Assembly (NCBI GenBank): GCA_022414725.1
Contig: CM039467.1
Location: 17,492,011-17,556,010 of the forward strand
DNA length: 64,000 nucleotides
Reading direction: 5' to 3'
DNA from: Microglena sp. YARC
Lineage: Eukaryota; Chlorophyta; Chlorophyceae; Chlamydomonadales; Chlamydomonadaceae
Below, in pieces: positions 1 through 64,000 of this stretch. The notes below the pieces were generated by a model. It made no database searches and was not told the origin of the DNA. It saw only the letters and a list, made by a program, of their open reading frames with translations. Position 1 is the stretch's first letter. Each line of letters begins with the position of its first letter. The translations under genes and the position numbers were made by a program.

Positions 1-1898
1 CCCCAGTGGGAACTGCAACTTCTCCCGGTCCAGTAGGCTTCAGTTTCGTGATGGCAGATCTGTAGGCCACGCAAACCTTCATATCAGGAAGTTCTTTCAT
101 CATGCACCGCTTGATACCCGCCCAGAAAGAGTCTTTGACCTTTTGTTTTCCGATGTAACGCTGAAAGTTGTCACGGGATTCTCGGCGTCGCAAAGCCAAT
201 CTCCACCACTCGTCAGAAAACTTAGCGTAATTTGACAAGTACGCGGAGATCTTATCCGTCCTCGATGTACTCAAAGCTGCTCCATTTTCACGCAGAGACT
301 CCCACATAGGAATCATGTCAGCAAAACGCAGTTCCTTCTGCCTTGTCTGCTTCTTGATACCCGACTTGTGGTAAAATGCACCACGTGTCAGCTTCCATGT
401 CTTATTTTTATCGTCTGCCAAATACGTTACCGTAGCGATGTTGCTCCGTCCTGGGTCCACACCCAGGACGACGATACCCATATCGGGCAATATCGTTTTA
501 AGTGAGCCGTCGTATTTTTCTGCGATCTTTATACCTTCTTCTTTACGAGGCTTCTTACAGGTCTTCTTCAAATCTGAGACAAGGACCTGTACTGTCTTGC
601 TGTACTGCATGCTCAAAGAGACTCCGTCAGTACAGATGCTGCAGTCGAAAACCCACCCATTCTTGACAGGTGGTTTTTCTGAAGAAGGAACCTGCGACTG
701 TTTTTCGGGCGTTCACAAGCGTGTCATACAAACCCTTTGCATGTCTGTACTCGTCAGTAGCCTTGATATCCTTAACATCATCATCGTACTGCTTCAGGAC
801 CGACTTGTATGCCTCCCATTCACCAGGACCACATGATTTTTTCTTCTTCTGTGCAGGCCTCTGGGGCAACATGAAGCTTTCGGGATTCTTTACATGTTCC
901 CACTTGGAAAGCTCAACGATGTTCTGGTCATTGGGGAACATGTGCCTGAACAGGTTCACGAGGGTCTTCAGGTCAAGGCGAACATGCACCCGTTGGACAT
1001 TGAAGATGGGCATCAATCGGATACGACGTGCATCCATATCCTCCAACCGTGTCTGTATCCAATAATTAAACCGGACCATGGTCGGAAAGTCCATGTCTTT
1101 GCCATAGTTATCATAAACTCGACTTCCATCTGGAACACTCAGCATCTCCCTAACTTCATTGACGTACTCTTGAACAGACTCTGGCCATCCCTCCATGTTT
1201 TGGACTTCTTGCTGAATAGCCTGCATCACGTCGTATCCCCGAATGATCTTCGATGTGTCCAGCGTCTTCGGGGCATTTAATTTATTTAAAGTGGTGGAAG
1301 TGAGTCTGGCCAGACGTGGTATCAAAGGAACCCATGCGTTGTTTGACACGACAGTGCTCAATGTGTGACCTGCATAGTTCAATACCTGATCGAAATAGAT
1401 CGGATAAGACTTGATGTAGTCAGCGTCGTCATTACCAATTACATCGCCGATGGAGTCCTTCACAGCTTCGTACGATATCTTGCTTTCCTCATCAGGGAAG
1501 ATTCCGTCTACCCCGATACGTAGCCAATCCTTCCAGTAGGTATCTTTCATGTTGTACAGGTCTGGAATATCCAGACCTTTCTCTAATAGACTCGTGATGT
1601 GGAAAGTCAGCACCAGACTGGACCGCCGTAACATGCGGCTCACCACATTGACGAGCTGGTCCACATGCTCCCTAAACTTACCGAATTCTTCATCGTCAAG
1701 ACTCATTGCCTTCTTCAGGGCGCATTTCACTACACACATCTTTTCCACCGTCTTGTATTCTGGAGGGGGTCTGGCGATGAGACCATTGTCTTCGCATAAA
1801 CGGACAAGATCGTCCTTGTTGGACTTCGACGAGTATGGTACTTCAGCCAATTTCAGTAGCTCCTTCAATTTCGCGACTGTCGGAGGTTTCGTCGCCAT
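1..1898 (-). CDS. Fanzor1-like (eukaryotic TnpB-type) RNA-guided nuclease, partial, one apparent frameshift
   Basis: Reads leftwards from an ATG at 1898 and runs off the window start, so about 630 codons are visible and the 3' end is missing. Residues about 8-42 resemble a SAP DNA-binding motif (VPYSSKSNKDDLVRL). A long helical middle follows. The first frame closes at 627, but the reading frame continues after a one-base shift in an A-run near 675-690. The continuation carries a CTDGVSL segment (about 620-650), then the RuvC-I-like motif GVDPGRSN (about 440-464), and near the edge TGPGEVAVPTG. In Fanzor/TnpB families that first Asp is catalytic. The remaining catalytic residues and the zinc finger would lie left of base 1. 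The first 56 bases overlap the transposase gene, which places it as cargo of that transposon. Family assignment is from motif memory. The guide RNA, expected beyond the 3' end, is not visible. Confidence 0.75.
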
Positions 1899-2604
1899 CT
1901 TTCATAATCAATACGTCACAGACCGCTTTATACACATAAGTGTTCCAAACGTGTTCAAAACAACCCATAATAATTTTATCAGTGAGGTTGCCGAATGCTA
2001 AGGAAATCATATCAGACACGTGCGTCTTTGTTTCATTCGGTATGTAGTTCAAACGACGAAAGTCTCTCTTCACCTTAGCGAAGCATAGCTCAATAGCATT
2101 GAATTCTGGACTGTAAGGAGGTGTGTAACAAATATTGACGGGGTGACTGAGGACCAATTTCTTATGGATACTGGCATTGTCCATTATTGCTACTGAATTA
2201 TTGCACAAACTCAATGATTCAATAAATGCAACGAAGTCCGTCTTCTTCACAGATCCTTTCTTCACAACGAATTCTTTCCTACCATCTGAAAAAACTGCCA
2301 TCAACAAACTGTGGTGTACCCACCCACCAGTAGTTTTAACGATAACAGGTTTTCCTACAGGGGAATACCCATAATGTGGCTTGAGACGCTCACTAAACCC
2401 ACATTCGTCAACTGATACTAAAATTTTCCCAGCATTGATTGTCTCAAAAAGGTTGCTTACAAATTCACGTCGTTTTCGATTTACACCAAAGCGTTTCCAC
2501 CTCCACAAAGTAGAACGACAGATGTTCGTAAACACAGAAGTTTTTAACACACCCAAGTCAGCGACCATTCTTAACGCCAATTTTCTAACGGCGATGTCGT
2601 ACAT
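1843..2604 (-). CDS. IS630/Tc1-mariner superfamily DDE transposase
   Basis: A 253-residue intact ORF. An N-terminal helix-turn-helix is suggested by STLWRWKRFG (residues 31-40). The DDE catalytic core is clear: SVDECGF (D66), IMDNASIH (D142) and YTPPYSPEFNAIELCFAK (E172), the usual signature of IS630/mariner transposases that cut at inverted repeats and insert at TA. The start codon lies only about 17 bases inside a terminal inverted repeat, so the element has almost no leader. The stop overlaps the start of the downstream Fanzor-like gene, so both probably share one transcript. Nothing in this ORF is broken, so it could be the active enzyme that mobilises the family A elements seen elsewhere in the window. 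Confidence 0.88.
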   Translation of the reverse strand: MYDIAVRKLALRMVADLGVLKTSVFTNICRSTLWRWKRFGVNRKRREFVSNLFETINAGKILVSVDECGFSERLKPHYGYSPVGKPVIVKTTGGWVHHSLLMAVFSDGRKEFVVKKGSVKKTDFVAFIESLSLCNNSVAIMDNASIHKKLVLSHPVNICYTPPYSPEFNAIELCFAKVKRDFRRLNYIPNETKTHVSDMISLAFGNLTDKIIMGCFEHVWNTYVYKAVCDVLIMKDGDETSDSREIEGATEIG

Positions 2605-2620
2605 TTATTTCCATCTGATA

Positions 2621-2651
2621 TATGTTTCATTTTACTGTTCCGCCGACCGTA
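2621..2651. repeat. Terminal inverted repeat, right end of Fanzor/transposase element
   Basis: Read on the minus strand the end starts at a TA and matches the family A end TACAGTCGGCGGAACAGTAA with one difference (TACGGTCGG). It lies directly upstream of the transposase start. The left end is outside the window. Confidence 0.8.
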
Positions 2652-2681
2652 GCATAACGCCCGATAAGATGCGTACGCGTC

Positions 2682-2812
2682 TACAGTCGGCAGAACAGTA
2701 AAATGAAACATATATCAGATGGAATGTGTTGGGATAACAGTCGGCAGAACAGTAAAATGAAACATATATCTACAGTCGGCAGAACAGTAAAATGAAACAT
2801 ATATCAGATGGA
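2682..2812 (+). repeat. Three tandem family A transposon ends
   Basis: The family A end (CAGTCGGCAGAACAGTAAAA) occurs three times in a row, at about 2682, 2737 and 2771, all pointing right. Two of them are followed by the same short sequence ending GGAATGTGTTGGGATA. This looks like nested or repeated insertion at the edge of the Fanzor element. Confidence 0.75.
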
Positions 2813-2839
2813 ATGTGTTGGGATAGCGCCTCTTGCAAA

Positions 2840-3115
2840 TTATATTACATCCCCAGGGGATTTGTCGGAGTATAACGCGTTTTTTAAAAGCTGTAATTGC
2901 ATATCTTTTCTTTCCTGGCTCAATTCGAAGAACGCGTCCATGTTTATAAGCGTATACAATGTGTTGTATGGCACTTGTATGAAGTTCATATATCGGCCTT
3001 TACATCCAGGATTTCGGATTCTGTACGCTTTGTCTTTTTTTACGATTGCAACGTGCTTCACATAACGTTGTTTATCTATCACATAGTCAGCATGTCGCAT
3101 TTCGGTGTGACACAC
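2840..3115 (-). CDS. Hypothetical protein, probably cargo of a deleted transposon copy
   Basis: A 91-residue ORF of ordinary protein-like composition and no recognised family. It lies between the family A ends at 2682-2812 and a truncated transposase start at 3495-3669, so it appears to sit inside a defective relative of the Fanzor/transposase element. It could be a fragment of a longer gene; the upstream part is not evident. Confidence 0.35.
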   Translation of the reverse strand: MCHTEMRHADYVIDKQRYVKHVAIVKKDKAYRIRNPGCKGRYMNFIQVPYNTLYTLINMDAFFELSQERKDMQLQLLKNALYSDKSPGDVI

Positions 3116-3494
3116 GTCACCATTTAGAAATAGAACGCCATTGGCGGCAGAAATATACCAGTTGAACAGGTCTACTGGTTCGCCTTTAATAAGTATGTGT
3201 TTTGCGTGTTAGTGTTTGCATTTTTATGAAGAAGAAAGATTTTTCACACGCACATCGGAACGCAATCGCTTTTAGCCACTGTTAAATTGGATTCCCCGCT
3301 CTTCCATGCATGATGCGGTCTCTTCCATGCACGACGCGTCTCCTCAGTTTGTGCAATTCCACTGTCCCGCTCCGGTGCTTTTTCTTTTTGTTTAAGAATC
3401 AGTAAATTTATCTGTAAAATTGTGAGTACTTTTGAAAAATGCAACAACACCTCTTGCGGTTGTGCATTGAGTTGACAATAAAAAAATTCAACAA

Positions 3495-3669
3495 CTCTTT
3501 TGTTCGTCTCAAAAAGTTTGCTTACAAATTCACGTCGTTTTCGATTTACACCAAAGCGTTTCCATCTCCACAGAGTAGAACGACTGATGTTCGTAAACAC
3601 AGAAGTTTTTAACATACCCAAGTCAGCGACCATTCTTAACGCCAATTTTCTAACGGCGATGTCGTACAT
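3495..3669 (-). pseudogene. Truncated 5' copy of the DDE transposase
   Basis: The first about 55 codons match the start of the transposase at 1843-2604 almost exactly (only a few substitutions such as NISRSTLW for NICRSTLW). After the residues FET the sequence diverges and no catalytic residue is present. Upstream, the terminal repeat is cut after GATATATGTTTCAT at about 3696, so this copy lost both its body and its end. Confidence 0.85.
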
Positions 3670-3727
3670 TTATTTCCATCTGATATATGTTTCATCCTGC
3701 AAATCGTTCTTGGTCAAGGACATGCTA

Positions 3728-4033
3728 CTAATGACGCTGCTTCAGGCAGAATACTGCGCATTTGTTCATGATCATCGTCCATTTGGGCGTTGTGCTGTAG
3801 TCGCCCTGCCCGATTTCCCTTCCGTATCCATGCGTTTTGTAGAACGCGTCCATGAGTGCACTGCCCTCGACCAATCCTTGGCCGCCTCCATTTTCCGCAT
3901 CCGCAGAGAGGCGAACGACCATGTCCTCGGGAATGTCATCGTATACACAGATCGAAGCACCCATTTGGTGGATATATTGGACAAAGACAACAGGCATAGA
4001 CATCTTACAGTTGTTCTCAAATAAAGTGGGCAC
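3728..4033 (-). CDS. Hypothetical protein, 101 residues
   Basis: A short ORF with balanced composition, including the segment GQGDYSTTPKWTMIMNKC. No family was recognised. Its proposed first codons fall within the family D transposon end at about 4003-4035, so the true start may be a later Met (residue 11 or 13) or the N-terminus may have been replaced by the insertion. Confidence 0.35.
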   Translation of the reverse strand: MPTLFENNCKMSMPVVFVQYIHQMGASICVYDDIPEDMVVRLSADAENGGGQGLVEGSALMDAFYKTHGYGREIGQGDYSTTPKWTMIMNKCAVFCLKQRH

Positions 4034-4035
4034 AC
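4003..4035. repeat. Family D transposon end
   Basis: TACAGTTGTTCTCAAATAAA followed by a GTGGG(C/A)ACAC block. The same end occurs inverted at 17195-17226, and a related stretch at about 15330-15350. It begins with TA as in the other families, suggesting the same type of TA-targeting element. Confidence 0.6.
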
Positions 4036-4042
4036 CTTATAA

Positions 4043-4562
4043 TCATCCTGACTGCAGATCGTTGCTTTTGGGCAACGTTGGGGGGTGCAGCAGGTTGAAG
4101 CCTCTTCCTCATCCGGTGATACCAGGAGGCAAAGTAGTACCATTCCCTATTAATCCAATTATCATGTACAACTCCATGACGCAATGGGTCAACCCCCCCA
4201 TGTCTGCCTTCCAATCCCTCCCTGCACCAGAGCGGCATGGCCACTTGGTTGAATGACGATATTGCACCAAGTCGATATCGTGATCACAGCATTGTGCTCC
4301 TCTCTGTTGAAGTCTGTCGATGATGTTCTCTAGGTTGTTCAAATGGCTATAGAGACAACAAAGCGAATCATACCTGTTGTTGTTTCGCAGCAGGGCTAAC
4401 GGCGGCTTCAACAGCCGCATGCGCCACCCGCACTGCCTCATAAGCTCGCTCATCAGCTCGCTCAGCAGTTTGGACAAGTGCAGCCAATGCAGCATTCTTG
4501 TCTGGCCCTCCGTCAGCGATGATGCGACCTAGCTGAGCTGGTGATGTATTAGTGAAGTCCAT
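4043..4562 (-). CDS. Hypothetical small protein with frame breaks; C-terminus shared with 17010-17189
   Basis: The clear part is a 64-codon ORF at 4368-4562, rich in Ala and Glu and probably helical. Coding-like sequence continues in another frame after a CAACAACAG run: a likely coiled coil around NNLENIIDRLQQRG, then further shifted segments across a G7 run at about 4195. The last 18 codons (ending PPTLPKSNDLQSG, stop at 4043) are repeated at the end of another ORF at 17189, just inside a family D transposon end in both places. CAG followed by GTATGA at about 4368 could also be a splice donor, so an intron is an alternative to frameshift. Function unknown. Confidence 0.4.
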
Positions 4563-4589
4563 GCTTATTATCTGTGTGCAGGAAAAAAT

Positions 4590-4676
4590 GGAAACAGTTC
4601 ATCCACTATAACGTCTGTCGCCTCATTATACCGTTTATTTGGATGCATTTAAGTATTCCGTTGACTGTAGTATAAA
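4590..4676. repeat. Decayed family A element end
   Basis: Resembles the end of the family A element at 23085-23161 (same order of CACTATAA, GTCTGTCG, TTATACCGTTTAT and GACTGTAG blocks) with many differences and the rest of the element missing. Confidence 0.6.
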
Positions 4677-4710
4677 GTGACGTCGTGTGTGACAATCTAC
4701 TTTAATCGCG

Positions 4711-5094
4711 ATGTCCGAATCACCAATGTCAGACACAGAGATGCGCGAGACATGCGAGACGTCCGTGGAGAAGACGCGGATCATCCTCGACTTCCTCCTA
4801 AGCGAAGCCAAGTCGTGCCTGGTCGTGGTGGGCGCCGGGGGCACCGGCAAGACGCACGCACTGAACGCCGCCCTCGGAGCGTTGCCGGACGACCTGGAAC
4901 TCAACGTGTACGTGTGGAACGACGGGGAACTCCAGTCCGTGAGGAGGTTCAGCCACGTGGGCGCCTCGAGCAAGTGGGTGGTGTTTCGACACGAGTACGA
5001 CTCTCTCGCACGGGAGCTGGTCCGAGAATGGTCGGCAGGAGGGCACTGTGTACAGGCCGTGCGCTTCGCGGGCACCAATGGAAATGATTATTGA
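4711..5094 (+). CDS. P-loop NTPase-like protein, short
   Basis: A 127-residue ORF. Residues about 38-52 read VVVGAGGTGKTHALN, a textbook Walker A motif after a hydrophobic strand. It is preceded by an acidic helical leader and followed by a putative second strand, but no Walker B with adjacent acidic residues or helicase motifs could be identified, and the protein ends soon after. It may be the N-terminal remnant of a larger ATPase or helicase, or an independent small NTPase. The stop lies just where a repeat shared with 7855-7985 begins, so truncation by rearrangement is likely. Confidence 0.55.
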   Translation: MSESPMSDTEMRETCETSVEKTRIILDFLLSEAKSCLVVVGAGGTGKTHALNAALGALPDDLELNVYVWNDGELQSVRRFSHVGASSKWVVFRHEYDSLARELVREWSAGGHCVQAVRFAGTNGNDY

Positions 5095-5220
5095 TGCGCA
5101 CGATGTGAGCCAGCACTTTGATTTTCAGGCTACTTTGAAGATGTAACTTTTACAGTCCTTGAATGTTTTGTGAAGACAATATCTGTATTGACAAGATCGT
5201 TTACAAAACGTCCTCAGTTT
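5085..5220. repeat. Direct repeat, left of the F-box/ankyrin gene
   Basis: About 130 bases starting ATTATTGATGCGCACGATGT recur at 7855-7985, on the other side of the F-box/ankyrin gene. The repeat ends with GTATTGACAAGATCG(G)TTAC, a short core that is also scattered at 14660-14700 (inverted), 20713, 21945 and 38715 (inverted). Confidence 0.75.
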
Positions 5221-5403
5221 CTGGCGTCGACTTGTGCATCGTGTGTCTTGCTACCGCTTGCAGATACCGCTACCGCTTTGCAGATACCGCTACCGCTTTG
5301 CAGATACCGCTACAGCTACCGACAGGCAAGTGCAACCAATGGTTTATAGGGTTATAGGGTTTATCCCAACTCATTATTTATTTATACCATCCTGTGCGCT
5401 TGC

Positions 5404-7605
5404 ATGAATATACACATGTTCATCGAAATGCAATCTCACACTCGATCATCGTTTCCATTCCTAACGTCGGTTCCCTGTGACATCCTTGATCGTATTGCCC
5501 TATTCTCTTCCAACCCCCAGATTGTATTAGTGTGCAAAACTCTGCGCAAAAGATTTTCAGGATTGCCCCTTGCCGGACTGATCAAACCACCACAGCTCGT
5601 TGGAGAGATGATGGCGAAAGGGGGGCGCGCCGACCTTCTAGCAGTATGCTTGGTGTCCAATCCTCTTGTACAGGTTCAGGGGACCCTACAATTTAGGGCG
5701 AACCAAAATGAAAACAATCTTCTCTATGTGGGTGCCAAGGCCGGTCACGCAGATGTCTGTAAGCTGCTGATGGATCCAGCGGTGGCTGGACTTGAGTTCA
5801 GGGCCAAGGCGAACTCTAGCGACAGCAGGGCCTTATGGGCGGCCGCCAAGGAAGGTCACGCCGATGTCTGCAAGCTGCTGATGGATCCAGTGGAGGCTGG
5901 ACTCGAGTTCAGGGCCATGGCGAACTCTAGCGACAGCAGGGCCTTATGGACGGCGGCCAAGGAAGGTCAAGCCGATGTCTGCAAGCTGCTTATGGATCCA
6001 GTGGCGGCTGGACTCGAGTTTAGGGCCCAGGCGAACTCTAGCGACAGCTGGGCATTGTTGGTGGGTGCCAATGCAGGTCACGCAGATGTCTGCAAGCTGC
6101 TGATGGATCCAGAGGTGGCTGGAATTGAGTTCAGGGCCCTGGCGAACTCTAGAGACAGCAGGGCCTTGTTTGTGTGTGCCAATGAAGGTCAAGTAGATGT
6201 CTGCAAATTGCTGATGGATCCAGCGGTGGCTGGAATTGAGTTCAGGGCCCTGGCGAACTCTAGAGACAGCAGGGCCTTGTGGGCGGCTGCCAATGAAGGT
6301 CACGCCGATGTCTGCAAGCTGCTCATGGATCCAGTGGTGGCTGGACTTGAGTTCAGGGCCCTGGCGAACTCTAGCGACAGCAGAGCATTGTGGGCGGCTG
6401 CCAAAGAAGGCCACGCAGATGTCTGCAAGCTGCTCATGGATCCAGAGGTGGCTGGACTTGAGTACATGGCCCTGGCAAACTCCGACGACAGCTGGGCATT
6501 GTGGGCGGCTGCCAATGAAGGTCACGCAGATGTCTGCAAGCTGCTGATGGATCCAGCGGTGGCTGGAGTTGAGTTCAGGGCCCGGGCAAACTCCGACGAC
6601 AGCAGGGCCTTGGGGACGGCTGCCAATGAAGGTCACGCAGATGTCTGCAAGCTGCTCATGGATCCAGAGGTGGCTGGACTTGAGTTCAGGGCCAGGGCGA
6701 ACTCTAGCGACAGCAGGGCATTGTGGGTGTCTGCCAAGGCAGGTCACGCAGATGTCTGCAAGATGTTGATGGATCCAGAGGTGGCTGGACTTGATTTCAG
6801 GGCCCGGGCTAACTCAATCGACAGCAGGGCCTTGTGGAGTGCTGCGGAGGTAGGTCACGCAGATGTCTGCAAGCTTCTGATGGATCCAGCGGTGGCTGGA
6901 GTTGAGTTCAGGGCCCGGGCAAACTCCGACGACAGCTGGGCATTGTGGGCGGCTGCCAATGCAGGTCACGCAGATGTCTGCAAGCTGCTGATGGATCCAG
7001 CGGTGGCTGGAGTTGAGTTCAGGGCCCGGGCAAACTCCGACGACAGCAGGGCCTTGGGGGCGGCTGCCAAAGAAGGCCACGCAGATGTCTGCAAGCTACT
7101 GATGGATCCAGCTGTGGCTGGACTTGAGTACAGGGCACAGGCGAACTCTAGCGGCAGCTGGGCATTGGTGGTGTCTGCAAAGGAAGGTCACGCAGATGTC
7201 TGCAAGCTGCTGATGGATCCAGATGTAGCTGGACTCAAGTACAGGGCCCGGGCGAACTCTAGCGACAGCTGGACCTTGTTTGTGGGTGCCAATGCAGGTC
7301 ACGCAGATGTCTGCAAGCTGCTCATGGATCCAGCGGTGGCTGGACTTGAGTTCAGGGCCCTGGCGAACTCTGTCAACAGCAGGGCCTTGTGGGCAGCTGC
7401 CAAGGAAGGTCACGCAGATGTCTGCAAGCTGCTGATGGATCCAGAGGTGGCTGGACTTGAGTTCAGGGCCCTGGCGAACTCTGTCAAAAGCAGAGCATTG
7501 CGGGAGGCTGCGAAGGACGGTCACGCAGATGTCTGCAAGCTGCTGATGGATCCAGCAGTGGCTGGACTTGAGTTCAGGGCCCTGGCGAACTCTAACGACA
7601 GCTAG
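5404..7605 (+). CDS. F-box and ankyrin-repeat protein, with an apparent nonsense stop
   Basis: 733 residues. An F-box-like motif lies at about residues 20-50 (VPCDILDRIALFSSNPQIVL), then about 17 near-identical 37-residue ankyrin repeats built on HADVCKLLMDP and ending in an ALWAAAKEG-type helix. At the DNA level the repeat is 111 bases. F-box plus ankyrin proteins are common in giant viruses and poxviruses, where they recruit host SCF ubiquitin ligases, so a host-target role is inferred. The reading frame is closed by TAG at 7603, where every other repeat has an Arg or Trp codon. The same frame then stays open to 7830 with one more repeat and a distinct 40-residue tail, so the ancestral protein was about 808 residues. 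The TAG could be a point mutation, an error or a readthrough site. Confidence 0.85.
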   Translation: MNIHMFIEMQSHTRSSFPFLTSVPCDILDRIALFSSNPQIVLVCKTLRKRFSGLPLAGLIKPPQLVGEMMAKGGRADLLAVCLVSNPLVQVQGTLQFRANQNENNLLYVGAKAGHADVCKLLMDPAVAGLEFRAKANSSDSRALWAAAKEGHADVCKLLMDPVEAGLEFRAMANSSDSRALWTAAKEGQADVCKLLMDPVAAGLEFRAQANSSDSWALLVGANAGHADVCKLLMDPEVAGIEFRALANSRDSRALFVCANEGQVDVCKLLMDPAVAGIEFRALANSRDSRALWAAANEGHADVCKLLMDPVVAGLEFRALANSSDSRALWAAAKEGHADVCKLLMDPEVAGLEYMALANSDDSWALWAAANEGHADVCKLLMDPAVAGVEFRARANSDDSRALGTAANEGHADVCKLLMDPEVAGLEFRARANSSDSRALWVSAKAGHADVCKMLMDPEVAGLDFRARANSIDSRALWSAAEVGHADVCKLLMDPAVAGVEFRARANSDDSWALWAAANAGHADVCKLLMDPAVAGVEFRARANSDDSRALGAAAKEGHADVCKLLMDPAVAGLEYRAQANSSGSWALVVSAKEGHADVCKLLMDPDVAGLKYRARANSSDSWTLFVGANAGHADVCKLLMDPAVAGLEFRALANSVNSRALWAAAKEGHADVCKLLMDPEVAGLEFRALANSVKSRALREAAKDGHADVCKLLMDPAVAGLEFRALANSNDS

Positions 7606-7830
7606 GCCTTGTGGGAGGCTGCAAAGGAAGGTCACGCCTATGTCTGCTTGCTGCTGATGGATCCAGAGGCGGCTGGCCCCGAGTACATCTGGACAGAATC
7701 TAGGTATTCCTTTAGGCAAGACACGTTTCTTTCTTGCCACCGTAGAGCAAGTATTTATCCTCAGAAATGTGTTCAGTTTGCTCTAGAGAAAATATCGCTG
7801 CGTGTGCCCAGATGTAGCGGAAATATTTGA
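7606..7830 (+). pseudogene. In-frame 3' extension of the F-box/ankyrin gene after the TAG
   Basis: Continues the frame of the upstream gene with ALWEAAKEGHAYVCLLLMDP, then a non-repeat tail rich in Arg, Ser and Cys. A cognate C-terminal repeat (AAGPEY) also ends the related gene at 11588-13451, supporting this as the real gene end. Confidence 0.7.
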
Positions 7831-7854
7831 TTATGAGACAGGAACGCTTTTGAA

Positions 7855-7985
7855 AATAATTATTGATGCGCACGATGTGAGTTAGCACTTGGACTTTTTC
7901 AGGCTACTTTGAAGATTTGAATGTTTTGTGTTAATCAAACTCCTGAAGACAATATCTGTATTGACAAGATCGGTTACAAAACTTG
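7855..7985. repeat. Direct repeat, right of the F-box/ankyrin gene
   Basis: Partner of 5085-5220. The pair brackets the gene, as expected if gene and flank were duplicated or moved together by recombination. Confidence 0.75.
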
Positions 7986-8156
7986 ATGAAACTTGAATTC
8001 CTTAATGTAAGAAATACAATTTGCATTTGTCTCAAGCTAGAGAGTCGTTCAGGAGGCTCTAAATCCTGATTAGAAATTTAAAAAAATCGGCAATATATTT
8101 ATTTAGTTTTTTGGATTCGCCTGCTACTACTACTGCTTGCAATTTGCATTATTGAG

Positions 8157-8350
8157 TATAAAACATCATGCAATCATATTGGTCGCTGAAAACTATCGTC
8201 GTGTTGAAGCGATCGAGGATAAGTGCTGGGCTTCGAAAGTCACCTTGAAAGCGCCTGTAAAAGTCGAGGAGGTGTCGTCACACGTGGTCGCCCCTCCTTG
8301 AAGTACAAGTCGAGCCAGAGCCAGGTCCCCGAGACTGTCACAATATTCTT
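8157..8350 (+). other. Intergenic stretch with a possible gene fragment
   Basis: Between 7986 and 8606 there is no convincing intact gene. A TATAAA at 8157 is followed by about 40 codons of protein-like sequence (ENYRRVEAIEDKCWASKV) that then shifts frame, and by a family C element at 8413-8535. Probably a decayed gene. Confidence 0.25.
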
Positions 8351-8412
8351 TAACATTATTGAGTGTAACACTTTATTGCTTCCGATTTCATCTCGATCTC
8401 AAGTTTTAACCA

Positions 8413-8535
8413 TAATGGGCGTTCTTGTCTCCCGGTCGTTTTTTTTGAAGTTACATGATCGAAGGAATCACAAATCCGCTCCATACCATGTTTCGCAACT
8501 AGTCAAAATCGGCCGGGAGTCAGGAACGCCATTAA
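8413..8535. mobile_element. Family C MITE, shortened copy
   Basis: Ends AATGGGCGTTCTTGTCTCCC and the inverse GGGAGTCAGGAACGCCATT. The interior matches the right half of the copy at 25497-25665 (ATACCATGTTTCGCAA). Confidence 0.75.
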
Positions 8536-8606
8536 GTATAAGAAATCAAGACTATGTCTAGTATATTGCTTTGCGCACCCTATCTCTTCTGTGTAAAACA
8601 GAAACA

Positions 8607-9078
8607 ATGGATAACTTCAAGAAGTTGGATACCAGCATGTATGCGTGTTTCACAGTTTCAGGCAGTACGTGGAATGGCAAACATTTTTATTTTACATGGA
8701 ACGGTGGTATTCGATAATGAGGATGACGCCAAGAAATGTTTAGAAATACTCGACCTGTACAAAGAGACATTCTACTACAGGCATACATCGAACGTGATGA
8801 ATAAGACTATGTTCACGTTTGACGGAACGACAATCCACCTATTATCTGGTGCCAAAATTGAGTACGCCCAGAATGCTGCTCGATTGAAGAAGATTGTAGA
8901 GATAGAAAATACGCACACGGCAAACACATGGGAATACATGGACGATTACGTAAGGCTATTCGGGTATCTTCCGCTCAGGAAAAGGGCATTCTGGAGCTGC
9001 TTGCTGTTATGTTTTTCGTGCAGTTGTGTATTCTGTATCGATCCATGCTATTACGAAGCTAAATCTCCTCGCACGTAG
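8607..9078 (+). CDS. Hypothetical protein with one apparent frameshift and a C-terminal hydrophobic segment
   Basis: An ATG at 8607 opens a frame (MDNFKKLDTSMYACFTVSG) that closes at about 8717. A one-base shift around 8700-8710 joins it smoothly to the frame ending at 9078, giving one protein of about 155 residues. It contains VFDNEDDAKKCLEIL, then an Ile/Lys-rich helix, and ends with a Cys-rich hydrophobic stretch (FWSCLLLCFSCSCVFC) that could be a membrane segment. Part of the 3' end is copied at 13865-13975. No family recognised. Confidence 0.45.
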
Positions 9079-9426
9079 GTGATCTCAACGTTTTTCCATT
9101 TCCAAGCCTGCTTGATACACACGGCTTTCGTTTGAGTACATGCGGTTGTTGATACGCCGCCTTGGTACAGTATGTGTGAGGATGAATGGAGGATGGACGT
9201 GTACTTTTTAGATTGTATCAATCTCCTGAAGACAGTAAGTCAACGGACTGGGGTCTGCTTGAGAAAGCCTCCTTGGTTTACACACGAGGACACGTAAAAT
9301 AAATGTCGAAATGTAGAGAATCTTTAACAAACAACAGACTCTGAAAACATGTGTCTGCACATGAGGACACGTAAAATAACTATCGAAATGTAGAGAATCT
9401 TTCACAAACAAACATGGCTATTAATG

Positions 9427-10732
9427 TCATCTGCTTTGGCACGGTGGTCCTCCGCCCGTCGAGTGTAACAAAGAATCCATCAGAACCTTGCAGACATCCA
9501 GATAGCCTCCCTTAGCGCCGGCCCTCAGTGCCTGACTGTTGTCGTCATCTGCCTTGGCTCGGTGCTCCTCGCCTGCGAACTCAGGATCCATCAGAATCTT
9601 GCAGACATCCACATGACCTCCCTTAGCGCCGGCCCTCAGTGCCTGACTGTTGTCGTCATCTGCCTTGGCTCGGTGCTCCTCGCCCGCGAACAAAGGATCC
9701 ATCAGAACCTTGCAGACATCCACATGACCTCCCTTAGCGCCGGCCCTCAGTGCCTGACTGTTGTCGTCATCTGCCTTGGCTCGGTGCTCCTCGCCCGCGA
9801 ACAAAGGATCCATCAGAACCTTGCAGACATCCACATGACCTCCCTTAGCGCCGGCACTCAGTGCCTGGCTATTATTGTCATCTGCTTTGGCTCGGTGCTC
9901 CTCGCCCGCGAACAAAGGATTCATCAGAATCTTGCAGACATCGAGATAGCCTCCACTAGCGGCGAACCTCAGTGCCTGGCTGTTAATGTCATCTGCCTTG
10001 GCCCGGTGCTCCTCGCCCGCGAACTCAGGATTCATCAGAATCTTGCAGACATCGAGATGGCCTCCACTAGCGGCGGAACTCAGTGCATGGCAGTTAATGT
10101 CATCTGCCTTGGCTCGGTGCTCCTCGCCCGCTAACAAAGGATCCATCAGAAACCTTGCAGATATCGATATAGCCTCGCCGAGCGGCGGCACTTAGTGCAT
10201 CACTGTTGTAGTCATCTGCCTTGGCCCGGTGCTCCTCGCCAGCGAACTCAGGATTCATCAGAATCTTGCAGACATCGAGATGGCCTCCACTAGCGGCGGC
10301 ACTTAGTGCCTTGCTGTATAATGAATCAGCTTTGGCTCGGTGCTCCTCGCCTGCGAACTCAGGATCCATCAGAACCTTGCAGACATCGAGATGGCCTCTC
10401 GCAGAGGCGGCACTTAGTGCATCACTGTTGTTCTCATCTGCCTTGGCTCGGTGCTCCTCGCCCGCGAACTCAGGATTCATCAAAACATTGCAGACATCGA
10501 GATGGCCTCCACTAGCGGCGATCATCAGTGCTAGACTGTCAATGGCATTTGCCTTGGCCCGGTGCTCCTCGCCCGCGAACTCAGGATTCATCAGAATCTT
10601 GCAGACATCCAGATAGCCTCCCCGAGCGGCGAACCTCAGTGCATCACTGTTGTTTTCATCTGCCTTGGCCCGGTGCTTCTCGCCCGCGAACTCAGGAGAT
10701 GTGCCTCCGGGTTCGCTTGCTTGAGAAGACAC
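9427..10732 (-). CDS. Ankyrin-repeat protein, frameshifted
   Basis: Eleven or so 37-residue ankyrin repeats of a second subtype: EFAGEEHRAKAD, a variable stretch, then ALRFAASGGYLDVCKILMNP. The frame is broken near 10160, where CATCAGAAACC has one A more than the same site in all other repeats. Correcting it joins the ORFs 10100-10732 and 9427-10191. There is no F-box; the 5' end near 10700 starts abruptly inside a repeat and abuts the dispersed hairpin repeat at 10740-10870, so the N-terminus appears lost. Repeats are nearly identical to each other, indicating recent expansion or gene conversion. Confidence 0.8.
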
Positions 10733-10739
10733 GTGGTCT

Positions 10740-10870
10740 TCAGACCCCCTTTAGTATGTGTGGGAGTGAGTCAGCAGCTCAATTCCATTGCCCCACTCCG
10801 TGGGGCCCGCGTGTCCTGTCATAATTCCGACATAGCTCTGTCGAGCAGAAGTCTGCTTGATAATTCTCCC
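10740..10870. repeat. Dispersed hairpin-bearing repeat copy
   Basis: One copy of the roughly 130-bp repeat described at 32265-32885, including the hairpin at 10841-10860 (one change in the stem). Confidence 0.65.
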
Positions 10871-10999
10871 TGTCCGGTGACTCGACAATTTCTCAGAAGC
10901 TTCGAGAGCAAACTCGACTTTCGACTTTCAAGCGGTGCACTCGCGATTCTACGTACTGAAACCCTGTACTTAAGAAACAATCATCAGAATTTATAAACA

Positions 11000-11443
11000 A
11001 TGATTGACAAGTCTCTACTACTTATCTCCATCGCTACCTTCGCTCTTATTTACATAGTTCGACTGAAGACTGAGCTCGATCGACATAAGGCAGATGCTGC
11101 TCGAGTGAATATATTGGAGATTGATCTTGAGAATGCTCGACTGAAGAGTGATCTTGAGAATGCTCGACATAAGGCAGATGCTGCTCGAGTGAATAGATTG
11201 GAGATTGATATTGAGAATGCTCGACTGAAGAGTGATCTTGAGACTGAGCGCGCAGACTCGCTTGAGAAGCAACTGAGGTACGAGCTGTCAAGCATGACTA
11301 TCGAGCAATGGAATTCCCTGAACGATCATGACAGGCGTCTCAATGAGGATCTTTGCAAACAATACGGTATCCCCTTCCCCAACATGCAGGAGTCGTCCGA
11401 CCCAGATTCAACCGAACAGGATGGCGAACGAACCCTATGCTAA
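11000..11443 (+). CDS. Membrane-anchored coiled-coil protein (paralogue of 17282-17740)
   Basis: 147 residues. Residues 5-20 (SLLLISIATFALIYIV) form one likely membrane anchor. A coiled coil follows with two copies of a repeat around ADAARVN and LENARLKSDLE. The C-terminal part LRYELSSMTIEQW ... LCKQYGIPFP is shared with the protein at 17282-17740, which also has an anchor, a repetitive coiled coil and this tail. ATG at 11000 is preceded by TTTATAAACA. Function unknown; the architecture suggests a membrane-tethered scaffold or virion/host membrane protein. Confidence 0.65.
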   Translation: MIDKSLLLISIATFALIYIVRLKTELDRHKADAARVNILEIDLENARLKSDLENARHKADAARVNRLEIDIENARLKSDLETERADSLEKQLRYELSSMTIEQWNSLNDHDRRLNEDLCKQYGIPFPNMQESSDPDSTEQDGERTLC

Positions 11444-11587
11444 TTTACGTCAGGGTCCTTCGGGCAGCTGCGACAGGCAGCAAAGCGTCCGTAATGTTGC
11501 GCCCGCTGTAGGTCATGTCAGGCAGGTCCATCTGCAAAGCGGGACGACAACACCATCGTCAAGTATATTGAATAAATTAACATCACT

Positions 11588-13451
11588 TCATGCTGTTGGC
11601 AGCCGCCCCCACAAGGCCCTGTACTCGGGGCCAGCCGCATCTGGATCCATCAGCAGCTTGCAGACATCTGCATGACCTGCATTGGCAGCCTCACGCAATG
11701 CCAAGCTGTTGAGAGAGTTCGCGCGGGCCCTGAACTCAATTCCAGCCACCTCTGGATCCATGAGCAGCTTGCAGACATCTGCGTGACCTGCCTTGGCAGC
11801 CTCACGCAAGGCCCTGCTATCGCTAGAGTTCGCCAGGGCCCTGAAATCAAGTCCAGCCACCGCTTGATCCATCAGCATCTTGCAGACATCTGCGTGACCT
11901 GCCTCCGCAGCCTCACACAAGGCCCAGCTGTTGACAGAGTTCGCGCGGGCCCTGAACTCAATTCCAGCCACCGCTGGATCCATGAGCAGCTTGCAGACAT
12001 CTGCGTGACCTGCCTTTGCAGCCTCACGCAAGGCCCTGCTGTCGCTAGAGTTCGCGCGGGCCCTGAACTCAAGTCCAGCCACCGCTGGATCCATCAGCAG
12101 CTTGCAGACATCTGAGTGACCATCCTTGGCAGCCCACCTCAAGGCCATGCTGTCGCTGTTGTTCGCCCGGGCCCTGAACTCAAGTCCATCCACCTCTGGA
12201 TCCATCAGCAGCTTGCAGACATCTGCGTGGCCGTCATTCGCAGCCACCCCCAAAGCCCTGCTGTAGCTAGAGTTCGCCTGGGCCCTGTACTGAAGTCCAG
12301 CCACCTCTGGATCCATCAGCAGCTTGCAGACATCTGCGTGTCCTTCCTTCGCAGCCGCCCACAAGGCCATGCTGTCGCTAGAGTTCGCCCGGGCCCTGAA
12401 CTCAAGTCCAGCCACTGCTGGATCCATCAGCAGCTTGCAGACATCTGCGTTACCTTCCTTCGCAGCGGCCCACAATGCCCAGCTGTCGCTGGTGTTCGCC
12501 AGGCCCCTGAACTCAAGTCCAGCCACCTCTGGATCCATGAGCAGCTTGCAGACATCTGCGTGACCTTCCTTCGCAGCCGCACACAATGCCCAGCTGTCGC
12601 TAGAGTTCGCCATGGCCCTGAACTCAATTCCAGCCACCTCTGGATCCATGAGCAGCTTGCAGACATCTGTGTGACCTGCCTTGGCAGCCGCCCACAAGGC
12701 ACTGCTGTCTCTAGAGTTCGCCCTGGCCCTGAACTCAATTCCAGCCACCAATGGATCCATGAGCAGCTTGCAGACATCTGCGTGACCTTCCCTCGCAGCG
12801 GCCCACAATGCCCAGCTGTCTCTGGTGTTCGCCCTGGCCCTGAACTCAATTCCAGCCACCTCTGGATCCATGAGCATCTTGCAGACATCTGTGTGACCTG
12901 CCTTGGCAGCCGCCCACAAGGCACTGCTGTCGCTAGAGTTCGCCAGGGCCCTATACTCAAGTCCAACCACCTGTGGAACCATCAGCAGCTTGCAGACATC
13001 TGAGTGGCCTTCATTGGCAGCCTCCACCAAGGCCAAGCTGTAGCTAGAGTTCGCCCTGGCCCTGAACTCAAGTCCAGCTGCCTCTGGATCCATAAGCAGC
13101 TTGCAGACATCGGCGTGACCGGCCTTGGCAGCCACATAGAGAAGCTTGTTTTCATTTTGGTTCGCCCTCAATTGTAGGGCCCCATTAAGCTGTACAAGAG
13201 GATTGGACACCAAGCATACTGCTAGAAGGTCGGCGCGCCCCCCTTTCGCCATCATCTCTCCAACTCGCTGCGGTGGTTGGATCAATCCGGTAAGGGGCCA
13301 TCCCGAAAATTTTTTGTGCAGAGTTTTTACACACTAATACAATCTTGGGGTTGGAAGAGAATATGGCAATACGATCGAGAATGTCATGGGAAGCGTTAGG
13401 AATGATCGCGTGTGCGAATGCATGTTCTATAAACATGTGTGTACAATGCAT
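11588..13451 (-). CDS. F-box and ankyrin-repeat protein, frameshifted near its start
   Basis: Closely related to the gene at 5404-7830 in the opposite orientation. The N-terminus at 13451 has the F-box-like DILDRIAIFSSNPKIVLVCK. The frame then breaks in an A5 run at about 13325; removing one A restores the same order of residues as in the other gene up to the first repeat. About 14 ankyrin repeats of 37 residues follow (HADVCKLLMDPEVAG). It ends with AAGPEYRALWG shortly before the stop at 11588, shorter than the tail of its paralogue. Likely role by family is recruitment of host targets to SCF ubiquitin ligase, which is inference. Confidence 0.8.
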
Positions 13452-13800
13452 GCAAGCGCACAGGATGGTCTGTAGCCTTTTATTTCATATCCCAACTCAT
13501 TATTTATTTATACTCTCAATCATTTCATACATCGGAGGGGACAGTACAAACAATGAGCAGCAGTTGATCTCCCGTTCCCCCAAGAGTATCGACATCGTTC
13601 CGCCGTGTTTGATTTGGGTGTTTGATTTGTTGCTGGGGGAGGTGAAAGGGGCTCCGCCGCTTGTTATATGTTAATGTGAGACGGTTCATCCAAGTGTTGT
13701 TTGTTATCTTTGCCTCGACACAGGTTCCGCCGTCATGTAATGCGAGAGGTCGCTCTGGGAGTCTGGGAGTGGGGGGTGGGAGTGGGGGGTGGGGGCATAT
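13452..13800. other. Intergenic, repeat-derived
   Basis: No gene seen. Bases 13620-13735 match 24660-24745 (GAGGTGAAAGGGGCTCCGCC block and following sequence); 13730-13800 match 20605-20695. Confidence 0.5.
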
Positions 13801-13990
13801 CCTACACTCGACGGAATACTAAAATGAAACCGCTTTCTTGAGTGTACGGTACACCTTGCGGTTACGATTACGTAAGGCTATTCGGGTACGATTACGTAAG
13901 GCTATTCGGGTATCGTCCGCTCAGGATGTTTTTCTTGCAGTTGTATATTCTGTATCGATCCATGCTCTTACGAAGCTACTACTGCAATAC
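13801..13990. repeat. Chimera of a family A end and a copy of 8940-9060
   Basis: 13801-13860 matches the left end of the family A element at 22725. It is followed by a tandem duplication of GATTACGTAAGGCTATTCGG and by the 3' part of the gene at 8607-9078, with a deletion. This is a patchwork, not a gene. Confidence 0.7.
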
Positions 13991-14048
13991 TTTGGCGATG
14001 GCAGCCAAGCGTTCCGCAATTTTCTGGATCTGCTCCGACTCACAAGGC

Positions 14049-14594
14049 CTACGTTGCAAGAGGGAATGACGCCAAGAGTTTAGATTTCATATTTGATGTG
14101 ATGTAGTGTGGGTGAGAGGGAGCAGGAATGCATGGCATACACGACTTATCAACACACCTTCCCAAGCGGCACGTTGCAGCAAACTTGTCACAATTCTCCT
14201 CAACGAGGTTGTACTCTACTACCGAGCCCTGCTCCACCAGATACTGTGCGAGCTTGAGTGAGCAGTCGAGCGGCAACGCATCCTTGTAAACGAGCACAGC
14301 TCCTGCATCTGCGCCTTTAATAAATAAGCCTAACGGACGTCTTGCCAAACCATCAGGCATGATGTCGAGGACATGTGCATGACCGTGCTCACTTGTGCCT
14401 GCAAAAATGCCGTGATGCCAGTACCCCTTAGAGTCAGACCAAACGGCTATGTGGTCTCCAGGACTGGCTTGAGTGCACAGCATATACGGCTCGTACTCCA
14501 TGGTGGTTGCATAGTGACTGGCAGCCAGTGCCTGCTTGGTCAAGCCAATGCCTCGCAAGAACATCTGAACGTCCAGTTCAAGCTTGTCGCCCAT
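14049..14594 (-). CDS. LRAT-like (NlpC/P60 superfamily) protein
   Basis: 181 residues. The segment SPGDHIAVWSDSKGYWHHG (residues 44-62, H60/H61) and the later VEENCDKFA (C135) match the order and spacing of the His and the NC motif of the LRAT family, whose members act as thiol acyltransferases or phospholipases on membrane lipids. Related proteins occur in several viruses and many eukaryotes. No C-terminal membrane anchor is obvious. The start codon at 14592-14594 overlaps the outer base of a family B transposon end, so the original N-terminus or promoter may have been replaced. Lipid substrate cannot be inferred. Confidence 0.6.
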   Translation of the reverse strand: MGDKLELDVQMFLRGIGLTKQALAASHYATTMEYEPYMLCTQASPGDHIAVWSDSKGYWHHGIFAGTSEHGHAHVLDIMPDGLARRPLGLFIKGADAGAVLVYKDALPLDCSLKLAQYLVEQGSVVEYNLVEENCDKFAATCRLGRCVDKSCMPCIPAPSHPHYITSNMKSKLLASFPLAT

Positions 14595-14640
14595 ACAGCT
14601 AGGGACATTTGATTGTGGGACACCTTTTTATTTTGGGGAT
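14594..14640. repeat. Solo family B transposon end
   Basis: TACAGCTAGGGACATTTGAT and the following TGTGGGACACC block, directly abutting the LRAT-like gene start. No matching right half is adjacent. Confidence 0.75.
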
Positions 14641-14794
14641 TTGACCAATTCAAGTTTTGTAACCGATTCAAGTTTTGTAACCGATCTTGTCAATACAGAT
14701 ACTGGCCGATTTTGACTGGTTGCTAAACATGGTATAGAGAGGAATTGTGATTCCTTGGTGCTTATGTCTCAAGCTTATATCTTATGCGCAGTGG

Positions 14795-15090
14795 TACAGT
14801 CAGAGACAGAATTTGTGGACACCCTTACCGGTGACCCTTGAACCCAATTGATTGGGTAGGTCAGCTAAAGGTTTTGTATCGAAGTCCCAATCCTTCGTGT
14901 CCTTCATCCCGTATTTCAGCATTTAAGCTGGCCCAGAGGATAACAATTGTAAGCTGCTAACTGACCCAGGTGGGTCGGTTGGTTGAGCGCCCACATTTGC
15001 CTCTCCGGAAGCTGGGGTTTTAGGGGGGGGGCGAGGGAACACAGAATACATCCGGTCGCTCCACGTTATCAGAAGCAGAAGCAGGTTCAG
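14795..15090 (+). mobile_element. Family B MITE, left half only
   Basis: Matches 31176-31470 starting from the end TACAGTCAGAGACAGAATTT. The match stops at about 15090, where the complete copy continues into its other half. Confidence 0.8.
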
Positions 15091-15445
15091 CTTTCTTACT
15101 ACATGTCCCCCGGACCCGATGATATACGGGTAGCTTAAATTCAACGGTAGCATTCAGCCAGGCCATCATGCTCTGAGCTCAACATGTCATGAGCTCTTGG
15201 ACACGTATATATTACAAACCTTCCTCAGACTCTTCAAAAAATATTTGTAGTGAACCACGGACCTGTATCTGGTTTCAGGGGATATCATTCAAATTATACT
15301 GAGTCCCAAAATTATACTGAGTCCCAAAATTATTTGAGAACAACTGTATGCATTACCTAAAAAAAAAAAAATTGAAACCATTTCCATCTGAACAAAGTAA
15401 TAAAACAACCAACCCAACTCTATCCACAACGTTAAATAACTAATA

Positions 15446-16036
15446 ATGTCAACAGTCGGTGAGAAAATATGGTTACAACTTGCTAATGCTGCATACAAAT
15501 CACAAGATCCGTCTCTGATTCTCTTTCCCAACAACTTAATTTTGTTGTTAACATGGGGAGACGCTTTCTTCCCAATGTTCTCTCAGTTAGTGGACATCCA
15601 CGCTTTCTTCCCAAAGTTCTCTCAGGTAGTGGACATGCAGAAAAGATGGGAATGGAATGGAATGGAAATGTCTGAAGACTTTGACTCCATATTGTATCTG
15701 GACAAAAGGAACAGACACAAGTTGTTTGCGCTGAAAGCATTGGTTGTGTCCGAAGACCATCCAACCATCTACCACATAATGGAGAGGCTGTACATCACCC
15801 GACCTGGATTGGACATCAACATCGACTTCTTGGACGAAGAGACACTGGATCTCTCTTACTATGATACAGAAATCCAGGAGGTCTTCTTCGAGAAGATTTG
15901 CATGTCTTGGCTGCGCGTCAGTAAGGCAGTTCGAGTGATCGCAGAGCGATACCGCGAACACCTCCAGAGGAAAAGGAATCACATGGTCAGTCACGTGCTC
16001 GTGCCTTTCATCGTGCGAAACCACGTGGCAACTTAA
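15446..16036 (+). CDS. Hypothetical protein, 196 residues
   Basis: An intact ORF with no recognised family. The first half contains two short direct repeats (AFFPMFSQLVDIH and AFFPKFSQVVDMQ). The second half is charged and helical with LDINIDFLDEETLDLSYYD. A later start at Met residue 64 (before QKRWEWNGMEM) is possible because the early part is repeat-like. The stop is followed by a duplicated block (ACTTAAAAACCACGTCAACT twice) and by the hairpin at 16081-16120. Confidence 0.5.
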   Translation: MSTVGEKIWLQLANAAYKSQDPSLILFPNNLILLLTWGDAFFPMFSQLVDIHAFFPKFSQVVDMQKRWEWNGMEMSEDFDSILYLDKRNRHKLFALKALVVSEDHPTIYHIMERLYITRPGLDINIDFLDEETLDLSYYDTEIQEVFFEKICMSWLRVSKAVRVIAERYREHLQRKRNHMVSHVLVPFIVRNHVAT

Positions 16037-16080
16037 AAACCACGTCAACTAGACGTGGCCACTTAAAAACCACGTCAACT

Positions 16081-16120
16081 AGACCCCATTCTCTGTATTT
16101 TTTCCATGAATACGGGGTCT
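16081..16120 (+). terminator. Hairpin after the 15446-16036 gene
   Basis: AGACCCC pairs with GGGGTCT and an inner GTATT pairs with AATAC around a T-rich loop. It lies 45 bases after the stop codon. A 3'-end or mRNA-stability signal is an inference; strand follows the gene. Confidence 0.4.
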
Positions 16121-16208
16121 CTGCTTGTCATGACCACCACTATGGCTGTACATGGACAGCTCGTGACCCGAAAGGGCAGCGGCGGCGGCGGCGTGAGGTC
16201 CGTGCGCA

Positions 16209-16763
16209 TACAGCTAGGGACATTTGATTGTGGGACACCTTTTATTTTGAAAAGTTGATTATGGGTATAAGGAAATGTGAGTGAAATAGTGTATCACCAT
16301 GAGAAGAAGAAGTAGTGTCAGACAAAGGAGAAGGGGCTAAAACGTTTGAGAAGCAGAAGATGGTGGTAAATAACGTCAAGGTCCACTAAGTACTGCACTG
16401 TCACAACAGTGTCAAAAGCGCATCCAATGTGGCTATAGTGCAACCTGGAACCTAGACGAGAACTCTGCTGAACCTTCTTCTGCTTCTGATAACGTGGAGC
16501 GACCGGATGTATTCTGTGTTCCCTCGCCCCCCCCTAAAACCCCAGCTTCCGGAGAGGCAAATGTGGGCGCTCAACCAACCGACCCACCTGGGTCAGTTAG
16601 CAGCTTACAATTGTTATCCTCTGGGCCAGCTTAAATGCTGAAATACGGGATGAAGGACACGAAGGATTGGGACCTTGATACAAAACCTTTAGCTGACCTA
16701 CCCAATCAATTGGGTTCAAGGGTCACCGGTAAGGGTGTCCCACAAATTCTGTCTCTGACTGTA
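16209..16763 (-). mobile_element. Family B MITE, complete copy
   Basis: Inverted relative to 31176-31733 and of nearly equal length (555 versus 558 bases). Ends are TACAGCTAGGGACATTTGAT and, inverted, TACAGTCAGAGACAGAATTT, both at TA. No coding capacity seen. Confidence 0.85.
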
Positions 16764-17009
16764 AGACGAAGTTTCAAGAGCTCCAGCATCCGGGAGACAC
16801 ACAGAACGCGTGGCTTCCATTGCTTGTAAAAAAATCGTGATTCATTTTAAACTACTTGGAGCCGCAGTTTAGGCAGCACTCTACAGGTCCCTCTATATCA
16901 TGTCTATAACATCAACTGTTGGCACCGCGCTCAAAAATTAAATCCTCGCTGGACTATCTGTCGTCATCATTCACTTTGTTTTTAAGAACATCGCGCACAT
17001 GTAGTGTGA

Positions 17010-17189
17010 GAGAATGAAGACGCGCCGAGAAGTTCCTCGACAACCCCACCCCCACCCCCTGATACTGATATGGGGACACAGACGGTTGAACGGTTTACCA
17101 AAGAGGCTACTCGGAATATCTTCGAGAACCTCTTCAACCTTCTGCACCCCCCAACGTTGCCCAAAAGCAACGATCTGCAGTCTGGATGA
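17010..17189 (+). pseudogene. C-terminal gene fragment next to a family D end
   Basis: A 60-codon frame without an obvious start: an acidic, Pro-rich stretch (TTPPPPPDTDMG), then a helical part (VERFTKEATRNIFENLFNLL) and the ending PPTLPKSNDLQSG, stop at 17187-17189. The last 18 codons match the end of the frame at 4043. The transposon end begins within 10 bases of the stop at both places, so a shared C-terminal piece has been carried or trimmed by that element. Confidence 0.45.
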
Positions 17190-17194
17190 TTATA

Positions 17195-17226
17195 AAGTGT
17201 CCCACTTTATTTGAGAACAACTGTAT
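17195..17226. repeat. Family D transposon end, inverted copy
   Basis: Inverse of the end at 4003-4035, finishing at ...AACTGTA. Confidence 0.65.
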
Positions 17227-17281
17227 GTAATGCAGCAGCCACCTCGCGCACAATCAAATATTACGGAAACTGTCAATCACA

Positions 17282-17740
17282 TCAGCATTCGCTCCGTTCT
17301 TGGGAGGTGCCCACCGAGTTGATGTCCTGCGTGGATATCAGGGAACATGGTTTAAACTTTGTGGGGTGGGTAATACCATAATGGTCACACAAGTCCAACA
17401 CAATCGTTTTGATATCATCAGAATATGTAGCGAAGTCTTCTGGGGAGATAGCACATAGTTCGCACCGTAACTGTCTGACGGCATCGTCCGCCCTCTTCCT
17501 CTCTGACACGAGGAGCTTCTCCGCCCTCTTCCTCTCTGACACAAGGAGCTCTTCCGCCCTCTTCCTCTCTGACAAGAGGAGCTTATCACTAGACTGTGCC
17601 CGTTGTTCAGCAGACTGTGCCCGTTGTTCAGCAGCATCTACCCTTTCCTTGAGCTGCTTGAAGGTCTTCCAATACACGTACCATCCGGCAGCTATGGCAA
17701 GTATGACAATCAGCGTGCGATGGGTCGGTTGCATCATCAT
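17282..17740 (-). CDS. Membrane-anchored coiled-coil protein (paralogue of 11000-11443)
   Basis: 152 residues. A membrane anchor lies at about residues 9-25 (LIVILAIAAGWYVYW). The coiled coil contains short exact repeats (two AEQRAQS units, then three LLVSERKRAE-type units). The C-terminal tail LRCELCAISPEDF ... LCDHYGITHP aligns with LRYELSSMTIEQW ... LCKQYGIPFP of the 11000-11443 protein. Same order of parts with different repeats points to common ancestry with independent coiled-coil expansion. Function unknown. Confidence 0.65.
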   Translation of the reverse strand: MMMQPTHRTLIVILAIAAGWYVYWKTFKQLKERVDAAEQRAQSAEQRAQSSDKLLLSERKRAEELLVSERKRAEKLLVSERKRADDAVRQLRCELCAISPEDFATYSDDIKTIVLDLCDHYGITHPTKFKPCSLISTQDINSVGTSQERSEC

Positions 17741-17934
17741 CCCCCTATACTCAGTGGACGATTCAAATGAAACTTACATATAAAGAGGTGTGTTGAAGAT
17801 GTCTTAATACATACATGGTCATGATGGTGTACGCGAGTCATCAAATGAATTCCCCCACTCCGCGATCCCCCTATCGATATACGAGAGTGCTTGTCTAGCA
17901 GACCCATGCTTGACATGTGATCACCGGTTGCGAT

Positions 17935-18245
17935 GCGAGCGATCGTCCCCCGTAAGTCGACATCGTTCCGCCGCCTGATGCGAGAGGTCGCCATGTGATG
18001 TGATGTGACTCGACAGTTTCCGCCGTGATGCGAGAGTCGTCGTCGCCATGTGATGTGACTCGACTCTACTCGACAGGTTTCCGCCGTCATGTAATGCGAG
18101 AGGTCGGTCGCCATGTGATGTGATGTGACTCGACTCTACTCGACAGGTTTCCGCCGTCATGTAATGCGAGAGGTCGGTCGCCATGTGATGTGATGTGACT
18201 CGACTCGACATTTGCCGCCGCCTGATGCGAGAGGTCGCCATGTGC
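17935..18245. repeat. CGACTCGA satellite array 1
   Basis: Units of roughly 55-60 bases joined by GACTCGACTCGACAG, containing TTTCCGCCGT(G/C)AT and GAGAGGTCGCCATGTGATGT. Related arrays lie at 20385-20640, 20862-21068 and 24735-25020. Short ORFs through them are repeat artefacts. Confidence 0.85.
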
Positions 18246-18334
18246 TTATCACGATATAAAGTTCGCGACAAGCATATTGGTTGAGTCAAGCCTTCCCTTC
18301 CCTTGTGTATCATCCATCCATGGCGCACCACAGA

Positions 18335-18480
18335 GCACATGCGGTCGTGAGACTGAGACTGAATGGACGAGGCTGCGAAAGCTGCCGTGGCCTGTGTGAT
18401 AATGAATCATTCATCCATTACGGACGAACGGGGACAGTTTTTTAGCTATTGTGTTCTGTCACATCAATCCCTATTTTAAA
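18335..18480. repeat. Direct repeat before the 50-residue-repeat gene
   Basis: Matches 19628-19774 (GAGACTGAGACTGAATGGAC through ATCCCTATTTTAAA). The pair brackets the gene at 18517-19335. Confidence 0.8.
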
Positions 18481-18516
18481 GCAAAAGAGTCAACTGTTGC
18501 AGCAACCTTTTAAAAT

Positions 18517-19335
18517 ATGTGTAAAACTGTATACACCAACATGATATATGTCCCGACAAAAACAAGCGAAAAAGTGAATGTGGTTGTGAATGGCAGGACT
18601 GTCGAACGAACCGTGTACTTGGTAAAGGGAACTCGATGCTATTCCAAACGCGATTCGACAACACATAAAACCAAGTATGTCCCCATAGGGAAAACAAAAC
18701 AGGTGGGGGGTAATCGTAATTACGATAATGCTTGGCAAACACCAAACAACCAAGTAAAACAACATACAAGTATATTGAACAATATTAATATTACAAAAAT
18801 AAAGGCAGAAGAGAAAGAGCAACAACATAACCGACAAAGGAATGGAATGAAGGCGCAGATGAATATGTATATAAATAAGGAGTATGATGATATATCTAAA
18901 GAGTATGATGAGCAAAAAAATGCGCAAAATACCAAAGAACAGGAAAAACAAATTACCAAAGAACAGAACCTACAAAAGAAAATATTGCAAAATGCTGGAA
19001 TGAAGGCGCAGATGAATAGGTATATAAATAAGGAGTATGATGATATATCTAAAGAGTATGATGAGCAAAAAAATGCGCAAAATACCAAAGAACAGGAAAA
19101 ACAAATTACCAAAGAACAGAACCTACAAAAGAAAATATTGCAAAATGCTGGAATGAAGGCGCAGATGAATAGGTATATAAATAAGGAGTATGATGATATA
19201 TCTAAAGAGTATGATGAGCAAAAAAATGCGCAAAATACCAAAGAACAGGAAAAACAAATTACCAAAGAACAGAACCTACAAAAGAAAATATTGCAAAATG
19301 CTGGAATGAAGGCGCAGATGAATAGGTATATATAA
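18517..19335 (+). CDS. Protein with 50-residue tandem repeats, probably truncated by a 2-base deletion
   Basis: 272 residues. A unique N-terminal part of about 85 residues (NVVVNGRTVERTVYLVKG) precedes tandem 50-residue repeats (150 bases each, nearly identical at DNA level) containing NKEYDDISKEYDEQKN and KEQEKQITKEQNLQKK, predicted to be charged coiled coil. In the fourth repeat TATATAAGG replaces TATATAAATAAGG-like sequence, a 2-base loss that creates the stop at 19335. Sequence in the shifted frame keeps the repeat pattern and ends at 19483 with a distinct tail. An alternative start is Met at 18541. No family recognised. AT-richer than neighbouring genes. Confidence 0.6.
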   Translation: MCKTVYTNMIYVPTKTSEKVNVVVNGRTVERTVYLVKGTRCYSKRDSTTHKTKYVPIGKTKQVGGNRNYDNAWQTPNNQVKQHTSILNNINITKIKAEEKEQQHNRQRNGMKAQMNMYINKEYDDISKEYDEQKNAQNTKEQEKQITKEQNLQKKILQNAGMKAQMNRYINKEYDDISKEYDEQKNAQNTKEQEKQITKEQNLQKKILQNAGMKAQMNRYINKEYDDISKEYDEQKNAQNTKEQEKQITKEQNLQKKILQNAGMKAQMNRYI

Positions 19336-19627
19336 GGAGTATGTTGATATATCTAAAGAGTATGATCGTCAACAAAATACCAAAGAACAGAACCGACAAA
19401 AGAAAAAATTGCAAAATGATGAAATTAAGGCCTACAGAATCGAACATAGCAATCGTATAACTTCACAGCAGAATCGAACATAGAAACATGCGACACCCTG
19501 CCGATTGCAAGTCATGGACTGAATTGGCTAACACGTTCACTAAACTGTGATATAAAAAAATAAACATAAAATGTATTGGATTGAGCTCTGTTATCCATTG
19601 CTGCACACACACAGACAGACAGATAAA

Positions 19628-19774
19628 GCACATGCAGGTCGTGAGACTGAGACTGAATGGACGAGGCTGCGAAAGCTGCCGTGGCCCGTGTGATAATGAA
19701 TCATTCATCCATTATGGACGAACGGGGACAGTTTTTTAGCTATTGTGTTCTGTCACATCAATCCCTATTTTAAA
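19628..19774. repeat. Direct repeat after the 50-residue-repeat gene
   Basis: Partner of 18335-18480. The sequence 19760-19920 also contains two copies of a block around ATCCCTATTTTAAAC and GTTCACA(A/T)GAACACCTCTG, again present at 32000-32040. Confidence 0.75.
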
Positions 19775-19984
19775 CAAACGTGTTCACAAGAACACCTCTG
19801 AAAAGGCTCTCCATCTTGGGAAGAAGAATTATTTCAACAAAAAATAAGAATCATCAATCAATCAATCAATCATCCCTATTTTAAACGTGTTCACATGAAC
19901 ACCTCTGAAAAGGCTCAACAGCTGCTTCAGCCCCATCTTCCGCACATCGCATGGCTCCACTAACGTAGTGGTACAACGTATTTC

Positions 19985-20150
19985 TTTGAGCCCCTGCGGC
20001 CCCCCATCTGATCACGTTGCGAGTCAGAAGCTGAATTCCACTGTCCCGCTCCGCGGACCCGCGACCCCCCCCCCCTTCAGAATTCCCATAGTGTTGTCAA
20101 GCAGAACCCTGCTTGAGAGACGTGTGTCTTCAGAATCTTCTTGAGAAAAA
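19985..20150. repeat. Dispersed hairpin-bearing repeat copy
   Basis: Copy of the repeat at 32265-32885, hairpin at 20097-20116. A partial copy without hairpin lies at 20330-20395. Confidence 0.7.
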
Positions 20151-20384
20151 CCGCCTTGTGTGTGAGAATGAATGAATGAACGGGAACTCATCCGGTGGTA
20201 GTGGCAGTCGAGTCGTTGAGGCACTTGGGCATTTTGTGACTATTCAAGGGATGGCCATTCTCCCCTGTGATTTGTGAAAAAAACGACTTGAGACTAACCA
20301 CGAGTGTAAACAGGTCAGATCCGACACGTGTTTCTGCGAGTCCGCATCTGAATTCCCCTGCCCCACTCCGCGGGGGTCTCGATC

Positions 20385-20640
20385 CCCCGTAAGTCGACAT
20401 CGTTCCGCCGACTGATGCGAGAGGTCGGTCGCCATGTGATGTGACTCGACTCAACTCGACAGTTTCCGCCATGATGCGAGAGGTCGCCATGTGATGTGAC
20501 TCGACTCGACTCGACAGTTTCCGCCGTGATACGAGAGGTCGCCATGTGATGTGATGTGACTTGACTCGACTCGACAGTTTCTGCCGTGATACTAGAGGTC
20601 GCCATGTAACACAGGTTCCGCCGTCATGTAATGCGAGAGG
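20385..20640. repeat. CGACTCGA satellite array 2
   Basis: Same unit as array 1, about four units, followed by G-rich sequence shared with 13730-13800. Confidence 0.8.
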
Positions 20641-20861
20641 TCGCTCTGGGAGTCTGGGAGTGGGAGTGGGGGGTGGGGGGTGGGGGCATATCCTGTCGAC
20701 ACACAGTCTCTGTATTGACAATATCGGTTACAAAATATGGTTGACTTGGTCAACTTTTCATAATCCTTAAAATCAACTGTCCCTAGCTGTATGAGCTTCC
20801 ATGCCGCACTTGATCACCATCTGCCTGCATTCGCAGCAGCTTTGGTAGCTCTGCATGGTCT

Positions 20862-21068
20862 AGTCGCCATATGACTCGACTCGACTCGACTCGACCAGGT
20901 TCCGCCGTGTGATGCGAGAGGTCGCCATGTGACTCGACTCGACTCGACCAGGTTCCGCCGTGTGATGCGAGAGGTCGCCATGTGACTCGACTCGACTCGA
21001 CCAGGTTCCGCCGTGTGATGCGAGAGGTCGCCATGTGACTCGACACGACACGACACGACTCAAGTACC
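20862..21068. repeat. CGACTCGA satellite array 3
   Basis: Three to four very regular units of about 50 bases with GACCAGGTTCCGCCGTGTGA in each. Confidence 0.85.
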
Positions 21069-21256
21069 TCGCGGACACCTGTCTGTCTTGATCTATGTAT
21101 GTATTTGCGCGAGGACGACGACGATGGACGTGCCGACATTTTGGGGGGCCTTGGGTCCCAGATGGACGGACGGACGGACGGACGGACGATCGATAGGAGT
21201 CGACACGCTACCGCCGTGACATCCCCCTTGTCACACAGTCCACATGTCGAGACCGG

Positions 21257-21854
21257 CTACATCCACGAGACGATGAGAGCCGAGAATCCGCCCCCGCATC
21301 CGATGCGAGAGAACCTCTTCTCGGGATTGGACATCACGAAGTTGTAGTAGCGCAATATCTCCGCAAAAATCTCTCGAATGTCTCGCATGGCGACGTCCAC
21401 ATCGTCCCGGACCAGTTTGGCGCCCCTGCAGGGAGTGGTTGGTGATCAGGCATTTGTGCATGGCTCATACTATGAGCGCTATTAGCGCACGACAAAGACA
21501 CGTAGACTCTCAAGTCTCAAAAACGTAGGATGCGTACCTGAGCTCAACCTTCCCCATGCGCAGTGTCAAGTCATCCATTCGGGTAGTCAGTTTCGTGTCC
21601 ATCTCGTCCATTCGGGTAGTCAGGAGCGTGCCCATCTCGTCCATTCTGGTAATCAGCTCGCCAAGCTTGACATTTATCTCCTCATTGGTCATTGCTGAGC
21701 TTGCTGAGAGCAAAGATGCCGCCATCTGCCCTACCTCTGAGACTGAATCAGCACTCCCTCCAGCAGTGGCTGAAGCAACCCTCCCCCGATCGTCTCTCTT
21801 GCTAATGGCTCCCTGGTAGTCGATGTGGAGGCGTGCAGAAGGGGGAATAGTCAT
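21257..21854 (-). CDS. Spliced coiled-coil protein (two exons), hypothetical
   Basis: Exon 1 is 21538-21854, intron 21426-21537 (112 bases), exon 2 21257-21425; the product is 161 residues. The donor reads CTCAG/GTACGC and the acceptor CCCTGCAG/GGGCG. Joining them keeps the frame (an AGG codon is split) and gives uninterrupted coding to the TAG at 21257. Without splicing the frame stops within a few codons. Exon 1 encodes a coiled coil of heptad-like units (ITRMDEMGTLL, TTRMDEMDTKL, TTRMDDLTLRM). Exon 2 continues with VAMRDIREIFAEILRYYN and a Gly-rich end. No family recognised. The intron points to nuclear expression. Confidence 0.65.
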
Positions 21855-22236
21855 GACAACGGAATATAGCTTTGCAAAGAGCAGATCACTCTCACAGTAG
21901 TGTAAACTGCAAGCAATGCGCTTATACGATTATGATACAAGATCGGTTACAAGCTTTTCAGAATCCTCAAAAGACAAGGTGTCCCACTTTCAAATATCCC
22001 TATCTGTATGGGATGCATGCCTCCCCCTCCATGCATCCAGACCCTCAACAGTACATCTCATCGTGAACGCAAGAACGAGGATCCGTGGTGTCTTTTGGAG
22101 ACGAGGACGAGGACATGTTTCCGCCGTTTGCATGTGGAGTCTGATTGATGGACGATGACAGTGTTCATCCCTTTGCGTGTGTTCGTACGTACGTGCGTGC
22201 GTTTGCTTGCATTCATTCATTCATTCATTCGATTCT

Positions 22237-23853
22237 TTACACCAACTTGTATCCTTTGAAAACCCCTCGCAAATTTTCGTTTCCGCGGCTTTTGACGCGG
22301 CTTTGCTCTAGACACCTGACGCTTAGGTGACGTTCCAGGTCCGCCTTGATCGTGCTGAGTTTCCCGTTGAAATATTCGCATGTCTTGAAGCGTTCTTTGG
22401 CCTCCTTCAGCAGAAATGCGCTGTCCGGGCTGGCCGCGACGTGCTCTTCGACGAACATAGCCACTGCGTCGTCGTTCGCGTTCAAGTACATCGCACCGGT
22501 CTTCTTTAACGAATCGGGCATATCGAACTTGTATGCAAACGCGTGTAGAAGGGTGCGTAGGAACTCCATGCACATCGCTCCGTCGTCTGCCTTGAATGCC
22601 TCTACAAGCCCTGCGTCTCGTGGGAAGAGGAATTTGGCGGCGTCCGCCTCATCCTCGTCCACAAACCGACTGATGTAGTCGCCCAATGCTATTTCCATGA
22701 CTTCGAATAAGTTTGTCCTCCCTTTACACTTGACGGAATACTAAAATGAAACCGTTTTCTGGAGTGTACGGCACACCTTACGGTGTAACCAAATGGTGTA
22801 GCAACCCACGGGGCAGTGGAACACCAATACGATTTTGAATCAACAAATTGCAGGATGTTAACGAGAATATCGTGGTTCTTTTTTAGATCACGGCTCTCCA
22901 TCCTGCAGACTCCGTATCGTTCTTTTGTCGGTACTTTCGAGAGTGTCCATTGAAGGACCAGCCGCACTTAAGCGATCGACTCTTCCCCGGTACCGTGGCC
23001 CAAAAGAACACGGGGTCTTTGTTGATGTGCAATGCGTCATGAAAGGAGGTTTCTTTGCTGGACGGGCCATTTTGTAGGACCATCCACTCGTACACTATAA
23101 TGTCTGTCGACGCCTTATACCGTTTATTGGGATGTTTCATTTTACTGTTCCGCCGACTGTAGAGGCGGACGCGTTGGCTCTGGCGTGTATGTGAAAGAGC
23201 TCTTGTCCGCTGTCTCCGTACAGCTGTCTAGCAAATGTGTGGATGAGTTGGGATATATCTGGGTGCATCGTGTCCCAGTATTTCCGCACGCGGTCTGCTG
23301 ATTCCGCGCACACTGCGCCATTGTAATCGAATCCCACGGACATGGAGACCATGTCCTCCGGATGCCCTTGACGGAAGACGGCGTTTTTAAGGTCCCACAC
23401 GCCGTTGTTGAACCCTAAGAGGTTTGGGTCGGCGTCTAGTTTCTTCATGAAGTCCGGGTCGTAAAAGTACTCTAGCATCTCTTTCAGGACGTTGTTCTTG
23501 AAGGTCGCGTCCTGGAGGCGCTCGGTGATGTTCGCTAGCCGTTCGGCGGTTTCGTTCTTTGTTCTCATACTTAGCAGGTTGCTCTGCATATCGTAAGCTC
23601 TCTCCTTGTGCAGAGCGGTCATGAAGTGATCTCGAACAACGGTGGACAGCTCGTGCTTGACTTGGAACTTGGCGACCGTCTTCCATCGCCCGTCGAATAC
23701 GTACCATAATAGCTTTCCGTTCGTGCTCCTCGCGGCGGCAGCGATGCGGTTTCCAAGTATTCGTTTCGCGATGCGCGCGATCTCGTTATGGCTCCCGTTG
23801 CACGCGCGGACGTCGTCCTCCTCCTCCTCAATGTGTAGGAACATTAATATCAA
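22237..23853 (-). pseudogene. Broken second copy of the primase-helicase (SF3/D5 part), split by a transposon
   Basis: Two segments (23853-23162 and 22724-22237) align with residues of the SF3/D5 protein at 34502-36130. The first has the D5-type region LGFNNGVWDLKNAVF and reaches LFHIHARANASAS, the approach to the ATP-binding loop. There a family A element (22725-23161) interrupts it. On the far side GRTNLFEVMEIALGDY resumes the alignment directly. After that about 125 residues, including the Walker B region, are missing and the alignment resumes at FVDEDEADAAKF through the C-terminus. The N-terminal primase domain is absent upstream of 23853. It cannot encode an active helicase. One motif GTGTAAACAACT lies upstream at 23901-23915. 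Confidence 0.85.
22725..23161 (-). mobile_element. Family A MITE inserted in helicase pseudogene
   Basis: 437 bases bounded by TA. The right end, inverted, reads TACAGTCGGCGGAACAGTAA, and the left end TACACTTGACGGAATACTAA; these are imperfect inverted repeats. It is nearly identical to the inverted copy at 30552-30987. The ends match those of the Fanzor/transposase element at 2651, which is the likely source of transposase. It contains an 85-codon ORF at 22883-23140 (minus) that is also intact in the other copy. Confidence 0.9.
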
Positions 23854-24068
23854 CTTTCTGGCTGTGAAGATGATAATGATGTTCGTTAAATGGTTGCAAC
23901 AGTTGTTTACACCACTTTCCGAGACGATGAGTTACGCGCAAGCCGCCGTGGTGTCTTTTGGAGACAGATGGACTACACAATGAGGATGCGCTTGCCGCCG
24001 CGGTGTCTTTTGGAGACGAGGACGAGGACATGTTTCCGCCGTTTGCATGTGGAGTCTGATTGATGGAT

Positions 24069-24326
24069 AGAGTTCACGTCTAGGTTCCAGGTTGCACTAT
24101 AGCCACATTGGATGCGCTTTTGACACTGTTGTGACAGTGCAGTACTTAGTGGACCTTGACGTTATTTACCACCATCTTCTGCTTCTCAAACGTTTTAGCC
24201 CCTTCTCCTTTGTCTGACACTACTTCTTCTTCTCATGGTGATACAGTATTGCACTCACATTTCCTTATACCCATAATCAACTTTTCAAAATAAAAGGTGT
24301 CCCACAATCAAATGTCCCTAGCTGTA
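24069..24326 (+). mobile_element. Family B MITE, right half only
   Basis: Matches 31476-31733 to the end ...CCCTAGCTGTA. The left half is absent, complementing the left-half-only copy at 14795-15090. Confidence 0.8.
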
Positions 24327-24556
24327 TGATCCGCCACCGCATCCGTGTGTCATGAATGGACGGACGGACTGACTGACTGACTGACGGACTGTGTGGATGC
24401 GACAGTTTCCCGCCGTTTGCTTGTGTCCTCCGATACATTCGACAGTGTTCCGCATCTTGTGTCCTGTCCTCCGATACATTCGACCGTGTTCCGCATCTCC
24501 GATACATTCGACAGTTTTCCGCCGTTTGCTTGTGTCCTCCGATACCGCTTCTTCCA

Positions 24557-24745
24557 AGCTTGATGTGAACTGTGGGCTCCCCTCCGGTCGCCCACCCGCT
24601 CGGTTCCTCGCGGACCCTTTTGTGGGGGCTCCCCTCCGGTCGCCCCCAGTCGCTCCGCTGTGGGGAGGTGAAAGGGGCTCCGCCGCTTGTTATATGTTAA
24701 TGTGAGACGGTTCATCCAAGTGTTGTTTGTTATCTTTGCCTCGAC
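24557..24745. repeat. GC-rich dispersed repeat
   Basis: Contains two copies of GGGCTCCCCTCCGGTCGCCC and ends GAGGTGAAAGGGGCTCCGCC. The same block occurs at 38895-39030 and in part at 13625-13735. Confidence 0.75.
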
Positions 24746-25020
24746 TCGACTCGACACAGTTTCCGCCGTGATGCGAGAGGTCGGTCGCCATGTGATGTGA
24801 TGTGCCTCGACTCGACACAGTTTCCGCCGTGATACGAGAGGTCGGTCGCCATGTGATGTGATGTGCCTCGACTCGACACAGTTTCCGCCGTGATACGAGA
24901 GGTCGGTCGCCATGTGATGTGATGTGCCTCGACTCGACATATGCCGCCGTGATACGAGAGGTCGCCATGTGATGTGATGTGCCTCGACTCGACATATGCC
25001 GCCGTCCTTGATGAGAGATC
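24735..25020. repeat. CGACTCGA satellite array 4
   Basis: About five units of about 61 bases, the most regular of the four arrays, followed by a (CAT)n stretch at 25020-25040. Confidence 0.85.
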
Positions 25021-25098
25021 ATCATCATCATCATCATCATAAAGTGTCTGCTTGAGAGAAGCTTGATAGTGAGGCATGACAAATCTTACTTGACCTCT

Positions 25099-25413
25099 CT
25101 ATAAAACTTCTAAACCATAATTTAATCTCACCGCATTTTTCTCGTCCTTATTCCGCTGCCTCCACTTCCTTGAGTTCTCCTCAAGCACCTCCCTGACCTC
25201 CTCACTGTACCTTGATACATTCGGGTCGAACTTCATGATCTCACGCATCGCCTTCATGACCATTCCCGCCTCTTCCTGTAATTTACCCCCCAGTATCATC
25301 TTCACTCTCTCTTCCATCTCGAAGTATCGCTTCTTTGACAACGTTGAAATCCCCTTGTCTCCATTTTGGTTTGTTGGCGTGACGAACTTCGTGACCTTCC
25401 TCGACGAGTTCAT
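25099..25413 (-). CDS. Hypothetical charged helical protein, 104 residues
   Basis: An intact ORF rich in Lys and Glu, predicted helical (EEAGMVMKAMREIMKFD, YSEEVREVLEENSRKW). No family recognised. Upstream sequence is A/T-rich, with GTAAACACAAACAACTG 40-60 bases before the start. Flanked by a satellite array downstream and by a family C element upstream. Confidence 0.5.
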   Translation of the reverse strand: MNSSRKVTKFVTPTNQNGDKGISTLSKKRYFEMEERVKMILGGKLQEEAGMVMKAMREIMKFDPNVSRYSEEVREVLEENSRKWRQRNKDEKNAVRLNYGLEVL

Positions 25414-25496
25414 TGTGTGCGATCTTTTTTGTCTTTTTTGTTCAGTTGTTTGTGTTTACAATTAATAACGGTCACTATCAGTTATGCTCCCTTAAA

Positions 25497-25665
25497 CAAT
25501 GGGCGTTCCTGTCTCCCGGCCGATTTTTTAAAATTTCTAATCAGGATTTAGAGTCTCCGGAAAGACTCGCTAGCTTGAGACATCAGCACCAATGAATCAC
25601 AATTCCGCTCCATACCATGTTTCGCAACCAGTCAAAATCGGCCGGGAGGCAGGAACGCCCATTAA
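25497..25665. mobile_element. Family C MITE, complete copy
   Basis: About 170 bases with near-perfect inverted ends of about 30 bases (AATGGGCGTTCCTGTCTCCC and its inverse), each flanked by TTAA-like sequence. Interior pieces recur at 8040-8090 and 14704-14770, marking further decayed copies. Confidence 0.85.
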
Positions 25666-25979
25666 ACCTTCAAAATCGTAGAGAATCTTTTACAAACAAA
25701 TAAATAAATAACCCAACCAACATGCCATGCCATGTCTCGGTGATCGTCTGAAGAAGTCTTGGTCAGCCATTGGATATGATTCCGTCCACTCATCATCCTG
25801 TAACACCTCCCTATATCCGTCCCCCCATCTCAAAACCCTAAATGGATGTCGAGCGGCACGTGTGTCAGCAGCGCCCCCCGCATCCTTACATGACACACGA
25901 CATTCGACCGTGTTCCGCCGTTTGCGTGAGAATGCGTGAGAATGAGTGAGAGTGAGTGAGTGAGTGGTTGGTGGGCATC

Positions 25980-26058
25980 ATCATCATCATGATCTCGACA
26001 GCAGCCTCCGCGACGCGTGTGTGAGGATGCGGCATGTGTCGTGATAAAGTGCGTTATC

Positions 26059-26098
<40 letters not shown>

Positions 26099-26100
26099 GT
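25980..26100. repeat. Microsatellites (CAT)n and (ATCT)n
   Basis: CATCATCAT at 25978-25992 and about ten ATCT units at 26057-26096. Confidence 0.9.
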
Positions 26101-26470
26101 CTACAGATACAAAGTTGTCGTCTACCGTGATGTAGTGTTTGGCTGTCTTCACAATATTTCGTGCACCTGCGCGCGTGCTGATGTACTTTCTTGATTTCCC
26201 CGAATCGTTTATCATATGTATGTTTGCTTCTTCGCACGCCCTGAACATGATGTCTTTGACGGCATTCTTGTCATTGGTCCAAACGTCTCCATGTTTTACC
26301 AAGACGACCCGTCGGACTTGACAAGCTTCCCTTCCAAATCCTTGAGCAGTATCTTTGCTGCAACGTCGTCTCCTACCACGTACCGAGGCGCACGTACGTG
26401 TGAGCCCATCATGCACGCAGACGGCGTGACGATATCGATATCGATAGTCGTCATGTCCTTTATTCTCATT
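26095..26470 (-). pseudogene. Fragment of a TVpol-SF3 helicase gene
   Basis: Aligns with 28730-29080 of the gene at 27583-29893: HGDVWTNDKNAVKDIMFRAC, NDSGKSRKY and NIVKTAKHYITVDDNFV have direct counterparts there. The upstream part matches only in shifted frames, and nothing downstream of DDNFV is present. The pieces are diverged enough to indicate an older paralogue, not a recent copy. Confidence 0.75.
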
Positions 26471-26649
26471 CAGATTTGTTGATGGAAGTGAATGCCCCCC
26501 AGTAGTTATACTCCGTTTGGGGCTTCGACCCCCCCCGCCATGGCGTGTGGGGGGTGTGAGGATCCCCACGTGTCCTCTTGAGGAGGGGGGGTGGGTGGCA
26601 ATGGAACGACAAGACAGAATCCCCCGCCGTGCGTGTGTGCGGGGGTATG

Positions 26650-26818
26650 TAATGGGCGTTCCACCCTCCCGGTCGATTTTTCCAGGTTTGCGAAACATTG
26701 TCTGGAGCTGAATTGTGATTCCTCGGTGCTGATATGTCAGGGCTAGTGAGTCGTTCCGGAGGCTCTAACTTCTGAGTAGAAATTTTAAAAAATCCGCCGG
26801 GAGGAAGGAACTCCCATT
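26650..26818. mobile_element. Family C MITE, diverged copy
   Basis: Ends AATGGGCGTTCCACCCTCCC and inverse GGGAGGAAGGAACTCCCATT. The interior is inverted relative to the copy at 25497-25665. Confidence 0.75.
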
Positions 26819-27137
26819 CTGTGTAAAAATGTAATTTGTGTAGTTTTTTTAGCAAACCTCTTTCCTGACCATATCTATGTTCAACCATAGATCGTTTACC
26901 AGATAATTACTTATTCCATAAAACTACATTATTGCATTATTACATTATCGTAATCTCCCCCTTTCATAAGACCAAAAGACATGTTCGTCGAGCATGAGTC
27001 TTCTTGACGTCGCCTTGAAATGTCACGTGTGAGAGAGTATGATGATTTACAACGAACTAACGATTACAATGATGATGCAGTAGATCTCTCTCTCCCTCTC
27101 TTTCTACACGCCACACATGCGGCAACCAACAACCACT

Positions 27138-27660
27138 TGAATCCTTCCCCAATCTCAACTACAAATGTGACAGATGTGACAGATGAGACTGTTATTTTAC
27201 CAAACTATAAATTGACATATGGCATACTATTTTGTTAATGAGGTCTATCAGATAATAGTTATGTCTATAACCTGTCACATTTGTCACATTGTCACAATTT
27301 GTCATCATCTTCATCTCTGTAAAATCATACTCTCATGTCATCCATCATCTTCATCACCAAGTAGCGATAAGACGATCTTCCTGAGTACACGAACTTGAAT
27401 CCTTCCCCAATCTCAACTACAAATGTGACAGATGTGACAGATGAGACTGTTATTTTACCAAACTATAAATTGACATATGGCATACTATTTTGTTAATGAG
27501 GTCTATCAGATAATAGTTATGTCTATAACCTGTCACATTTGTCACATTGTCACAATTTGTCATCATCTTCATCTCTGTAAAATCATACTCTCATGTCATC
27601 CATCATCTTCATCACCAAGTAGCGATAAGACGATCTTCCTGAGTACACGAACTTGAATCC
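27138..27660. repeat. 254-bp tandem duplication at the 3' end of the TVpol-helicase gene
   Basis: The unit starting TTGAATCCTTCCCCAATCTC occurs at 27138 and 27392, and its final part (the last codons of the helicase) occurs a further time in the gene at 27590-27655. Each unit carries several TGTCACATTTGTCACA-type motifs and a copy of the gene end, including the stop. Confidence 0.85.
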
Positions 27661-29893
27661 CCCCTCCTGACGCATTCGATCCGGTACAGCCCCCATTTTC
27701 TCCAACCGTCCCCTCAATCCGCGTTTGTTCATCTTGTTATCCTTTGCAAACTCGTTGACATCAGCCACCTTCACGACGTCTGTCAGGTTCGTAGTCATCT
27801 TGAAGTGCGCATTGATCAGCGAGAGCTCGTCCCCCTCATCCATCCTGAGCTTCTCTGTGTCCCGACGGACGACATCTGATATCTTGAGTGGCTGCTCGTG
27901 ATCGAACGCATCTATCACGAGCCATATGAACGCATCCCTCACGTCCTCCCGTGCGCAGAATCCGTCCTTGAGCGAGGGGTCTGCAGGCCTGAAGAACTTC
28001 AACCACTTTGCCTCATCTACGTCCTTAGGATTGACGAACTTGTGCGGGAACTCTATAACAACCACCGTGTCCAGAGCATCCACTGCTGAAATCTCGGGGA
28101 GGTCATTCAAGTTCATGAATAATCGTGAAGCGCTCTTGAGCGCCCTCTCGTTCTCGTACAACTGGCGTGCCTTCAGGACGTCTCCTCCAGATTGAAATTT
28201 CTTGATGAGCCCCCCGTCCAGCTTGATGTGCTTGTTCCCAGGGTCCACCTTGATTTCATTGGTGTACGTCTGCCTCGTGAACTCACACTCGATCATCCAA
28301 CCCTGCGACTTGACGTCGTTCGTAAAGTTGTTGAGCATGAGGACGCTTGAATCGATCGTGTTGACATACTGACCCCAGGCCCTCTCATTCAGCGCCTGCA
28401 ACAGGCCCTTTCCCGAGTTGCGCTCCCCGATTAGCATCCCCCACTGTTTATCTCCGTGTTTCGCTGCCATAGAGCGGGCGATCATCTGAAGGTAGGTATT
28501 GACCCTCCCCTCTTCCCCCAGAGTCGATACGAGTACCTTCTCCTTGACGTGTTCCAATAATTCGTCAGTCGGCCTCTCGCTGGGAAAGTCCCTGTCGATG
28601 ACAATGACGGGCATTACCTCCGGCCTCTCCGAGAAGGGGCGAATGACTTGTCCCGGAACCTGAAAACTCCGTTTCGGAAGCATAGGACTCCCAGGTTTGA
28701 CTCCCATATCTTCTTTACAAAGTTGTCGTCGACCGGGATGTAATGCTTGGCCGTCTTCACAATGTTGATAGCCTTTGTGTACAGGCAGCTGTACTTCCTT
28801 GAAATCCCAGATTCGTCGACAAACTTAATGTTCGCCCTTTGACACGCCGTGAACATGAAGGATTCGACGACATCCTTGTCATTGGTCCAAACGTCTCCAT
28901 GTTTTCCAAAGACGACCCCTTTGGATTTGACCAGCTTCCCCCCAAATCCTTGAGCAGTATCTTTGCTGCAACGTCGTCTCCTCCTGCGTACCTAGGTGCA
29001 TGTACGGGTGCGCCCATGTACGCAGATGCCGGTACGTCCAGCATATCAATCGTCATGTCCTTAATCTTGATTTGAAGCCTGTACCCCGTCCTGTCCCACA
29101 CGTAATCTGACGCCTCATCGAGCATCTCCTGCGTGACCCCTCCATCCTTGGAGTCTGCAAACTCCTTTTTCTTCTCGACCATTGCTCCGTCAAATACCAG
29201 CACACCGACTTTGAATGATTTTTTTGTCTAGGTATTCTAGCATCGCCATGAGGCATTCGTTTTCCAAATCGCATAGCATGAGGTTCACAGCCGATGCATA
29301 TGTGTTCCTGTCCTTGCGCGCGATATCTATGTAAAACTCGTCCGCGCCTCCCGGAGCCATGATCTCATCCCTGGCCTGATTCATCTCATTCTGAAAGTCG
29401 CGCAGCCATACTGAATCCTGATGCTTGTATACGGCAGTCTTGCTTCCATTCATGACGGATAGAACAGCCGTCTTCCCCAGCGCCGCGTCCGCATCGATGT
29501 CGCCTAGGACCTCCGTCCGGTTCCCACAGTACTGATCGAGGAGCGGACATGCCACCCCCCGTTTCCTGCAGCGTTGCGAGAATAGTGTGGGTGACAGTTG
29601 ACAAAATCGAGGTCGACATAAAACGGGTGCGCCACCGCGTTCCTGACCTCCCGCATGACACACTGCATAGAAAGCCCGCGTTTCGCAAACAGCCTCCCCC
29701 TTCCGTGTTTATTCTTTGCGTATTCCACGTGTACCGAGTCTCCGTCCGCTGCAGCAAAGTATCGTTGGATGGTGTCTAGCGATTTCGACTTGTCCTTATC
29801 CGGGCGGAAGTCCCACGACTCCCAGTGCTCCATGACATGTTCTAGTGCGCCGCGCGAAAAGCGTTCCGTGAGACTGCAAGCTATCATCTTCAC
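27583..29893 (-). CDS. TVpol-type polymerase fused to SF3 helicase, several apparent frameshifts
   Basis: Overlapping shifted ORFs describe one protein of about 760 residues. From the start at 29893: RLFAKRGLSMQCVMREVRN and YVDLDFVNCHP (family-A-like motif A region), then CPLLDQYCGNR, and after a frame break in an A7 run at about 29220, VGVLVFDGAMVEKK, fitting the polymerase active-site motif of TVpol proteins. Next NIVKTAKHYIPVDDNFVKK and CFRNGVFRF lead into the SF3 helicase: Walker A LIGERNSGKG (about 28410-28440), MIECEFTRQ, and LFMNLNDLPEI (sensor-like Asn). The 374-residue helicase part (27583-28707) is intact. At least five one-base breaks lie upstream, mostly in homopolymers. TVpol-SF3 fusions are known from polinton-like viruses and Tlr-type elements. 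The motif ACGAGTGTAAAC lies about 85 bases upstream. Confidence 0.65.
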
Positions 29894-29973
29894 TCGATTA
29901 TCGATGCTGCTGCTGTTGGATTTTCAATATTTTTTCATAACAAACGGATGAATTGGAATGTTTTCCCCCCCTC

Positions 29974-29990
29974 CGTTTACACTCGTTTTT
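29974..29990 (-). promoter_or_regulatory. GAGTGTAAAC motif upstream of the TVpol-helicase gene
   Basis: On the minus strand it reads AAAAACGAGTGTAAAC, the same as the core of the 28-bp iterons at 32896-33562 and oriented towards the gene in both cases. Promoter or origin role is inference. Confidence 0.4.
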
Positions 29991-30289
29991 AGAAAACCGC
30001 CGCCGCAGCCTCCTTGGTGTCTTGTGGAAACAGATGGACGAATGGGGGGGGGGGGGCATGCGCAAGCCGCCGTGGCACATGCGGTCTCTTGTGTCCTCCT
30101 ATACATTCGACAGTGTTCCTCCGTCTGTCGCATCCCCCCGTCCGTACATTCATGACACACGTCATCTGTCCGTATTTTTCTGTCATCTGTACGTCTTTTG
30201 CGTTTCTTACACTCTTTTGTTTGAGTCCGCACGCACACAAAACCCTTGTCGTCGACTAAATCCTCATGATACGCGCGTCCCAACCAACT

Positions 30290-30395
30290 GAATTCCCCTG
30301 CCCCCCTCCGTGTGTCCCGCGATTCCTCTTTCATACTCCCGACATAGTTGTCAAGCAGAATTCTGCTTGAGACGACACGTGTCCCCATGCGCCTC
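30290..30395. repeat. Dispersed hairpin-bearing repeat copy
   Basis: Copy of the repeat at 32265-32885, with the hairpin at 30351-30370 (TCAAGCAGAATTCTGCTTGA, a perfect palindrome). Confidence 0.7.
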
Positions 30396-30414
30396 GACAA
30401 ATACGAACCCTGGC

Positions 30415-30551
30415 CACGCCACACGTTCCGTACATCAAGAATGGCATCTTTTGCATCATCGACGATGAGGATGGTGGCGAGGATGTTGTCTACAGGGAAG
30501 GGGTTCGACTGCGAGATTTGAAGCACTCTTCATCTCCTGATTTTAGTGTCC
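30415..30551 (+). pseudogene. Possible gene fragment cut by a family A element
   Basis: About 45 codons of protein-like sequence on the plus strand (VPYIKNGIFCIIDDEDG, then VVYREGVRLRDLKH) run directly into the family A element at 30552. No start codon is obvious and the part beyond the element was not identified. No family recognised. Confidence 0.25.
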
Positions 30552-30987
30552 TACAGTCGGCGGAACAGTAAAATGAAACATCCCAATAAACGGTATAAGG
30601 CGTCGACAGACATTATAGTGTACGAGTGGATGGTCCTACAAAATGGCCCGTCCAGCAAAGAAACCTCCTTTCATGACGCATTGCACATCAACAAAGACCC
30701 CGTGTTCTTTTGGGCCACGGTACCGGGGAAGAGTCGATCGCTTAAGTGCGGCTGGTCCTTCAATGGACACTCTCGAAAGTACCGACAAAAGAACGATACG
30801 GAGTCTGCAGGATGGAGAGCCGTGATCTAAAAAAGAACCACGATATTCTCGTTAACATCCTGCAATTTGTTGATTCAAAATCGTATTGGTGTTCCACTGC
30901 CCCGTGGGTTGCTACACCATTTGGTTACACCGTAAGGTGTGCCGTACACTCCAGAAACGGTTTCATTTTAGTATTCCGTCGAGTGTA
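30552..30987 (+). mobile_element. Family A MITE, second copy
   Basis: 436 bases, inverted relative to 22725-23161 and nearly identical to it, with only a 1-base indel in an A-run and a few substitutions seen. Ends TACAGTCGGCGGAACAGTAA and inverse of TACACTCGACGGAATACTAA. Carries the same 85-codon ORF at 30573-30830, beginning MKHPNKRYKASTDIIVYEWM, of unknown function. Confidence 0.9.
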
Positions 30988-31175
30988 ATCATGAAGATGT
31001 TTGGTATGCCTATCCCTATGCTTGTGAATTGCAGGGATTGCCCTGCGAATGCAGTTGTGACAGTCGATCACTCGACTACATTCGAATCATGTGACTGTGG
31101 TGTATGCCCACTTAGCATGGGGGCGGGTGGGTCTGGACGTTAGTTGATGAGGTGGTGGGGGGTGAGATGGAGATC

Positions 31176-31733
31176 TACAGTCAGAGACAGAATTTGTGGG
31201 ACACCCTTACCGGTGACCCTTGAACCCAATTGATTGGGTAGGTCAGCTAAAGGTTTTGTATCAAGGTCCCAATCCTTCGTGTCCTTCATCCCGTATTTCA
31301 GCATTTAAGCTGGCCCAGAGGATAACAATTGTAAGCTGCTAACTGACCCAGGTGGGTCGGTTGGTTGAGCGCTCACATTTGCCTCTCCGGAAGCTGGGGT
31401 TTTAGGGGGGGGGGGCGAGGGAACACAGAATACATCCGGTCGCTCCACGTTATCAGAAGCAGAAGAAGGTTCAGCAGAGTTCACGTCTAGGTTCCAGGTT
31501 GCACTATAGCCACATTGGATGCGCTTTTGACACTGTTGTGACAGTGCAGTACTTAGTGGACCTTGACGTTATTTACAACCATCTTCTGCTTCTCAAACGT
31601 TTTAGCCCCTTCTCCTTTGTCTGACACTACTTCTTCTTCTCATGGTGATACAACATTTCACTCACATTTCCTTATACCCATAATCAACTTTTCAAAATAA
31701 AAGGTGTCCCACAATCAAATGTCCCTAGCTGTA
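31176..31733 (+). mobile_element. Family B MITE, complete copy
   Basis: 558 bases from TACAGTCAGAGACAGAATTT to the inverse of TACAGCTAGGGACATTTGAT, flanked by TA. Includes a G-run (about 31405-31420). No coding capacity seen. Other copies: 16209-16763 complete, 14795-15090 and 24069-24326 halves, end fragments at 14594, 20783 and 22000. Confidence 0.88.
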
Positions 31734-32264
31734 TGTATTGATTGAGATTAGCTATTGTAACCAGTTGAATCCGCCCACTATTCTCCCTGTCCCACTCCTT
31801 GCCTATGTTGTCAGCTGTACTACTAGGAAACTTTATTGGCATCTGATTCAGATTCTTTTTGAATTAATTTTTTGCAATCTCAACGTTTTCCGGAGACTGA
31901 CACTGTTTTACCTGAAATGTAACCAAAATGCGGCGTCGGCCTAACACAGCCTGGGGTGTCTCACGGTTAAGTTTTTCCGGTAAATTACGCATCAATCAAT
32001 CCCTATTTTCAACGTGTTCACATGAACACCTCTGAAAAGACTCTCCATCTTGGGAACAAGAATTATTACAAAAAATAAGAACTGCAGAATTTTTTTTCCG
32101 TGTGTCGTGTGGAGACAGATGGGAGTCTGCGCAAGCCACCGTGTCATGTGTGTGCGGTCTGTTGTCTGTCTGATGGACAAGGAGTCTGCGCAATCCGCCT
32201 GGGTGGCGTGTGTGAGAATGAATGGACGAACGTGGGGTCTGCGAAAGCCGTGGTGGGTGGGAGT
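31734..32264. other. Intergenic, no gene seen
   Basis: AT-rich unique sequence to about 31990, then blocks shared with 19770-19850 (TGAACACCTCTGAAAAG) and short segments resembling the G-rich spacers at 23940-24060. Confidence 0.4.
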
Positions 32265-32885
32265 CAGTAGCTGAATTCCACTGTCGCCTGCCCTTCCCCC
32301 TTTAGAAAAACCCATTCGCCCCATGCATGTGATCAGACAGTCATCAGCTGAATTCCACTGTCCCGCTCCGCGGACCCGCGATCCCCCTTTGCGGATTCCC
32401 ACCGTGTTGTCAAGCTGGAGCCTGCTTGATACGACACTTGGTCTTCAGTCCCCTTTAATCTGTTTGAGATCCCATCTGATCATGTTGCGAGCCGCATCTG
32501 AATTCCCATTCCACACTTCGTGTGGACCGCGGTTCCTCTGTCATAATTCCGACATAGTTGTCAAGCAGAAGCCTGCTTGATAAAGCAGTGAGTCATCATC
32601 TGAATTCCACCGACATTTAATATGCATGGGAGTGAGTCAGCAGCTGAATTCCCCTGCACCACTCCGTGGGGCCCGCGGTTTCCCCCTTCACAATCCCGAT
32701 AGCGTTGTCAAGCAGAAGCCTGCTTGAGACAACACGTGGTCTTCAGACCCCCTTTAGTATGCGTGGGAGTGAGTCAGCAGCTCAATTCCATTGCCCCACT
32801 CCGTGGGGACCGCGGTTTCCCCTTCACAATCCCGACATAGTTGTCAAGCAGAAGCCTGCTTGAGACGACACGTGTTCCCCATGCG
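32265..32885. repeat. Cluster of four hairpin-bearing dispersed repeats
   Basis: Units of about 130-150 bases containing AGTCAGCAGCTGAATTCCAC, a CCGCGG-rich stretch, and the hairpin TCAAGCAGAAGCCTGCTTGA at 32410-32429 (imperfect), 32561-32580, 32708-32727 and 32844-32863. Further copies at 10740, 19985, 30290, 37300, 39120 and 39270. The stem is kept more faithfully than the flanks. Confidence 0.8.
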
Positions 32886-32895
32886 CCTCGAAAAA

Positions 32896-33562
32896 ACCGA
32901 GTGTAAACAACGTTTTCCCAAAAACCGAGTGTAAACAACTTTTTCCCAAAAACCGAGTGTAAACAACTTTTTCACAAAAACCGAGTGTAAACAACTTTTT
33001 CACAAAAACCGAGTGTAAACAACTTTTTCCCCAAAACCGAGTGTAAACAACTTTTTCCCCAAAACCGAGTGTAAACAACTTTTTCACAAAACCGAGTGTA
33101 AACAACTTTTTCCCAAAAACCGAGTGTAAACAACTTTTTCCCAAAAACCGAGTGTAAACAACTTTTTCCCAAAAACCGAGTGTAAACAACTTTTTCCCAA
33201 AAAACGAGTGTAAACAACTTTTTCACAAAAACCGAGTGTAAACAACTTTTTCACAAAAACCGAGTGTAAACAACTTTTTCCCCAAAACCGAGTGTAAACA
33301 ACTTTTTCCCAAAAACCGAGTGTAAACAACTTTTTCCCAAAAACCGAGTGTAAACAACTTTTTCCCAAAAACCGAGTGTAAACAACTTTTTCACAAAAAC
33401 CGAGTGTAAACAACTTTTTCACAAAAACCGAGTGTAAACAACTTTTTCCCCAAAACCGAGTGTATACAACTTTTTCCCCAAAACCGAGTGTAAACAACTT
33501 TTTCCCAAAAACCGAGTGTAAACAACTTTTTCCCAAAAACCGAGTGTAAACAACTTTTTCAG
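32896..33562 (+). repeat. 28-bp iteron array upstream of the primase-helicase gene
   Basis: About 24 head-to-tail units of 27-28 bases with the constant core CCGAGTGTAAACAACTTTTT and a short variable end (CCCAAAAA, CACAAAAA or CCCCAAAA). The last unit ends about 60 bases before the ATG at 33624. Single copies of the core lie upstream of the other replication genes (23901-23915, 29974-29990) and at 39480. The position fits a replication origin with initiator-binding iterons or a repeated promoter element, both inferred. Confidence 0.85.
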
Positions 33563-33623
33563 AAAAAACCAGTGTGCTTCATCTTCTGTTTCTGTTTCTG
33601 TTTCATCTTCATCTTCTGCGAAA

Positions 33624-36130
33624 ATGAGTGTGCTTAATGCGACGTCCGCTTGGTTGCGCTCGCATCCCCTGCATGTCGGCAACAGCGTTTTGATCCCCCT
33701 ACGCCCTGGCAAGAAGCAGCCGCTTGTTTCCCACAAATTGCCGGGTCAGTGGGACTGGTCCACTTTCGACGCGTTCGTGAAGGAAACCCCCCTTCATTCC
33801 GACTGGGGCATTTTGCTCGACCGGATTGTCGTGATCGATTGTGATTATGAGGCTTCTGTTGCTCTCCTCGAGAGCTTTGCTGATGCCGATCCAGTTGTCA
33901 AGGTGGCGCTTGCGAGCTGCGCCATCCAGAAGACGATGAAGGGGCTTCACTACATGTTCTCTAGGCCCTCTTGGGCAGATGATCTAGGCTACTGGGACGG
34001 TGCCCGCCAGGTGAAGGGTATGAACATCGACGTCAAGACTCTCTGCAAGAACTCCACTCGGGGTTTATTGAGCGTAAGTCCCTCCGCGAACAAGAGTTGG
34101 CTTCGCGCGCCCTGGGATTTGTGCGCTCCCCATGGAGGAGGAGCGCATGAGGATGTCCATGGCCTGTTGCCCGACATCCCCGAGTCTTTGCTCTCCAAGG
34201 TGTGCTCTCGAAGACCTGCACGTCGGCGTGCCAAGAGCAGTCCTGATATCGGCAGTTGTTGTCGTCTTCTAGATTCATCATCAGCTGCCCCCTCCCCTCC
34301 TGACGCCACCATCCTGACACCCTCCCCCATCCACATGTTGGTGAACATGTTGTCCCCGATCAGAGCCGGTGAGTACGCGTCGTGGATGCGTGTGGGTTGG
34401 TGCCTGCACAACATCGATGCGGATCGCAGCATGCTCCCCCTGTGGATCGCGTTCAGCAAGCAGTGCATGGATCGGTTTGTTCCAGGCGAGTGTGATCGTC
34501 TTTGGACTCGATGCGCGATGAAGGCTACACGGAGGCTTCGCTTCACATGTGGGCGAAGATGGACAGTCCTTCCGAGTACGCCATCTTTATGCATCAGACG
34601 GTCGAGAGCTGCAACGGGACGCACGCTGAGATCGCTGACGTTGCCTTTCGCCTCCTCAGGGACCGTTATGTTTTTTGCAACACACGGCTGTGGTTTTATT
34701 TTGACGGCTCCCTGTGGAAACAAGACAAGGAAGCTTTGCGCATCCGTCATGAGTTGTCCTCCACGATCCGCACAGCGTTCTTGCAGACGGCGCACCGCCT
34801 GCGTGCCGCCGCCTCCATCTCGGACATGGACAGCATCAGCATCAGCAGCGTCTCTTCGCATCATAATCGTGACACATCTTCCCCCCCCAACCGTATGCTT
34901 AAGATTGCCACGCTTTTGCAGGACGCGTCCTTCAAGGATCGCGTCATGAAAGAGATGGGCGAACTGTTTCACGACCCCGGTTTTCTCGACCGCCTAGACA
35001 GCAACCCTGCGCTGATCGCGTTCACCAACGGCGTGTGGGATTTGCGGAAGTCTCGGTTTCGCCAGACCGATCCCGACGACCGTCTGTCCATCTCCACTGG
35101 GTTTGCCTACTCTCCCCACATCGATGATGCTCGCGCTGCCCAAATCGATCGCTATTGGAGCTGCATGCACCCCGACCCTCTTCGCCGCCAGTACATCATC
35201 CGCACGATAGCTCGTCAGTTGTTCGGGGATCACGGGTCTGAGCTGTTCCACATCCACGCCGGTCAAAGCGCTAGCGCCTCCAACGGCAAGAGCCGATTCT
35301 TCGAGGTCTTGGAGCACTGTCTTGGCGGCTATGTTCTGAAGTTCGGTGTTGAGCTTCTGACTCAGAAGCAGCGCATCGACCCTGGAAAACCCATGCCCGA
35401 GTTCGCCACTTGGCGCGGCGTGCGCATCTTGTACTGCTCCGAGCCCAATCCCACCGAAACCCTTAATTCGGGTGTGATGAAGGACTTGACTGGCGGCAAG
35501 GCCATCGTGTATCGTTTGCTGTTCTCCAACGATGTCCACCGCTTCCGCCCACAGTTCAAGATGCACATCATGTGTAACTTCCTTCCGCAGGTGGATGGCT
35601 CTGACCCTGGCGTCCAACGTCGGGTCCGTGTTCTCTCGTACGCCAGCAAGTTCGTTAGCGCTGGCGACAACGTGGATCCGTCCCAGCACCGCTTCCTCAA
35701 GGACCCCGGTCTCGCCCGTGCCTTCGGGAATGACGATGCCCTCAAGATGGAGTTCGTGCGTTGCTTGTTTCGCGCCTACGATCACGATTTCTGCTTCGAC
35801 ATGCCCCATGTGGTCGCCGCTGACAGCCGCGCGTATCTCGCCGACAACGACTCCGTCCACCTTTTCGTGAACGCGCACGTAGTCAAGATCCCTGTCTTGG
35901 ATCCGAGTTTCGATCCGGGCTCCTCCTTCTTCACATTGAAAGAAGCCACCGCCTTGTTTCGGTCATGCGATTTTTACGATCACAAGCCCCGGACCTTCAA
36001 GGTCACCCTTCAGAACCTGCTGGGTGTCGTGTGCCACGAGCAGAAGAAGATCAATGGCGTCAACTGCACCAACGTGTTCATGGGGTTCCGACTCAGGTGG
36101 AACGATGACGAGCAACAACAAGACCAATAA
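33624..36130 (+). CDS. Archaeo-eukaryotic primase-polymerase fused to SF3/D5 helicase, one apparent frameshift
   Basis: The first frame (from 33624) has the prim-pol signature: VLIPLRPGKKQP (residues 22-33), VVIDCD with catalytic Asp 72 and 74, GLHYMF (His about 109) and DVKTLC. It runs in register to about 34500, where one missing base shifts to the frame that starts at 34502 and stays open for 542 codons. That part carries LWFYFDGSLWK, the D5-type FTNGVWDLRKS, Walker A GQSASASNGKS (about 35261-35293), a Walker B-like RILYCSEPN, LTGGKAIVYR and the sensor-like MCNFLPQV. Together about 835 residues. Such proteins prime and unwind DNA in polinton-like viruses, virophages and many giant viruses. 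The gene is GC-rich, lies between an iteron array and a 141-bp tandem array, and is the best preserved replication gene here. Confidence 0.82.
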
Positions 36131-36170
36131 TAAGAAAGCGGATGCTTGCGCTGCTACTGCTTGTCGCGTT

Positions 36171-37280
36171 ATTCCAATACGTTCCTTCGTCTATCCTCAT
36201 CCGGTGGTAGGCCTGTAGGACCAGTAGTGTCCTTTTGGACAAAGCTCTCTATATATGTATATATAGATATTACTACTTTATGTAAAAGGGTCATACTAGT
36301 ACTACTCCCCTACCTTTTTGTTCCAATACGTTCCTTCGTCTATCCTCATCCGGTGGTAGGCCTGTAGGACCAGTAGTGTCCTTTTGGACAAAACTCTCTA
36401 TATATGTATATCTATATATTACTACTTTATGTAAAAGGGTCATACTAGTACTACTCCCCTACCTTTTTGTTCCAATACGTCTATCCTCATCCGGTGGTAG
36501 GCCTGTAGGACCAGTAGTGTCCTTTTGGACAAAGCTCTCTATATATGTATATCTATATATTACTACTTTATGTAAAAGGGTCATACTAGTACTACTCCCC
36601 TACCTTTTTGTTCCAATACGTCTATCCTCATCCGGTGGTAGGCCTGTAGGACCAGTAGTGTCCTTTTGGACAAAGCTCTCTATATATGTATATCTATATA
36701 TTACTACTTTATGTAAAAGGGTCATACTAGTACTACTCCCCTACCTTTTTGTTCCAATACGTCTATCCTCATCCGGTGGTAGGCCTGTAGGACCAGTAGT
36801 GTCCTTTTGAACAAAACTCTCTATATATGTATATCTATATATTACTACTTTATGTAAAAGGGTCATACTAGTACTACTCCCCTACCTTTTTGTTCCAATA
36901 CGTCTATCCTCATCCGGTGGTAGGCCTGTAGGACCAGTAGTGTCCTTTTGAACAAAGCTCTCTATATATGTATATCTATATATTACTACTTTATGTAAAA
37001 GGGTCATACTAGTACTACTCCCCTACCTTTTTGTTCCAATACGTCTATCCTCATCCGGTGGTAGGCCTGTAGGACCAGTAGTGTCCTTTTGAACAAAGCT
37101 CTCTATATATGTATATCTATATATTACTACTTTATGTAAAAGGGTCATACTAGTACTACTCCCCTACCTTTTTGTTCCAATACGTCTATCCTCATCCGGT
37201 GGTAGGCCTGTAGGACCAGTAGTGTCCTTTTGGACAAAGCTCTCTATATATGTATATCTATATATTACTACTTTATGTCT
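36171..37280. repeat. 141-bp tandem array directly after the primase-helicase stop codon
   Basis: Eight units starting around TTCCAATACGT, the first two 149 bases and the rest exactly 141 bases apart (36320, 36469, 36610, 36751, 36892, 37033, 37174). Units contain TCATCCGGTGGTAGGCCTGT and TATATATGTATATCTATATA and are almost identical. The array begins about 40 bases after the stop at 36130 and ends by truncation at 37280, where a hairpin repeat begins. Confidence 0.92.
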
Positions 37281-37299
37281 TCAGGACCCCTTTAATATG

Positions 37300-37395
37300 C
37301 GTGGGAGAGTGAGTCAGCAGCTCAATTCCATTGCCCCACTCCGTGGGGCCCGCGGTTTCCCCTTCACAATACCGATAGAGTTGTCAAGCAGGGTC
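37300..37395. repeat. Truncated hairpin-bearing repeat
   Basis: Matches 32755-32860 but stops inside the hairpin (TTGTCAAGCAG, then unrelated sequence). Confidence 0.7.
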
Positions 37396-37448
37396 CCCTC
37401 TGTGATGCATTGTGGTTGATGCGTTCATCGTGTGTACAGGAATGTCCG

Positions 37449-37460
37449 TATATATTTAAA
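37449..37460 (+). promoter_or_regulatory. TATA-like element
   Basis: TATATATTTAAA ends six bases before the ATG of the gene at 37467. The very short distance would leave almost no leader, as in some viral genes; assignment is tentative. Confidence 0.35.
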
Positions 37461-37466
37461 TTAAAC

Positions 37467-38641
37467 ATGCAAATTCAGCTTCCCGTCGTCGTATTACAAA
37501 CAAGTGTCCCAAGCGACGAAGTAATCAACGTGGCATTTACAGAGTGGTCTATGCGTGCATCCCCAATCCTCGCCAATATGGATGTTCCAGATCGCGAGTC
37601 AGTCTGCAAACTTGTCACTGCTACATTGAAAATGATGTTGGCAAACACAGTCACACCCATATGCGGTGTTTCAGAAATCCGAGCATCACTACATACACCT
37701 ATTGTGAAAATCAAAATCATTGTCCAACTCTCTCAGAATGCAGCCAATACAACTACTTGTGTAGCATCAGAACCCTTAACAGGCTTAAATGTGTGAAGGT
37801 CAGGGTAATCACACAGGCCGTGGTGAACGCCAGCGACATGAAGTCTGGAGAGATGGGGATTGAGTGTAGCGACGACGGCTCAATCAATGAGCAGGTTCTG
37901 ACACAGATCGCGCTCGACGTCGAAGAGTGCGGGAGCACCGTGCCGCTTCTGGTTGCTGACGCATGGAAGATATCGAGTCTATACTTTAAATCGGCGTTGC
38001 TCAGGGCTCTGCAGAGGGGTCCTTCAGAGGTATCTAACTTGATGGACCGCCTGGTCAAGTGTTGGGGATCAGGGCAGGGCCAAACGTACCGCAACAGCCA
38101 GGCCGAAGACAGTGCCATGGGTGCAGTTGCACGGGAGCCGTTTGACTTCACTGCAACCTCATATTTGACCTTTGTCAATGAGCCAGAACAGTTTGGATGG
38201 GCCAAGGGGTCGCGACAGCACAAGGCCGCAGTCTTGGCCATGAGGTGCCCCCTGCAGGAAGCGTTCGAGTCAGAGACGTCTGGTGCATGGTCCGAAGCAA
38301 GTGATGGCTTCGTGCTCGAGGACGAAGCTGACGACGGAGGGGGTACCTCAATGTCAACACGACGGTTCAACACCATGCTTCGGGAGTGCGCGGCCGTGCT
38401 CAAAGTGCGCCAGCATCGCAATCAGACTGCGGCGCACCCGTTGTTCACCAGCGTTCCAAACTCTCGCATGGAGATGTTCGCCATGTACCGTAAGGTTGTT
38501 GCTGGTCGCACTTCCATCACTCGTGGGTTCATTAACCTGGCCAAGGCGTCGATAGCCCATGTGGAGAAGGAGCTAGCAAAAAGGGCCGCTAGGGATGGTG
38601 TCGCAAATGTGGAGTGTTTGCTAGAAGTCGTGCAACTCTGA
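37467..38641 (+). CDS. Hypothetical protein with one apparent frameshift
   Basis: The ATG at 37467 opens a frame (MQIQLPVVVLQTSVPSDEVI) that ends at 37796 with GLNV. Removing a duplicated TG in AATGTGTGAAGG joins it to the frame ending at 38641 as GLNVKVRVITQ, giving about 390 residues. VKIKIIVQLSQNAAN before the break and VKVRVITQAVVNASD after it look alike, suggesting an internal repeat. The C-terminal half is helical with DDGGGTSMSTRRFNTML and a Lys/Arg/Ala-rich end. No known family was recognised. Its position after the replication gene makes a viral origin likely but not proven. Confidence 0.5.
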
Positions 38642-39715
38642 AGCGACCCCTTCTGATGCGGAAGCTGGACGTACACACGTACAATGCTTCTGAAAAGCTG
38701 ACCAATTCAAGTCTTGTAACCGATCTTGTCAATACAGGTATTGTCTTCAGGCCCTGCTATAATATTGTCAGGGGCCGTACATGTATCCGATAGATACGCG
38801 ACGGTATCACACCGTGCGACACCCCATGCGGTGAGATGAGAAAAATTAAATTCAAGCCAAAATTTGTAACCACTCATCGACGAGGTGTGTCTCATGCTTG
38901 ATGTGAAGTGTGGGCTCCCCTCCGGTCGCCCACCCGCTCGGTTCCTCGCGGACTTCCCATGGGGGCTCCCCTCCGGTCGCCCCCGGTCGCTCCGCTGGGG
39001 GGAAGAGGTGAAAGGGGCTCCGCCGCTTTGTGTGTTGGTGTGTGATGATAAGCCGCCTCCGTGGTGTGAGTGATTCTCAATATTTCTGAATTTTTCTGCT
39101 CACGCGAACCACCGTGTGAGCCCATCTGATCACGTTGCGAGTCAGCAGCTCAATTTCACTGTCCCGTTCCACGGGACCCCGCGAATTCCATAGTGTTGTC
39201 AAGCAGAATCCTGCTTGAGACACGTCTGTCTTCAGAGTCCCTTTATTACTTTTTTGAGCCATGCGGCACCCCATCTGATCACGTTGCGAGTCAGCAGCTC
39301 AATTTCACTGCCCCGTTCCACGGGACCCGCGAATTCCCATAGTGTTGTCAAGCAGAATCCTGCTTAAGACCATGCGGTTTCTTTGGATGACCGGACCATA
39401 GTGAATGAGGTTGCGAAAACCGCGACACAATGCGCGGCTTCAATCAATCGAATACAAGTGGTCCGAGTGAGACTCGAAAAACGAGTGTAAACCATGCAAA
39501 GTCTGTACATATTACGCATTACAAACTCGAATCTCTCTCTGTCGAACTGCGACTCATTCAATGCGCGCTAACAAACCAGAATTCGCCCCCGTACAGACAG
39601 TTTTAGGATAGACCAGAATTAGATTTTGTTAGATGTACATCGGATTTGTGTTAGATACGCGTCGGTATCACACCGTGCTCGACACCCGACGCGGTGAGAT
39701 GACCTTTTAGAAATT
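38642..39715. repeat. Repeat-filled interval without a gene
   Basis: 38700-38760 has an inverted copy of the GTATTGACAAGATCGGTTAC core. 38895-39030 repeats the GC-rich block of 24557. 39120-39235 and 39262-39367 are two tandem hairpin repeats (hairpins 39199-39218 and 39348-39367). A single ACGAGTGTAAAC motif lies at 39481-39492. GATACGCG(A/T)CGGTATCACACCGTG occurs at both 38793 and 39654. Confidence 0.6.
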
Positions 39716-39719
39716 TGGG

Positions 39720-41605
39720 TCAAATTTGTAAGGCGGATGTAAAGGGAATCAAGCCATTCTCATCATTGCTGTTGGCTGCGAACCATTTTTGGTATCGGAG
39801 GCGTTTAAAGCCAACCCTTCTCTCATCAGGGATGTCTCTAACTGCATTGGTGTCACTTGGGTACTTAAACCTCCATGACTCAAAAACTTCAGACATAATA
39901 CCTTCGACATCGACAGCCTCCAAAATGTTGATGTTTTTACTGGATCCTAGCTTGTGGAGAGCACAACGCAAGTCATGAACCCAGCCAGTGTTGGAGTCAA
40001 AAGATTCCTCAAGAGCCATTCTAATGAGATCCTCAGGTTCTTTATGTATGGTCTTGTTCCAGAAGCGCAAAGCTTGTTTAAGCCAAGCAAAACACAACGG
40101 GGTTCTACCCAGCTCTTCCATGATAATATTAGATGTAGTAGATTGGCAAAACACCCAACATTTGTTTAAGTATACCTCTATGCCATTTCTCACAAGCATG
40201 GTCATTTGAGATAAGTGTGTTGTTCAGAATAGAAGGAGCCCACACCTCACAGCCAAAATTCAGGATAGGTTGTACAAGAGAATCAAACAGGTGGGTGAGA
40301 ATATCAATATTGTATATCTCCATAGTATGGCATCGCCTACGGAGCATGTGGTGTGCCTTTTGGGCCTTAGTGAGCATCCTAGAAAAAGCAGCTTTTGCAC
40401 GATTGCTTGAGTCACCATCCACAAAGAGGGATCCCAAGTAGATAAAAGATAACTTTGTAGAAAGTTGTGCTCCATCATAGACAAATTTGTAATCAGGATC
40501 CATGCGGGCCTCATCACAGAATTGCTTGTTGAAAACGACAATCTCAGTTTTCTTTATATTCACAGCCATCTTAGTAGCCTCACAGAAATCTCTCAGACAG
40601 TCAAGCATCGCTTGCATATCTGCCGGGGATTCTGCCATTATAGCTAGGTCATCAGCATAAAGTAACAGTTGCAGAATCTTTCCCCTAAGCTCAGCCCCTA
40701 CATTTGGGAGCTTGGATTGGAGGAACGATTCAATTCTATCAATGAACAGACCGAATAGGAGTGGGGATAGGGGTCTCCTTGTTTAACTCCTACAAGGGAT
40801 GGAAAGGAGGATCCAATGTCCCATGTAGGCGAACTTGGAAAACAACATGAATATACATGGACTTCAGAATACTGAGATAGGGGTCCTTGACTCCTAGCCT
40901 TGCTAAGCAATCCCATAGCAAGTCTCTGTTGACCCAATCATAAGCCTTCTTGAAATCAACAAAAGCCACGAAGAGTGGTTTTTTCTTTTCTCTATATTTA
41001 TCTACAATATGGTTAAGAATGAATGATGTATCTGCAGTACCCCTACCACTTCTAAATCCATATTGGCCAGCGGCTCTGAGGTTGAATTCTTCTGACCAAT
41101 CATCTAGTCTACGTAGCATGCAAAGGGAGAAGATCTTTCCTATGGAGTTGCTCACCGCAAGACCTCGATAGTTGTCCTTGTCATACACACTGCCTTTGGA
41201 TTTGGGTACGGGTACCAAGGCAGCTGCAGCCCATTGGCTAGGGTAAGAAGTCTTCCAGATGAGATTAAACATGTTAGTCATAGCTTGTACAAATCGGGAG
41301 TTGGCTTCATGGGAAGCAAATCTGTACCATTCTGCAGGGATACCATCTACCCCGGGGGAGGAGTTTTTCCGTAGGGATTGGAGAACAGAAAACACCTCCT
41401 TGGTGGTAAAGTCTTGACATAACCATGTTGGTGCGGCCTCTATCTGAGGTCCATCAGCTTGAGGGACAAAGTCCCTAGCATCCAGACTTGGATCAATACC
41501 TACTTGCACATCAAAGAGGTCTGCAAAATAATCAGTCCAATAATGAATTGTGATGTCTGCCGTAGTGGCCTTGTTCCCTAGTGTACCCGTTCCCCTTGTT
41601 TGCAC
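39720..41605 (-). mobile_element. Non-LTR (LINE) retrotransposon, reverse transcriptase and 3' region, frameshifted
   Basis: Read leftwards: RKNSSPGVDGIPAEWYRF, VPVPKSKGSVYDKDNYRGLA, GQYGFRSGRGTADTS and AFVDFKKAYDWVNRDLLW are the successive fingers and palm motifs of LINE reverse transcriptases; VGVKQGDP follows and the catalytic YADD is at about 40648-40659, then VNIKKTEIVVF. A frame break near 40790-40800 separates the first 271-residue ORF from the YADD part, and another near 40140 precedes the final 161-residue ORF. No endonuclease domain is evident, so the 5' end is truncated near 41620-41750, as is usual for LINE insertions. Confidence 0.85.
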
Positions 41606-41609
41606 GCCT

Positions 41610-42473
41610 CGTCAGACCTTCATCTTCACCCAACACTTCTTTCATGAGTGGATTGAATCTATGGAAGCTGAACTCAAAGTATCCCACTTCTACTTTTCCC
41701 CTGGATCTAACAGCCTGCCTAAGTTTCAGATTGAATACATACTTGCGCATCTTTCAGAACCTATCAGAAAGGAACACAAGCACCACAACGATCCAGACGA
41801 CATACTAGAAGCACTCAGATCCAAATACAGCCTCAGATCCACTGTCGTTGATATTGAACACTTGCATGGGGGGGAACTGTCTGACAACCCTGTCATCCCT
41901 CATACAAGTGTACCTGATGTAACCCATGAGGACTACACTCTTGTCACACATGTCCTCCCTCTGTCGGAACACACTCCCTCATACACACCCGTGCTTGATG
42001 TTGTTGTTGATATCGAATATGAGAACAATAACATCTCACAGACTGCCACTCATGCCTCCTCTTCAGCACCTAGCCCTTGTGTCAACTCTGATGAATTGCA
42101 TGAGGGGGATCTGATCACAAACCCCACATCCACCTCCACGACAGAGCCATCCACCACTGGTACCTCATCCTGCTCCACCCAGCAAGACACCATGTCAACC
42201 ACGGCCTGCATTCCCGTCATCCACAATAGTGACAAGATGACCCCATCAATCTCAACTGATTGGGATCACACTTTCACCAACATACCTACCCAACCACGTG
42301 TCCCACCTCTTCCCCCTGAATGCGACAAGCACCAAGCTCATGCCACCACCGCTGACCTTTGCATAATCACACTCATCCACACTCATCCATACACATCAAG
42401 GAACCTCCTGTTCTCCCTGCCCACCAGCCGTAGGCACATCAAGGCATTGCGCCTTTCTCTAGGCATCGGATAA
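41610..42473 (+). CDS. Hypothetical Thr/Ser/Pro-rich ORF
   Basis: An open frame of about 290 codons starting in or near the LINE 5' boundary. It has an acidic, His-containing N-terminal part (FHEWIESMEAELK) and a long low-complexity region rich in Thr, Ser and Pro. GDLITNP and GELSDNP are similar short motifs. No family recognised. It may be non-coding or part of a mobile element; support is only the open frame. Confidence 0.25.
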   Translation, partial: RQTFIFTQHFFHEWIESMEAELKVSHFYFSPGSNSLPKFQIEYILAHLSEPIRKEHKHHNDPDDILEALRSKYSLRSTVVDIEHLHGGELSDNPVIPHTSVPDVTHEDYTLVTHVLPLSEHTPSYTPVLDVVVDIEYENNNISQTATHASSSAPSPCVNSDELHEGDLITNPTSTSTTEPSTTGTSSCSTQQDTMSTTACIPVIHNSDKMTPSISTDWDHTFTNIPTQPRVPPLPPECDKHQAHATTADLCIITLIHTHPYTSRNLLFSLPTSRRHIKALRLSLGIG

Positions 42474-42636
42474 CTGATTAGTAGATGAGAGGGAAAAGGG
42501 GGAACATTAGCTTTAAGAGGATCATTTACTCCCAGTGTTCTGACTTACATGCAATAAACTGCAGCGCTGTAATGCACTAACGTACTGCCCATGTGCTGAT
42601 GTACAGAAGTACTGCTGCATTAAACTGCAATGCATC

Positions 42637-43075
42637 ATGTGATGTGACCTATTCTTGCATGCAGATATAAGCACGAGCGATACCCTCGTGAGCTGACTTT
42701 CATCTGCGTGTAACATAATCCTGATGCACTGATGTACAGCCAGATGTACTGTACTGCACAGATTGAAGAGCTGTACGGTACTAACGTACAACCCATGTGT
42801 AATGCACTGCTGTATTGAATTGCTGTGCACTGAACTGTGTGATGTGACCTATTCTTGCATGCAGATATAAGCATGAGCGATACCCTCGTGAGATGACTCT
42901 CATCTGCGTGTAACATAATCCTGATGCACTGATGTACAGCCAGATGTACTGTACTGCACAGATTGAAGTGCTGTACGGTACTAACGTACAACCCATGTGT
43001 AATGCACTGCTGTACTGAATTGCTGTGCACTGAACTGCAATGCTGTACAACAGATCTGTTGCATGAGCGATACCC
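42637..43075. repeat. Tandem duplication, about 200-bp unit
   Basis: TGATGTGACCTATTCTTGCA and the following sequence recur at 42640 and 42841, with a third partial unit near 43060 (GAGCGATACCCTCGTG). Confidence 0.8.
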
Positions 43076-43179
43076 TCGTGTGATGATCTACATGCACCAA
43101 ACTGCAGTGCTGTACAGCACTAGCGGCCTGCATATTCCATGTACCTTCCAGTGCATAGTCAACCTCATGGCATAGTTAT

Positions 43180-44500
43180 ATAGTGCGATTTGATAATCCC
43201 CACCATCTGTTAAATAATTAGTAATGAACACTCTAGGAATTAATTCTTGATCTGCCCCGTACTGCCACATGTACTTAGCCACGCGCTGTTCAAGCTTCTA
43301 CCCCTTCGATGTTTTCATGCTGACAACATGATGCCTGCCCGATTATAATTTAGCATTTCAGTACTTAGCCTTCACTCCCAAATTATTGGGGAGCCTAGCA
43401 CAGACATCATCAGTTGCATTCCCTGCAGCCCTTGCATTCCCTGCAGCTTTCATAGTTATGATGGCGTTGATCTGCAATGACCCAGCAGATCCCACCAGCC
43501 TCAGCAGTCCCTACCGTCACTACATCTTATCCGCTCCTATTGCTCCTGCAGCGACCCTAGCTACCTCGCAGCCCCAAGTAGCTGCTGACACCTTGTAGCT
43601 ACCCTGCAGCACTCCTAAGTAAGTCCCCTACAGCTTTATTAAATATGCAGTATCCTGCTGCTTGATTAATCATGCAGCTTCCTTCAGCCCCTATGCAGTC
43701 CATTCCAGACCTTCCATGACAGATCCAAGATTCAGACTTTTCCCTAGATATTGATTGATTGCATCATGACTGACTGCTTTCTTCTAATTTAGTTTAGCTC
43801 TGAACAGAGACCTTGCCCCACAGGCTAATCTTGAATCATTCCCTGCAGCTTCCCTGCAGCCCCTAGTAGTATGCCCTGCAGCCTCCTTGCAGCTCCTAGG
43901 AGTTCACCCCAGCACCCTCCTGACAGGCCCGAGCTTGATCCCGCAGACCTTTCCTTGATATTGATTGATTGCACCATGACTGGCTGCTCTCTCCTATCCA
44001 GCTTAAGTCTGTACCTCCATGGCAGCCCTTTAAGCTGCCAGCCTAGATCAGTGATTGAGAGTTCTCTAGACATGATAACCACCTTTGCTGAGCCAGCCTG
44101 CCTCACCACAGCCGGTATAATTTTATCATTAACTCCTTGACAAGCCTGATGAGTTACAAATGTATTGTACCTCCATAATAGTTTTTAATTGTCACTCTAG
44201 TTTTTTTAACTCCTCTAATTCCTGGAATTCTTCAGAATGAAGAATACCAGGAATTGGGGGGGATGTTATTCACCGGGTTTCACCGGCTCACCTAGAGTGA
44301 CTTAGAGTGCACAGGTCTACCTCCTTGCTGCACTGTACTGCGATGCCGCTGCCAGCTATGGCACGGACTCTGATGCCGGTACCCTGAGGTGCCGCGCCAT
44401 CTCAGTACTTCCTCCTAGCGCATTGATCGAATGCTTATCTAACTGTAAAGATCTTATCCTTACCGTCTTCCCCTCGTCTCTGTGCTCTGCACATACTCCG
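43180..44500. other. Intergenic host-like sequence, no gene supported
   Basis: Frequent CCCTGCAGC words and a diverged duplication (TTGATTGATTGCA(T/C)CATGACT at 43748 and 43960). No convincing coding region. Confidence 0.4.
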
Positions 44501-44636
44501 GAAACTCACATATACGTGTCTAGACCTTCTGACCCAAGCCTACACTTCTCAGACTTAAACCTATACGTGCCTAGACCCTCTGACCCAAACCTACACCCCT
44601 CTTGCCCAACCCTATACGCGCCTAGACCTTCTGACC
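44500..44636. repeat. Minisatellite, left part
   Basis: Repeats of about 25 bases such as CTAGACCCTCTGACCCAAAC. The same array continues at 51254-51440, on the other side of the copia insertion. Confidence 0.85.
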
Positions 44637-44833
44637 TGACAGAGTTCAGGGGACGTGAGGAGACCAGGAACGAAGTGTTTAGACAACTGGACAGTTAAAA
44701 GAGCCGAGGGACGCCTCTTGAGAGAGGAGTCCTGACGGCAAACCCCAAAACCCTTAGGTTACGGGAAAGGACAGACGCGATAGGTTGCGTAGCCAATAGG
44801 CCAGGTAGAACCAATGAACAGCTAAAGCTGACA
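44637..44833 (-). repeat. 3' LTR of the copia element
   Basis: 197 bases; differs from the 5' LTR at two positions (both C/T-type changes), implying a recent insertion. Confidence 0.95.
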
Positions 44834-45496
44834 CTCCACCTGTTCTAACTGTCAAGAAAATTATACCTTCAAACCTTTAACAATAAACTTCGAAAAAGAA
44901 ATCTGAAACTCAAAAGCAAGCAGAAAATAAATCTAATAGAGAGAGACATCCTCAAGGGCGACACCGATACTTCCAATATCATTCTAAGATTTAACCAACC
45001 TTAATGTTCATCTAAGGAGGGGAAAGAGCGCAGAATAGTACCACACTCCACCTAACTGAAGCAAACTCTATTTGCGCCAATCAGGGCTAAAAGAGGTAAA
45101 ACAGTTACTCAGACCTTGCAGGCTCCATCCTTGGACCGCAGGTGTAACAATCCCAAAACCAGGTGCAATTTCTACCCAAAAGAGGGGAAATCAAACAAAA
45201 ATAATAATAATTCCAAACAGATCTACCAGCGAGGTAGTCATGACCAGAGACTCGAGGTAAAATCAACCCCCAAAATCCAGTGCGACAGGTCTATACAAAC
45301 TACATACCCATTCACCATCGCTACAGGATTGGAGTCGTACAACACTCGAGGTGAAGCAAGGGGCAGTAGACCTGAAGCAAATTAATATTCTGAAATCACC
45401 GCAGGTGGGCATCGAAACCCGCGACTCCCGCAGAGAGCACAAACCTGAACTGCAGAAAAATCACTGTAAATCAATAAACCTAGGGCGAAGCTTGTA
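44834..45496 (-). other. Untranslated 3' internal region of the copia element
   Basis: Lies between the RNase H stop and the 3' LTR. About 660 bases, A-rich on the plus strand, with no coding seen; unusually long for a copia element. Confidence 0.6.
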
Positions 45497-48400
45497 CTAG
45501 TCCAAACCAAGCATACCATTCATACTCCAAAAAACCTCTGCGGGGAGAGGCTTAGTGAAAGTATCAGCCAACTGCAAGGAGGTATGCACCTTAGTAACAC
45601 CGATGCGCTGGCTTAGAACCAAATCCTTGATGTAGTGATGCATTATATCTATGTGTTTAGCCTTGCTTTCAAGCTTGTAGTCCTCTGTCCAGGACAGAGC
45701 TACCGTGGCATCACATTTGATAGTAATCAAGTGAACAGGCAATCCCAGGTCTACCCTAAGATGCTTGAGCCACTGAACTTCCCTCGCACAACCAGCCAAA
45801 GCTTGATACTCAGCTTCCCCAGTACTAACTGCAGGGGTGATTTGTCGCTTGGATACCCAATTGAAAATTCCACCAGAAGCTAGAAAAGCAAGACCAGTTT
45901 GAGATCTCCTGTCCTCCGGATCCTCACCAAAAGATGCATCACTGTAAGCAAGGAGCTCAATTTTTGGGTCATGAGTGTAGGCAATACCAATATAAGTATG
46001 CTTGCGAAGGTACACCAGAACCCTCAGAGCTGCATTCCAGTGAGCCTGAGTAGGTGCTGCTGTGAATCTAGAAAGTTGACTAACAGCAAAAGCAATATCA
46101 GGTCTTGTGCACGTGGACAAGTAGATGAGGCTACCAACCAGAGATGCGTACAAAGTGTTGTTAGGTAGAACAGGACTGCCAATGGCATGAACTGTAACTG
46201 ACTTAGACACCATGGGCACCTCAGACGTAGCCTTCAACTTCTCTTCCCCTGCATTAAGCTTGAACCGCTCAACCATCCCATTAATAGCATTATGCTGACT
46301 GAGTACAATCTTCACACACCGCCCTCATCATCAAGGGTAACATTACAGTCCAAAGAGAGGAACTGTTCAGGTACTCCCATTTCTGTAATAACCCACCCGT
46401 TATTACGCAAGATGGTAATAAGTGCATCATAGAGCACGAGCTCATCAACAGCAATCCAAAAGTCGTCGACATATGTCAGGACCCAGGACCACAGGCCATC
46501 AGCATCCAGGCGCACAAAAAGTGCTGGATCAGAGAGCGTCGGTCGGAAACCTGCAAGGCGAAGAACCTGCAGGACATTGTCATGCCAAGCTCTAGGGGCC
46601 TGCTTCAATCCATACAAGCTCTTCACAATGCGACAAACCAGGGGTTTTCCATTAGGCCCAACCTTGATGAAGCCGTCAGGCTGCCTCAAGTACAATTTGA
46701 GGTTGGGATCTATCACTCCATGAAGGAATGCAGTCTTCACATCAATTTGCCTGGAGAACATCTTACGATGAACAACACCTGCAAGTAACACCCTCAAAGT
46801 CGCTTTAGAGGTGACCGGAGCAAAAGTCTGGTCGTACTCAATACCAGGACGCTGCATGTAACCTCTAGCCACAAAACGCGCTTTGTAGCGCTCCACTCTT
46901 CCATCCTTACCCAACTTTTTAGTAAATAACCATCTGGCAGACATAAGTCTGTACTCATCCCCAGGATGAGGCTCCAGAATCCAAGTACCATGACCCTCGA
47001 GGGAAGCGATTTCATCTCTCATTGCTAGCTGCCACTCTTCCCTCTCAGGGTTATCGAGCGCTATAGCTTGAGCATAAGAAAGCTCACACTGGATGGAGAT
47101 AAAAGCAGCACCAACTGGTTCTGGTACCTCTTCTGCAGAACCATCAACAGACGGGGATGGAGGGGATCGCTCCACCTCATCAGAAGTATCACCAGCAATA
47201 GAAGGAGAAGGGGAAGGAACTAAAACATCAGGAACCGTAACATCTGGCACTGAAGGGTATCGCTTCAATACCGATTCATCTAATAAACCAAACTCAGGAA
47301 CCTCCCCACGCATCCTCCCACTTGATCTAACTCCAAGAGCAGAAGGAAGAGGGGGTGGACGAGGCTCCCGAGGTGTAACCTTTGAGAGCAGTGATTGTAT
47401 CACTCTCCCAGGAGGTAGCTCTGGACGTCGAACGTCCGGCGCATCTCCCACATCACCTAACCCAATCCAACCTGGGGCTGGCATGCTCATAGCAGACGCT
47501 AGAGTAGAATCACTGGCTGTATCACTAGAGTCAACATTACCTAAGTCACTAGGCAGTTGCTCATCCCGAGCAATAGGAAGCTGCAGAACCTCAGGCTCGA
47601 ACAATGGGTTACCACTAACAAGGAAAGGAGTCTCTACAATTTTATCTAGGCCGCTAGCTCCACCTTCTCCCCTTAAATCACCAACAGCCAGGACAGAGGG
47701 TGGGAGGATAGAGAATGGAAGGCAGCGAGTCGGAATAATTTCCGCAGTCTTAGTGTCAGGCACAAAAACAGGGGAGACATTGGGGGCAGCAGCCTGCCGA
47801 GAACGTAGGTTCATATGGAAAACTGCTCCCACATCTGTTTCCATCTGCCCTGAGTCCTGTAGAAGATATTCTAATGCTGCCAGTTCAGTACGCCCCTCAG
47901 TGACGGCCAAGGGAAAACCAGAAGCAAAAGAACTCCCATCATACACCAATTGCCCATCGACGGGCACTGGGCCAGTGCCCTCAAAAAAGGTCACGTCACG
48001 AGCCTCAATCACTTTGTGCAACTTTGGAATCCAGACCTGGTAGGCCTTCGACACCACACTATACCCCACCAGTCTACCCTGGATACTCTTAGGATCTAAT
48101 TTCCCCCGCTTCTTCCCATCTAGTAGGGTTACATAGGCTATACACCCAAAGACGCGGAGGTGGGACACCTCGGGGACGCGCTGATAGAAAAGCTCATACG
48201 GAGTCTTTCCATCTTTCGTCTTTGTGGGTAACCGATTTCGAAGGTACGAAGCAGTCAAGAAGGCATAGGGCCAGAAACCCTTGCTCATCCCTGATTCTAT
48301 CAGCATCGTACGAGCCATAGCAGCAACTACCCCATTGAACCTCTCAGCAACCCCGTTTTGCTGTGGGCAATACACGCTACTATGTTCGTACGTCGCATTT

Positions 48401-49418
48401 ACCTCATGAAGCCAGTCAACAAACCATTTGACCAAAAACTCTTTTGCTTGGTCCCCCCTAAGCGTTCGAAATGCTACCCCTAAAAGTTCCGCACTCCACT
48501 TCTTAATCGTAAATTGGATCTGCCATGCAGCATCCGATTTCAGTCTAATCGGAATAACCGCACTCCACCCAGAAAAAATCACCAACTATGACAAGAAGAT
48601 AAAGTTCCCCTCTCAACCCAGCACTGAACGGCCCATGATATCAATATGTATCAATTCGAGCGGCGCGTGAGTATTCCTAGTACGATTTGGGTATGGTTTG
48701 CGTATGGCCTTACCCAAACAACATGCATCACAAGGGTCCTGTGAGAACTTTTGAAGTGCAGCCCTGGTAAAGTTGGGTCCGCCAGTAACAGTGCCGGAGT
48801 GCGACAACATGTGCATAGCAGGTTGACCAGGATGGCCAAATCTGCGGTGCCATAGTTTCGCACTATCACGACAAGTAACTGTAGGATCGCCTTGACCAGG
48901 AGTAACAGTTTCAGCAGAAAACGCCGTAGGAGAGGGTCGAACTCGCGACGCCCGCGGATGAGAATCAGGGATAGGGTGTGAACATATTCGAAGTGGTAAA
49001 GACCAGTCGTTGTGGCTGGAACAGTCCAAAGAGTTCTAGACCCTCTGGTGGCAATACAACGATCTGCATCAAAACTAATGATACAACCCTGGGACCTAGC
49101 CGTAGCATTTACACTGAGAAGGTTAACAGGACAATTAGGTATGTAGAGCACATTGTCTATGGTAATGGGGGCCTCAAGCCACTCATTACATAGTTCAATG
49201 GTTCCAATACCAACTGCCTGCTGAACAACACCATCTCCAAATCTAACAGAGGGGCAATTTGCCTGATATCTGATGGATTTAAAGAGGGTGACGTCCCCAG
49301 TCAAACTCCGACTAGCCCCACTGTCTAAGTACCAGGTAGCTTCGACACAATCATCAGCCTGAGCAGGCGCCCAGGCTGTTTCAACACTAATGAGAACGGG
49401 TAAGGGGGGGGTTGCATC
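45497..49418 (-). CDS. Copia pol (protease, integrase, reverse transcriptase, RNase H), with frame breaks
   Basis: The first part is in the gag frame after the gag TGA and carries the protease motif WYLDSGASRS (about 49315-49345). A shift near 49000 leads to the GAG-pre-integrase zinc segment (LWHRRFGHPGQPA, CDACCLGK). Two closely spaced breaks near 48600 enter the integrase core (LRGDQAKEF, YCPQQNGVAERFNG), then reverse transcriptase (ARWLFTKKLGKDG, VDVKTAFLHG-like DVKTAFLHG, YVDDFWIAV). A last shift at about 46315 leads to RNase H (YLSTCTRPDIAFAVSQLSR, AYSDASFGEDPEDRRSQTG, KHIDIMHHYIKD). All catalytic motifs are present, so the breaks are either recent mutations or sequence errors. Confidence 0.9.
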
Positions 49419-50987
49419 TCACTTCTTTGCAAGTAGAGCCATCTGAGCCATCAATGCGGTATATTCAGCACGGCTGACTGGTGCAGCTCCTCCTCCACCT
49501 CGTGGTGGTGGCTTCTTCTGACCGCCACGACCTTCACGAGCAGCACCACTAGGGCGAAGCTTCGGGAACTGCGTCCAGCAAGTTTCCGAAGCGTGTCCAG
49601 GGCGAGGGCAGTAGATGCACTGCGGCACTCCACTGCCCTGAGGTAATCCTGCAGCAGCCATTGCTGGCAAAGGGGAGGGTAGGTGAGTGGGGGTTGATTT
49701 TACCCATGGTGGGTAGTGAGGGTGATTAGACAGCAGCCTCTGGTTTGCTGTGTCTATGGACTCATAACGATATTGCACTTCAGCAAACGTGATCTGATTC
49801 TCAACAAACTCAGGACCACTGAACATGGTCAGCAAACCAGAAAATCGAGGATGAGATGCACCAGCGATCGCGATCTCAATACATTGAAATTCGGAAACTG
49901 TTGTACCCGATTTGAGTAGCATGAGTGCCAACCTTTTCACCCTATTGAAATAGGTTGTAGGGGATTCAGAGTAGGTCATCTGAACCGCCCTCAAATCAGC
50001 TACCAGTTTCGGTCCCAATCTACGAGCATGCTGCACTGCCCACGACTCCACCTCATCATAGATCTCCTGACAAGAACCATAGTGCCTAAAGACCTCCTGT
50101 AACTCCTTGCTCATTGTGAGTAACATGTAGGAAAAAGCCTTTTCCTCATTGCTAACCCACACATCAGAGCCATCATGTAACCTAAGCCTGGCCTCAGCCC
50201 CATCTAGAGCCCTGATGGCCTCAGCATCAGAAACACGATCAGGAAAATGAAAGTCAACAGGAGGCAGGGGTGTCCTAGAAGCCTGCTTGAGGCGCTGCAA
50301 TTTTGACATCTGCTGATTCAGTTCAACTCGGTACGCCTCTACATTCCTATCCATCTCTTCCTCCGTCAACGGAATCAAATCAGGGTCACCCCTCAAATCC
50401 CACTTGAGCACTGCACTCGCGGACGTCTTACCCGCGAGGGGATTGACCCAAGAACGCCTGGCGGCATTCTCAGCATCAATCCCCGGTTTACCTCCACCTT
50501 CTTCACCAGCAATGCCTGTCACAGAAGAGACCTCAGACGAGTCCTCAGGGAGAGGCTCGTTCCTAGCTCGCTCCTCCAGATCGGCAGGAGTAGGCCTGCC
50601 GGAGCTTCCTGTAGGGCCGAAGGTCCTCATTGAAACAGAGCCACCGGCAGCGAGGACTCCAGCGGTCACAGACGACGCTCCTCCAGCGTGGGCAGAGCCC
50701 CTGGGCGGAGAAATAGAGCGATGAAATGGCCGGCCAGGGTTTACCCCGCCAGCGCGTGTCCACATTGACCGCATGGTTGAAGGCGCTCCCGCTTGTTGTC
50801 GGGAGGTCGATCCAGCCGTAACACGACGTTGTAGCCACTGTGCAACTGCAGGCACAGCGCTCGGGACAACATGGTTGCCAAGGTTCGCCAAACGTAACGC
50901 AGGAATGACATTGAACAGCCACTCCTCGTAATTCTCGTAGTCGAGTTTGGCGAGGTCCTTAATCATCGACAGGTTGACTGACGACAT
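49419..50987 (-). CDS. Copia gag
   Basis: The start chosen is the Met at 50987 (MSSVNLSMIKDLAKLDYENY), because the longer ORF to 51101 begins inside the LTR. Typical gag features are LDYENYEEW near the N-terminus, a central helical region (TYFNRVKRLALMLLKSG) and one CCHC zinc knuckle CIYCPRPGHASETC. It ends in a Gly/Arg-rich tail and a TGA. The pol frame continues in register after that TGA, so readthrough is conceivable. Confidence 0.88.
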   Translation of the reverse strand: MSSVNLSMIKDLAKLDYENYEEWLFNVIPALRLANLGNHVVPSAVPAVAQWLQRRVTAGSTSRQQAGAPSTMRSMWTRAGGVNPGRPFHRSISPPRGSAHAGGASSVTAGVLAAGGSVSMRTFGPTGSSGRPTPADLEERARNEPLPEDSSEVSSVTGIAGEEGGGKPGIDAENAARRSWVNPLAGKTSASAVLKWDLRGDPDLIPLTEEEMDRNVEAYRVELNQQMSKLQRLKQASRTPLPPVDFHFPDRVSDAEAIRALDGAEARLRLHDGSDVWVSNEEKAFSYMLLTMSKELQEVFRHYGSCQEIYDEVESWAVQHARRLGPKLVADLRAVQMTYSESPTTYFNRVKRLALMLLKSGTTVSEFQCIEIAIAGASHPRFSGLLTMFSGPEFVENQITFAEVQYRYESIDTANQRLLSNHPHYPPWVKSTPTHLPSPLPAMAAAGLPQGSGVPQCIYCPRPGHASETCWTQFPKLRPSGAAREGRGGQKKPPPRGGGGAAPVSRAEYTALMAQMALLAKK

Positions 50988-51051
50988 GATGCCGAGCTTC
51001 TCAACGTCCGCAGTGGCGTACGCTTTAGCGCAACTGATGAGACCTATAACC

Positions 51052-51248
51052 TGACAGAGTTCAGGGGACGTGAGGAGACCAGGAACGAAGTGTTTAGACA
51101 ACTGGACAGTTAAAAGAGCCGAGGGATGCCTCTTGAGAGAGGAGTCCTGACGGCAAACCCCAAAACCCTTAGGTTACGGGAAAGGACAGACGCGATAGGT
51201 TGCGTAGCCAATAGGCCAGGTAGAACCAATGAACAGCTAAAGCTAACA
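51052..51248 (-). repeat. 5' LTR of the copia element
   Basis: 197 bases, ends TG...CA on the minus strand. The adjacent internal sequence on the minus strand is GGTTATAGGTCTCATCAG, where a tRNA primer-binding site would be expected; no tRNA was matched. Confidence 0.95.
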
Positions 51249-51253
51249 TGACC

Positions 51254-51440
51254 CAAACCTATACATGCCTAGACCCTCTGACCCAAACCTACACCCCTCT
51301 TGCCCAAACCTATACGTGCCTAGACCCTCTGACCCAAACCTTCACCCCTCAAACCCAAACCTATACGTGCCCAGACCCTCTGACCCAAACCTACACCCCT
51401 CTTGCCCAAACCTGTACGTGCATAGACCTTCTGACCCAAA
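51254..51440. repeat. Minisatellite, right part
   Basis: Continuation of the array at 44500-44636; CCCTCTGACCCAAACCTACA repeats with a short variable spacer. Confidence 0.85.
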
Positions 51441-51459
51441 CCCAAACTGTGATGTCCTT

Positions 51460-51965
51460 AAGGTCGTGACAGTGAGACAAATGCAGGTATTTCAGAATGC
51501 AGCATGCTGACAAGGCTGTAATGTCCTTAAGTTTGTAACACAGAGAAAAAATCAGAGAACCCAGACTGCAGCACGCTGACAAGGCAGTGATGACCTCATG
51601 TTGCAAACAAACATCGAAGGTGCAAAGAATGCAGACTGAAGCATGCTCACAAGGCGGTGATGTCCTGAAGTGTTGCACAATCAGACAGATCTAGATCATT
51701 CATATTGCAACACGCTGGCAAGGCTGTGACGTCCTGAAGTTCCACACATGTACGCAGATTCGGGGTATGCAGATTGCAACACCGTTACAAGGCTGCTTTG
51801 TCTGTTAGTTTCAGACATTCAGACAAATCCACCGTAGACAGATGGCAACACACTGAGACTGATGTGATATCCTGAAGTGCCTTACAAAGAGACAGATTCA
51901 GAGTACGGTACGCAAATTGCTACACCCAGACGAGGCTGTGATGCCTTGAAGCTCCTCAGAATTAA
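51460..51965 (-). pseudogene. Degenerate leucine-rich repeats downstream of the LRR gene
   Basis: Repeats resembling those of the gene at 51966-53336 (GCAACACGCTGGCAAGGCTG-type blocks spaced about 69 bases) continue past its stop in other frames. Either the gene was longer before a frame break near 51966 or these are decayed repeats. Confidence 0.55.
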
Positions 51966-53336
51966 TCATCTCAGAATCTGCAGATTGCTACGCCCTGACA
52001 AGGCTGTTGTGTCCTCAACTTGTGTGCAATATGACAGATTCAGGGAAAGAAGATTGCGACATGCTGCCAAGGCTGTGATGTCAGAAATAGCTGAACAAGA
52101 GGACAGATCCAGAGTGCTCAGATTGCGACACCCTGACAGGGCTGTGATGTCAGAAATACCCTCGCAATCTTCCAGATTCAGAGTATGTAGATTGCAACAC
52201 CCTGACAAGGCTGTGATGTCAGAAATACCCTCGCAATCTTCCAGATTCAGAGTATGTAGATTGCAACACCCTGACAAGGCTGTGATGTCAGAAATAGCCT
52301 CGCAATCTTCCAGATTCAGAGTATGTAGATTGCAACACCCTGACAAGGCTGTGATGTCAGAAATAGCCTCGCAATCTTCCAGATTCAGAGTATGTAGATT
52401 GCAACACCCTGACAAGGCTGTGATGTCAGAAATAGCCTCGCAATCTTCCAGATTCAGAGTATGTAGATTGCAACACCCTGACAAGGCTGTGATGTCAGAA
52501 ATAGCCTCGCAATCTTCCAGATTCAGAGTATGTAGATTGCAACACCCTGACAAGGCTGTGATGTCAGAAATAGCCTCGCAAACCGATAGTTCCAGAGTAT
52601 GCAGATTGCAACACCCTGGCAAGGCTGACATGTTAGAAATGACCTCGCATTCTGAAAGATTCGGAGTGTGCAGATTGCAACACCCTGACAAGGCTGTGAT
52701 GTCAGAAATAGCCTCGCAACCCGATAGTTTCAAAGTATGCAGATTGGAACACCCTGACAAGGCAGTGATGTCAGAAATATGCATGCAATCCGATAGTTTC
52801 AGAGTATGCAGATTGCAACACCCTGACAAGGCTGAGATGTCCTCAAGTTGATCACACTCAGACATATCCAGAGTGCACAGATTACTACATGCTGTCAGGG
52901 CTGAGATATCCTCAAGTCCCACACACGAATGTACATCCAGTGTTTGAAGCATGGGAAATGGCGTCACATAAGACAGATTGTTGACGTCAAGACAATAACT
53001 GACGTTAAGGGAACGCAGTGCAGTGTGAAGGTCCAAAGCTGCCAGAATTGAAGCTGGAAGGCCTTGTAACACAGCCTCCTCCAGCCCAGTTAGCGCTGTC
53101 AAGGGATACAAATTGACATGTTGCAGCTGGTACCACTGGTGACCAATCTTGCAGCCTTTGACCTTCACCAGGCCAGCGAGACAGCGTTGAATCTCAAGGG
53201 TACGCAAGCTGGTCGGAATGCTAGCTAGGTGCTGATATGCCTCCGGATGTAGGCCGCAGATTTTCTCAAGAACTGGGCACTGCTGTGGGATCCTCTGCTT
53301 GGTGTCATAAGCCTGCAGAGCAATATGGAAAGCCAT
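51966..53336 (-). CDS. Leucine-rich-repeat protein
   Basis: 456 residues. After an N-terminal part of about 80 residues come about 15 LRRs of 23 residues (69 bases) of the type LSGCCNLHTLNLEDCEAISDITA. The pattern resembles Cys-containing (AMN1/F-box-type) or bacterial-like 'ITALSGC' LRRs, which form a solenoid for protein binding. Central repeats are almost identical at DNA level, so the repeat number is probably unstable. No kinase, NB-ARC or signal peptide was seen. The first Met at 53336 starts a plausible helix; the stop at 51966 may be a frame break. Partner unknown. Confidence 0.75.
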   Translation of the reverse strand: MAFHIALQAYDTKQRIPQQCPVLEKICGLHPEAYQHLASIPTSLRTLEIQRCLAGLVKVKGCKIGHQWYQLQHVNLYPLTALTGLEEAVLQGLPASILAALDLHTALRSLNVSYCLDVNNLSYVTPFPMLQTLDVHSCVGLEDISALTACSNLCTLDMSECDQLEDISALSGCCNLHTLKLSDCMHISDITALSGCSNLHTLKLSGCEAISDITALSGCCNLHTPNLSECEVISNMSALPGCCNLHTLELSVCEAISDITALSGCCNLHTLNLEDCEAISDITALSGCCNLHTLNLEDCEAISDITALSGCCNLHTLNLEDCEAISDITALSGCCNLHTLNLEDCEAISDITALSGCCNLHTLNLEDCEGISDITALSGCCNLHTLNLEDCEGISDITALSGCRNLSTLDLSSCSAISDITALAACRNLLSLNLSYCTQVEDTTALSGRSNLQILR

Positions 53337-53860
53337 GGTGAGAGCAAGATCCCTAGATTCATCCTTCAGATCTACAAGTGCTGTCCTTGAGAGCCAGACA
53401 GAGTATCCATTACAAATGCAGTGTGGCCGTTAAAGCTACCAATACCCTCAAGCATGATAGCTTGTGAAGAGGGGGGCAGGAGAATGTTTGCAAGGTTCAG
53501 CTCGACCTTGTAGATTCATGAGGCCCCAAAAGCAAATCGCCTGTTCCACCCCTATTCCAATTTGCTTAGATGTGGTTTTTGTTGTAGGCAGAGGTAGGAA
53601 TCATTCCCTTTCAGCTAGTTCCAGTGAAAAACAGCGAGATGTACATTGTACTCAGTTAGTGGCTGGTTGGCAGTATCCTGAAATATTGGCACAGAGAAAT
53701 TGCTGGCCACAAGTGGCTGGAGTACGATCAGCTGACAACCCACATGTGTGTAGGGACCAGCATATCATGTTGACCCAAGGCGAGTATAATATCACATGAT
53801 ATCATACAATAAAGGGTTCCCTACTGGTCACATCCCGAAAAAGCCGTTTTTTGTTTAAAG
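53337..53860. other. Intergenic, no gene supported
   Basis: Unique sequence with a short plus-strand open frame at 53464-53799 that shows no recognisable features. A GATATCATACAAT stretch occurs near 53800. Confidence 0.4.
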
Positions 53861-53864
53861 ATTG

Positions 53865-55560
53865 TGATATTATTATATGGTCTAAGAGCGAAATGTAGCA
53901 AAAAGCCAAAGTGCCAAAGACACTATTTCACGGATTTGGATACTTATATGTTTCCAAATGGATCGTTTAAGAACATTTCTATTCACAAACACATTTTCAC
54001 GCTCATGTTGGTATACTTATCATTCGCAATGTTAGCTCGTTGCACCCTTAAGTCGAATCCTTACTTGTGAATTGTTACATTTTGGCCCTAAAACCCACAA
54101 ATTTTATAGTATTTTTGACTTGTGATGCTAATGTGTGATCTGATGCTAATGTGCTTCATAAAAATAAGATGCACAATTGCTATATGATATACTATGTGTC
54201 CCCTTGCTTGGAGCAAAACGCCTGAGTGCCAAGACTAGCGAGGGGGACCCCCCCCCCCCCCCCCCCTAAAGCCATTTTGTCTTCCTAAAATAACTCAATG
54301 CTAGTGCCAAGGTCAATACTTAGTCCCAAGGAACCCGAATCTGTACGTACTAGTGAAGTTCAGGGCTTCTTGGTGTGTAAACGTGCGATTTTCAGAAAAA
54401 TGAAAAAATTGGTCCGATGCAGATTCGAATTGCCGACCTCATCAGATCACATGTGTGGCTCAATGGTCTGAGAGCGAAATGTAGCAAAACGCCGAAGTGC
54501 CAAAGACACTATATCACGGAGTTGGATGCTTATATGTTACCAAATTGATCGTTTAAGAACATTATATTCACGTACACAAGTGTACGCTCATGTTGGTAGA
54601 CTTATCATTCGCAATGTTAGCTCAAGGCGAATCCTTACTTGTGAATTGTTATCTTTTGGCCCAAAATACCCCAATTTGTGTAGTCTTTTTGACTTGTGAT
54701 GCTAATGTGTGATCTGATGATAATGTGCTCGAAATAAATAAGATGCAAAATTGCTACATGATATACTATGTGTCCCCTTGCTCGGAGTAAGAAGAGTGCA
54801 ACACCGAGAAATTAGCGATTTTGTGCTATAATTACACCGCAAGCTAAATTACTATGCTTATATCTAGCTGAATCTACTCAATTTTAGTGCTACGGATAAT
54901 ATAATTTCGATAGGAACCCGTTACAACATATAAATGAATGTCAGGGCTTCTTGGTGAGTAAAAGTGCAATTTTCGAAAAACGTGTTTTTGGTCCGAGGCG
55001 GATTCGAGCTGCCGACCTCTACATGTCATGTTTGGCTCTATGGTTTAAGAGCGAAACGTAGCAAAACGCCGAATTGCCAAAGACACTACATCACGGAGTT
55101 GGACGCTTAAACCGAATGGATCGTTTGAGAACATTTATATTCACATACGCTCATGTTGGTATACTTGAATACTTATCATTCGCAATGTTAGCTCGTGGCA
55201 CCCTTGAGTCGAATCCTTACTTGTTAATTGTTACATTTTGGCCCAAAGTACCCCAAATTGTGTTGTCTTTTTGACTTGTAATGCTGACTTGTGCTCTGAT
55301 GACAATGTACTTGAAATAAATAAGATGCAAAATTGCCATATGTTATACTATGTGTCCCCTTGCTTGGAGTAAGAAGAGTGCAAGACCGAGAAATTAGCGA
55401 TTTTGTGCTATAATTACACTGCAAGCTAAATTACTATGCTTATATCTTGCTAAATCAACTCAATTGTAGTGCTAGAGTTAATATAATTTCGCAAGGAATC
55501 CGAATTTGTTATCATTTAGATCAAAAAATGACGTCTGCAAAAAAGCGGTTTTCCACCCGA
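53865..55560. repeat. AT-rich satellite, three units of about 580 bases
   Basis: Units are anchored at AAGAGCGAAA(T/C)GTAGCAAAA, positions about 53883, 54470 and 55047 (spacings about 587 and 577). Each has a TTCGAATTGCCGACCTC-like tRNA-arm resemblance before the anchor, except where truncated. Divergence between units is moderate. Confidence 0.8.
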
Positions 55561-56530
55561 ATTCCGTACTTTGTATCGCAATTTGCTATGCTTATATGTT
55601 AGCCAAACAACATGAAATTAGTGCAGAATAGCGGTATCATAGAATTCAACAGAGAATTCGAATTTGTCCTTAAATTGAGGTTTGGGGCAAAAAAAACAAA
55701 AGTTTGTTTTGCTGTTTTCTCACGATTTTGATTTTCGTGAATGAGCCAAATTGCCTAAGTGCTGAGGTGCAAAGTTTCGATTTTGCGAATTGCGATGCTT
55801 AGATGTGGTCGTGTGAGAATGTGACCTGATATATAATGTGGATAATTGCTATTTGAAGTATAATAAATGCTGAAATGTACTCACAAAGGCATCATATCGT
55901 GACAAAAAGCATCAAATGACCGATTTTGTGCTTTAACTAAACATTTTTTGCCAGGTCTTTTTGTACTTCGTACCGCACTTTACTCTACTTATATGTGGTC
56001 AAAATATGATTTCCTGGAGACCATTTTGTTTTTTCCTTATTTTTGCCCTTTTCAAGGTATGTTTTGTACTTAGTACCGCAATTTACGATGCTTACATGAT
56101 GACGAAACATGATTAACAAAAAAGGGTCATAGAATTTCAAGGAGAATCCGAATATTCAATAAAAATGAGGTTTGGAGAACTTGTTTGTCTTAACCATTGT
56201 TTTGGTCGGTAACAAATCCTAAGCGATAATCCCTTCAAAACAGAAAATGTACCATTTTCATGTTTTTTCGGGTAACTGCATTACCGGTATATGATATTGT
56301 TATAACGGGTAACTCTAGCCTTGTCAGATTGCCAGCATCATTTGATATCATATAGCCTTTCCCAGGCCTTTCCCAACATGTATACATTCACACTGCTTGT
56401 TTACATATTGATCCTTTTCCTTCTACTACAGGGGGTGAAATGGGGTGCAGATATTGGAGCTATCAAAAGTAGCTACATTTGTAGTTGTGCCCTTTCTGAT
56501 ATCTGGCATGCATAGGTGCAAGTGGTAGTT
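55561..56530. other. AT-rich intergenic DNA related to the satellite
   Basis: Scattered satellite-like words (ATGCTTATATGT, TTTGTACTTCGTACCGCA and variants) suggest old satellite copies. No gene seen. Confidence 0.4.
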
Positions 56531-57130
56531 TAACAGGTCAGCACTGTATGCCAGAGAATAATCATGACCTCACTTCTGCACTGTCTGGCCCCTTCCAGGA
56601 CAAGCATCGCGTGTTATCTTCAAAGGCCTTGCACGCTTGCTTGCACACCAGCCTCCTCGTGCCACGAGTCTCAGAGTCGAAGCAACGTAGCAGATCGTTT
56701 TGACAAATCCACAGCGCATCAGCCGCAGACGAGGTTTGTGATCCCTCGGCCCATCGCGAACTCCTGCAACGTTCCGCCTGGACGTTACTCTGCGCCATCC
56801 CTGGTAACCCTATGAGACTGGGGCTACAGTTGCGTTATCTGCATATCCGTGTTTCTCGCTTTGGTGAAGAAAACTGGCTTGTGCAAATAACTGGTTGTGT
56901 GTCAGGAAACCCCGATCAATGGCCCCGAATATTCTGATGGAGGAGAAAAAGATGAGGCGCTAGAAACCAATGCCTGCGCGGATAATGGAGCTTGAAATTA
57001 AATGCGAGAAGCGAGGCCCGCATTTTATGGATCGGGGGAGATGACGAGGACCGCGTGGACCCCCTCGCCCCCCTCGCCCCACGGCCGCGGCCGGCAACGG
57101 CTCGATTACCTTGTCACAGTAAGGCACAGA

Positions 57131-57162
<32 letters not shown>

Positions 57163-57905
57163 GCTGCTGCTCCTGATTGCCGTCGTTCCGATAGCCAACA
57201 CTCTCCTCCGATTTCCTGCGTGCCTAAGACTTGTCGAATGGGGGCCTACTTATGAACTAATTTCTCGGCCTTCCTTTCTGAATCATGAACCCATATATGG
57301 CCTCATCTTGGTCAAGTTGGGAGTGGACATGTGATTCAAGGGAGCAGTTAAAGGCCTGAACGATCCACAGTTCCTAACAATGAGAATGCCGTTTGGTTGT
57401 TATAGGTTATGTGTCAAGAACTATCCAGTTATTTCAGTGAAGTGTTAAGGACATTATAACATGAAATGCACCCTAAACACGCCATCCCAAAGCCACAAAT
57501 AATAACCACCCCAAGCCAACTGGCGTTAGATAAGGGTGTCAGGTCTTTTTCTTAGCTTACTTGACTCACTTGGCTCATGCAGTGAGTCGTTATATAGGTA
57601 GCAGAATCGTGTTCAAATGATACGTGGCGTGAAACTTGCAAGGTTGTCACAAACAAAGCAGTGATGGATTGGATTGGACTTGACCCACTGCTAGATGCAA
57701 TGAGCAGGTCGTTGGGTACGGCCGTATTTGTCCAAATGTACGCACCGTGCCTGCTGTACCGTACAAATGGGGGGTGCGGTGGTCAGGTGGCAAATTATGC
57801 GCCCAGACCTTAGTCTTGTCCCTAGCTACCCCCCAAAAACCCGCTTCAATTTTTTGAGGCCAACATTGATTGATGACAAATGATAATGGAAGGTCACAAT
57901 TAACT
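56531..57905. other. Intergenic, no gene supported; includes a long G-run
   Basis: Several short open frames overlap on both strands with no domain or repeat support. A run of more than 25 G lies at about 57134-57163, which is likely to be inexact in length. Confidence 0.4.
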
Positions 57906-58255
57906 CCTGCTAGCATGGGCAGGATGATGTGGGGCATCCAATAGCATTCGCACTACCGCAATCTGGCCATCAAAAGCAGCCTCCGCAAGTGCATCTCCAT
58001 CTTGGCAGTCAGCCATGGGCAGCATTATGTGAGGCATCCATCAACATTCGCACTACCTCAATCTGGCCATCAAGTACAGCCTCCGCAAGTGCCTCTCCAT
58101 CTTGGCAGTCGGCATGGGCAGCATGATGTGAGGCATCCATCCATCGACATGCGCACTACCTCAACGGGGCCATATGCTGCTACTGCCAGAAGTGCCTGTC
58201 CACTTAGAAAATTTGATTGAGCAGCATGCTGTGGGGCATGCAGCAGTCTGAGTGC
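57906..58255 (-). pseudogene. Ankyrin-repeat gene fragment with frame breaks
   Basis: On the minus strand, three ankyrin-like repeats of about 30 residues can be read: ALLAVAAYGPVEVVRMSMD, then EALAEAVLDGQIEVVRMLMD, then DALAEAAFDGQIAVVRMLLD. One-base shifts separate them. The repeat type is shorter and unlike the 37-residue viral-type repeats at 5-13 kb, so this is probably a host gene remnant. Neither a start nor an end is clear. Confidence 0.55.
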
Positions 58256-58264
58256 CGACCCTAG

Positions 58265-58352
58265 GTGTGATCCTCTGTACTAGACGATACGCTCACTGGG
58301 CATCAAGCGCTTGATGTTCAGTGAGTGTATCGTCTAGTACAGACAATCACAC
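58265..58352. repeat. 88-bp near-perfect palindrome
   Basis: Arms GTGTGATCCTCTGTACTAGA... and its inverse pair over about 37 bases with about three mismatches, around a perfectly palindromic centre ATCAAGCGCTTGAT. It can extrude as a cruciform or fold as a long RNA hairpin. Confidence 0.9.
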
Positions 58353-58494
58353 TACTGGGCCACCAACACCAGGGCTGATTGAGACTGTGCCAGTGTCCTC
58401 AGTCGTGCCCTGAACATTTTTGTTTTACTTGTGAAAGGATTTTCACCCCAGGTGGGTCTCCCCACACAAACCAGCGACACCATGACATGCTGGA

Positions 58495-58690
58495 CGTGGC
58501 TCTTGATCTAGTTTCCAGGCCGTCGAAACAAGAAGGTGCGGGGTTCGAATCCCTACGGGTATGCTTTAGTGTTCGTGGTCGCTGTCAACCGCAATGGTAG
58601 ATTTGTCCAGGTAAAGTAGCAGCCTGATCTCTACCGCCGTAAGACGGCCCCCCTTAATACCAAACCCCACCAGGCGTTTTTATTACTTCT
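58495..58690 (+). mobile_element. tRNA-derived SINE-like element, copy 1
   Basis: A B-box-like GGGGTTCGAATCCCTACGGG at about 58547 is followed by a body GTCAACCGCAATGG ... GTCCAG ... CCACCAGGCGTT shared with 62548-62760. The A-box half is degenerate. Confidence 0.6.
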
Positions 58691-59224
58691 CTACCTCTTC
58701 CAAGGCGGCAGGTCTGAAATGTGGGAACCTGGCAAGGGCTCAAACTGCAGACCTGACAGTTTTATGTCCTGGTTTCTCGTGAACCATACAGCCTGAGCTT
58801 GATACTCGTGTAGTCATGTTCAATGTTGCATGTAGTCATCAAACAGTCTATGATTGTTTCGCCAGGCAAGGGTTTACCTTGGAAAATATGTTGTACATAC
58901 AATAATTGGGGCCATTGGTGGTTGGCCCCAGTGCAAGCAGGTTTGGCTGCGTAGCCAGCCAAGTGAGCTGCCTAGAAGCTGCTGCTGGTAGCTGACAAGA
59001 AAATCTAACTACAGGTATCGGAGAAGAGGGCTTGTCTCCTTGGCGCTTACCGGTTCAAACAACCTGTCCACCCTAATCAACTTGAGGTTTGGTGGTTGGC
59101 CCCAGTGCAAGCAGGCAGGCTGGTCCCCCCAACCTCACACCTCGTAAAAAGGCGTACCATTCATTTATTGAGTTATTGGGGGCACAAGCCCTGAGAGAAG
59201 GTCCCTTGGAAGCCTCAGCGTATG
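58691..59224. other. Intergenic, no gene seen
   Basis: GGTGGTTGGCCCCAGTGCAAGCAGG occurs twice, at 58915 and 59091, indicating a local duplication. Confidence 0.4.
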
Positions 59225-59440
59225 GCCATTTATGAATAGGGAACAGCAATATGATGTCATATGATGTCATATAATATCAATATGATGTCATATAATATCA
59301 TGTCATCATATGATATCATATGATGTCTGCAGTCTGACTAGGCTAAAGTTACCATTTATATACAATATCATATGATGCAATTTGTATGATATCATATGAT
59401 CTCATGCTCGCCTTTGGTAAACATCATATGATGTGCCGGT
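59225..59440. repeat. ATATGATGTCAT short palindromic repeats
   Basis: Dense tandem ATGATGTCATAT and ATGATATCATAT words, each self-complementary. Confidence 0.85.
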
Positions 59441-59574
59441 CCCTATGTATGAATGCTACATCAATCAGACTTTTTTTCGTTTCAGAAAGGGCGTCTTCTG
59501 GTAGCGATTAGGGATTTTGTATCTTTCAAGGTTGGGATCCTGGTACAGATTTGGGTAGGCGGCCCGAACTGCCG

Positions 59575-59965
59575 GCCCAGGGTGGGGGTGGGGGTGTGTG
59601 GGGGGGGTGAGGGTGTGTGGGGGGGTGGGGTAGGGGTGGTGGGTGGGGTGGGTGGGGTGCGTGAGGGGGGTGGGGGGGTGGGGGGGGGGCGAGATTTGAG
59701 TCTCATGGTAGCAGAAGGTTTGGCTAAAACAGCCCCCCCCCAAAAGCAATCGCTACTGGTAGCGGAAGAAAGAATCTCCGACATCGATGTGCTCTACTAC
59801 CCACTTGGACAAATCTTTAAACAGTCTTATCTGCTTGCTCCCTGGTTTCTATGTGTAAGTGCGTATGTGTGTGCATATGCGTGTATGTGTGTGTATGTGT
59901 ATGCGTGTGCATGTGTGTGTATGTGTTTGTATGCGTGTGCATGTGTGTGTATGTGTGTGTGCGTG

Positions 59966-60004
<39 letters not shown>

Positions 60005-60010
60005 CTACGT
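59575..60010. repeat. G-rich tract and (TG)n microsatellite
   Basis: Strong G/GGT bias at 59575-59695 and alternating TG with occasional TATG at 59850-60005. Open frames through it are low-complexity artefacts. Confidence 0.9.
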
Positions 60011-60113
60011 GTGTATGCCTGTGTGTATGTGTGTGCATGTGTCTCATGGGGGGACTTGACATTCAACGGTGAGCAGACTAGAGTTGGCTGAAAATAATAG
60101 TAAAATGGACCAG

Positions 60114-60462
60114 AAAAACCAACCGTTTACATGCCATATCAACTCTGGTGCTAACGGTATACATGGGCGAGCACCATTGTTGAAAAACCAACTGTTTACA
60201 TGCCATATCAACCCTGGTGCTAACGGTATACATGGGCGAGCACCATTGTTGAAAAACCAACCGTTTACATGCCATATCAACCCTGGTGCTAACGGTATAC
60301 ATGGGCGAGCACCATTGTTGAAAAACCAACCGTTTACGTGCCATATCAACCCTGGTGCTAACGGTATACATGGGCGAGCACCATTGTTTAAAAACCAACC
60401 GTTTACATGCCATATCAACCCTGGTGCTAACGGTATACATGGGCGAGCACCATTGTTGGCCC
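60114..60462. repeat. 69-bp tandem repeat, five units
   Basis: Units of 69 bases with ACATGCCATATCAACCCTGG and GGTATACATGGGCGAGCACC, nearly identical. Because 69 is a multiple of three, frames stay open on both strands, which explains long but doubtful ORFs. Confidence 0.9.
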
Positions 60463-60564
60463 TAAACGGTTAGTTAACGGTTCCCTATTACAAGAAATCC
60501 GGGCCGTGAACTTGTGTTCAACCATGTAACAATCCAACCCAATCTACTACTCTTGCCTGTTAGG

Positions 60565-60685
60565 TTTGGATGTCTGTGTGTGTGTATGTGCATGTGTGTA
60601 TGCGTGTGTACGTGCATGTTTATGTGTGTATGTGTGTGTGTGTGTGTGTGTATGTGTGTGTATGTGCGTATGTGTGTGTCCAATT
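60565..60685. repeat. (TG)n microsatellite
   Basis: Alternating TG/TATG repeats similar to 59850-60005. Confidence 0.9.
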
Positions 60686-60884
60686 CAACCCAATCTACTA
60701 TCCACCCTTGACATCTAATCTTTGGGTATCCAGCTTAATCACCCACATAGAAGTGCACAATTCACAGTGCTACGTACAGCCATTTATTACGTTGATGTTT
60801 TACTCAGTTTTATCTATCTAGTCGTTGTACCTTGGAAGTGTATGTCCTTCCAGCTGGGCCGCTGTACTGCTGGCTGTGGGTCCT

Positions 60885-60955
60885 TGTACAGCTGTGCTGT
60901 GGGTTGCTGTGGGTTGCTGTGGGTTGCTGTGCTGTGCTGTGCTGTGCTGCACACC
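60885..60955. repeat. GCTGTG-type short tandem repeat
   Basis: GTTGCTGTGGGTTGCTGTGG and GCTGT repeats. Confidence 0.85.
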
Positions 60956-61136
60956 TCTGGCAACCAGGCTCTCATGCAGATTTGGTGGGCCACTGTGCTG
61001 TTGGTGAAGGGGAGGTGATACCTGGGGTGCCGCTGGCTGGGCGTACCGCTCCATCCGTACTAGTGTACCCAGGCGGTCGAGTTATTGTACAGCCTTATCA
61101 GCAGGAGAAAAATCAGGTTGCACTGCAATGCAGAAG

Positions 61137-61258
61137 GGTTCAGGGTTCAGGGTTCAGGGTTCAGGGTTCAAAGCTCAGGTTGTGAGGTTCAGGGTTCAGG
61201 GCTCAAGGCTCAGGTTTGGGTTTCATGGTTCAGGGTCTAGGGTTCAGGGTTCAGGTTG
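61137..61258. repeat. TTCAGGG telomere-like repeat tract
   Basis: About five perfect TTCAGGG units at 61137-61168, then degenerate units to about 61258. It is interstitial, not a chromosome end. Confidence 0.8.
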
Positions 61259-61259
61259 T

Positions 61260-62040
61260 GGGGAGCAGGGCTACGAGCTTACGAACTCTTACAAGTGTGG
61301 GACACTTTTTTATCGTGCAAAGCGTCGCAAATTGAGCGAGCCCCAGTGCGACGCGGTATCCCCCGAACCCCATGAGGCGCGAAGCGCGGAGCCCGGGGGG
61401 GTTGGGGTTTAGCACTAGTTTAGACGGACCCATGCCTCGCCATGCAGCGACAGAATAGCGACGCTTCGCACACAAATATAACAGTGTTGTGGAATGTTTT
61501 GAGCATTTATAAAATAAGAATAAACAGTGGTGTGGGATGTTTTGAACACTGATCTCATATAAAATAAATAAAAAAGTGGTGTGAGATTGATCCTGTGTGG
61601 GATTATGAAAGAAAAAGAAAAAAAGGTGGTGTGACATTATAAAATACAAATAAAACAGTTCCTCATGGCCCAGGTGTTGCCACGTAGTAAGCTGCTAGTC
61701 CATATATGTGGGTACAAGTACCCACGATTCAGTAATTGAACATCTCGAGTTGCCTTTTCGATACACCAACTGGTCCAGCACTCCATTACACTGCTGCTCA
61801 TGAGACAATCACTTTTGTGTGCGCAACGCATCACCATTACGTCACTGCATAGCAACGCAAGAGTTCAGTACAACAACTACTTGTTTAATCACTTATGCAC
61901 ATAAACAGGTGTTGTACACATTTTAACACCGGTTGAACACCCTAAAAGCTGTTTAACAACCTGAACAGGATGCAGGCTGTCATAGGGTAGTAGCTGTGGC
62001 GTAAAGACAAGGTGAGAGCTGATATCACGATGATCATGAA
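61260..62040. other. Intergenic, no gene supported
   Basis: Includes four diverged copies of a 45-50-base block (GTGGTGTG(G/A)GAT...TATAAAATA) at 61485-61660. Confidence 0.45.
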
Positions 62041-62047
62041 TTCATGA

Positions 62048-62143
62048 TAGTGGTGGTGGTGGTGGTGGTGGTGGTGGTGGTGGTGGTGGTGGTGGTGGTG
62101 ACGATGGTGGTGATGGTGGTGGTGGTGGTGGTGGTGATAATGG

Positions 62144-62181
<38 letters not shown>

Positions 62182-62187
62182 ATGATT

Positions 62188-62220
<33 letters not shown>

Positions 62221-62233
62221 TTGATGTTGATGT

Positions 62234-62271
<38 letters not shown>

Positions 62272-62284
62272 GTGTTGTTGGTGG

Positions 62285-62316
<32 letters not shown>

Positions 62317-62325
62317 ACATTTTCC
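62048..62325. repeat. (GGT)n/(GAT)n microsatellite
   Basis: Almost uninterrupted GGT then GAT triplets. Poly-Val/Met and poly-His frames are artefacts. Confidence 0.95.
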
Positions 62326-62547
62326 TGGTACCCTACTGGACTTCAAATGTGCCCGCATCTTGACAGAGTGAAGGGGGACTTCATTAATGATAGTACAGCC
62401 CCTTGCAGTGTTCAGTTCACCTGTGACCACAGTAGAGTAGTATTTACAGGTGTTTTACAGATGTTTTTTATTTACAGATGTATTTACAGATGGTTTACAG
62501 ATGTATTTACATATGTATTTTACATATGTCAAACCATAGCCCATTTC

Positions 62548-62760
62548 AGTGATATACATTGGTCTAGTGGTAGCCCAAATCACTCTGAGGATGAAGAGTC
62601 GGGGGTTCGATTCCCCCTTCGGTCGCTCTTGGCGTTGCAGGCCGTTGTCAACCGCGATGGCAGCTTGTCCAGTTGAGGTAGAAGACCGCTCCCTACCCGC
62701 GTACGACGGGTTCCCTTAACACCATGCCCCACCAGGCGTTATCATTACCTAATGACGGTA
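62548..62760 (+). mobile_element. tRNA-derived SINE-like element, copy 2
   Basis: The head has A-box-like TGGTCTAGTGGTAG and B-box-like GGGGGTTCGATTCCCCC about 35 bases apart, as in a tRNA gene, but no CCA-compatible acceptor stem was found. The body (GTTGTCAACCGCGATGGCAG through CCCCACCAGGCGTTATCATT) matches 58580-58690. Confidence 0.7.
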
Positions 62761-62919
62761 GGACAATGATATAATGGATGATGCTAGGTTTGTGATTTCA
62801 GACCTGCCGCCTTGGAAGAGGTTGAGAACTTCCCTCCGAGATGTAGCGCGGTAGTCCAAGCGCAGAAGCAGTAACAGTCTGCAAAATCAAAACCCACAGT
62901 AACCATTCCCCGGTGCAAG

Positions 62920-63200
62920 CGAATGGGAAGGTTCCCTCATACTCACACCGTGGCGGTAATCCTTATCCCCCCCCCCCCCCCCCCCCCCCATCCCCCCCCA
63001 CACATGCCAAAAAAAGGCACACCTCACCGAGGATGGCTATGGTGCAGCCCACCAGCATCTTTAATGTCCAGATGTCGTCTTCGACTAGGGGGATCAAAAA
63101 TCCTTATCCCCTCCCCCACCCCCATCCACACCCATACATGCCAAAACAAGGCACAACTCACCGAGGATGGCTATGGTGCACCCCACCAGGGATTTTTATT
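62920..63200. repeat. Direct duplication around a poly-C tract
   Basis: AATCCTTATCCCC, a C-rich stretch, ACATGCCAAAA(A/C)AAGGCAC and CACCGAGGATGGCTATGGTG occur at 62950-63055 and 63095-63190. Confidence 0.8.
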
Positions 63201-63394
63201 TCCGCTATATATAGCGATCGCTAGTTTTGACCCCGTTTCAGCAAAAATATCTCTATAAAAAAGCATTTTGTTTTGCCCTCAACTGCCCTATAAAACTATA
63301 AAAAGCTACAAAAAGCTATAAAAAGCTACAGAAAGCACTAATACGCTGTCCCTGGAGGAGCCCTGAAACCATAAACCTAAAAGAAACCCACTTT

Positions 63395-63712
63395 CAGATT
63401 TCAAAAAATAATCACTGCAGCCCACCATACGTGGCAAGGCGTATCAATTTTCAAAAAATAATCACTGCAGCCCATCACTGCAGCCCATCAGGCGTATCAT
63501 TTTTCAAAAAATAATCACTGCAGCCCATCACTGCAGCCCATCAGGCGTATCATTTTTCAAAAAATAATCACTGCAGCCCATCACTGCAGCCCATCAGGCG
63601 TATCATTTTTCAAAAATAATCACTGCAGCCCATCACTGCAGCCCATCAGGCGTATCATTTTTCAAAAAATAATCACTGCAGCCCACCATACGTGGCAAGG
63701 CGTATCAATTTT
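63395..63712. repeat. 53-bp tandem repeat
   Basis: Units spaced 52-53 bases containing CAAAAAATAATCACTGCAGC and CAGCCCATCAGGCGTATCAT, about six copies, with diverged end units (CATACGTGGCAAGGCGTATC). Confidence 0.88.
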
Positions 63713-64000
63713 CACTATGTATGATGGAGGATGGTAGTCACTTTCCGCTGGTACCCATAAAAAAAAGAAAAGCATAAAACACGGTTTTATTTGGGGCTAC
63801 GCATGGCAGCTTCCAGCCAGCTCCTTTAGCCAACCACTACGCAAAGCCCAAAGCTTTCAGCTGCATAGGAATCTCCACCATGCCAGCTTTCAGCCGCACT
63901 AGCTGGCTTCAGCTTTGGCCCAAGGATGGGGGAAAGGAGCTACCCAGATGCTGCTGTGCATAGCCAAGAAAAGATACAATGCATACATAACTAGTGTTGA
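63713..64000. other. Intergenic, no gene seen
   Basis: Contains repeated AGCTTTCAGC/CAGCTTCCAGCC words; no coding or RNA feature found. Confidence 0.4.

Follow-up and report, generated by a model that had tools for sequence, protein, structure and literature searches.

A decayed IS630/Tc1-mariner element with a Fanzor1 passenger gene whose aligned relatives mostly lack the full zinc finger

Mariner elements that carry a Fanzor1 were already described in 2013 (PMC3627910). The subject here is a candidate for another such pairing, at the left edge of a window of 64,000 nucleotides. The best explanation, at a probability of about 0.88, is a decayed, TA-targeting IS630/Tc1-mariner element, probably in a eukaryotic chromosome. 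Its passenger is a Fanzor1 of a clade with RuvC residues and without the zinc ligands of the TNB region.

Layout and decay of the window element

The element lies on the minus strand and is read from position 2651 leftwards. It starts with a TA target duplication (2650-2651) and its own copy of the terminal inverted repeat (TIR) at 2609-2649, the outer end being 2649. The open reading frame (ORF) of an IS630/Tc1-mariner DDE transposase (253 aa) follows at 2604-1843, and a second gene starts at 1898. The original prediction placed a terminal repeat right before the transposase and an overlap between the two genes. Both were found, with 56 nt (1843-1898) common to the pair.

Four copies of the TIR core are present in the window: one, with one mismatch, by the transposase and three exact ones on the plus strand at 2680-2825. 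The latter are remnants of related elements adjoining the element's own end, and the element's own repeat differs from these neighbouring copies at 2 of 39 positions. A 5′ fragment of a second transposase copy is located at 3416-3695 of the minus strand, with tblastn matches at 3416-3669 in two frames. The portion at 3500-3695 is 96% identical to 2435-2630, and the fragment retains, in another frame, part of a region absent from the first transposase. Chance is excluded for the element because the four TIR cores compare with none in 100 shuffles, 58 transposase homologues were found, and the Fanzor homologues numbered 11 in one search and 55 in another (61 distinct proteins together). The search that gave 55 scored the 7,966 candidates sharing most words. 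An Rfam search of the window at the gathering threshold gave no matches.

A check of the transposase against the Pfam profile DDE_3 returned a match at E 1.2e-23. Against the IS630 model NF033545 of NCBIfam, the copy, which is shortened, scored 85.6 bits, under the curated cut-off of 100. The catalytic triad consists of D66, D142 and E172. A pairwise PDB search with the transposase produced chance-level matches only. The DDE_3 domain, the TA target and the TIR are common to the window element and IS630/Tc1-mariner transposases. The window copy differs in that 29 residues separate the second D from the E and that 75-77 residues of the DNA-binding region are missing. These residues, which separate the first HTH from the catalytic domain, are present in 12 of the 13 aligned relatives (12 of the 58 homologues and the related locus L002); the thirteenth, truncated at the N-terminus, has 65. 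The transposase had been called intact. It does have a DDE ORF, which, as judged from the alignment, is open yet internally shortened. A fragment in a public assembly, P0062, is 99% identical to the C part of the window transposase and has the same C-terminal tail.

The second gene is divided between two frames. The N-terminal half is a 423-aa ORF at 627-1898 of the minus strand, with a HeH/LEM-like start and regions matching WED and REC of Fanzor1. Near 670-690, in a displaced stretch of the minus strand that is either a break in the copy or an assembly error, the Fanzor homology moves into another frame, which opens at about 712 and has no stop up to the edge of the window. This C-terminal half (2-712, minus strand) contains the TDG motif of the WED domain (~623-631) and the RuvC-I motif GVDPGRSN (~440-463), and leaves the window before RuvC-II and RuvC-III. 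One gene with a SAP-like N-terminus and GVDPGRSN had been described; both features are present, but the motif sits outside the ORF bearing the SAP-like start. The HeH/LEM match at that start is weak (E 0.0054, 16.9 bits against a Pfam cut-off of 28.9). HeH is matched at E<=0.1 by 10 of the 51 aligned Fanzor relatives, the best at 1.8e-6. At a guess from the domain name, this start may bind DNA or the nuclear envelope.

The window Fanzor groups with P0023 (SH-aLRT 100 in a quick tree), an uninterrupted protein of 792 aa that is 95% identical to the N half (432 alignment columns) and 98% to the C half (~205 aa). For P0022 (785 aa), also uninterrupted, the values over the same lengths are 66% and 76%. 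The window gene corresponds to approximately residues 1-632 of P0023, and the ~160 residues with RuvC-II and RuvC-III fall outside the window. The description of RuvC-II, RuvC-III, the TNB region and the other terminus, all beyond the window edge, is taken from P0023 and its kin.

The frame displacement may be an assembly error or, with less likelihood, programmed, in which case the Fanzor gene would be whole. The break is confined to one short stretch; outside it, both halves stay open and share 95-98% identity with P0023, which is unbroken. Against this, the adjoining transposase is defective too, and P0023 and P0022 run uninterrupted across the break, which argues against a programmed frameshift. 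A whole gene is considered the less likely case, although far from negligible; these odds are separate from the family assignment. The window copy belongs to an established type, a mariner with Fanzor1, and is damaged. Neither a functional transposase nor a functional Fanzor is likely to be made from it, except if the displaced frame reflects an assembly error. The original prediction of an RNA-guided mobile unit, complete apart from its left end, was supported as to a Fanzor1 on IS630/mariner but not as to completeness, since both genes are damaged and RuvC-II, RuvC-III and the expected guide-RNA end lie beyond the window.

Related elements and the proposed mechanism

Among GTDB contigs, 35 stretches were matched by pattern and two were relatives, L001 and L002, in bins labelled bacterial. 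The contigs (L001, 1-3175; L002, 1-3823) were binned as Bacteroidetes and Candidatus Kerfeldbacteria. By inference, they are likely to be misbinned DNA in public bacterial MAGs.

L001 (3,175 bp) contains a whole element at 252-2917, bounded by perfect inverted arms of 31 nt that include the TA, with TA at both ends. It carries the Fanzor only, without a transposase ORF. The Fanzor frame is interrupted near 750-840. The interrupting stretch contains an imperfect 35-nt inverted repeat (77%) and may be a small insertion or an intron. The L001 repeat matches the window repeat at 22 of 28 positions. When random 28-mers of the window were compared with it, 1 of 20,000 had at least 20 identities, and this one might itself be a window TIR. 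L002 (3,823 bp) has TA + CAGTC at 179-185, a transposase ORF at 236-1237 and a Fanzor ORF that begins at 1284 and is open until the contig stops. Its repeat matches the window repeat at 19 of 28 positions.

A TIR of the TA + CAGTC type is present at one end in the window, at both ends in L001 and at the left end in L002. The order of transposase and Fanzor is common to L002 and the window. The gene overlap could be compared in this one relative only and is not kept there, the two genes being 46 nt apart; a word search for 'overlap' in the main text of PMC3627910 gave 0 hits. The Tc1/mariner Fanzor1 elements PGv-1, PUl-1 and HMa-1, described by Bao and Jurka in 2013 (PMC3627910), are composed of a mariner transposase and Fanzor1 with TIRs and a TA duplication, as here. 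The clade studied here differs from them by the absence of the C4 zinc finger and by a HeH/LEM-like start.

The Fanzor might instead have been domesticated or repurposed by the host, as a regulator or for defence, with the transposon no longer needed and the mariner neighbours incidental. The presence of a Fanzor without a transposase ORF in L001 and the TIR remnants adjoining the window copy would agree with this. It is nevertheless quite improbable, as perfect TIRs with TA still bound L001, L002 and the window share the gene order behind the same type of end, and the window copy is decaying.

For a mariner with a Fanzor1 passenger, the following mechanism is proposed. In intact relatives, the transposase would excise the element and reinsert it at TA. 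As in characterised Fanzor1s, the element end past the Fanzor stop codon would be transcribed into an RNA to which the Fanzor binds. The RuvC domain of the Fanzor would then cut flank-matching DNA beside a short motif, as in the solved Fanzor1s. By the logic of TnpB, cutting of the empty site would favour retention or spread of the element. Such a benefit to the transposon is also expected by analogy with characterised Fanzor1s.

The 115 nt past the L001 Fanzor stop, with TIR and TA included, fold with a z of -2.33 (4 of 200 shuffles as good). A longer fold that includes the coding end has a z of -2.27 (2 of 200). The fold of this end uses the TIR in part, and Fanzor1 guide RNAs have been reported to use the TIR in their fold (PMC10711439). 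The fold score is modest, and the L001 end, the one locus with a complete end past the Fanzor stop, is compatible with a guide RNA and is not evidence for one.

Zinc-finger loss and the family assignment

Alignment A3 contains 51 of the 61 distinct Fanzor homologues (n=51 rows). Ten proteins (P0001, P0002, P0003, P0004, P0006, P0007, P0008, P0010, P0027 and P0036), mostly truncated or partly covering, were left out and do not enter the cysteine counts. The D/E/RD residues are retained in all 51 rows. The Ealt column at RuvC-II is E in 51/51 relatives, and the R and D columns of RuvC-III are likewise kept in 51/51. Ealt stands six residues ahead of the first zinc-finger cysteine position in P0061, a protein that keeps the cysteines. 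The DPG of RuvC-I, like the TDG of the WED domain a Fanzor1 feature in PMC10711439, is present in the window (GVDPGRSN, 440-463) and in 50 of the 51 relatives, the exception being P0046, and the TDG columns are invariant in the 51. The published motifs were applied with loosened spacings. Matches to the E..[TS][TS] and TDG tests may fall at any position of a protein; the column counts are the stronger measure.

The full C4 zinc finger, whose place is from RuvC-II to RuvC-III, is missing in 50 of the 51 rows and complete only in P0061, the one protein recovered by the loosened form of the published motifs. At the four cysteine positions, as fixed by P0061, one row has four cysteines, 3 have two, 21 have one and 26 have none. 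The relatives were retrieved with zinc-less queries, and the 50/51 describes this clade, not Fanzor1 at large. The second CxxC pair is retained in P0056. Of the 50 rows other than P0061, 24 retain the third cysteine alone, a pattern that requires 8 changes on a quick tree. The trees carry a long-branch warning for P0059 and P0061 and are rooted by choice on P0061, the most distant scored match, used as outgroup. The original prediction asked for RuvC-II/III residues or a zinc finger in the missing part. The former are in 51/51 relatives and the full set of the latter is absent from 50/51, the C-terminus of the window copy itself being beyond the edge. The loss in the relatives was unforeseen.

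The simplest account would be an early loss of zinc binding, after which a leftover cysteine drifted while the nuclease residues stayed fixed; this order depends on the P0061 rooting. In the predicted model of the relative P0012, the zinc-finger stretch still forms two hairpins (738-754 and 816-831; pLDDT of blocks 87-96), whereas the prediction is poor for a loop at 789-808. The clade, which keeps the RuvC residues without the zinc ligands, is read here as a zinc-ligand-less variant of Fanzor1 inside mariner ends of the TA + CAGTC type.

It could be argued that the window copy is a standard Fanzor1 on a mariner, with a normal C4 past the edge, and that the loss is confined to other relatives. 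The C-terminus of the copy does lie beyond the edge, and P0061 shows a C4 in the wider family. However, all four cysteines are missing from P0023, which is nearly identical to the copy (95-98%), and also from P0022, P0016, P0025 and P0028, which fall into the same region of the tree. A standard zinc finger is thus very improbable, marginally more so than domestication.

The C4 zinc finger has been described as part of a strictly conserved motif (PMC3627910). 'Many' Fanzors are said to have a zinc finger in PMC10711439, and the regular expression given there requires it. By the 2013 motif, the clade would not be classed as Fanzor; by the 2023 fingerprint (DPG + Ealt), the TDG and the predicted fold, it would be. 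The family profile reaches Fanzor1 by sequence, with a TDG match in GtFz1 and SpuFz1. In both structure comparisons of the P0012 model, Fanzor1 chains rank 1-7. The model aligns with Fanzor1 structures over most of residues 61-860 at an identity of 11-15%. Foldseek itself superposes the model on the Fanzor1 chains loosely (TM by query 0.39-0.50, rmsd 9-14). The predicted fold of the clade is similar over most of the chain to that of the solved SpuFz1, PpFz1 and GtFz1 (PMC10432273, PMC11423790). The TDG is common to the clade, GtFz1 and SpuFz1, and the D, E, D triad to the clade and SpuFz1. SpuFz1 has a CCCC zinc finger (PMC10432273), whereas the clade is without the full set; the third catalytic place is N in GtFz1 (PMC11423790) and D in the clade. 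A further difference from the solved proteins is the addition of ~60 N-terminal residues with the HeH/LEM-like domain. The predicted assignment, a Fanzor1 on IS630/mariner, is supported by the profile match in sequence, the fold prediction, the motifs and a related locus that shares the gene order.

Pairwise PDB searches with the two window Fanzor pieces gave no Fanzor at E<=1, and these, like the search with P0061, returned chance-level matches only; Fanzor1 was reached solely with the family profile. The C-terminal piece of P0061, searched for comparison with the cysteines of solved Fanzors, gave nothing relevant. That the window protein is an RNase H-fold member of a different family, its DPG motif having arisen by chance, can practically be dismissed: the C piece has weak DNA-glycosylase matches in NCBIfam (best 4.8e-4, 20.3 bits), and the two Fanzor pieces and the seven relatives first scanned have no Pfam match above the cut-off, but Fanzor1 structures top both comparisons and the profile finds Fanzor1 by sequence. 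A glycosylase identity of the C piece was rejected on bit score (20.3 against a cut-off of 80) and fold. P0005, P0009, P0015 and P0019 carry the precomputed Pfam label PF26935.1, which the Pfam scan performed here reported for no scanned relative.

There is about an even chance that a large Fanzor1 clade lost its zinc-ribbon ligands early and stayed under selection as an active RNA-guided nuclease. Its ribbon would be held without metal. TA-targeting mariners would spread it, and an HeH/LEM domain might anchor it to chromatin or the nuclear envelope. The zinc finger between two catalytic motifs has served to define and find the TnpB/Fanzor family (PMC3627910; regular expression in PMC10711439). 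If the clade reading is true, searches demanding CxxC...CxxC would overlook the clade, and CxxC-pair motif searches would undercount eukaryotic RNA-guided nucleases. The 50 protein clusters, of 51 aligned, with catalytic residues and without the cysteine set raise the question of what the zinc is for. The natural intermediates with four, two, one and zero cysteines are material with which its role can be tested. Among the titles and abstract openings listed in a literature search, none reports a zinc-finger-less Fanzor1 clade; earlier notice is possible.

Genomic setting

Fanzors are known in giant viruses (PMC3627910). Pattern scans of the viral contigs in IMG/VR picked up 1 stretch with the N half, 55 with the profile and 10 with the transposase; none of these was confirmed as a relative, and the TIR pattern had no exact match. 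A phage collection yielded no relative either. A giant-virus home for the element is not supported by these collections.

The window also bears reverse transcriptases of the copia and LINE types, repeats of the ankyrin and LRR kinds, and pieces of primase/D5-type genes, a setting that fits a eukaryotic chromosome with inserted viral-type DNA. At 33624-36130 and 23137-23853, primase (PriCT_2 2.6e-13; Prim-Pol 2.7e-4, just under the cut-off) and D5_N (6.6e-17; 2.8e-18) are found in separate or overlapping ORFs. These pieces resemble the replication genes that large DNA viruses or virus-like elements carry, and are apparently inserted and decaying. The stretches at 45497-51101 and 39720-41605 hold pieces of a copia-type retrotransposon, with RVT_2 at 2.7e-38, and a reverse transcriptase of the LINE type, with RVT_1 at 1.9e-10.

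Ankyrin-type repeat ORFs are present at 5404-7605, 9427-10732 and 11588-13285, the Pfam run covering the first. Those at 5404-7605 and 11588-13285 are in opposite orientation, both with GEMMAKGGRADLLAVCLVSNPLVQ near the start. An LRAT-domain protein (7e-7) is encoded at 14049-14594. The stretches at 51966-53336, 33084-33536 and 61942-62676 hold near-identical LRR repeats, a tandem repeat that reads KVVYTRFWGKSCLHSVFG, and long runs of triplets with poly-His/Met/Val frames.
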